Assembly: GCA_024402495.1 (NCBI GenBank)
Contig: JAKSTR010000024.1
Coordinates: 1-33,960, forward strand
Direction: 5' to 3'
Length of the DNA: 33,960 nucleotides
Source of the DNA: Treponemataceae bacterium
Lineage (GTDB): Bacteria; Spirochaetota; Spirochaetia; Treponematales; Treponemataceae
Made by a program: the position numbers and the translations under genes. Below the pieces are notes generated by a model. That model did not search any database. It was not told where the DNA came from and worked only from the letters and a program-made list of their open reading frames with translations. Shown in pieces: positions 1 through 33,960 of this stretch. Within the stretch, counting starts at the first letter, position 1, and the number at the start of each line of letters is the position of its first letter.

Positions 1-269
1 TTCTTTAAATCGCCGTGATTTAAACACAGAAAAAAGACCGTTTAAATCACGTTTTATATCGCCTTAAAAGCCCTGTTTTTAACAGGTTCAATTTCCGGTT
101 TCTTTAATTTGTCATGCTGAAAAAATAAAATTCATCAAAGCTGGCGGAAGAATGTTTTACATAAAGGCAGGGCGCAACTCCAGCTAGTTTTAAAAACGCC
201 TTTTACCGTGCCGTACTTTGGTTTCCGTTACTAATTCATTCAATTGTTCCTTACATTTAATATCACCAG
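1..269. other. Intergenic edge with hairpins, no gene seen
   Basis: I see no convincing coding region here. The stretch holds two inverted repeats, at 14-51 (listed separately) and at 72-86 (CCTGTT, 3-base loop, AACAGG). The second is followed only by a mixed TTCAATTT and is a weak terminator at best. The sequence GTCATGCTGA near 111 resembles the start of dispersed repeats seen in some genomes, but one copy cannot establish this. Confidence 0.4.
14..55 (+). terminator. Probable rho-independent terminator of a gene left of the window
   Basis: A perfect 12-base inverted repeat, CGTGATTTAAAC at 14-25 and GTTTAAATCACG at 40-51, encloses a 14-base loop and runs directly into TTTT on the + strand. 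The stem is AT-rich, so it is moderate in strength. The flank on the - strand has no T-run, so it more likely serves a + strand gene entering from the left than the - strand gene ending at 270. Confidence 0.5.
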
Positions 270-551
270 TTAGTCGTAATGGTATACAAAATGCCAGTTT
301 GTATAATCTAAAAACACACCCCAAATTCCCATACCAATAATGAATAAATGAGCTATAAAAATTAAAACACCCTGTATTTTCTCATTTAGCGTTTTTACGT
401 TTTTAAACTCTTTGATAATAATATACATTACCCAAATGGCATAAGCAGAAAAAACAATGCACAGTGGCAGAAAAGCTGAAAAATTTCTGCTTGCACAAAA
501 TTCCATATAGGATTTCATTATTCCACGAAGAAGTTTTTGCCTTACATCCAT
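270..551 (-). CDS. Small two-helix membrane protein, possible immunity partner
   Basis: A 93-residue protein I do not recognise. It has two clear hydrophobic segments, about residues 24-46 and 62-82, separated by a charged loop (KEFKNVKTLNEK), so it should be an inner-membrane protein with two helices. The ATG at 551 lies one base after the stop of the fragment at 553-1077, and AGAAAGAG just upstream can act as a weak ribosome site, so the two are translationally linked. A short membrane protein directly behind a toxin-tail-like fragment is a usual position for an immunity gene; that role is inferred from position only. Family membership is unknown. Confidence 0.5.
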   Translation of the reverse strand: MDVRQKLLRGIMKSYMEFCASRNFSAFLPLCIVFSAYAIWVMYIIIKEFKNVKTLNEKIQGVLIFIAHLFIIGMGIWGVFLDYTNWHFVYHYD

Positions 552-552
552 A

Positions 553-1077
553 CTACTCTTTCTCCCATTCTATCTTTCCTAAGCCCCATAAAGTACCGGG
601 GACTGCAATGTCTTCAAAAAAGTAAATCTTTTTTCCCGTAACAGTTTTTATAAACCTGCCATTTCCCTGTATATATCTTCTTGCTCCAGGATTGTATCCA
701 ACTCGAAGAATACTTGGTATATTTCTGGCAAAAGGTTTATATAAACCGGCTACTCCCAAAGCATCAGCAACAACTCCTGTAAACGATATAGCAAAAGCTT
801 CTTCTTTTCCTTCATATGCATACAATACTCCAGCTGTTCCATCACAAATCAAACTTGCCAAGGATATATATGGACAAGCTGCAGGAAATACAAAAAAGCA
901 AATTGCATTTACAACGGCTAGGCTTGTAGAAATTCCCCCAAGGGCATCTGCTATATCTGTCTTCGTCCATTCCTTCGGCTTGTCTGTATTCGGCAATATT
1001 GGTGTCGTCGCATTTGTTATTACTAGTTCTTTAGTTGCATTTTGTTTAAACCTGTCAACTGACGGTGACGGCAACAA
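553..1077 (-). pseudogene. Toxin-tail-like fragment, probably truncated
   Basis: An open frame of 174 codons with no internal methionine. Its only starts are non-ATG (TTG at 1077) without a ribosome site, and the same frame is closed by TAA at 1084-1086. This suggests the remaining C-terminal part of a larger gene. About residues 41-115 form alternating glycine/alanine-rich hydrophobic helices in two similar blocks (IADALGGIS and VVADALGVAG), with a YAYEGKEEAFAIS stretch between. Such a segment often precedes the toxic tip of RHS or other polymorphic toxins (family knowledge, from memory). The tail from about 130 is basic and aromatic. No known catalytic motif is visible. A short hypothetical gene with a rare start is the alternative. 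Confidence 0.4.
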
Positions 1078-1254
1078 TGGCGCTTATGCAGATGTCTTCG
1101 TATTTTGTGCCGGGGTTTTAGCTGTGTTTACTAACACATATAAAATCCATACTCACAATAGTTATTACCCTCTGCTGATTTTCTAAAAATCTGTTTTGAA
1201 ATTTGCATACGGATATTTTCTTTGGGCATCCTCTACGGACATTTTATAAAATTT

Positions 1255-1917
1255 TTACCTTTCTTCATATTTTCGTAAAAATTTGAAGGTTGAATTGTAA
1301 TATTCTTTTTGTTCAATAATCGAAAAAGGAACATCATTTTCAAGTTCTTTTGGGATTTCCATTTCTTTATCATAATCACCATTAAAATATACAAAATTTG
1401 GCGTATCGGCAGGAAGTTTCGGCAAAGAATTGATATAATCATATATATAATCAATGTTGCCTATAATATTGATTATGTTATTCAATTCTTTTTTTTTCGT
1501 TAACTCTGACATAAATCTAATTTCTGTACAAATAGTAAAAGAACAAACATATTCCACTTTAGGCCCCGCTGATAACACGACAGGTTCAAAAGCTTGTTTT
1601 ACCAGCATCAAATCATTTATTTGCAACATTACTGGTGACCATCTTCCTATAGCACTCTTATAATGATACAGTTCAATACCAGAAAAAGAAATAAATCTGT
1701 TGTTCGTAAGATAAACATATATGTCGTATGTATCATCTTCTGGATAATCAGAGCTTTTTTCAAATTCTACAGATTCTACATCTTTGCACTTTAAGATTTG
1801 CTGCTTTACATATTCCTCATTACTCATAAAAAGGCTTTTGAAAAATGGAATATCGCTTGCTGAAAGTGTAAAAATATAAATGGAAGCAAAAATTATTGTT
1901 AAAATACTTTTTTTCAT
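1255..1917 (-). CDS. Secreted or periplasmic protein of unknown function
   Basis: A 220-residue protein. Residues 1-20 (MKKSILTIIFASIYIFTLSA) form a typical signal peptide with cleavage likely after SA; there is no lipobox cysteine. The mature part is acidic and aromatic, with mixed strand-like stretches (TYDIYVYLTNNRFISFSG) and a helical section around 140-165. The start is well supported by GAGGA six bases before the ATG. I recognise no domain. It lies upstream of the toxin-like fragment on the same strand but 177 bases away, so co-transcription is only possible, not shown. AT-rich codon use matches the accessory edge more than the glycan locus. Confidence 0.6.
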   Translation of the reverse strand: MKKSILTIIFASIYIFTLSASDIPFFKSLFMSNEEYVKQQILKCKDVESVEFEKSSDYPEDDTYDIYVYLTNNRFISFSGIELYHYKSAIGRWSPVMLQINDLMLVKQAFEPVVLSAGPKVEYVCSFTICTEIRFMSELTKKKELNNIINIIGNIDYIYDYINSLPKLPADTPNFVYFNGDYDKEMEIPKELENDVPFSIIEQKEYYNSTFKFLRKYEER

Positions 1918-2123
1918 TTTTCTTCCTCTTTTATTTACTGGTGCGTGATTAAATACTAGCTAGAATTACGTTTAAATAATAGCCCGAATATAGAGTTTTA
2001 AATATTGCCTGAAAATAACAGGATGGTTTATGAAAAAACAACCGCAACGCTCAGCCACGGACAAGAAAAAACTTGTCATAGCCAAAAGCGCATGCCGCCC
2101 GTACAGCTTCGGGCAGCACGTTC
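1918..2123. repeat. Gene-free stretch with repeat-like, more GC-rich end
   Basis: No gene is evident. The part from about 2036 to 2120 is clearly more GC-rich than its AT-rich left flank and carries two inverted repeats: ACAAG, six A, CTTGT (2061-2076), and GCCGCCCG with CGGGCAGC (2094-2117, one mismatch). The second lies seven bases past the glycosylase stop and could help end its transcript, though it lacks a T-run. On the - strand one frame reads RHALLAMT, a peptide I associate with translated dispersed intergenic repeats. Only one copy is in this window, so repeat status is unproven. Confidence 0.3.
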
Positions 2124-2687
2124 TTAATCCGCAAAAGAAACTTCCATTGCAGCGGCATATTCGCGGCACAGTTTTTCAAAACTAAAGGCTGCGTTTGCAG
2201 AACTTGTACTTGGCAGGCAAACTGCGTGCATGCCGGTTTGTGCCGCGCAAAGTTTTTCGTATAAAGCAAACGCCGTTTTGCCGGTGCACAAAACTTTTCT
2301 AACAGAAGCCCCGGCAAGCAAATCCGTAAAATCATTTGGCAGCGCATTTTTTATGCTGGAATCCGCCGCGCCTTCAATATCGCAGCCGGAAAGCACATCC
2401 CACAATGCAAGCCGGTTTGCCAGAATCAGCTCTTTCCTTTCTTTTATCGCCGCATCAAAATCCATTTTTCCCGGCGCAGCAGAATTTTCCGCAGCCGGCG
2501 TTCCGTCATTGCGATATTCAAGCCGCCAGCCGAAAATCTTTTCCATAACGCGCCAAAACCGGTTCTGATTGTGCATATAAAAAAAATTCCGCTCACGCGA
2601 TTTAGGCGAAGGCATTGTGCCCAAAATCAAAATTTCAGAATTTGTACCGTAAACCGGCGGAAAAGGATGAACAATATTTTGCTGCAT
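2124..2687 (-). CDS. DNA-deoxyinosine (hypoxanthine) glycosylase, UDG superfamily
   Basis: Base-excision repair enzyme expected to remove hypoxanthine, the deaminated adenine, from DNA. The 187-residue protein shows the family's N-terminal signature LGTMPSPKSRERNFFYMHN (residues 22-40) followed by QNRFW, and the C-terminal LPSTSSANA loop (158-166), which matches the LPS(T)SPAN-type motif of this uracil-DNA-glycosylase-superfamily branch. The length is close to the family norm. I chose ATG 2687 because the family begins right before HPFPPVYG; an upstream in-frame ATG would add 26 unrelated residues. The gene stands alone, divergent from the glycan locus, with 265 non-coding bases between them. 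Substrate is inferred from family membership; uracil activity cannot be excluded. Confidence 0.82.
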   Translation of the reverse strand: MQQNIVHPFPPVYGTNSEILILGTMPSPKSRERNFFYMHNQNRFWRVMEKIFGWRLEYRNDGTPAAENSAAPGKMDFDAAIKERKELILANRLALWDVLSGCDIEGAADSSIKNALPNDFTDLLAGASVRKVLCTGKTAFALYEKLCAAQTGMHAVCLPSTSSANAAFSFEKLCREYAAAMEVSFAD

Positions 2688-2847
2688 AAAAAGAATGATA
2701 AGCCAAACCCGGAGTTTTGTACAATTGCAGCAAAAAACGCAAGCAGACTTCGGCACGGCGTGCAAGATGCCGTTTGTTCCTGCAAAAATGCCGGAATGAA
2801 AATTTTCAGCCTGCCGGTATATTGCATTTTCTTTATGCGCAAAAGCG

Positions 2848-2856
2848 TGCTATACT
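2848..2856 (+). promoter_or_regulatory. Candidate extended -10 promoter for the glycan locus
   Basis: TGCTATACT is an extended -10 element (TGn followed by TATACT). The hexamer 17 bases upstream (TTTCTT) is a poor -35, as is usual for extended -10 promoters. Transcription would begin near 2863, giving about 90 bases of leader before the ATG at 2953. It lies in the divergent gap between the glycosylase and the first GT gene. Confidence 0.4.
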
Positions 2857-2952
2857 GATTTACCGCCAAAATGAACGCTGCGCGAAAGCCGCAACCTTTC
2901 CCGGCAACAGTAAAACGCGCAGAAGCTAAAAATATATTTCAGGTAACAGTTT

Positions 2953-3666
2953 ATGAAAAACGCATTAATTTCAATTATTACAATAAATTATAACAACGCC
3001 GAAGGTTTACAGAAAACCATTGAAAGCGTAAAAAACTTAAAAAATACCAGTTTTGAATATCTTGTAATCGACGGCGGTTCCAGCGACAGTTCATCCCAAA
3101 TTATTGAAGAAAACAAAAATTTCATCGATGTTGCCGTTAGCGAAAAAGACGAAGGTCTTTACAACGCAATCAACAAGGGCATAAAGCTTGCAAGCGGCAA
3201 AATAATCGGGCTAATTCATTCCGGCGATACAATTTTGCCAAACGCCCTGGACAATTTGCCCGCCCTTCACCAGCAAAACCCCGATTCGGTACTTTACGGC
3301 GCGCTAAAAGCCGTAAAAAACGGCCGCTTCGATTCGGTCTGGGGCTTTAACGCCGACCTTTTGCCGCGCCAGATGATTCCCCACCTTGCCGCTTTTGTGC
3401 CTAAAAGCGTTTACAGCCAGTACGGGCTTTACAACGAAAAATATAAAATCGCCGCCGATTATGAATGTTTTCTGCGCTTTTACAAAGCCGGCGTCAGCTT
3501 CGTCTTTTACGATGCAATTGTCTGCGAATTCAATCTGGAAGGCGTTTCTCAAAATAAAGAAGCCGAAACGGCAAAAGAAGTAGAAGAAATAAAGAAAACT
3601 TACGGCGTCTATCAGGCACCCGGCAAAAAACAAAGAATTAAAGCCTTTATCAAGCGTTTTTTGTAA
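2953..3666 (+). CDS. Glycosyltransferase family 2
   Basis: Cytoplasmic, probably membrane-associated GT-A enzyme that transfers a sugar from a nucleotide donor during surface glycan assembly. The 237 residues show the GT2 order: ITINYNN at 9-15, nucleotide-binding DGGSSD at 40-45, SEKDEGLYNAINKGI at 63-77 (typical of the WcaA-like/PGL2 subgroup), and HSGD at 89-92 in the place of the metal-binding DxD. Aromatic AADYECFLRF farther on carries the likely catalytic acidic pair. The length is normal for the subgroup. It is the first gene of the locus, 133 bases before the UDP-glucose dehydrogenase. Donor and acceptor cannot be told from sequence. Confidence 0.88.
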   Translation: MKNALISIITINYNNAEGLQKTIESVKNLKNTSFEYLVIDGGSSDSSSQIIEENKNFIDVAVSEKDEGLYNAINKGIKLASGKIIGLIHSGDTILPNALDNLPALHQQNPDSVLYGALKAVKNGRFDSVWGFNADLLPRQMIPHLAAFVPKSVYSQYGLYNEKYKIAADYECFLRFYKAGVSFVFYDAIVCEFNLEGVSQNKEAETAKEVEEIKKTYGVYQAPGKKQRIKAFIKRFL

Positions 3667-3799
3667 AATTTTTCGCCCGCGGTGCAGTTTCTGGCTTTCA
3701 ATCTGGCAAAATATGGGATTTTGCTTAACACTTGAATATAGGCAAATAAAAGATTAAACTATTCAAACTATATATTTTCAAAAAAAATAAGGAATTTTT

Positions 3800-5134
3800 A
3801 TGGAAATTTCGATGGTTGGCACAGGCTATGTTGGTCTGGTTAGCGGCACATGTTTTAGCGAAATGGGAAACACCGTTTGGTGCATTGACGTAAATAAAGA
3901 AAAAATTTCACGCCTGCAAAATGGCGAAATACCGATTTTTGAACCCGGCTTAACAGAAATGGTTACCCGCAATGCAAAAGCCGGAAGATTAAAATTCACA
4001 ACCGATTATAAAGAAGCAGTACCGAATTCTTCAATTTGTTTTATTGCCGTTGGCACGCCGCCCGGCGAAGACGGTTCTGCTGACATTACCTATGTTCTTC
4101 AGGCTGCCGAAAGCATTGCCAGCGCAATGGAAAAATATACCGTAATTGTAGACAAATCAACAGTTCCTGTCGGTACTTCCGAACTGGTAAAAGCCAAAGT
4201 TGCTGAAGTTTTGAAAAAGCGCGGCAAAAACATAGAATTTGACGTAGTTTCTAACCCCGAATTCTTAAAAGAAGGCGTTGCAATTGAAGATTTTATGCGC
4301 CCGGACCGCGTTGTTATTGGTGCCGAAAGCGAAAAAGCCGCCGGTATCATGAAAGAACTTTACGAACCTTTTGTAAGCAACGGTCATCCGCTTTTAACAA
4401 TGGACATAAAAAGTGCAGAAATTACAAAATATGCCGCAAACGCAATGCTTGCAACCCGCATCAGCTTTATGAACGAAATTGCAGCAATCTGTACAAAACT
4501 TGGCGGCGACGTAAAAGCCGTTCGTCAGGGTATCGGTACGGATTCGCGCATCGGAATGAGCTTTTTGTATGCCGGATGCGGTTACGGCGGCTCGTGCTTC
4601 CCAAAAGACGTAAAGGAATTAATTTCTGTTGGCAAGCGCAACGGAATTGAAATGAAAGTTGCCACCGCGGTTGAAGCCGTAAACGAAAGACAGAAGCACA
4701 TTGTTGCAAGTCAGGTTCTGGCGCATTTTGGCAGCAACCTTAACGGCAAGACTTTTGCGCTTTGGGGTCTTGCATTTAAACCGCAGACAGACGATATGCG
4801 CGAAGCGCCGTCACTTGTTGTAATCCGCGATCTGGTTGCCGCCGGTGCCAAAATAAAAGCCTACGACCCGGAAGCTTTTGAACAGACCAGACATTATTTA
4901 GCAGATTTGCCGGCTGACGTAATTGAATACGTTGACGATATGTACGACGTATTAAAAGATGCAGACGCTCTGGTTTTAATGACCGAATGGAAAGAATTCC
5001 GTCAGGCAGATTTTGAAGCCATTAAAAAGAACTTGAAACAGCCGGTTATTTTTGACGGCCGCAACGTTTACGAACCGGCAAAAATGGCAGAATTAGGCTT
5101 TAAACACTTTTGCATCGGGCGTACTTTAGCATGA
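3800..5134 (+). CDS. ugd: UDP-glucose 6-dehydrogenase
   Basis: Oxidises UDP-glucose to UDP-glucuronate with two NAD+ in the cytoplasm. All hallmarks are present in 444 residues: the Rossmann GTGYVG (7-12), STVPVGT (120-126), NPEFLKEG (152-159), the Lys/Asn pair in ITKYAANA (K210, N214), and catalytic Cys266 in GYGGSCFPKD. The C-terminal domain keeps LWGLAFKPQTDDMREAPS. The start is supported by AAGGAA eight bases upstream. Its stop overlaps the next start (ATGA at 5131), so it is co-translated with the GT7-like gene. The product feeds the UDP-xylose synthase two genes downstream and may also be used directly by GTs. A weak promoter may lie upstream (TTGAAT at 3732, TAAACT at 3755, 17-base spacing). 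Confidence 0.96.
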   Translation: MEISMVGTGYVGLVSGTCFSEMGNTVWCIDVNKEKISRLQNGEIPIFEPGLTEMVTRNAKAGRLKFTTDYKEAVPNSSICFIAVGTPPGEDGSADITYVLQAAESIASAMEKYTVIVDKSTVPVGTSELVKAKVAEVLKKRGKNIEFDVVSNPEFLKEGVAIEDFMRPDRVVIGAESEKAAGIMKELYEPFVSNGHPLLTMDIKSAEITKYAANAMLATRISFMNEIAAICTKLGGDVKAVRQGIGTDSRIGMSFLYAGCGYGGSCFPKDVKELISVGKRNGIEMKVATAVEAVNERQKHIVASQVLAHFGSNLNGKTFALWGLAFKPQTDDMREAPSLVVIRDLVAAGAKIKAYDPEAFEQTRHYLADLPADVIEYVDDMYDVLKDADALVLMTEWKEFRQADFEAIKKNLKQPVIFDGRNVYEPAKMAELGFKHFCIGRTLA

Positions 5135-6231
5135 CATTAAACGAATTCCTTGAAAACAACACAATAATTGCCACAATCCGCAACCGCGACGGCGGACGCA
5201 TAAAAACGCTGGTAGAATCTGCGCGCAAAAATGGCATTACTTCGCCTTTTTTAATTGCCGATTTTGGTTCTTACAAGGAATTTTCTGCCGAATACGAAAA
5301 ACTATGCAAAGAATTAAACATTCAATATGTTTTTAACAGCACCGAAGGCTTGCCATGGAGCCGCGGACAGGCTTTAAACTTTGGAATTGCCAGCGCAAAA
5401 ACAAAGTTTATCACCACCACCGACATTGACATGCTTTTTGACAGCAATCCATACGAATGGATTGCCCAAAACTGCGAAAACCACGGTGTTTTTGCCGTAA
5501 CTTCTTACTGGCTGCCTAAAAACGGCGACAAATTAAAGGCAAAATGCGCCGGCAAAGGTTCCTGCGGCGGTTTTCAGTGCGTAAGGCGCGATTTATACGA
5601 AAAACTTGGCGCTTACGACGAAAAAATAAAATACTGGGGACTTGAAGACTTGGACTGGTCTTTCAGGCTGAAGCGGATTGGCGAAGAACCGGTGTGGCTG
5701 CCGGATGAATACCAAATGTTTCATCAATGGCACCCGCAGGCAGAAAGCGGACATTTGCGCCCGGACACAGCCCGGTTTGACACTTTAAGCCGCTATTACC
5801 AGAATGCCTTTGAACCGAATTTGGGCAGCAGCTGGGGAAAAATTTTAGGCGACCGGGATCGCCCTATTTTGGGTCTGGTAAGCAGAAACGAGCTTTGCAG
5901 CGAAATTACGCCGGAAACTGTTCAATTTGCAGTAAGAAAATTTGACGATTGTTTTTCATCGCAAAAGATGATGGATACAATTAAGGCAAATAAATTCATA
6001 AAGCTTGAAATTTCACCGCGAATAAAGGAAAAAGCCAAAACGCCGTTTGCAAGTTTTATTCGCAAGGCATTCAAATTATTTGGCATGGCAACCGGACAGG
6101 TAATAGGCGCAGACATAAACTACAATTTTGACTATTTTTATGCCGCGCTTTTGCCTGTTCTGCAAAAAAACGGCTTAAAAGACTATTATATAAGCGAAAA
6201 CTTAGAAAATATTTACCTTTTAATGAATTAA
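5131..6231 (+). CDS. GT-A glycosyltransferase with galactosyltransferase (GT7) C-terminal-like motif
   Basis: A 366-residue nucleotide-sugar transferase. The DxD motif is DID at 98-100 in [12 protein letters not shown]. Residues 167-183, [18 protein letters not shown], match the acidic acceptor/catalytic motif of the GT7 C-terminal domain found in beta-1,4-galactosyltransferases and chondroitin polymerases, and FHQWHP (197-202) supplies the usual metal-binding histidine region. [19 protein letters not shown] precedes it, as in the family. I use ATG 5131, which overlaps the ugd stop as ATGA; a start at 5110 would lie inside ugd. About 110 C-terminal residues past the catalytic domain are unassigned. 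Placement between ugd and the UDP-xylose synthase suggests use of UDP-GlcA or a product glycan. The sugar is not predictable. Confidence 0.82.
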
Positions 6232-6241
6232 GGGAAAAAAA

Positions 6242-7180
6242 ATGAGCGAAAAAACAGTTTTAATCACCGGTGGTGCCGGTTTTATTGGTTCACATTTGTG
6301 CCGCCGTATGTTAAACGAAGGCAACCGCGTTATTTGTCTGGACAATTTTTTTACCGGCAGGGAAAGCAACATCAGCGAACTGCGCAAAAATCCTAAATTT
6401 TCGGTAATTAACCACGATGTTGAACTGCCATATTCTTTTTATGCAGACGAAATTTTCAACCTTGCGTGCCCGGCAAGCCCGCCACATTACCAGCGCAACC
6501 CTGTTTCAACTTACAAAACCAGTATTTTTGGCGCAATTCACGCCCTGGATTTGGCAAATAAATGGAACGCAAAAGTTTTTCAGGCTTCAACTTCTGAAGT
6601 TTACGGCGACCCTTTGGTTCATCCGCAGCCGGAAACCTACTGGGGACACGTAAACACAATCGGCATCCGTTCATGCTACGACGAAGGCAAGCGCGGAGCC
6701 GAAACCCTGTTCATGGATTATCACCGCCAGTTCAATACACGCATTAAAATTGTGCGCATCTTTAACACTTACGGCCCGATGATGAACAAAAACGACGGTC
6801 GCGTTGTAAGCAATTTTATCGTGCAGGCTTTGCGCGGCGAAGACATTACAATTTACGGCAACGGTCAGCAGACCCGCAGTTTCTGCTACGTTGATGACCT
6901 TGTTGAAGGTTTCTGCCGCCTGATGAACACCGGCGACGACATAACAGGTCCTGTAAACCTCGGCAATCCGGGCGAATTTACAATGCTTGAACTTGCAGAA
7001 AAAGTTCTGCGCCTTACAGGTTCAAAATCAAAGCTGGTTTTCAAGGATTTGCCGCAGGACGACCCGAAACAGCGCAAGCCGGACATTACAAAAGCCGGCG
7101 AAGTTTTAGGCTGGCAGCCGCGCATTCCTTTAGAAGAAGGCTTAAAGCACACAATTGAATATTTCAAAAAGGAAATTTAG
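6242..7180 (+). CDS. uxs: UDP-glucuronate decarboxylase (UDP-xylose synthase)
   Basis: Short-chain-dehydrogenase-type enzyme that converts UDP-glucuronate to UDP-xylose through a 4-keto intermediate using bound NAD+. The 312 residues carry [10 protein letters not shown] (9-18), the UXS-specific [12 protein letters not shown] (73-84), STSEVYG (116-122), and the YxxxK pair Y146/K150 in [17 protein letters not shown] and [10 protein letters not shown] (211-220) also match UXS closely rather than the related GalE or RmlB enzymes. The length equals that of soluble bacterial UXS. An AGGGAAAA sits just before the start, and the stop overlaps the next gene's GTG by one base. Together with ugd it gives the cell UDP-GlcA and UDP-Xyl. 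Confidence 0.93.
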
Positions 7181-8034
7181 TGAATAAAGTTTGCGTCGCC
7201 ATTCCGGTTTATAAAAAACAGCCCTCTCCAGACGAAATACAGTCGCTGAACCAGTGTTTTGCCGTGCTGAAAAAATACCCGATTTTTCTGGTAACTTTTG
7301 AACAGCTTGACACCGGTTTTTACGCTGATTTAGCCGCAAAACACAGCGTTACCTTGCAAAAAAAACTGTTTGACGCTTCACTTTTTGCAAATATTGACGG
7401 CTACAACCGCTTAACCAAAGACGTAGACTTTTACAAAGCCTTCAGCGACTTTGAATTTTTCCTGATATACCAGCCAGACGCATGGGTTTTCAGCGACCAG
7501 CTGGAATACTGGTGCAGCCAGAATTACGATTATATCGGTGCGCCGTGGATACCCGGCGGCGGCGAAATTGATTTATCGCCATACGACGGGTACAAATTCG
7601 TAAAATCCGGTAACGGAGGCTTCAGCTTGCGCAAAACCGAATATTTTGTGCGGCTTTTATCGGCAAAAGGCGCGGTTTATACCAAAGAAGGCGTTGCCCG
7701 AAAGATTGAAAATCTAAAAAAACAGGGTTTAAGCATAAAAAACATGCTTAAAATTGCGGCGCTAAAATGCGGCTATGCAAACCGGATAAATGTTGCAGTC
7801 CAATCCAAACGTTCCGAAGACCGTTTTTACATTGATAATTTTGCCGCCGGTATTTCAAACTACGAAATGAATACGCCGGAGCCGGAAATTGCAATGCAGT
7901 TTGCCTTTGAACAATGGCCCGAATATCTGTACAAACAGAACGGCGAAAAACTTCCGTTTGGCTGCCATGCCTACAAAAAATACAATTACGAAGGTTTTTA
8001 CAGCCATTTTATAAAGGGCGGCTATGAACTTTAA
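7180..8034 (+). CDS. DUF5672 family protein, predicted glycosyltransferase
   Basis: A 284-residue protein matching the DUF5672 pattern: VCVAIPVYKKQP at the start (4-15), LIYQPDAWVF (95-104), YDYIGAPW (116-123) and GNGGFSLRKT (144-153). In this family the YDYIGAPW and GNGGFSLR segments resemble donor and acceptor loops of GT-A enzymes, and the genes sit in glycan clusters, so a transferase role is a sound inference although no reaction is known to me. I use the GTG start at 7180, which shares one base with the uxs TAG stop and has AAGGAA at a good distance. The end overlaps the next gene by 11 bases, so the two are tightly coupled. Confidence 0.78.
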   Translation: MNKVCVAIPVYKKQPSPDEIQSLNQCFAVLKKYPIFLVTFEQLDTGFYADLAAKHSVTLQKKLFDASLFANIDGYNRLTKDVDFYKAFSDFEFFLIYQPDAWVFSDQLEYWCSQNYDYIGAPWIPGGGEIDLSPYDGYKFVKSGNGGFSLRKTEYFVRLLSAKGAVYTKEGVARKIENLKKQGLSIKNMLKIAALKCGYANRINVAVQSKRSEDRFYIDNFAAGISNYEMNTPEPEIAMQFAFEQWPEYLYKQNGEKLPFGCHAYKKYNYEGFYSHFIKGGYEL

Positions 8035-8986
8035 AGAACTTATCAGCGCCCTGCCCTTTGAATTTGAACGGAGCATTTGCTACAAATTAAACAGTTGGCT
8101 AAAACGCCGCCCAAGCAGCGCGCCATATTTAAGCGGCGATACTTTCGCCAGATTTGCAGATTTTTCAATTGAAAACCAAAAACAGCTGGAAGATTTTTGC
8201 AAAAATATTGAAAATGTAAACAAAACTGAAAATTTCAGGCAGAAACTGATAATTCTGTTTTCTTCAAATCTTCTGGTAGATTTTGCAAATTCAGTTTTGC
8301 CAAAAATAAGCGTGCCTTTTGTACTTTTAAGCCATCAGGGCGACGCAAACATTACGCCGGAAAGCACAAACGCTGATGTTTTTTTACAAATTGCGCAAAA
8401 TCAGCATCTGGTTTGCTGGTTTGCCCAAAACTGTACTTTGCAGCACGAAAAAATTGTGCCTCTGCCAATCGGGCTTGAAAACCAGCGGTTTCACAACGCA
8501 GGCAACGTTGCAAGCTTTAAAAAATTGCAGAAAAAATTACGGGCTGGCAAAATCCGCAAACAGCCAAAAGTGCTTGTTGCGCTGAACCTTGCCACAAACC
8601 CGGACAAACGTTTCTGCTGTTACCGCGCTTTCTGGCACAAACCGGCTGCAAAAGAGCTTTCTTCGTTTGTAAGTTCGCAAAGTTACCGGAAAATTGCTGC
8701 AAGCTGCATGTTTGTAGCCTCGCCTGCCGGCAACGGTTTGGACTGCCACCGAACATGGGAAGCCATGTATCTGGACTGCGTTGCTTTGGCAGAACAAAAC
8801 CCGATGAATGAATATTTTAAGAATCTCGGTTTGCCGGTGATTTGCGTAAGCGACTGGGCAGCTTTTGCCCAAAAAACAGAAGCCGAACTGGTGCAAATTT
8901 ACAATGAAATTATGAAAAACTGCGACAAGTCTGCTTTGCAGGCAGAATACTGGCAGAATAAAATGAAAGGTGCATTTAACGCATAA
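8024..8986 (+). CDS. Exostosin-like (GT47-type) glycosyltransferase candidate
   Basis: A 320-residue protein. The strongest signal is SPAGNGLDCHRTWEAMYL (233-250), the nucleotide-sugar binding segment typical of exostosin/GT47-like bacterial proteins, followed by the expected change to a hydrophobic strand (DCVAL) and NPMNEYFKNLGLPVICVSDW. VPLPIGLEN (145-153) is also usual for this group. Animal exostosins polymerise the GlcA/GlcNAc chain of heparan sulfate; for bacterial relatives the sugar is mostly unknown, so only the fold is claimed. The start at 8024 overlaps the preceding gene by 11 bases. No membrane segment is seen, so it should act in the cytoplasm or at the inner face of the membrane. 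Confidence 0.72.
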   Translation: MNFKELISALPFEFERSICYKLNSWLKRRPSSAPYLSGDTFARFADFSIENQKQLEDFCKNIENVNKTENFRQKLIILFSSNLLVDFANSVLPKISVPFVLLSHQGDANITPESTNADVFLQIAQNQHLVCWFAQNCTLQHEKIVPLPIGLENQRFHNAGNVASFKKLQKKLRAGKIRKQPKVLVALNLATNPDKRFCCYRAFWHKPAAKELSSFVSSQSYRKIAASCMFVASPAGNGLDCHRTWEAMYLDCVALAEQNPMNEYFKNLGLPVICVSDWAAFAQKTEAELVQIYNEIMKNCDKSALQAEYWQNKMKGAFNA

Positions 8987-9003
8987 TTTTTTAAGGAAAA
9001 TTG

Positions 9004-9921
9004 ATGAGCGATTTGAATTCTACAAAAACAGCACAAAACGAACAAATTGAACAGGTTGTTCTGCTTTGTTCCGGCGACAAATGCGCTTTGGCATCGCAAA
9101 ACATACCATATATTGTAAAAAATATTGCGCCAAAAACAATTTTTGTAATAACTGCGGCAAAAAATTTCGGTTTGCTGCAAAACATAAAAGAAAAAACGCC
9201 AAATTTGCAGCTTGTAAACGAAGACACAATGTACGAAGGTCTTAATTTTTCTTCAATTAAGGCACTTGCTGACGAAGTTTATGGCGAAGGACAAAAACGC
9301 ACGGGCTGGTATTTTCAGCAGTTTTTGAAAATGGCGTGGGCTTTTAACCCGCTTTGCGCGCAGAAATATCTGGTCTGGGACTGCGACACTTTTCCGCTGC
9401 AAAAAATCTGCCTTAACTGGAACGATAAAACAATTTTCAATATAAAATCAGAAGTAAATACTGCATATTTTGATACTTTAGAGGCAATTCTGGGCATAAA
9501 AAAGCAAATTGCTGGCTCTTTTATCAGCGAATTTATGTATTTTGAACAGAAAATTATGCAGGAAATAGTTCTGCAAATTGAAAATAACGCAAATAAAAAT
9601 TCAGGCGAAGCAAAACTTTCATTTTTTCAAATAATTTTAAACGCCGTTAAGCAGAACGGCAGCCCAAAAGCTGGTTTCAGCGAATTTGAAACTTACGGTT
9701 CGTATTTATTCGCAAATTATCCGCAAAAAATGACATTTACAAGCATACCGACAATGCGAAACGGTGCAAATTACTGCGGAATGAAGCCGAAAAAATGGCA
9801 GATTTGGTATATCGGGCGGAATCACGTAACGGCTTCGTTTGAAAGCTGGAGCAAGCCGCATAAACTGCGTGTTCTGTGCTTTAATCTGTTTTCATGGTTC
9901 TTTTGGCTTGTAAAAAGCTGA
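9004..9921 (+). CDS. DUF6492-like predicted glycosyltransferase
   Basis: A 305-residue protein. RTGWYFQQFLKMAWA (99-113) followed by KYLVWDCDTFPL (121-132) gives a DxD-type motif D126-C-D128 behind an aromatic helix, the arrangement I associate with DUF6492 and other GT-A relatives. The ATG at 9004 is preceded by AAGGAAAA; an in-frame TTG directly before it is not needed. The region 170-215 is helical and less conserved in appearance, and GANYCGMKPKKWQIWYIGRNH near 255-275 may form the acceptor end. No transmembrane segment is obvious apart from a hydrophobic tail (LCFNLFSWFFWLV) that may sit on the membrane. The reaction is unknown. Confidence 0.62.
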   Translation: MSDLNSTKTAQNEQIEQVVLLCSGDKCALASQNIPYIVKNIAPKTIFVITAAKNFGLLQNIKEKTPNLQLVNEDTMYEGLNFSSIKALADEVYGEGQKRTGWYFQQFLKMAWAFNPLCAQKYLVWDCDTFPLQKICLNWNDKTIFNIKSEVNTAYFDTLEAILGIKKQIAGSFISEFMYFEQKIMQEIVLQIENNANKNSGEAKLSFFQIILNAVKQNGSPKAGFSEFETYGSYLFANYPQKMTFTSIPTMRNGANYCGMKPKKWQIWYIGRNHVTASFESWSKPHKLRVLCFNLFSWFFWLVKS

Positions 9922-9936
9922 TATTCTGGAGATTTT

Positions 9937-10881
9937 ATGAACGCAATTATTGTGCACGGCGGCAAAGAATACAGCAATTACATCAGCGACTGCGTTGAAC
10001 AGTTTTTTCTGTTCAACAAAGATTCAAAGCTTTTTTGCATTGCAGACCAGAATTTTTGCCAGCTGGAAGAATTATCGAAAAAATTTTCAAATTTTCAGGT
10101 TGTTTTAAGTTCTTCTCTAAAAAAAACCGCGGCGCACCGCTTTTATCTTGCCATTAACCGCAGCGCACACAACACATGGCGCGGCGGCTTCTGGCGTTTT
10201 GTAGTTGAACGCTTTTTTCTGATTGCCGAATTTATGAAACAGAGCGGCGAAGAAAATCTGCTGCATTTTGAATACGACAATTTGATTTTTGAAAAAATAA
10301 ACAGTTTTGAAAGCGCTTTTAAAAGCCAGAATAAAATTCTGCTTCCGGCGGACGGCGATAAACGCTGCATTGCCGGTGTAATTTTCATTCCGTCTTACAG
10401 GCATTTGCAGGCTTTCTGCCGGTTTTACAACCGCCACTGCACCGTCCGCGTAAAAAACGACATGTTTGCATTCAGCGATTTTATTGACAAAAAGCCTGCT
10501 TTGTGCGGAAACCTGCCGGTTGTGCCTGCCGCATATACAAACGGAAAAACTCAGCTTTTGTCGCAAAAAGGCGAAATTCACAATAAAATTGAACGTTTCA
10601 GCAGTAATTTTGATACTTTTGGCGTAGTTTTTGACGCAGCGGCATACGGGCAGTTTATTGGCGGCATAGACCAGCGCAATGTTGAAAACAGCAAAGACGA
10701 CACCTGCGGCTTTATAAACCCGGATGCCGCCTATAATACAGGCGATTTTTCATTTGAATGGAAAACCGAAAACGGCTTAAAAATACCATATTTGAACTAT
10801 GCCGCGCAAACTTACAGAATATTCAACCTGCACATTCATTCTAAAAAATTGAATTTGTATAAATCAAACCGGGAAAACTAA
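9937..10881 (+). CDS. Unrecognised protein of the glycan locus, possible glycosyltransferase
   Basis: A 314-residue protein that I cannot place in a family. Visible features: an N-terminal strand MNAIIVHGG, then NTWRGGFWRFVVERFF (79-94) and LLHFEYDNLIFEKI (108-121). The last segment has the look of a GT-A metal site, a hydrophobic strand ending in an acidic residue (EYDNLI), and it comes right after an aromatic helix as in the neighbouring DUF6492-like protein. LPADGDKRCIAGVIFIPSYR (136-155) could be the following strand and loop. The gene lies 15 bases behind the previous one and one base before the next, inside an unbroken GT operon. A transferase role is inferred from context and this weak motif. 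Confidence 0.5.
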   Translation: MNAIIVHGGKEYSNYISDCVEQFFLFNKDSKLFCIADQNFCQLEELSKKFSNFQVVLSSSLKKTAAHRFYLAINRSAHNTWRGGFWRFVVERFFLIAEFMKQSGEENLLHFEYDNLIFEKINSFESAFKSQNKILLPADGDKRCIAGVIFIPSYRHLQAFCRFYNRHCTVRVKNDMFAFSDFIDKKPALCGNLPVVPAAYTNGKTQLLSQKGEIHNKIERFSSNFDTFGVVFDAAAYGQFIGGIDQRNVENSKDDTCGFINPDAAYNTGDFSFEWKTENGLKIPYLNYAAQTYRIFNLHIHSKKLNLYKSNREN

Positions 10882-10882
10882 A

Positions 10883-11767
10883 ATGGCAAACACTTTTGGC
10901 TTAAAAACAAGCGAAATTGCAGTAATTTGTTTTACTTCCGCAAAAAATTTGCACGAACGCGCCCTTTCTGTAAACAACACCTGGCTGAAAAACTTTGAAA
11001 AAGGCTATCTTGTTGGCGGCAATTTTTATGCAGACGACTTGAAAATGATTTGTCTTGGCGACCATGTCGGCGAAGATTATTTTTCCGCAACGCCAAAGCA
11101 GTTTTACGGCTTAAAAGCCATGACCGAGAAATTCCCCGAAGCCAAGTGGTTTTTTATAAACGGCTGCGATGCATGGCTTGATGCAGCAAATTTAACCGAA
11201 GCCTTGGGCGCTTTTGACGATTCCAAAGATCTTTTTGTAGGCGGCAACTTTGCAAAACGTTCCGTAAAATTGCAGAACGGCGAAGATTTTCCGTTTTATT
11301 TTCCAAGCGGCGGCAGCGGTTTTGCACTAAGCAACAGTCTTGCCAAAAAACTTGCCGCCAAAACTGAATTTATTCTTGAAGACTTGCAGAAATATGAACT
11401 TTTTGCCAAAGGTGCCTGCGACTGTACGCTGGCTTTTTACCTTTTAACCCTTTTCGGCATAAAGCCAAGCTATGTGGAAGGTTTTTACGCAGTTCAGCCT
11501 TACCAGTACCCCGGCGATATTTATCTGAACGGCGATTTTAAGGAAGTTTCTGAACCGTTAATTAAAAAGCCGATTGCGTTTCACACTTTGACAATCCGCG
11601 AAATGTACATGCTGAATGCAGGCAAAATGCCTAAAAAGCCCAATTTTATAGATAAATGCGTTGACAAATTTGCAAGGCTTTTTTCGCGTAAGCTGAAAAC
11701 TAAACGGTTTGTCAATGCGGTTTTGCAGCCAATTTATGGCAGAAAGCCGAAAAATGCAGAAATTTGA
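10883..11767 (+). CDS. Fringe-like (GT31-type) glycosyltransferase candidate
   Basis: A 294-residue protein with the layout of the Fringe/GT31 fold. IAVICFTSAKNLHERALSVN (12-31) matches the usual opening of these enzymes (hydrophobic strand, then helix starting with R and a W a few residues on), KWFFINGCDAWLD (88-100) takes the place of the DDDTY metal motif, and FYFPSGGSGFALSNSLAKKL (138-157) is the typical GGAGY/F(A/V)LS loop and helix. Fringe enzymes add GlcNAc to O-fucose in animals; here the acceptor is unknown. The DxD is atypical (C-D-A-W), so metal use could differ. The ATG at 10883 follows the previous TAA with one base between. The tail is basic and could bind the membrane. Confidence 0.68.
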   Translation: MANTFGLKTSEIAVICFTSAKNLHERALSVNNTWLKNFEKGYLVGGNFYADDLKMICLGDHVGEDYFSATPKQFYGLKAMTEKFPEAKWFFINGCDAWLDAANLTEALGAFDDSKDLFVGGNFAKRSVKLQNGEDFPFYFPSGGSGFALSNSLAKKLAAKTEFILEDLQKYELFAKGACDCTLAFYLLTLFGIKPSYVEGFYAVQPYQYPGDIYLNGDFKEVSEPLIKKPIAFHTLTIREMYMLNAGKMPKKPNFIDKCVDKFARLFSRKLKTKRFVNAVLQPIYGRKPKNAEI

Positions 11768-11783
11768 ACAAGGAATAATATAA

Positions 11784-12731
11784 ATGTCTGAATATTTGTG
11801 CAAAACACCAGTTGTCATGATAATTTTCAACCGCCCGGATACGGCAAATCAGGTTTTTGAAATTGTAAAAAAAGCAAAACCGCCCAAACTGCTGCTAATT
11901 GGCGACGGCGCGCGCCCAAACAAACCGGGCGAAGCTGAAAAAGTTGAAGAATGCCGTAAAATTCAGCACAAAGTTGACTGGGATTGCGAAGTTTTAACAA
12001 ATTTTTCGGACACAAATATGGGCTGCAAAAAGCGCATTTCTTCCGGTCTGGACTGGGTTTTTGGCAATGAGGAGCGCGCCATAATTTTGGAAGACGACTG
12101 CAAGCCTGCCGACTGTTTTTTCAGGTTTTGCGACGAAATGCTGGAATATTACAAAGACGACGAACGCATTATGCTTGTTTCCGGCGACAATCAAAGCCCC
12201 AAATGCCAGAAACTGGAAGAAAGCTACTATTTTACAAAGCACGTTCACATTTGGGGCTGGGCAACCTGGCGCCGGGCGTGGCAAAAAAACGACACAAGCA
12301 TGAAAGACTGGCCGCAAATCAGCGCAAGCGGCGCTTTTGACCATCTTTTTAAAAATCCACGGTACAATTTTTACTGGAAACAGTTTTTCAATATTCTGCA
12401 CGACAACCGGGTAAATTCCTGGGCTGGTCCGTGGGTTTATTCGGTTTGGAAAGAATCTGCGCTGGCGATTGCACCGAAACACAACCTTATTACAAACATT
12501 GGCTTTGGCGAAGACGCTACGCACACAAAAAGCGGCAGTATTTATGCCCAAATGCAAACCGCCGAACTGGATTTTCCGCTGGTTCACCCCAAATATGTGC
12601 TTGCAGACGCAAAACTGGACGAACTAGAAATGAAACAGCGCTGCAAAGACGACGGCAGGCTTCCTTATCCGTTTGACAAATGGGCTTCGCAATTGAAATG
12701 GTTTGCAATTAAGCACATATTGAAAAAATAG
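11784..12731 (+). CDS. HlpA-like GT-A glycosyltransferase
   Basis: A 315-residue protein of the family often labelled hemolytic protein HlpA-like, which is related to GNT-I type nucleotide-sugar transferases. Key segments are TPVVMIIFNRPDTA (8-21), LLLIGDGARP (37-46), the DxD-like ILEDDC (101-106), and HIWGWATWRRAW (155-166), which is highly characteristic. HDNRVNSWAGPWVYSVW follows at about 203-220 and is also usual. The haemolysin label is historical and should not be read as function. An AAGGAATAATATAA leader gives a ribosome site for ATG 11784. It is the last + strand gene before the composite hairpin at 12732, so this first block of the locus probably ends here. Confidence 0.82.
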   Translation: MSEYLCKTPVVMIIFNRPDTANQVFEIVKKAKPPKLLLIGDGARPNKPGEAEKVEECRKIQHKVDWDCEVLTNFSDTNMGCKKRISSGLDWVFGNEERAIILEDDCKPADCFFRFCDEMLEYYKDDERIMLVSGDNQSPKCQKLEESYYFTKHVHIWGWATWRRAWQKNDTSMKDWPQISASGAFDHLFKNPRYNFYWKQFFNILHDNRVNSWAGPWVYSVWKESALAIAPKHNLITNIGFGEDATHTKSGSIYAQMQTAELDFPLVHPKYVLADAKLDELEMKQRCKDDGRLPYPFDKWASQLKWFAIKHILKK

Positions 12732-12788
12732 AAAAGCCGCCGCATTTTTTACACTGGCGGAAATTGGCGGCAAGAACAAACGGCTTTT
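12732..12788 (+). terminator. Composite stem-loop terminator after the first glycan block
   Basis: AAAAGCCG (12732-12739) pairs with CGGCTTTT (12781-12788) and ends in a T-run, with an inner CCGCC (12737-12741) able to pair with GGCGG (12766-12770) in an alternative fold. The outer loop of about 41 bases is long, so efficiency is uncertain. It starts on the base after the stop codon and separates + strand genes from the convergent peptidase gene. Confidence 0.5.
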
Positions 12789-12896
12789 TGAAATTTTAAG
12801 TTTCCGTAAAATCTTGCCGCATTTTTTTCTGCTTACTGCAATTAAAAAAATTTTTCTCTGGCAAAACTTCTTTTTTAATACAGAAAATTTATAAAA

Positions 12897-13760
12897 TCAT
12901 TCGCCAAGCACAAAATTTTCGCCAATTACCACGGCTTTAGAATCTTCTGCGTGCCCGATGTTTTGCGTTTTTGCAACCGGCAAATTGGGCGGCACCATTT
13001 GCAAGACAAGTTCTTTCAATTTTTCGCCGCCGCCAGCCTGTTCCAGCTGAGAAAAAGTGCCCAGCAAAAGCCCGCTAATCTGGTTAAAAACGCCCATCTG
13101 TTTTAATTGGGCAAAAAAAGTTGCAATACGCGGCAAAAATCCAGACAAAGACTCCAAAAGCAGCACCTTGCCGCTAAAATTCGGCAAATACTGAGTGCCG
13201 GCAAGCTTTAAAAAACAACGCACGTTGCCGCCAATTAAAACGCCTTCTAATTTATTACCCTGCCAAAAATTAGCACTAATTTCCGTTAAATTGCTGCCGC
13301 CATTTATCAAAGTCTGTTCAAAATCAAAAGCCTGCTGCTTTGAAAAATTGCCGGCAATATTTTGAATCTGATACAGAACCGAAGATTTGCCGGTTTTTGC
13401 ATAAATTGCGTTCAAAATCGTGGTCAAATCGCTGTAGCCCCAAAATTGTTTGCCGCTGCTTTTTATCACATCAAAATCAAAAAAATCCAAAACCTGATTC
13501 GCGACATCGCCGCCGGAAACATCAAAAATCGCTTTAATTTGGCTGTCTTTATAAAAATTCATCAAAACTTTTGCGCGTTCTTCGCCACTGGCAGAAAAAC
13601 CGTCGCTTTTTTCAAAAATATAATCGCTAAGAACAGGCTGCAGCGGTATCTGGCGCAAAATACCGGTCATTTTTGCAATATGCGGCGCTGAATTCTGGCG
13701 CAAACCGTTGGAACAAGCGGCAATTGCGATTTTGCTGCCCTTTTCAATCGTCTGAATCAT
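12897..13760 (-). CDS. S66 family LD-carboxypeptidase-like serine peptidase
   Basis: Family S66 (LdcA/MccF) enzymes cut an L-to-D peptide bond, in LdcA the terminal D-Ala of murein tetrapeptides during recycling in the cytoplasm. In this 287-residue protein the catalytic triad is visible: Ser110 in GYSDLT, Glu203 in LLLES and His270 in NIGHAEDS, with spacing close to that of known LdcA. IFDVSGGDVANQVLDFFDF (78-96) stands where the family has its conserved GGxxxxRLLxxLD segment. No signal peptide is seen, which fits a cytoplasmic recycling enzyme. It is the only - strand gene between two + strand GT blocks and has no partner. MccF-type detoxification of nucleotide-peptide antibiotics is the main alternative. 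Confidence 0.87.
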   Translation of the reverse strand: MIQTIEKGSKIAIAACSNGLRQNSAPHIAKMTGILRQIPLQPVLSDYIFEKSDGFSASGEERAKVLMNFYKDSQIKAIFDVSGGDVANQVLDFFDFDVIKSSGKQFWGYSDLTTILNAIYAKTGKSSVLYQIQNIAGNFSKQQAFDFEQTLINGGSNLTEISANFWQGNKLEGVLIGGNVRCFLKLAGTQYLPNFSGKVLLLESLSGFLPRIATFFAQLKQMGVFNQISGLLLGTFSQLEQAGGGEKLKELVLQMVPPNLPVAKTQNIGHAEDSKAVVIGENFVLGE

Positions 13761-13877
13761 TTTTTCCTTTCAATTTGCGCCAAAAAATTTGTATGGCGGC
13801 GCAGAAATTTTATAATTTCATTTGTACAAAAGAATTGCTTTCATTTTTATAAAAAATTTTATATAATTATTCAACCT
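13761..13877. promoter_or_regulatory. Divergent intergenic region with candidate -10 for the fucosyltransferase block
   Basis: A TATAAT at 13862-13867 lies only 10 bases before the ATG at 13878. If used, it would start transcription near 13874 and leave almost no leader. The hexamer 17 bases upstream (TTTCAT) is a poor -35, and TTGCTT at 13835 is too far away (21 bases). No Shine-Dalgarno sequence is seen before the ATG. The peptidase promoter on the other strand could not be located with confidence. Confidence 0.3.
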
Positions 13878-14750
13878 ATGAAAAAAACGCAATTTTATAA
13901 ACTTTTTGGCGGCTTGGGCAATCAGCTTTTTCAGTACGCTTACGGGCTTGGGCAAATTGAAAACGGCGAAAAGCTGCGCTTCATTTTGAACAAAGATGCG
14001 TCTACCAGAAACAGCCTCAGCATAAATGAACTTTTTGAAATTGATAACAGCCTGATAATTGCACCAAAAAGCAAAATTGGTCTTAATTTTTATAAATTTT
14101 ACGCAAAATATCTTTGCAAAACCTGGCACGCCGATTTTTTTCAGGAATACGGGTTTGCAGAAAATTTGAATAAGCTGCAAAAATCTCCAAAATTCGGGTT
14201 TAAGAAAATTGAACTTTACGAAAAAAGCCCGGAAAGTGCTTTTATAAAGGCGAAAAATGCCGTAAGCCTGCATATTCGCGGTGGAGATTATAACAGGATT
14301 GACGTTTTTAGAGATTTTGGAAATATTTGCAATCTGGAATATTACAGAAATGCGATAAAAACTGTTTGTGCCGAAATTGCAGACCCTGTTTTTATAATTT
14401 TCACAAACGATGCAAAATTTGCGCATAATTTCATTGAAGAAATAAAAAAAGACGAATATTTTCTGCAAAATTCTGTAAATTTTCTGTTTTTAAGCGAAAT
14501 TTGCGAAAGTAAAAAAGCACAGGAAATACAGAATAATTCAGCAAAAACCAAAAAAGACGACGCTTTTGAACTTTATTTGCAGAGCATTTGCAAGGCAAAC
14601 ATTATTGCAAATTCAACTTACAGCTGGTGGGGCGCATTTTTTAACCAGAATCCGGAAAAAATTGTAATTTCGCCAAAAAAATGGCACAATTCGCGGCCGC
14701 AAATGATAGACGACCTTGTTCCAAACCGCTGCAACTGGAGAAAAATCTGA
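13878..14750 (+). CDS. GT11 alpha-1,2-fucosyltransferase-type enzyme (first copy)
   Basis: Transfers a sugar, in characterised members L-fucose from GDP-fucose, to a galactose or similar acceptor. The 290 residues show the GT11 blocks in order: GGLGNQLFQYAYG (11-23), HIRGGDY (132-138, the conserved donor-binding HxRRGDY with Gly in place of the second Arg), FTNDAK (175-180) and IIANSTYSWWGAF (242-254). The length is normal. The R-to-G change at 136 is notable because the second Arg is common in the family. The stop overlaps the next start (TGATG at 14748-14752). ATG 13878 lacks a ribosome site. GDP-fucose synthesis genes are not in the window. Confidence 0.9.
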   Translation: MKKTQFYKLFGGLGNQLFQYAYGLGQIENGEKLRFILNKDASTRNSLSINELFEIDNSLIIAPKSKIGLNFYKFYAKYLCKTWHADFFQEYGFAENLNKLQKSPKFGFKKIELYEKSPESAFIKAKNAVSLHIRGGDYNRIDVFRDFGNICNLEYYRNAIKTVCAEIADPVFIIFTNDAKFAHNFIEEIKKDEYFLQNSVNFLFLSEICESKKAQEIQNNSAKTKKDDAFELYLQSICKANIIANSTYSWWGAFFNQNPEKIVISPKKWHNSRPQMIDDLVPNRCNWRKI

Positions 14751-15616
14751 TGAAAATTGTGAAAATTAAAAGCGGACTTGGAAACCAGATGTTTCAGTAT
14801 GCTTTTGCAAAAGCCTGCCAAAAACGCAGTGGCGAAACCGTGCTTTTGGATCTTTCCAATTACAAAACCGAACATTTGCACAACGGCTACGAGCTGAACC
14901 GGCTTTTTAATATCGATTTGCCCGTGGCAAGCCGCAGCGAATGCGATAAAATTGCCACAATTCCCGATAATTTTTTGCGCCGCATAAAGCGGAAATTTTT
15001 TACAAAAAAAACGCACCTGATTGAAAATGAAAATATTTTTGACAAGCGCTTTTTTAACTGCGATGGCAATTTTTATTTTGAAGGCTACTGGCAAAATGAA
15101 GATTATTTTTCGCCCATATTAATAGAAGAAATTCGTTCAATTTTTGCCTTTAAGCCCCAGCTTGATGAAAAAAATATTCAGCTTATGCAGAAACTGGACG
15201 CAAATTCTGCAAGCATTCACGTGCGGCGCGGCGATTATCTGCTGAAAGAAAACCAGAATTTGAATCTTTGTACGATTGAATATTACAAAAAAGCGCTGAA
15301 AAGCCTTTTTGAGCAAAAAAATATTTCAAATCTGCTGTTTTTTTCTGACGATATTGCGTGGTGCAAGGAAAATTTCACCAGTTTGCCGGTGCCGGTAACT
15401 TTTGTGGACTGGAATACGGGCGAAAATTCGTGGCAGGACATGGCGCTGATGGCGAAATGCGGCAGCAATATTATTGCAAACAGTTCTTTCAGCTGGTGGG
15501 GCGCGTACCTAAATCCTAACCCTAAAAAAATTGTGATTGCACCGGCGTTCTGGAACAGCAAAAATATTCAAACTGAAAAAAAATTACCCGAAAACTGGCA
15601 GGCACTTAAAATATGA
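14750..15616 (+). CDS. GT11 alpha-1,2-fucosyltransferase-type enzyme (second copy)
   Basis: A second GT11 enzyme of 288 residues, a paralogue of the preceding gene but clearly diverged. Blocks: SGLGNQMFQYAFAKA (8-22), GYWQNEDYF (112-120), SIHVRRGDY (155-163, with the full double-Arg motif), FFSDD (197-201), and NIIANSSFSWWGAYL (240-254). This copy fits the family consensus better than the first. The ATG at 14750 overlaps the upstream TGA, and an upstream in-frame start at 14681 would lie deep in the previous gene. It ends in an ATGA overlap with the next gene, so three genes are translationally chained. The linkage is assumed alpha-1,2 by family; the acceptor is unknown. Confidence 0.92.
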   Translation: MKIVKIKSGLGNQMFQYAFAKACQKRSGETVLLDLSNYKTEHLHNGYELNRLFNIDLPVASRSECDKIATIPDNFLRRIKRKFFTKKTHLIENENIFDKRFFNCDGNFYFEGYWQNEDYFSPILIEEIRSIFAFKPQLDEKNIQLMQKLDANSASIHVRRGDYLLKENQNLNLCTIEYYKKALKSLFEQKNISNLLFFSDDIAWCKENFTSLPVPVTFVDWNTGENSWQDMALMAKCGSNIIANSSFSWWGAYLNPNPKKIVIAPAFWNSKNIQTEKKLPENWQALKI

Positions 15617-16416
15617 AGCCGTTTTACGATTCTGCCAGTTTACAAAATGCAAAAATCTCGGTAATTATTCCGGCTTATAATGCGGAAAAAACTCTGGAAG
15701 CCGCCATGCAAAGCTGCATTGATCAAACTTTTCTGCCTTTTGAAGTAATCATCATAAACGACGGCTCTACAGATAAAACCGAAGAAACTGCAAATAATTT
15801 CATAAAAAAACAGCAAACGAACGTTAAGTTTTCTGTAATATCGGTAAAAAACGGCGGCGTTTCCAGGGCGCGCAATATTGGCATAAAGCAGGCTGCCGGC
15901 GATTTTGTTGCATTTTTAGACAGCGACGACGCATGGCATACTGAAAAACTTGCAAAACAAATAGAAGCTTTTAAAAATTTTCCAAATACGGCGCTGGTTT
16001 CTACAAACAGTACCGTAAAAAATCATTTTTCAGGGCAAACCAGACGCGTAAGTTTTACGCATCTGCTTATCCGCAACCACGTAATTACATCTTCTGCAAT
16101 AGTGCCGGCGACAATTATAAAAAACTGCATGTTTGACCAGACTTTGCGCCGTGCCGAAGACTATAATTTGTGGCTGAAGCTCGGCAAAATCGGCAAAATC
16201 GTTTTCATCGACCAAAAACTTGTATTTTTTGCCGACAAGCGAACTTTTGGCGTTTCGGGGCTGTCGGCAAATTTTCACGCCCTAACCGCCGACGAAATGA
16301 AAGGTCATACAAAGCTTTTTTTTGCCGGCACAATAAATTTGGGACAATATTTTTTCGCCTTAGGAATGACTTGCGTAAAGTACCTGCGTAAATGTATAAT
16401 ATATTACTTAACTTAA
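15613..16416 (+). CDS. Glycosyltransferase family 2 (EpsJ/WcaA-like)
   Basis: GT-A transferase of 267 residues. Motifs: ISVIIPAYNAEKTL (15-28), NDGSTD (49-54) for nucleotide binding, NGGVSRARNIGI (80-91), the metal-binding DSDD (103-106), and the ED pair of RAEDYNLWLKL (180-190), which usually holds the catalytic base. The C-terminus past 240 is hydrophobic and may touch the membrane. The start overlaps the stop of the second fucosyltransferase gene (ATGA), so it probably acts on the same oligosaccharide. The specific donor cannot be predicted. Confidence 0.9.
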   Translation: MKPFYDSASLQNAKISVIIPAYNAEKTLEAAMQSCIDQTFLPFEVIIINDGSTDKTEETANNFIKKQQTNVKFSVISVKNGGVSRARNIGIKQAAGDFVAFLDSDDAWHTEKLAKQIEAFKNFPNTALVSTNSTVKNHFSGQTRRVSFTHLLIRNHVITSSAIVPATIIKNCMFDQTLRRAEDYNLWLKLGKIGKIVFIDQKLVFFADKRTFGVSGLSANFHALTADEMKGHTKLFFAGTINLGQYFFALGMTCVKYLRKCIIYYLT

Positions 16417-16443
16417 GCATTTTACGGTTTTACGCGATTTTAT

Positions 16444-17574
16444 ATGACGAAAATTCTTTTTACAGCCTCCCGGCAAAGCCATTTTAACCAGTTTCATCTG
16501 CCGTATCTTGAATATTACAGCAAGAAAGGCTTTAAGGTTTTTACCGCAGCTCAAGGCGAAGCTAGCTATTCATTTGACGCAAAGCATTATAATATAGAAT
16601 TTTACAAAGGCAAACCATGGAAAAACCTGAAAACTGTTTTTGCCGTAAAAAAAATAATCAGAACAGAAAAAATTGACGTTGTTATAAGCAATGCAACTTT
16701 GGCAGGAATCATTACCCGCCTTGCGGTTCTTTTTTGCGCCAGAAAACCGGTTGTAATCCATAGCTGTCACGGTTATTTGTTCAGCAAAAATACGCCAAAA
16801 CTAAAAAAGGCCATAATGCTTTTTATTGAAAAATTTTTTGCTCCTATCACAAAACTTTGCATTACAATGAATTATGAAGATTTTGAGGCAGCAGAAAAAC
16901 ACAGGCTTGGCAAAATTGTAAAAAATGTTCCCGGCATTGGCATAAAACCTTTCAATGCAAAAAATTGTACAGCAGAAGAAATTATAAAAGCAAAAAAAGC
17001 TGTTCTTGGTAACTTTTACAGCGATTCGGATGTTCTATATTTTGTATACGCTGCCGAATTTTCCAAAAGAAAAAATCAACAACAGCTTTTTGAATATTTT
17101 CTGCCGCTTTTAAGACAAAACCCCGATTGGGTTTTAATACTTGCAGGTACTGGTTCAGAATGGCAAAATATTCAAAATCAAGTTTTGCAGGAAAATATGC
17201 AAAATCAAGTAATTTTACCGGGTTTTGTAAAAAATATCGATGAATTGCTTACTTTTTGCAATTTTGTAGTTTCTTTTAGCAAAAGCGAAGGTTTACCGTT
17301 CAATTTAATGGAAGCCATGCAGCACAAAAAACCCGTGATTGCATCCCGGGTAAAAGGTCACAGCGATTTAATTGAAGACGGTGAAAACGGCTTTTTGTTC
17401 AATTTAGGCAACTTTGATGAATTCAAAGAAAAAATTGAAAAAATTGCCCGAAATACCGGTTTGCAAAAAGATTTTGCAGAAAAAAGCAGCCAGAAAGTTG
17501 CTTTTTTTGAATTAAGCACTGTTTTTGACCAGATAATTAAGACTTATACTTTAGCCGACGGCAGACTTGAATAG
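16444..17574 (+). CDS. Glycosyltransferase family 4 (EpsD/CapM-like)
   Basis: Retaining GT-B transferase of 376 residues. The N-terminal acceptor domain starts KILFTASRQSHFNQFHLPY (3-21) and has IHSCHGYLF (105-113), typical of the EpsD-type subgroup. The C-terminal donor domain carries FVYAAEFSKRKNQ (200-212, a GxxxxxKG-type loop), LAGTGSE (233-239), and the EX7E pair E282/E290 in SEGLPFNLMEA, followed by KKPVIASRVKGHSDLI. The length is normal. It starts 27 bases behind the GT2 gene and ends three bases before the start of the WcaJ-like gene. Related enzymes add the second sugar to a lipid-linked precursor, which suits its place beside the initiating transferase. Confidence 0.9.
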   Translation: MTKILFTASRQSHFNQFHLPYLEYYSKKGFKVFTAAQGEASYSFDAKHYNIEFYKGKPWKNLKTVFAVKKIIRTEKIDVVISNATLAGIITRLAVLFCARKPVVIHSCHGYLFSKNTPKLKKAIMLFIEKFFAPITKLCITMNYEDFEAAEKHRLGKIVKNVPGIGIKPFNAKNCTAEEIIKAKKAVLGNFYSDSDVLYFVYAAEFSKRKNQQQLFEYFLPLLRQNPDWVLILAGTGSEWQNIQNQVLQENMQNQVILPGFVKNIDELLTFCNFVVSFSKSEGLPFNLMEAMQHKKPVIASRVKGHSDLIEDGENGFLFNLGNFDEFKEKIEKIARNTGLQKDFAEKSSQKVAFFELSTVFDQIIKTYTLADGRLE

Positions 17575-17577
17575 ATT

Positions 17578-18972
17578 ATGATTAACGAAAATCAGCGTAC
17601 TTTAAACCGCATTCAAATATTTTTAGACTTGTTTTGTATTCCGCTTGCTTTTTTGCTGGCGTATTTTTTCCGTTTTGAACTTTTTAACGGCACAAATAAC
17701 CTTCCTTTTGAAACGACAATTTTTTTAGTTTTCGTTTTAATGCCGGTATATTTTTTGCTGTACAGTGCTTTTGGACTTTACAGTTCGCGCCGAACCAAGC
17801 CTTTTTACGAAGAAATTGCTTCCATTATTTATGCAAACGCAATTGCAACCTTGCTGTTTGTTTTAATTCTGTATATTGGAAAAATCATGCACTTTTCGCG
17901 TTATGCGGCAGTGCTTATTGCTATTTTCAACACTTTAATTACAATTTCAAGTCGTTTAATAATTCGTTTTATACTAACAACTTACCGCAAGCGCGGCTAC
18001 AACAAACGCTTTTGTCTGGTTATTGGCACCAACAAATTAAGCCGCAAGTTTATTGAAAAAACCCGCAAGCACCCGGAATGGGCTTACGAAATCAGCGGCG
18101 TAGTTTCTGAAAACGACTATAAAAAAGGCGATTTTTGGGGTCTTTCAATTATTGGCACAGTTGACCACCTTGGAGAAATTCTGGCAAACCAATATTTCGA
18201 TATGGTAGTAATTGCCTTGGCACCGGAAAATTATATGGAAATCGATACGATTATTCCGCTTTGCGAAAAAAACGGCGCACGCATTCTGATTGTGCCTTAT
18301 TACAGCGAATATATTCCGGCAAAACCTGCATTTGAAGATTTAGACGGTTTGCCTGTTATTGATACGCGCTACATTCCACTTGATTCTTCAATTCACCAAA
18401 TGTTTAAGCGCAGTTTTGATGTTTGTTTTTCGCTTTTTGCAATAACTATATTTTCACCGGTTATGCTTTTTGCCGCAATTATGACGAAAATTACTTCTCC
18501 AGGACCGATTTTGTACAAGCAGGAAAGAATAGGCTTAAATCAGAAAAGCTTTAATATGTACAAATTCCGTTCAATGCGCGTTCAGTCGGAACAGTCCAGC
18601 AATACTACATGGACGACAAAAGATGATCCGCGCAAAACAAAATGGGGCGAATTTATGCGCAAAACCAGCATTGATGAATTGCCGCAATTTTTCAATATTT
18701 TGACGGGTTCCATGTCGGTAGTTGGTCCGCGCCCGGAACGCCCGTATTTTGTTGCCCAATTTAAAGAAACCGTACCGCGTTACATGGTTAAGCATCAGGT
18801 TAGACCGGGGTTAACAGGCTGGGCGCAAGTTAACGGCTGGCGCGGTGATACTTCAATTGAAAAACGTATTGAACACGATATTTTTTACATTGAGAACTGG
18901 TCTTTTATGTTTGATATGAAAATTATCTTTTTGACGGTTTTTAGAGGTTTTATAAACAAAAACGCATATTAA
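17578..18972 (+). CDS. Polyprenyl-phosphate sugar-1-phosphate transferase (WcaJ/WbaP/CpsE type)
   Basis: Inner-membrane enzyme that starts a repeat unit by moving hexose-1-phosphate from a UDP-sugar to undecaprenyl phosphate. The 464 residues are full length: four N-terminal membrane helices (about 14-34, 45-67, 82-102, 107-130), a Rossmann-like middle domain (140-260), one further membrane segment (280-303), and the cytosolic catalytic domain with YKQERIG (313-319), YKFRSMR (328-334), DELPQ (366-370, the catalytic Asp-Glu), VVGPRPERPYF (381-391) and RPGLTGWAQVNG (409-420). Which sugar (Glc, Gal or a modified one) is undetermined. It is the last gene of the block and gives the strongest evidence that the locus makes a lipid-linked polysaccharide. 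Confidence 0.95.
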   Translation: MINENQRTLNRIQIFLDLFCIPLAFLLAYFFRFELFNGTNNLPFETTIFLVFVLMPVYFLLYSAFGLYSSRRTKPFYEEIASIIYANAIATLLFVLILYIGKIMHFSRYAAVLIAIFNTLITISSRLIIRFILTTYRKRGYNKRFCLVIGTNKLSRKFIEKTRKHPEWAYEISGVVSENDYKKGDFWGLSIIGTVDHLGEILANQYFDMVVIALAPENYMEIDTIIPLCEKNGARILIVPYYSEYIPAKPAFEDLDGLPVIDTRYIPLDSSIHQMFKRSFDVCFSLFAITIFSPVMLFAAIMTKITSPGPILYKQERIGLNQKSFNMYKFRSMRVQSEQSSNTTWTTKDDPRKTKWGEFMRKTSIDELPQFFNILTGSMSVVGPRPERPYFVAQFKETVPRYMVKHQVRPGLTGWAQVNGWRGDTSIEKRIEHDIFYIENWSFMFDMKIIFLTVFRGFINKNAY

Positions 18973-18994
18973 AATTGTCATATCTGGGCAAATC

Positions 18995-19024
18995 TTGAAA
19001 TTTCTTCAAAAATGGGGGTATAAT
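18995..19024 (+). promoter_or_regulatory. Sigma-70-like promoter of the barrel protein gene
   Basis: TTGAAA (18995-19000) and a perfect TATAAT (19019-19024) are separated by 18 bases. The expected first transcribed base is near 19031, which coincides with an ATG of the downstream gene. The promoter lies in the 55-base gap behind the WcaJ-like gene and makes the barrel gene independent of the glycan operon. Confidence 0.65.
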
Positions 19025-19027
19025 AGC

Positions 19028-20710
19028 ATGATGTATTTAAACAAAAAGATTTCCTGCTTTTTATTATTCCTCATTTTTTTTAGCACAAATATAGTTTTTT
19101 CGCAAACCGCAGGCAACAGATTCCAGATTACATCGGTAAAGTATGAACTTGAAGGTCAAACCAGAGTAAGTGCATTAAAAGAAATGCTGAAAATTGACCA
19201 GGAAACGGTTTTTAAAAATCAAAAAGAATTTGACGATTATCTTGCATGGCTGCGTGCAGAATTTGACGGTTTCAGAGTTTTTTCATATACAGAAGTTCAA
19301 GTTTTTTATGGCGTGCGCAATGCACAAACCAGTATTACCCCAGTTGAACTTTTAATGAAAGCAAAAGATGGGCACGGCAACAAGATTGTTGTCCCTTTTC
19401 CTAAGTATACATCTGCCAATGGTTTGAAAATAACTTTTAAAGCCCGTAACTATAACTTTATGGGTACAATGCAGATGTTTGACCTTAACTTTGGGTATAA
19501 CTATTACACTGCTGAAAAACCGGTAATAAAACATATTATCAGTGCTGATACTGGTTTTACAGTTCCTATAAAGGCTTTTGGTCATGACATAAACTGGAAT
19601 AATGGTATAGAAGTTAGTAAAGTTTTTGTAGATAAAGACAAGGAAGCTTCGAAAGCATTCAAACCGGCTGTTTCTTATTCTACAAGTTTAGGTATTTGGT
19701 CTCAAATCGATAAGAAATCTTCCATTTATGTTTCTCCCAGTGCTTATATAAATTATACCGCAGAAGGTAATTTATATTATAATATTGGTCAGTCAACATC
19801 ATACAGCCGCCGTCTAACAGATATTGCATCATTGAATCTTAATTTCAGTGAATATTTTTACCGAAATCCAGAATACAAAGATGATGTTTATTATTTGAAT
19901 AATTCGGTAGGTGCTTCATTACCTATCACACTTGGTCGTATTCCGAACTTTAACAGTGTTACATGGACACCGTCCGTTTCTTTCGGCTGGAACTGGGATG
20001 CAGATGCACTAAAACAGAATCCGGCAGCTGCAAACAAAAGTGACATGATTGACCATAACGACTTAAAAGGTCCGGTAGTAACATTTTCACACTCTATTGG
20101 TTCTGGAAAACTTGAACGTGTAGGAAACTATCGTAAAGGCTTCTTATTTTCACTTGGACAAAGCTGGGGATATAACCTTTATACCAAGACAATCCCAATG
20201 CCAACATTTACTTTGAATACACAAATGTATCTTCCCGGTGACAGAATTGCATTATATAACCGCACATACTGGTACTATAATATGGGTGGTGGAACTAGCG
20301 TATTTGGCGGTCGTATGCGTGGTATACGCGATAATGACGCGTTTGCTTCAGATAATGCAATTGTATTCAACTTTGATGTTCCAATGCGATTGATTCAGAC
20401 CGACTGGGCTGGGTGGGGTTTCCCTGCATGGATGAGAAAAATTGATTTTGAAGTTCTTGTTTCTCCATTTGTAGATGTGGCACTTGGTCACAATATATAT
20501 ACCAACACAAACTTCTTGATAGCAGACGGTTATTATTCTGGCGGTATTGAAATTTTGGGCTACCCTACCCATATGCGTAGTGTTATTGGTCGCATTAGCG
20601 TTGGTTTGGACTTGGCTCGTACAGTTTTACCGGGAAGAGTTGTTAACAAAAGCTGGCGTCCGGATGTTTCAAAATACGAAATGTTCTTTGGACTGGGTGT
20701 TTTCTATTAG
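19028..20710 (+). CDS. Outer-membrane beta-barrel protein with POTRA-like N-terminus, function unknown
   Basis: A protein of about 560 residues. The signal peptide is NKKISCFLLFLIFFSTNIVF with cleavage near S|QTAG. Next comes a mixed helix/strand region of about 90 residues (FQITSVKYELEG ... YTEVQVFYG) that resembles a POTRA domain. From about 140 on the protein is a run of amphipathic strands rich in Tyr, Asn and Gly (KITFKARNYNFMGTMQMFDL, SYSRRLTDIASLNLNFSEYF) and ends in an aromatic residue, FFGLGVFY, as outer-membrane barrels do. MRGIRDNDAFASDNAIVFNF near 420-440 recalls Omp85/BamA-type barrels, so an Omp85-like relative is my first guess. Starts at 19028 and 19031 are both possible; an upstream TTG at 18995 is part of the promoter. 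Its position beside the glycan locus suggests a surface or export role but does not prove one. Confidence 0.65.
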   Translation: MMYLNKKISCFLLFLIFFSTNIVFSQTAGNRFQITSVKYELEGQTRVSALKEMLKIDQETVFKNQKEFDDYLAWLRAEFDGFRVFSYTEVQVFYGVRNAQTSITPVELLMKAKDGHGNKIVVPFPKYTSANGLKITFKARNYNFMGTMQMFDLNFGYNYYTAEKPVIKHIISADTGFTVPIKAFGHDINWNNGIEVSKVFVDKDKEASKAFKPAVSYSTSLGIWSQIDKKSSIYVSPSAYINYTAEGNLYYNIGQSTSYSRRLTDIASLNLNFSEYFYRNPEYKDDVYYLNNSVGASLPITLGRIPNFNSVTWTPSVSFGWNWDADALKQNPAAANKSDMIDHNDLKGPVVTFSHSIGSGKLERVGNYRKGFLFSLGQSWGYNLYTKTIPMPTFTLNTQMYLPGDRIALYNRTYWYYNMGGGTSVFGGRMRGIRDNDAFASDNAIVFNFDVPMRLIQTDWAGWGFPAWMRKIDFEVLVSPFVDVALGHNIYTNTNFLIADGYYSGGIEILGYPTHMRSVIGRISVGLDLARTVLPGRVVNKSWRPDVSKYEMFFGLGVFY

Positions 20711-20936
20711 CTTTCAGCAGCCAAGCCTAAACATCAACATCCTATTGGTTAAATCAGATACTCCAATTACCGTAGACAGTACAGGCATAAGCATAGCATT
20801 CGGAATGACAAAACAATAAAACTTGCCGTTTGCACATTAGAAACATATAAAAAAGCTGGAATATATGATTTACAAATATTCCAGCTTTTACATTCTTAAA
20901 TTCTTACAATTCTGTAAACACAAGCATTACAAACAA
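20711..20936. other. Convergent intergenic gap
   Basis: This gap lies between the barrel gene and the convergent acetylation operon. It contains the strong bidirectional hairpin at 20851-20889. The first 109 bases stay open in a second frame that also reads through the end of the barrel gene, ending TGISIAFGMTKQ, a barrel-strand-like tail; nothing shows that it is expressed. Confidence 0.4.
20849..20889. terminator. Bidirectional rho-independent terminator
   Basis: A perfect 14-base stem, AAAAGCTGGAATAT (20851-20864) and ATATTCCAGCTTTT (20876-20889), closes an 11-base loop. Read on the + strand it ends in TTTT, and on the - strand the stem runs into a TTTTTT tract, so it can stop transcription from both sides. 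It sits between the + strand barrel gene and the - strand AlgX/AlgJ-like gene, which converge here. Confidence 0.88.
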
Positions 20937-22445
20937 TTATCTAAAATCAAATAATTCTTCGTGTGATACAAAACCAGGCGTTTGTGCATATTGGTCTGGA
21001 TTGTACATTACGATACAAAGGTCATATTTTTCAGCCTGTTTTACAAAAGTTTCAACACTGCCATTAAAATATCGCAAATCCAAACGGTCAAGGTTCTTTA
21101 TACCTAAAGCCAAAAACGGCGCAAAAACATTGCTGAAAGAATCTCCAATCAAAAGAACACGGTAATTATTATTTGCAGAATAATTTGTTACAAAATTATT
21201 GCAGGAACCATACCCGTAAGCGTGATAAGGACTGCTGAAATACAATTGTTTTGATTCCAGCGTCGGAACATCAATCATTGCAATAAAATCACCGTCATTA
21301 TTTGCAAGCTGATTTTCTTTATCGTAGGCTTCAAAATGAATATCATAATTCTGTTTTGGCGTAATAAGTGTAAAATCGTCTGCTGGAGTTTTGGCAACGG
21401 TTAATTTTTTACCATAAGAACCAAGCAAGGCATTTTTATAAACTTTGTAATCAAATTTATCCGGGTTATAAATTTCTGCATCAATAAAAAGCGCCGTCTG
21501 CCGGTTTATTTCTTCTGCAATTTTTTTAGTTGCCCACAAACCAGTTTCAGCCTTCCAGTGATGATCCGTAACATAAAACATTTCCGGGAAATTTTTATTT
21601 TCTTCAATTAATTTTTGGCGCAAATCAAACGTTTTTATACCGTTTTGCTGCAAATAATTCAAAACATCGTCAGAATTTTGATTTGAAAAATCGCGGACAC
21701 CAGAATAAACAGTGTCTAAAGGCGAAATTTTGTAAGGTGCCTGAACATAAATAAACGGAATATCTTCGCTTTGCAAAAAATCAGCAAAACGGACAATACT
21801 TTTTCTTAGTTCAAAAGTATCAAGGCGCTTTTGCAGCAAGGAAAAATAACCATTATTCAACTTGACAACCGGATTATACAAATCAGCGCTCAAATTCCAT
21901 TTTGTAATTTTTTCGCCGTAATTTGCCTTTTCAAGAAAAAAATACCGGCAAACAATATTTTCGCTCAGCCAGGTTTCCAGTTTATTTCTAATACCGGCAA
22001 TTTTGCCTGTAAATTTGTCGCATTTTTCATCAATTTTATTGATTTTTGCAAAAATCTTCGATTCTTTCTGCTTTTTTTGCACATTTTCAGCAATAATATT
22101 GCCGGCATTTTCTGCAACCTGAATATTTTCAACTTTTTCAGCAGCTTCAGCATTTTGCACGTTTTCAACATTTGGATTTACAGCCAAAGCACGCTGCTTT
22201 ATTTCTTCGTAAGATTCACCAAACGGATACATTTCAGCAAAATTAACCTTAACGCCAGTTCCAACCTCTTTTCCAGACAAATCCGGGCGGTCAAAAAAAA
22301 CAGCCTGAACAATTGGATTTGAAGCACCGGCAAATTTTATTAAAACGCGGGCGCCCAAACGCACCGCAAAACTGAAAAAAAACGCAATTAATATTACAAA
22401 AGCAACGCGGGTAAAATAAAACAAACAATTTTTAGTATTATTCAT
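20937..22445 (-). CDS. AlgX/AlgJ-like O-acetyltransferase (SGNH-type, DHHW motif)
   Basis: Membrane-anchored periplasmic protein expected to place acetyl groups on a polysaccharide together with the MBOAT protein encoded just upstream. One N-terminal membrane segment (about 8-31) is followed by a long linker; the catalytic module has the family's DHHW (294-297, in YVTDHHWKAETG) and the nucleophile motif GDSFS (434-438, Ser436). Residues 92-128 are a low-complexity, heptad-like stretch built from repeats of the type VENVQ/AEKVENIQVAENA, which is not part of the usual fold. The length of 502 is near that of AlgX relatives. It starts five bases behind the MBOAT gene. The ribosome site is weak, so coupling to the upstream gene is likely. 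Confidence 0.85.
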   Translation of the reverse strand: MNNTKNCLFYFTRVAFVILIAFFFSFAVRLGARVLIKFAGASNPIVQAVFFDRPDLSGKEVGTGVKVNFAEMYPFGESYEEIKQRALAVNPNVENVQNAEAAEKVENIQVAENAGNIIAENVQKKQKESKIFAKINKIDEKCDKFTGKIAGIRNKLETWLSENIVCRYFFLEKANYGEKITKWNLSADLYNPVVKLNNGYFSLLQKRLDTFELRKSIVRFADFLQSEDIPFIYVQAPYKISPLDTVYSGVRDFSNQNSDDVLNYLQQNGIKTFDLRQKLIEENKNFPEMFYVTDHHWKAETGLWATKKIAEEINRQTALFIDAEIYNPDKFDYKVYKNALLGSYGKKLTVAKTPADDFTLITPKQNYDIHFEAYDKENQLANNDGDFIAMIDVPTLESKQLYFSSPYHAYGYGSCNNFVTNYSANNNYRVLLIGDSFSNVFAPFLALGIKNLDRLDLRYFNGSVETFVKQAEKYDLCIVMYNPDQYAQTPGFVSHEELFDFR

Positions 22446-22450
22446 GGCAA

Positions 22451-23941
22451 TTAAAAGTTAAAATAAATAAACGGGTTATAAGTTGATTTTATACAACTAA
22501 GCACGGAAAACACAAACACAAAAGCAAACCACAAACAGACTGCAATTTGTGCCAAAATACTTAACATTTTGCAGGATTTTGCTTTTTTTTGCTGCAAATT
22601 ATTCAATAAAGCGGAATATTTGCTTTTTAATAGCGGAAAAATCGGGAAACAGGCAATAACAGAAGCAAGCAGCAAAATTCCGCCGTTCTGAAGATAATAG
22701 TTATTTGCAAATATTTCAAAAATATTTCTGCCTGCCTTAACCGGCGAAGCGCCAAATAAATATGTCCAATAATTGAAAGCAAAACCAAGCGACGGGCTTC
22801 TGAAAATTATCCAGGCGCACATTACGCAAAACAGCGTAAAAAGCCGGTAAAAAAACGCCGGCACTTTTTTGTCAATTTTATCCAAACTGAAAAATTTTTC
22901 AACGGAAAGCAGCACAAAATACAAAATGCCCCAAAACCAAAAAGTAAACGCAGCGCCGTGCCAAATGCCGGTCAGCGCCCAAACAACAAACATATTAAAA
23001 AACTGCCGCGGCATACCTTTTCTGTTGCCGCCCAACGGAATGTACACGTAATCGCGGAACCACGACGAAAGCGAAATGTGCCAGCGCCGCCAAAAATCGG
23101 TAATTGACCGCGCCATATACGGATAATTAAAGTTTTCGTTAAAATGAAAACCGAAAATCAGGCCCAGCCCAATCGCCATATCGGAATAGCCGGAAAAATC
23201 AAAATAAATCTGCAAACTGTAGGCAATTGCCCCAAGCCATGCATCCAAAGCAGAAGGAATTATACCGGCATCAAAACCGTTAAAAACCACGTCGGCAATA
23301 ACCGCCATATAATTTGCCAGAAGGCACTTTTTACCCAAACCGAACACAAAACGCACAAAACCATTGGTAACATCCTGCGAATTTTCGGTTCGGTTTTCAA
23401 TTTCATTTTCAACTGTGCTGTAACGCACAATAGGTCCGGCAATCAGCTGGGGAAAAAGTGAAATATACAGCGCCAAATTGAAAATATTTTTTTGCACGCC
23501 GCATTTCTGGTTGTAAAGGTCGATAATATAAGAAAGAATTTGAAAAGTAAAAAACGAAATACCAATTGGCAGCGCAATTGAAACGCTGTTTGTGGCAATA
23601 AAGGCAAAATGTTCCGCAATAATTTTAGAAACAAACGAAAGATATTTGAAAATAAATAAAATGCCAATATTCCAGATAATTGCCAGAATCAGCCACAATT
23701 TTTTCAATTTCTGACGGTTTTTGACGGCATTTTTATCAATTAGAATACCAAAAACGTAATTTACACAAATTGAAAAAATCATTAAAAGCACAAACAAAGG
23801 TTCGCCATAAGCATAAAATGCCAAACTGAAAATCAAAAGTACGGCATTTCTAAATTTTCTTCCCCTAAAAAACGGGTTAAAATAGCAAATTAAAATTAGC
23901 GGAAAGAAAATAAAAAGAAAAATCGATGATGAAAAAACCAT
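22451..23941 (-). CDS. MBOAT family membrane O-acyltransferase (AlgI-like)
   Basis: Polytopic inner-membrane enzyme that carries acyl, normally acetyl, groups across the membrane for transfer to a polymer. The 496 residues have about ten or more hydrophobic segments. The AlgI signatures are clear: LPIGISFFTFQILSYIID (124-141), LIAGPIVRY (166-174), FDFSGYSDMAIGLGLIFG (247-264), DFWRRWHISLSSWFRDYVYI (282-301, with conserved His288) and GIWHGAAFTFWFWG (325-338, with the invariant catalytic His328). The start has AGGAA before it. It pairs with the AlgX/AlgJ-like gene, the common two-gene acetylation unit. The terminator hairpin listed at 23959-23994 lies only 18-53 bases before the ATG. Confidence 0.95.
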   Translation of the reverse strand: MVFSSSIFLFIFFPLILICYFNPFFRGRKFRNAVLLIFSLAFYAYGEPLFVLLMIFSICVNYVFGILIDKNAVKNRQKLKKLWLILAIIWNIGILFIFKYLSFVSKIIAEHFAFIATNSVSIALPIGISFFTFQILSYIIDLYNQKCGVQKNIFNLALYISLFPQLIAGPIVRYSTVENEIENRTENSQDVTNGFVRFVFGLGKKCLLANYMAVIADVVFNGFDAGIIPSALDAWLGAIAYSLQIYFDFSGYSDMAIGLGLIFGFHFNENFNYPYMARSITDFWRRWHISLSSWFRDYVYIPLGGNRKGMPRQFFNMFVVWALTGIWHGAAFTFWFWGILYFVLLSVEKFFSLDKIDKKVPAFFYRLFTLFCVMCAWIIFRSPSLGFAFNYWTYLFGASPVKAGRNIFEIFANNYYLQNGGILLLASVIACFPIFPLLKSKYSALLNNLQQKKAKSCKMLSILAQIAVCLWFAFVFVFSVLSCIKSTYNPFIYFNF

Positions 23942-23958
23942 TTTATATTCCTGTTTTT

Positions 23959-23994
23959 AAAAACAATTCCAGCCCGCAAAACGAACTGGAATTG
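23959..23994 (-). terminator. Rho-independent terminator behind the ispG operon
   Basis: On the - strand CAATTCCAG pairs with CTGGAATTG (stem 9, loop 13, positions 23994-23964) and is followed by TTTTT. It lies 30 bases past the stop of the helical-repeat gene and just before the MBOAT gene on the same strand, so it separates the two operons, or lies in the leader of the second. Confidence 0.8.
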
Positions 23995-24009
23995 ATAGAC
24001 TATATATCA

Positions 24010-24038
24010 ATTATAAAAGGTAACTTAATAAATTTTAA
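24010..24038 (-). promoter_or_regulatory. Candidate promoter for the acetylation operon
   Basis: On the - strand TTAAAA (24038-24033) and a perfect TATAAT (24015-24010) are spaced by 17 bases. Transcription would start near 24003, before the terminator hairpin and about 60 bases before the MBOAT ATG. The -35 matches consensus at four of six bases. No other good promoter is seen in the short space after the hairpin. Confidence 0.4.
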
Positions 24039-25206
24039 GCAGTTCACTAAGTGCAAGATTACGCCAAAAATCTTCGGGGCAAAACTGCGAAAGACTAGAA
24101 TACATTCCTTCGCTTAAAACTTTGCAGTCAGATTCATACAAAATCTGTGCATAATTGTAAAAACCTTCCCAAACACCGTTTCTGGCGCCCCAGTCTGCAA
24201 TTTCGTAATATTCGCCAACTTTTTCAAGATAGCGCACAAAATTGGACTTCTTACTTGAACTGACATTTTTGAGAACCGCGCCGTTCGGCTGACGGTAAAT
24301 ATCAGTTTCGCGGTCGGCATAAACATATTCCATATCCCGCTCTTTTACAGCTTCATACATACGGGTAAAGGCAATCAGCGCCGCCAGAGTAGACATCGTC
24401 AGTGCCTTTTCCTGCTTACCGTTGTCGCGGTAATAATTTGCAAGCTGGTAATATGCGCTCAAAGAAGTATAAGCCGTGCTGCGGTAAAGCAAAAACAGTT
24501 TGTCAAGAGTCATGTCACTGGCATTAATTGAACGCTTTACAGCTTTTATAAAAGTACCGTCTTCGCCAGCCGAATTAACATAGCCGTCGCTGGCAATAAC
24601 CAGCAAAAGCGATTTTTCAAATTTTTCGTAATCTTTTTGCAGCTTGGCAAGATATGCCATCTGATACAGAATGTCAAAACGCTGGTCTGGAATATCCAGA
24701 ATATCAGCATGTTCCCAGGCTCGGGTTAAAAATGCATCTGCAAGAACATATTCGCCTTCAAGCATGTAAAGCTTGCCAAGCATAAAATCCGCTTCCGGGT
24801 ATTCTTCGTATAAGGCAACGGTTTTTACAAGCTTTGCAGTAGAATAATTCAATTCTTCCTGGCTTCTTTTTACCAAAACGTCGTGAATCACGGTCAAAGC
24901 ATCTTCCGCATTGCGTTCTTTAAGAACTTCAACAACGGCGTCAATATTGTCACCAACAACCTGAACGGCAGAAGGGTTCAAAGCCTGATTCAAAACATAA
25001 AGAGACCATGCAACTTCGTCTCTTCGCTTGCTTTTTGCAGTATCAACTAAACGTACAGCCTCTCCAAAATCACCCTGCTCATAGCTCAACTGGGCATCCT
25101 GCAGCGTCATCCACGATAACGAAGTAATTTCGGGTTTTTTAGGTGTTTGGGCAAAAACAGCGCCAACAATTGAAACAAACGCAAATACTGCAAACAGTTT
25201 TTTCAC
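24025..25206 (-). CDS. Secreted helical-repeat (TPR-like) protein with possible SH3-like domain
   Basis: A 393-residue exported protein of unknown function. Residues 1-19 (MKKLFAVFAFVSIVGAVFA) are a signal peptide with cleavage A|Q and no lipobox. From about 30 to 290 it forms paired helices of TPR/Sel1 type (LQDAQLSYEQGDFGEAVRLV; ADFMLGKLYMLEGEYVLADA; AYYQLANYYRDNGKQEKAL). Residues 293-352 look different: strand-rich YADRETDIYRQPNG ... VGEYYEIADW, which resembles a bacterial SH3 domain. It starts with GTG at 25206, overlapping the ispG stop (GTGA), with AGGAG upstream. The location is periplasmic by prediction, and the link to IspG seems to be co-transcription only. A cell-envelope scaffolding role is a guess. 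Confidence 0.7.
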   Translation of the reverse strand: MKKLFAVFAFVSIVGAVFAQTPKKPEITSLSWMTLQDAQLSYEQGDFGEAVRLVDTAKSKRRDEVAWSLYVLNQALNPSAVQVVGDNIDAVVEVLKERNAEDALTVIHDVLVKRSQEELNYSTAKLVKTVALYEEYPEADFMLGKLYMLEGEYVLADAFLTRAWEHADILDIPDQRFDILYQMAYLAKLQKDYEKFEKSLLLVIASDGYVNSAGEDGTFIKAVKRSINASDMTLDKLFLLYRSTAYTSLSAYYQLANYYRDNGKQEKALTMSTLAALIAFTRMYEAVKERDMEYVYADRETDIYRQPNGAVLKNVSSSKKSNFVRYLEKVGEYYEIADWGARNGVWEGFYNYAQILYESDCKVLSEGMYSSLSQFCPEDFWRNLALSELLKIY

Positions 25207-26297
25207 AGCGAATTTAACTCCTCTCTAAATGCTGCATCTGCCTGATCAGCAGAAACAGTACGAACCACAGCACCGTGCTTAAAAATTATTACGGAATCAC
25301 CGGCGCCGGTTATACCGATATCAGCAGTTTTACCCTCGCCCGGACCGTTTACGACACAGCCCATAACGGCAACCGTTATATCCTTGTTCATCGAAAGCAA
25401 TTCAGTCTGCCAGCGGTCGGTAAAACCATGAACATCAAAACCATTTCTTCCGCACCGCGGGCACGAAACAATTTTTACGCCGCCGCTACGCAAACCAAGT
25501 TCGCGTACAATTTCTTTTGCGGTAATAATTTCGTTTTCCGGCAATGACGAAAGGCTGACGCGAATTGTTGAACCGATTTTTTCGCTTAAAAGTCGGCTGA
25601 AAGCCATGGTACTTTTTACCACGCCGCCAATTAACGGACCAGCTTCTGTTACGCCAATATGCAGTGGTGCATTATAAATTTCGGCAAATTTTTCGTTAGA
25701 CTCAATAGTTTCTGCAACAGAAGATGCTTTCATTGAAACAATAAATTGATTGAAATCTAATTTATCAAAAATCTCCATTTCTCTGGCGGCAGTTTGCACC
25801 AAACCTTCGGCGCGGCTGATTTTCTTTTCTGCAACCAAATCAGCCAGATCTCTTGGCAGGCTGCCGGTATTGATGCCGATGCGCAAAGCCGTACCTGTCT
25901 GGCGCGCCTTATCAACCACGGCTTTTGTTCTTTCAATTGAACCGATATTGCCCGGATTGATACGAATTTTTGCAATATTGCCGTCAAGACAGCGCAGCGC
26001 AAGTTTATAGTCAAAGTGAATGTCCGCAACCAAAGGCATTTTTACGGCTTCGGCAAGTTTTAGCAGTGCTTCGGCACTTTCCATATCGGGAACGGCAAAA
26101 CGCAAAATATCGCAGCCCAAAAGTTCAAGTTTTTCAATGCGTTCAACAGTTTCGCCGAACTTTTTGCTGTCGCTTAAAAGGTCTGTAATGCCTTCCTTCC
26201 ACATGGTTTGTATGGTTACCGGATTTGTGCCGCCAATTACAATTTTTCTGGTCTTTCCTTTTCCGCCAATTGCCACTTCATAAGGGGTTTTGTACAT
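25203..26297 (-). CDS. ispG: 4-hydroxy-3-methylbut-2-enyl-diphosphate synthase
   Basis: Iron-sulfur enzyme of the MEP isoprenoid pathway, turning MEcPP into HMBPP in the cytoplasm; it supplies undecaprenyl phosphate precursors for wall and glycan synthesis. The 364 residues show VAIGGKGKTRKIVIGGTNPV at the start, LRFAVPD and ADIHFDYKLA in the TIM barrel, and the cluster ligands Cys279, Cys282 (CPRC), Cys314 (MGCVVNGPGE) and Glu321. These are each nine residues beyond the E. coli positions, so the short bacterial form without a middle insert is present. I use ATG 26297, which has GAGG five bases upstream; a start at 26354 would add an unrelated, AT-rich 19 residues. No convincing promoter was found between it and the V-ATPase terminator. 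Confidence 0.96.
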   Translation of the reverse strand: MYKTPYEVAIGGKGKTRKIVIGGTNPVTIQTMWKEGITDLLSDSKKFGETVERIEKLELLGCDILRFAVPDMESAEALLKLAEAVKMPLVADIHFDYKLALRCLDGNIAKIRINPGNIGSIERTKAVVDKARQTGTALRIGINTGSLPRDLADLVAEKKISRAEGLVQTAAREMEIFDKLDFNQFIVSMKASSVAETIESNEKFAEIYNAPLHIGVTEAGPLIGGVVKSTMAFSRLLSEKIGSTIRVSLSSLPENEIITAKEIVRELGLRSGGVKIVSCPRCGRNGFDVHGFTDRWQTELLSMNKDITVAVMGCVVNGPGEGKTADIGITGAGDSVIIFKHGAVVRTVSADQADAAFREELNSL

Positions 26298-26446
26298 AAA
26301 TGCCTCAAAAAAATAATTTGAATTAGTTTGTTCTTTTATAATATAGAAAATCATTGAAAATTTCTTGTACTTTTCAAAAAATCTTCAAAAACTTGCCATT
26401 TTCTTCCATAAAAATTGAATTTTTCAGGTAATCAAATGACTGCCTG

Positions 26447-26481
26447 AAAACAAAAACAGGCTGTAGAAAACCTACAGCCTG
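26447..26481 (-). terminator. Strong rho-independent terminator of the V-ATPase operon
   Basis: On the - strand CAGGCTGTAG pairs perfectly with CTACAGCCTG (positions 26481-26457) around a five-base loop and is followed by TTTTTGTTTT. It begins 21 bases after the atpK stop and is a textbook intrinsic terminator. A competing hairpin, GCCTG with CAGGC at 26442-26461, overlaps its downstream arm. Confidence 0.93.
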
Positions 26482-26502
26482 CGTAAATAACAAAATTAAA
26501 AA

Positions 26503-26925
26503 TCAGACACTAATCAAACAGAATGCCATAACAAACAACGCTACGGTTTCACACAAACCAACAACTGCGATGTACTGTGAAAAACCTTTGCCTGTTTCAG
26601 CAAAAGCATCAGAACCAGCAGCACCGGCTTTCCCCTGTGCAATTGCAGAGAATGCCATTGCAATACCAGCGAAGATACCCAAACCAAGCAAGTACCAAGA
26701 ATCTTTTGAAGAACCGCTGATAAACATCATTGCCAGATAACCGTAAATTGTCTGGGTAAGAGGAGCACCGGCGAAAACTGTCAAAATTGAAGAAGCAGGC
26801 TTGTTGTTCAAATAACAGCGCTTCCATGCACCAATTGTTGCTGAACCAGCTGTGCCAATACCAATTGCAGAACCAAGAGCAGCAATACCAAGAGCAGCAC
26901 CTGCACCTAACATACCAAAATTCAT
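26503..26925 (-). CDS. atpK: V-type ATP synthase subunit K (membrane rotor ring)
   Basis: Four-helix proteolipid of the rotor ring that carries ions through the membrane; the 140 residues form two fused hairpins (about 5-30, 48-70, 77-99, 118-139). The ion carboxylate is Glu126 in LCETVALF on helix 4. Thr57 and Gln58 (in APLTQTIYGY), Tyr61 and Gln97 (in AIAQGKAGAAG) occupy the positions of the sodium ligands described for Enterococcus hirae NtpK, with the same Gln-to-Glu distance of 29. This suggests Na+ rather than H+ coupling, but only by residue identity. The first hairpin has no acidic residue in its second helix, as expected. Last gene of the operon, 52 bases after atpI. Confidence 0.95.
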   Translation of the reverse strand: MNFGMLGAGAALGIAALGSAIGIGTAGSATIGAWKRCYLNNKPASSILTVFAGAPLTQTIYGYLAMMFISGSSKDSWYLLGLGIFAGIAMAFSAIAQGKAGAAGSDAFAETGKGFSQYIAVVGLCETVALFVMAFCLISV

Positions 26926-26977
26926 GTTAAATCTCCTATATAATAATCTCTAACAAACGAATGTTCGCCTGCTAAAA

Positions 26978-28822
26978 CTATTCCCTAAAGGGTTCGTATT
27001 TAAAGCCAGCCCAGTTCATGCCAACGTGGCTGGTAAACTCAAGTGTATTCAAACGTACGCCGTGTACAATAACAGAAAGTACGTTCAAAACCATGTTCAA
27101 GCCGTGACCAAATACCAGAAGGATAATTCCAAAGAAGATCAGGAAATTACCCAGCATTGGACCAGCCATTGTGTTTACAGTTTCTGCAATAGCAGTACCT
27201 GCCAGCGCAACTGCCCACAAGCGGATGTAAGAAACAATATCAGAGAAGAAGTTAATAACACCCAGCAAAACTGAAATGATATTTTTACAGCTTTCTACGA
27301 TACTCTTTCCGATGCTTCCTTCGTAGTTAGAAAAAATAAAGCTTAAAACAAAACCGACAGCGATTAAAACTGGTACCGGTGTAATCAGCGGGAAACGTTC
27401 AGATGATACGATAAGCATCAAAACAACGTAGAACATACCCCAGAGAATAAACAGGGAACCAAGATCTGCAAGAACTTTAAGAGATTTTTCCTTAAAGTTA
27501 CGCTTCATTGCTATAAAGTGACCAATTGAAAGTTGTGCCAGAGCAAGCAGGAAGCAGAAAATCTGCAGGTTCGTATCGCGTTCCGGGTTTGCCGGCGCAA
27601 AAACCGGTAAAGCCAAATTCTGAAGGAACGGCGGAAGCAATGTATAATCCATACCAAACCATGAACAGTTCAGTACGCCCCAAACTACTGTAGTAGTTGC
27701 CCAAACAATTAACAGAGTAATAATCGGTGCAACAGGCTGTTTAGCCTTTTTAGCCTTGAATGCGGCAAACAGACCGGCAAACAGAAGCAATAAGCCGTAA
27801 CCGGCATCACCAAAAATCATTCCAAAGAAAATTGTAAGGAACAGCAAGAACCATATACTGACATCATATTCCCAATATCCAGGGAAAGTTCCCATAAAAT
27901 CAAGAACAGGATACAAAATTTCAACAGCCTTATTATTTTTAAGCTTGGTTGGAACATTGTCTTCTTCAGTCGGGTCTTCTGCCATAAATGCCCAGGAATT
28001 AGCTTCTGCTGTCTTTTTCAGTTCAGCAAACTCTGGTTCCGGAACAAAGCCTGTAAGCCATGCAAGCGAAGAATCTGCATCCGTTCCGTCATTTTCCATG
28101 CCGGAATAAATGTCTTCAAATTCAACGTCTTTTGCCCAAAGCTTGGCATTTTCTTTTAATGTTTTAGCATAACAAATCTGGCTTACCAGTTTCTGGTTTA
28201 AGCCGGCAATCTGTTTTTCTGCTTCGGCAATTTCTGCTCTTAGCGCATCAGAAGATTTTTCCGGCAATTGAACAAGCACAGCTTCCGCCGGCATTGATTC
28301 ATATTTGCCTGTTTCGCTGCCAAAAGCAACAAAACGCTTTTTATTTTTATCTTCATTTACCAAAACAGTGCTAATTTCTTCCGGAATATCGTAATAATTT
28401 GCCGGAGGAATTTCGTACAATGTTAACGGAATGCCTTTTTCTGCCAAAAATGCAAAATCTTCCGGATTAATGTTTCCCCATTTGGCAAAACGTTCCAGAT
28501 CACGGGTATTTTTTAATACCAGTTCTTCGCATTTTTTGCGTTCTGCAACAATACCATTAACTTCTAAAGCTTTTTCTAAAGCAGCATCTTTGGTTAATTC
28601 TTCAGCTGCAATCTTTTTAGAACCTTTAGGAGCTTTAATATCGCTTAAAGTCATAAAGGCACTGTTAACAGCATTCAAATTGCCTTTTAACGTTGCCAGG
28701 TCTGCCCCGGAACCATGAACACTGTCGATGTGCATGACACCGGCCTTGCGCAAAGTTTTTAAAGCTTCTTTTCTTTCCTTGTTGAGCACAATCAAAGAGA
28801 CTTTCTTCATAGGTACAATCAT
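26978..28822 (-). CDS. atpI: V-type ATP synthase subunit I (membrane stator)
   Basis: Membrane stator subunit (homologue of the eukaryotic a subunit) that provides the ion half-channels and anchors the peripheral stalks. It has 614 residues. The first 310 form the long soluble arm, with helical stretches (RAEIAEAEKQIAGLNQKLVS), and the C-terminal half has seven or eight membrane helices starting near 320 (VSIWFLLFLTIFFGMIFGD). The conserved arginines of the half-channel are Arg534 in SYIRLWAVALA and Arg590 in VHGVRLNTLEF. The ATG at 28822 overlaps the atpD TAA by one base. It is shorter than eukaryotic a subunits and matches bacterial/archaeal I subunits in length. Confidence 0.95.
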   Translation of the reverse strand: MIVPMKKVSLIVLNKERKEALKTLRKAGVMHIDSVHGSGADLATLKGNLNAVNSAFMTLSDIKAPKGSKKIAAEELTKDAALEKALEVNGIVAERKKCEELVLKNTRDLERFAKWGNINPEDFAFLAEKGIPLTLYEIPPANYYDIPEEISTVLVNEDKNKKRFVAFGSETGKYESMPAEAVLVQLPEKSSDALRAEIAEAEKQIAGLNQKLVSQICYAKTLKENAKLWAKDVEFEDIYSGMENDGTDADSSLAWLTGFVPEPEFAELKKTAEANSWAFMAEDPTEEDNVPTKLKNNKAVEILYPVLDFMGTFPGYWEYDVSIWFLLFLTIFFGMIFGDAGYGLLLLFAGLFAAFKAKKAKQPVAPIITLLIVWATTTVVWGVLNCSWFGMDYTLLPPFLQNLALPVFAPANPERDTNLQIFCFLLALAQLSIGHFIAMKRNFKEKSLKVLADLGSLFILWGMFYVVLMLIVSSERFPLITPVPVLIAVGFVLSFIFSNYEGSIGKSIVESCKNIISVLLGVINFFSDIVSYIRLWAVALAGTAIAETVNTMAGPMLGNFLIFFGIILLVFGHGLNMVLNVLSVIVHGVRLNTLEFTSHVGMNWAGFKYEPFRE

Positions 28823-29439
28823 TATTTCGTCTCCTTTTCTTCTGCTGCACGTTCAAGGTTTTTCTTGGAAATTTTTCCGCGAACAACCGCTGCAACCTGC
28901 TGGTCGCCAAGATAAACAGTAATTTTCTTAATGTTGCTCTTTGTTTCAGGAATTTTAACCTTTTCAAAAAGGTTAACGCGCTGAGTTGTTACCCTCAGTT
29001 CCTTTGCCAAAAGTTCAACCTGCTTATCAAGCACGTCAGCTTCCAAGTCCATTGCAAGCACTTGTTCCATTTTGTCAGCTGCAAGATCAATCCACAAAGG
29101 TGTACTGTATAAGTCGTAATCGCCGCGAGCGAATTCCGCACCTTCATAGATTGGAATAATTACACCGGCAATGTTTCCGACACCTTTCTTGATGTTAGAA
29201 ACTGTAACCATGTCAGGCGTAAAAGCTTCGCGCTCACCAAAAACGGCAATCCATTTAGAAAATTCCTCTTCCAATGCCTTGCGCTTGGCTCTTACTTCCT
29301 TGGCTCTGGCGTCAATTGTACGGATTTCTGTTTGCAGCTGCTGTTTTTTGAGCAAAAGCGTCGGCAAATAGCGCTTGTACATTTTAAGCGCATCTTTCTG
29401 ACTCTTAAGCTCATTTTTTGTCAGCTTTATTGTTGCCAT
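28822..29439 (-). CDS. atpD: V-type ATP synthase subunit D (central rotor shaft)
   Basis: Central-stalk shaft that turns inside the A3B3 head. The 205 residues form N- and C-terminal coiled coils (about 5-65 and 120-160) around a globular middle, as in Ntp[18 protein letters not shown] (148-164) is the family's signature. The start is nine bases behind atpB, and the stop overlaps the atpI start. No subunit F gene, its usual partner, follows. Residues near the C-terminus ([17 protein letters not shown]) are charged and free of hydrophobic stretches. Confidence 0.94.
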
Positions 29440-29448
29440 ACAATAACC

Positions 29449-30741
29449 TTATTTTTTCCAGTACTGTTGAATCAAGTCAGACTTGATACCTGTTTCATCA
29501 CTTTCAAAACATTCCGAAAGAATTGCCCAGCCCTTATCAAGAGCAGCTTCAAGCGGAATATTTACAGACAAATCCATCATTTCGCTTTCAAACATCTTTC
29601 CGTATTTCAAAAGCTTTTCGTCCCACTGCGACATCATAAAGCCCATTGATTTTTTCTCAAGGGTATCTTTATAAGAAGAATACAAACGAATCATTGCATC
29701 CATAAGGGCGCGGTGGTCGTTGCGGGTTTTGCCGTTAACATTCTGTTTAAGGCGCGAAAGCGAACCAAACGGCTCAATGCGTCCGCCCTTCAAATAGAAC
29801 TGACCTTCCGTAATATAACCGGTGTTATCTGGAACCGGGTGAGTAACGTCATCACCAGGCATTGTAGTAACTGCAAGAATTGTTACTGAACCGGCATCAT
29901 CAAAGTCAACAGCCTTTTCGTAACGTGCAGCAAGCTGAGAATACAAATCGCCAGGATAACCGCGGTTTGAAGGAACCTGTTCCTGAGTAATCGCAATTTC
30001 CTTCATTGAGTCGGCAAAGTTCGTCATATCGGTCAAAAGAACCAGAACATCCTTGCCCTGCAATGCAAACTGTTCGGCAACAGCAAGCGACATATCAGGA
30101 ACCATCAAACATTCTACAGTCGGGTCAGCAGCAGTATGAACGAACATTACGGTGCGGCTCAAAGCACCACCCTCTTCAAGAGTATTCTTAAAGTACAAAT
30201 AGTCGTCGTACTTTAAGCCCATACCGCCAAGAACAATTACGTCAACTTCAGCCTGCATTGCAATGCGGGCAAGAAGCTGGTTATAAGGTTCACCAGAAAT
30301 AGAGAAAATAGGCAGTTTCTGAGAAACAACCAATGTATTGAACATATCAATCATTGGAATACCTGTACGAATCATGCGTTTTGCAACGATACGTTTAGAA
30401 GGGTTTACAGAAGGACCGCCGATTGCAACAAGATTTTCCTTCAGTTCCGGGCCTTTATCGCGCGGGTTGCCGGAACCGTTGAAAATGCGTCCCATAAGGT
30501 TTTCCGAAAAGCTGATCTGCATTTCGTGACCCAGAAAGCGCACCTGATCACCAGTAGAAACACCACGACCACCGGCGAAAACCTGCAAGGAAACCAAATC
30601 GCCGTTAACGCGGTTAACTTCTGCAAGTGAAGTACCAAAAGAAGTAGTAATTTCAGCAAGTTCGCCGTATTTTACGTCTTCAGCCCGAACAGTAATAACG
30701 CTTCCGTTAATAGATTCGATTTTGCTATATACCTTATTCAT
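29449..30741 (-). CDS. atpB: V-type ATP synthase subunit B (non-catalytic head subunit)
   Basis: Regulatory subunit of the hexameric A3B3 head. It has 430 residues, near the usual 430-460. The P-loop is absent as expected: [20 protein letters not shown] stands at its position. Other markers are [41 protein letters not shown] and [20 protein letters not shown], all typical of the B subunit, and [14 protein letters not shown]. It starts in a TAATG overlap with the atpA stop and is followed nine bases later by atpD. Confidence 0.95.
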
Positions 30742-32510
30742 TATTCACCGTCCTTAAAAAGCTTTGCTGCATCTTCATCAAGTTTGCCCGATTTAGAAGC
30801 ATAAACATCTTCAAGTTCTTTCTGCAGTGATTTAAATTTGTCAGACTGCCATGGTGAATAGTTCCAGTCCATGAACTTCTGTCTGAACTGGTTGAAGAAT
30901 GCACGGGCATCACCTTTGTCTTCAAGATCAAAGCTAGAACCGAGAACTTTAAGAAGGAACGAGAACACAAAAGTCTGGCGTTCAACACTTACAGCGCTGT
31001 CAACTTCATCAAATGAGTTCTGCTGGAAATATACGGCATCCAGGAATTCTGATTTCAGGTAGTAAACGAAGTCTTCAAGTGAAGTACCTTCTTCACCTAC
31101 AACTTTCATCATCTGTGCAACTTCCGTACCTTTCTTGAAGATACCGCGTGCATAGCCTACCCAGTCTTCGCGGATAACGCTTTTGTATTTTGACCAAGAT
31201 TCAAGAGGGTCAATTGCAGGGTATTTACGTGCATCAGAACGTTCGCGGCTAAGACCGTGGAAAGCACCAACAACTTTAAGTGTTGCCTGAGTAACAGGTT
31301 CTTCAAAGTTACCGCCGGCAGGCGAAACCGTACCGCCGATTGTAACAGAACCAATTTCGCCGGAAGCAAGGCGAACGATACCTGCGCGTTCGTAGAAAGC
31401 TGCGATATAAGATTCAAGATATGCAGGGAAAGCTTCTTCGCCCGGAATCTCTTCCAGACGGCCAGACATTTCGCGCAAAGCCTGTGCCCAGCGTGATGTA
31501 GAGTCTGCAAGAAGAAGAACATGAAGACCCATCTGGCGGTAATATTCTGCAAGCGTAACTGCCGTATAAACCGAAGCTTCACGGGCAGCAACCGGCATTG
31601 AAGAAGTGTTACAAATAATAACAGTACGTTCAATCAGAGAACGGCCTGTGCGCGGGTCAATCAATTCAGGGAATTCTTTAAGAATTTCTACAACTTCACC
31701 AGCGCGTTCACCGCAAGCTGCAACAATTACAATATCAACGTCTGCGTTACGGCTGGTTGTATGCTGCAAAACGGTTTTACCGGCACCAAACGGACCAGGT
31801 ACACAATAAGTACCGCCTTTTGCAACCGGGAAGAAAGTATCAACCAAACGAATCTGGCAGACCATTGTATCTTCAGGCTTTAAGCGTTCTGCATAACAGT
31901 CAACGGCGCGTTTAACAGGCCACTGGAAAGTCATTGTAACATTGTGCTTTTTGCCCTTTTCGTCAGAAAGAACAGCAACAACTTCAGTATTTGTATAGCT
32001 TCCTGCCGAAACGATTGAATCAACTTTATAAGTTCCATAAAAATTGAATGGAACCATGATTTTATGTTTAAAGTTTCCTTCCGGAACTTCACCGAGGTAA
32101 TCACCGCGTTTTACGGTGTCGCCTGCTTTTGCAATCGGAGTAAAATCCCATTTCTGAGACTTATCCAAAGCATCAAGGTAAACACCACGTTCCAGAAAGT
32201 AACCGGCCTGTTCAGCCAGCTGTGGCAGCGGGTTCTGCAAACCATCAAAAACCTGACCCAAAAGTCCCGGTCCCAAAGTTACCGAAAGCATGTTTCCGGT
32301 AAATTCAACTTCGTCACCAGTTTTAATACCTTTGGTCATTTCAAAAACCTGAAGCTGAGCTTGATTTCCGCGGATACGGATAACTTCGCTCTTCAAGCTT
32401 TTGCCGCCGACTTTTACGTAGCCTACTTCGTTCAAAGAAACATTACCTTCGAATTCAACGCTGATCATGTTTCCGTTGACGGCTGCTACTTTTCCTTTTG
32501 TATCCGTCAT
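30741..32510 (-). CDS. atpA: V-type ATP synthase subunit A (catalytic head subunit)
   Basis: Catalytic ATPase subunit of the A3B3 head, 589 residues. The P-loop GPFGAGKT is at 239-246 and the catalytic glutamate follows in GERAGEV (267-273). The non-homologous insert typical of A subunits (about 110-200) is present. After the P-loop the sequence [20 protein letters not shown] differs from the more common QLAKWxDADIVVYIGCG of archaeal A subunits, a variant I associate with spirochaete/chlamydial V-ATPases. It starts in an ATGA overlap with the DUF2764 gene (32507-32510) and ends in a TAATG overlap with atpB, so these three are translationally coupled. Confidence 0.96.
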
Positions 32511-33058
32511 TTTGATTCTCCAAGTATCTGGTCGTATATAATGCGGTATGACTGCATACCCTCACTTTCGTCAAATTTATGCATTCTTTCTGCCATCTTA
32601 AGCTTTAAGCCGTAAGCATAAACCGCGTCAAGACAAAAAATATCCAGCGGCGCAATGTCATCAAGCTTTTTAAGCCGTTCAGCATTCAAATACATTTCAG
32701 CTTCCAAAGGACTATCATAAGAGCAGGCAGTGCGTGCAATCTGCTGAATGTCTTGAGTTACGCTGGCACCTGCATTTGAAGCAATTTCTTTCTTCATTTT
32801 TGCCGCCCTGAACTGAACCAGAGCCAAGCGCAGGTCACGATCCCAGGCATACCATTTGTCCAAAAAAGCAGAACCGGTGGAACTGCTTTCTTTTGGTGCT
32901 TCAAGGGAAAGCTTTTCAGCACATTCCAATTCGTTACCGCTTAAAAAACGGTGACACAAATCAGCAAAATATTCAGTAGAAATAGGAGGTTTTACTGCAC
33001 TGTCACGCGCAAACACAATAGCCGGAAGCTGCGCAACAAAGTAATAGTAATTTCCCAC
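32507..33058 (-). CDS. DUF2764 family protein of the V-ATPase operon, candidate C/d-like subunit
   Basis: A 183-residue protein that matches the DUF2764 family by its start (GNYYYFVAQLPAIVF, 2-16) and context; members sit between atpE and atpA in spirochaetes and Chlamydiae. The rest is helical, without membrane segments (AFLDKWYAWDRDLRLALVQF, 63-82; EAEMYLNAERLKKLDDIAPL, 120-139). Subunit C/d, which couples the shaft to the K ring, opens with a similar YxY(V/A)xA(R/Q)... strand-helix pattern and is missing from this operon, so DUF2764 is a natural candidate for that role (inference). It uses GTG 33058, directly behind the atpE TAA, with a good GGAGGA ten bases upstream. Confidence 0.8.
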   Translation of the reverse strand: MGNYYYFVAQLPAIVFARDSAVKPPISTEYFADLCHRFLSGNELECAEKLSLEAPKESSSTGSAFLDKWYAWDRDLRLALVQFRAAKMKKEIASNAGASVTQDIQQIARTACSYDSPLEAEMYLNAERLKKLDDIAPLDIFCLDAVYAYGLKLKMAERMHKFDESEGMQSYRIIYDQILGESK

Positions 33059-33679
33059 TTAGTTTATTCCTCCGGCAGCATCTTTCATAATTTGCGCTGT
33101 TTTTGGATTAAGATATGCAGAAAATAAAGCTGCAACAGATTCAGCAGAAAAATCGTAATATGCAGCACCGTCTTTTGTACCGATACGGAAACCTGCATCT
33201 AAGGCAGCATCTGACTTAATTTCAAGACCCTTGTCAATTTCTGCTTTAAGTGCAGAAGCAAAATTCTTTGACAAAGCGTCCAAATCTTTTTCTGACAAAA
33301 GAACGGCAACAGATGAAGCATCTGCATTTGAAGTCCAAGCCTTAACCACATCTGGAATAAGGGTTTTCAGCATGTCGGCATCATAAGCCTTTGCTGTTTC
33401 AGCTTCTACAATGGCAGAAAGTTCAGCATTAATTCCATCACGGAAAGACAAAATACTGTTTCTTCCAGCCTGTTTAATTGCATCAATACTAGCTTTTTCA
33501 AGGCGTTCAGCTTCGGCTTTTGCCTTTTTTTCAGCCTCTTCTGCTTTGCGTTCAGCTTCACTGATAATTGCGGCAGCACGCTTTTCTGCATCAGCAATAA
33601 TTTCTGCAGCTGACGATTCTGCAGCGGCGACGCCGTTTTTCTTAATCTTATCAATCAGCTCTTGTAATTGAACGTCCAT
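33059..33679 (-). CDS. atpE: V-type ATP synthase subunit E (peripheral stalk)
   Basis: Peripheral-stalk subunit that links the head to subunit I. The 206 residues have the E-type layout: a long alanine/glutamate-rich coiled coil (about 5-75, with AEKRAAAIISEAERKAEEAE), then a globular C-terminal domain (95-200) that binds the head. ATG 33679 is preceded by GAGGGG four bases upstream; an in-frame TTG at 33691 is much weaker. In other bacteria E pairs with subunit G/H to form the stalk; no G gene is seen here, so E may act alone or with an unlinked partner. First gene of the operon, with an unusually long leader. Confidence 0.9.
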   Translation of the reverse strand: MDVQLQELIDKIKKNGVAAAESSAAEIIADAEKRAAAIISEAERKAEEAEKKAKAEAERLEKASIDAIKQAGRNSILSFRDGINAELSAIVEAETAKAYDADMLKTLIPDVVKAWTSNADASSVAVLLSEKDLDALSKNFASALKAEIDKGLEIKSDAALDAGFRIGTKDGAAYYDFSAESVAALFSAYLNPKTAQIMKDAAGGIN

Positions 33680-33832
33680 AAAACCCCTCAATATCTAAGT
33701 TTCTCAGAAACATCAAAAGCGATGATTCCAATTTATTCCGTTGGAACGACCTATGGAACATTTGCTTTGGTAAGTTTTCTTCAATTTTTTGCCAAATACA
33801 AAAGAAAAATCTTACAAACCAATATAAATAAA

Positions 33833-33861
33833 ATTATAAATCAATATTTTCAAAATATCAA
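33833..33861 (-). promoter_or_regulatory. Sigma-70-like promoter of the V-ATPase operon
   Basis: On the - strand TTGATA (33861-33856) and a perfect TATAAT (33838-33833) are separated by exactly 17 bases. Five of six -35 bases fit consensus. Transcription would start near 33826, leaving about 147 bases before the atpE ATG. This is the best promoter in the window for this strand. Confidence 0.72.
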
Positions 33862-33934
33862 ATTAAAATGTGCTAAAGTTTTGCTTTTTTTTGCCTATAA
33901 TGTTTTTTTTAACGCTTATGTGCCGTATTAGGTG

Positions 33935-33946
33935 CTGTTATAACAG
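33935..33946. promoter_or_regulatory. Perfect 12-base palindrome, possible operator
   Basis: CTGTTATAACAG reads the same on both strands and lies about 75 bases upstream of the V-ATPase -35 element, in the non-coding edge of the window. Dimeric repressors and activators often bind such sites. There is a single copy, so a chance palindrome cannot be excluded, and it may belong to a gene beyond the right edge. Confidence 0.25.
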
Positions 33947-33960
33947 TATGTTTACTTTAA

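Follow-up and report, generated by a model that had tools for sequence, protein, structure and literature searches.

The window, a stretch of 33,960 nucleotides from a Treponemataceae bacterium (contig JAKSTR010000024.1), encodes a V/A-type ATPase whose rotor ring is predicted to bind Na+, and this enzyme probably couples ATP mainly to a Na+ gradient, while a second ATPase of the same genome, which contains a two-helix subunit K, would couple to H+. The supply of ATP in treponemes, including the syphilis spirochaete, is described in print as an open question (PMC7512555), and should coupling of the window-type V-ATPase to Na+ be correct, this enzyme together with Rnf or oxaloacetate decarboxylase (Oad) would constitute a Na+ circuit.

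The rotor subunit K of the window is encoded on the minus strand (26503-26925) by an open reading frame of 140 amino acids with an ATG start; frame 1 of the plus strand contains five stops across this interval, and no plus-strand open reading frame of at least 80 amino acids overlaps it. The protein scores 199.7 bits with NCBIfam model NF005174 (PRK06649.1, V-type ATP synthase subunit K; cut-off 127), and a Pfam scan places PF00137 (ATP-synt_C) in two stretches of it, which correspond to two fused hairpins. An AlphaFold2 model (pLDDT 90.1), generated from 22 K sequences that comprise the window protein and 21 of 80 loci on GTDB contigs, is of the four-helix type and, by its helix elements, places one carboxylate, Glu126, in the last helix. 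Helix 2 of this model, which represents a single subunit, is broken at residues 54-55, where a main-chain ligand is expected. Structure comparison of the predicted model with the Enterococcus hirae NtpK ring (2bl2) gave a Z score of 17.2 over 136 residues, and among the matches listed the proton-type c subunits of mammals, yeast and plants reached values up to 18.5. Thermus K chains were absent from these listed matches, to which no weight is given. Because these eukaryotic proton subunits fit the model at least as well as 2bl2, the fold is uninformative on the ion and was rejected as an ion marker.

Subunit K is the last gene of a minus-strand operon with the order E-DUF2764-A-B-D-I-K (26503-33691), in which neighboring genes overlap or lie no more than 9 bases apart, except for 52 bases between I and K. 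The operon begins with the peripheral stalk subunit E (33059-33691), which scores 223.1 bits with NF002424, just under the cut-off of 241, and is below the cut-off of PF01991. It is followed by a DUF2764 protein (32507-33058; PF10962, 51.7 bits, no NCBIfam match), by the catalytic subunit A with an intact P-loop, GPFGAGKT (30741-32510; NF003220), by subunit B, which has no P-loop (29449-30741; NF002555), and by the central stalk subunit D (28822-29439; NF002565), the last three being above the cut-offs of their NCBIfam models and also recognized by Pfam. The 614-residue subunit I (a) (26978-28822; PF01496) scores 551.2 bits with its best NCBIfam model, for which the cut-off is 799, and its Arg534 and Arg590 align with arginines of E. 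hirae NtpI. Thus the core of a V/A-type ATPase (A with its P-loop, B, D, I and K) is encoded side by side in the window. When the seven operon proteins were compared with Pfam and NCBIfam models of subunits F, C and G, no match was obtained; the operon contains DUF2764 instead, and this protein is a possible stand-in for subunit C or for another part of the stalk. The best match of subunit I is chain P of the E. hirae sodium enzyme (8wci_P; E 1.5e-29), and since the same chain is the best match of subunit I from the second operon described below, subunit I was rejected as an ion marker. A Na+ riboswitch before the operon, an idea taken from PMC9337991, was not found, and the window as a whole gave no Rfam match at the gathering threshold.

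By eye, other parts of the window contain a long run of mostly plus-strand open reading frames (2953-18972) that resemble glycosyltransferases, sugar-nucleotide enzymes and a phosphosugar transferase of the polysaccharide type, and an outer-membrane-like protein (18995-20710) after this run. Continuing past K on the minus strand, the third gene (22451-23941) appears by eye to encode an O-acyltransferase-like membrane protein, and a similar protein is encoded beside the oxaloacetate decarboxylase genes of this genome (locus L089, 6726-8192).

The original prediction had matched five residues of subunit K with the Na+ ligands of the E. hirae ring, and both the residue numbers and a phmmer alignment with NtpK (2bl2; E=0.00094, residues 2-138) agree with it. 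In this alignment, which has 43 identities over 132 aligned positions (32.6%) and is locally free of gaps, Thr57, Gln58 and Tyr61 pair with Thr64, Gln65 and Tyr68 of E. hirae, Gln97 with Gln110 and Glu126 with Glu139. The corresponding minus-strand codons, located by arithmetic from the open reading frame, are at 26743-26757 (residues 57-61, TQTIY), 26635-26637 (Gln97) and 26548-26550 (Glu126, the predicted ion-binding carboxylate). Thus, the side chains that characterize Na+ rotary ATPases (Glu, Gln, Thr or Ser, a polar side chain where E. hirae has Gln65, and Tyr) are all present in the window protein. If alignment positions were exchangeable, five matches out of five would arise by chance with a frequency of about 0.3%, a value that serves as a rough yardstick only because positions are not exchangeable. 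The alignment also bears out the replacement of Leu61, a main-chain ligand in E. hirae, by Ala54 (codon 26764-26766, at the helix break of the model), and residue 54 varies among relatives (Ala, Leu, Met, Thr or Phe in the phylum sample described below), as expected if only its main chain is used. Beside the predicted site, Gly63 of E. hirae is replaced by Leu56.

A published rule predicts the coupling ion from the residue at the Gln65 position: enzymes that use Na+ have a polar residue there, and those that use H+ have Leu, Ile or Val (Mulkidjanian 2008; PMC2359735). This position is occupied by Gln58 in the window protein, by Leu in the Thermus subunit and by Ile in the second K of the same genome, so the polar Gln58 predicts Na+ for the window enzyme. 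The 29-residue spacing between Gln97 and Glu126, which had been offered as a further resemblance to E. hirae, is indeed the same in both proteins, but it also occurs in the Thermus subunit and in the second K, where Val takes the place of Gln; it is therefore a property of the hairpin, and it was rejected as evidence for Na+. Together with the ligand set, the published rule predicts that the window K is a Na+-binding rotor subunit.

From the observed genes, residues, conservation, contrast between paralogues and gene content, we infer how Na+ might be bound, the ring assembled, the ion transported and the enzyme turned. One Na+ per K subunit would be held by Glu126 of helix 4, Gln97 of helix 3, and Thr57 and Gln58 of helix 2, with the free carbonyl of Ala54 at the helix break as a further ligand, and Tyr61 would hold Glu126. 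During rotation of the ring past the subunit I arginines, Na+ would be exchanged as in E. hirae, and ATP would be made or split. The ligand set predicts a capacity and not the physiological ion, because enzymes of the Na+ type transport H+ if no Na+ is available (PMC2359735). The conservation of the site and the gene content of these organisms also bear on the coupling ion.

Conservation within the family was analyzed with 110 loci (the best 80 of 147 loci on GTDB contigs, 29 loci from a family survey and the window's own copy), which contain 90 distinct sequences and in which some genomes may be represented in both the GTDB and the family-survey parts. All 110 loci have Gln58, Tyr61, Gln97 and Glu126, and at position 57 there is Thr in 106 of them and Ser in the other 4; Leu is present at the Leu56 position in 109 of the same loci. 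Since 57 of the 140 columns of this set are at least 98.5% conserved, the invariance of the ligand columns is in itself weak evidence and only mildly special, with a chance expectation of about 1-3%. Stronger evidence comes from a phylum sample of 50 loci from 48 genomes, which are part of the 110 genomes with a K match among 198 surveyed. Of this sample, 28 loci come from the highest-ranking part of the survey, two more are 15-kb stretches in which two of the same genomes occur again, and the remainder are from 20 genomes of 14 families, picked by hand further down the list. Among these loci, Tyr, Gln97 and Glu are each found in 50 of 50, position 57 is always Thr or Ser, and Gln58 is shared by 49, the exception being Asn in a distant spirochaete K. 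Therefore, the predicted Na+-ligand set is ordinary for the family of the window K and is common to the spirochaete relatives examined.

These patterns also bear on a different reading, in which the ring has kept its ligands and binds Na+ only weakly, so that mostly H+ is moved in vivo and both V-ATPases work on protons. Such a promiscuous ring would accord with the carriage of H+ by Na+-type enzymes when Na+ is lacking (PMC2359735), with the possibility that Leu56 in place of Gly63 and Ala54 in place of Leu61 alter affinity, and with the retention of some ligands by proton enzymes, for example the Gln, Glu and Thr of Thermus. We consider it unlikely, because the Thermus subunit has Leu and Phe at the positions of Gln58 and Tyr61, whereas the loci of the phylum sample keep the set, including these two residues, down to about 30% identity, with the single Asn as the one departure.

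The contrast with the second enzyme of the same genome supports a Na+-coupled reading of the window enzyme. The genome (2.97 Mb in 202 contigs, 97% complete) contains a second c/K gene (contig C2, 17706-18008), which a Pfam search identified and a protein search with the window K did not recover. Family scans place this gene in an operon (contig C2, 14292-22855; locus L087, 2293-10856) that encodes, in order, a G-like protein, C (AC39), I, K, F, an E-like protein, A, B and D; subunits F and C are above their cut-offs, the G-like and E-like proteins are below those of Pfam, and subunit A was assigned by its P-loop and its place in the operon. The second K is a single hairpin of the two-helix type. 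Throughout the 29 distinct sequences examined, its own included, Gln110 is replaced by Val, Thr64 by Gly, Gln65 by Ile and Tyr68 by Trp, and Glu139 is retained; these sequences derive from 30 loci, the best-scoring of the 119 genomes with a match. Every non-carboxylate ligand of Na+ is thus missing, and with Ile at the Gln65 position the same rule (PMC2359735) predicts coupling to H+. The second V/A-ATPase is therefore probably H+-coupled, a judgement drawn from its residues.

The distribution of the two K types differs within the family. The window type is present in 139 of 145 genomes, including all 106 of good quality, and the second type in 119 of the 145 and 89 of the 106. Five genomes with named loci were also searched with PF00137, and the proteins obtained were assigned to types by blastp: Treponema parvum ATCC 700773, T. 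porcinum ATCC BAA-908 and Treponema sp. RUI232 contain both, and for T. putidum OMZ 758 and T. vincentii OMZ 806 the search yielded a single c/K protein, which is of the window type. Both T. putidum and T. vincentii are oral species. These data weigh against the proposal that Na+ serves to stabilize the ring, with the window complex acting for the most part as a vestigial ATPase or a slow regulatory one and the energy work falling to the second V/A-ATPase. In its favor, the window operon lacks recognizable F, C and G subunits, for which the second operon encodes F, C (AC39) and a G-like protein next to I, B, D and an E-like one. The proposal appears very improbable, however, given that the window type occurs in every good-quality family genome and the second type does not, that the former is all that was found in T. 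putidum and T. vincentii, and that the P-loop and both subunit I arginines of the window enzyme are intact. As a separate observation, a K protein that shares 73% identity with that of treponemes is encoded on a 3.1 Mb contig titled Lachnospiraceae bacterium TWA4 (locus L012), which may reflect a transfer of the operon or a mislabelled or mixed record.

The genome was searched for Rnf and oxaloacetate decarboxylase, as had been recommended with the original prediction. The search was productive for the decarboxylase, since OadG, OadA and OadB are all encoded, and it revealed Rnf only in a divergent form. This cluster (contig C171, 3555-8313; locus L088; Pfam and NCBIfam scans) encodes C-, D- and B-like proteins that are below the NCBIfam cut-offs, with RnfD and the RnfC N-terminal domain above those of Pfam, and three open reading frames of 186, 211 and 190 amino acids at the places of Rnf A, E and G have no Pfam or NCBIfam match. 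Across the family, OadB is present in 133 of 145 genomes and a protein of the RnfD/NqrB family in all 145. A second, high-scoring PF03116 protein occurs in most relatives, and this genome and one other (G020) have only one lower-scoring match. Neither OadB nor the second K is present in 7 of the 8 genomes of one genus (g15), which do contain the window-type K and RnfD/NqrB-family proteins.

The genome also encodes a membrane pyrophosphatase, which scores 767 bits against the sodium pump of Thermotoga, about 492 against plant proton pumps and 433 against a K+-insensitive proton pump. Alignment to 4av3 and to the plant pumps places a Glu at the position of the sodium gate (Tm Glu246, counted via the chain offset), and the protein shares the GNTTAA motif, which we take to mark the K+-dependent type. 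A gate Glu at this position, rather than one turn later, indicates the Na+ type, a rule that is valid only against K+-dependent proton pumps, since K+-independent proton pyrophosphatases have their Glu at the same position (PMC9408878). Oad, the divergent Rnf and the putative Na+-type membrane pyrophosphatase are thus three candidate Na+ pumps of this organism. In addition, PF00346, which represents the large subunit of complex-I/Ech-type enzymes, was found in none of 13 family genomes, this one included, and in 3 of 8 genomes from elsewhere in the order. The candidate Na+ pumps and the absence of a complex-I/Ech-type large subunit from these 13 genomes are the reason for proposing that the window enzyme links ATP mainly to Na+. 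The original suggestion that the enzyme may move Na+ is therefore strengthened by the conserved ligands, the candidate pumps and the ligand-poor paralogue, while neither the residue spacing nor subunit I nor the fold distinguishes one ion from the other. Gene content favors the window enzyme as a Na+-driven ATP synthase and the second as an ATP-driven proton pump, and the roles may also be reversed.

If these roles are extended to other species, many treponemes might use paired V/A-ATPases of opposite ion as a transformer between Na+, ATP and H+. The recognized primary pumps would establish the Na+ gradient, the window-type enzyme would convert it to ATP, and the two-helix-K enzyme would use ATP to form an H+ gradient in cells that lack a primary proton pump of the complex-I/Ech type; T. 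putidum and T. vincentii, in which no proton enzyme was found, would use Na+ alone for rotary ATP synthesis. We put this scheme forward tentatively, as a conjecture that may well prove incorrect. The idea of a Na+ circuit is directly testable, because with only the window type found in species such as T. putidum, rotary ATP synthesis there would have to be Na+-driven.

Parts of this proposal have precedents. T. denticola and T. pallidum are listed as having a V-type and lacking an F-type ATPase (Table 1 of PMC2359735), and T. pallidum is also placed among bacteria without an F-type ATP synthase elsewhere (PMC4154653). In an article on bovine digital dermatitis (PMC5142292), Hase 2001 is the source cited for energetics based entirely on Na+ in T. 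pallidum, and an ATP synthase driven by Rnf was proposed for this species (PMC7512555), so the idea of Na+-based treponemal energetics is not new. The same ligand rule is cited for a Treponematales genome in a paper on termite ectosymbionts, in a passage that does not name the ion (PMC12483993), and the main text of PMC12174285 makes no mention of Treponema. A search of open-licence literature met no paper on two treponemal V-ATPases with opposite ligand sets, which is no proof that none exists.

Among the known systems closest to the window operon are the V-ATPases of the spirochaete, Chlamydia and Bacteroides type. The K, B and D subunits of the window are above the cut-offs of PRK06649, PRK02118 and PRK02195, which we take to be models of this type, and no clear difference from it was apparent; E and I do not reach the cut-offs of the models that fit them best. 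One published survey counts Treponema and Borrelia as bacteria with V-ATPases and discusses their A subunits together with those of Chlamydia and Bacteroides (PMC2359735).

The K subunit of the Thermus thermophilus V/A-ATPase (5gar, 6qum), an enzyme that is coupled to H+, has a homologous hairpin with Gln and Glu 29 residues apart, and it is distinguished from the window K by the Leu and Phe noted above. The E. hirae ring, in contrast, shares with the window K the four-helix architecture, the single carboxylate and the Thr, Gln, Tyr, Gln and Glu at aligned positions. The differences from E. hirae are the residues at Ala54 and Leu56, the modest overall identity, and an operon that carries DUF2764 in place of the recognized F, C and G subunits that the E. 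hirae operon presumably contains. That E. hirae has a Na+ enzyme is taken from PMC2359735 and from the names of the PDB entries, and the former lists this organism with both V- and F-type enzymes.

A precedent for two coupling ions in one cell is Pseudobutyrivibrio ruminis, which combines Na+- and H+-dependent ATP synthases with Rnf (PMC11026938). That organism uses Ech as a second pump, whereas no complex-I/Ech-type large subunit was found here and both rotary enzymes are of the V/A type. The two systems nevertheless have in common an Rnf and two ATP synthases of different ion, with the ions of the treponemal enzymes being predicted from their residues.
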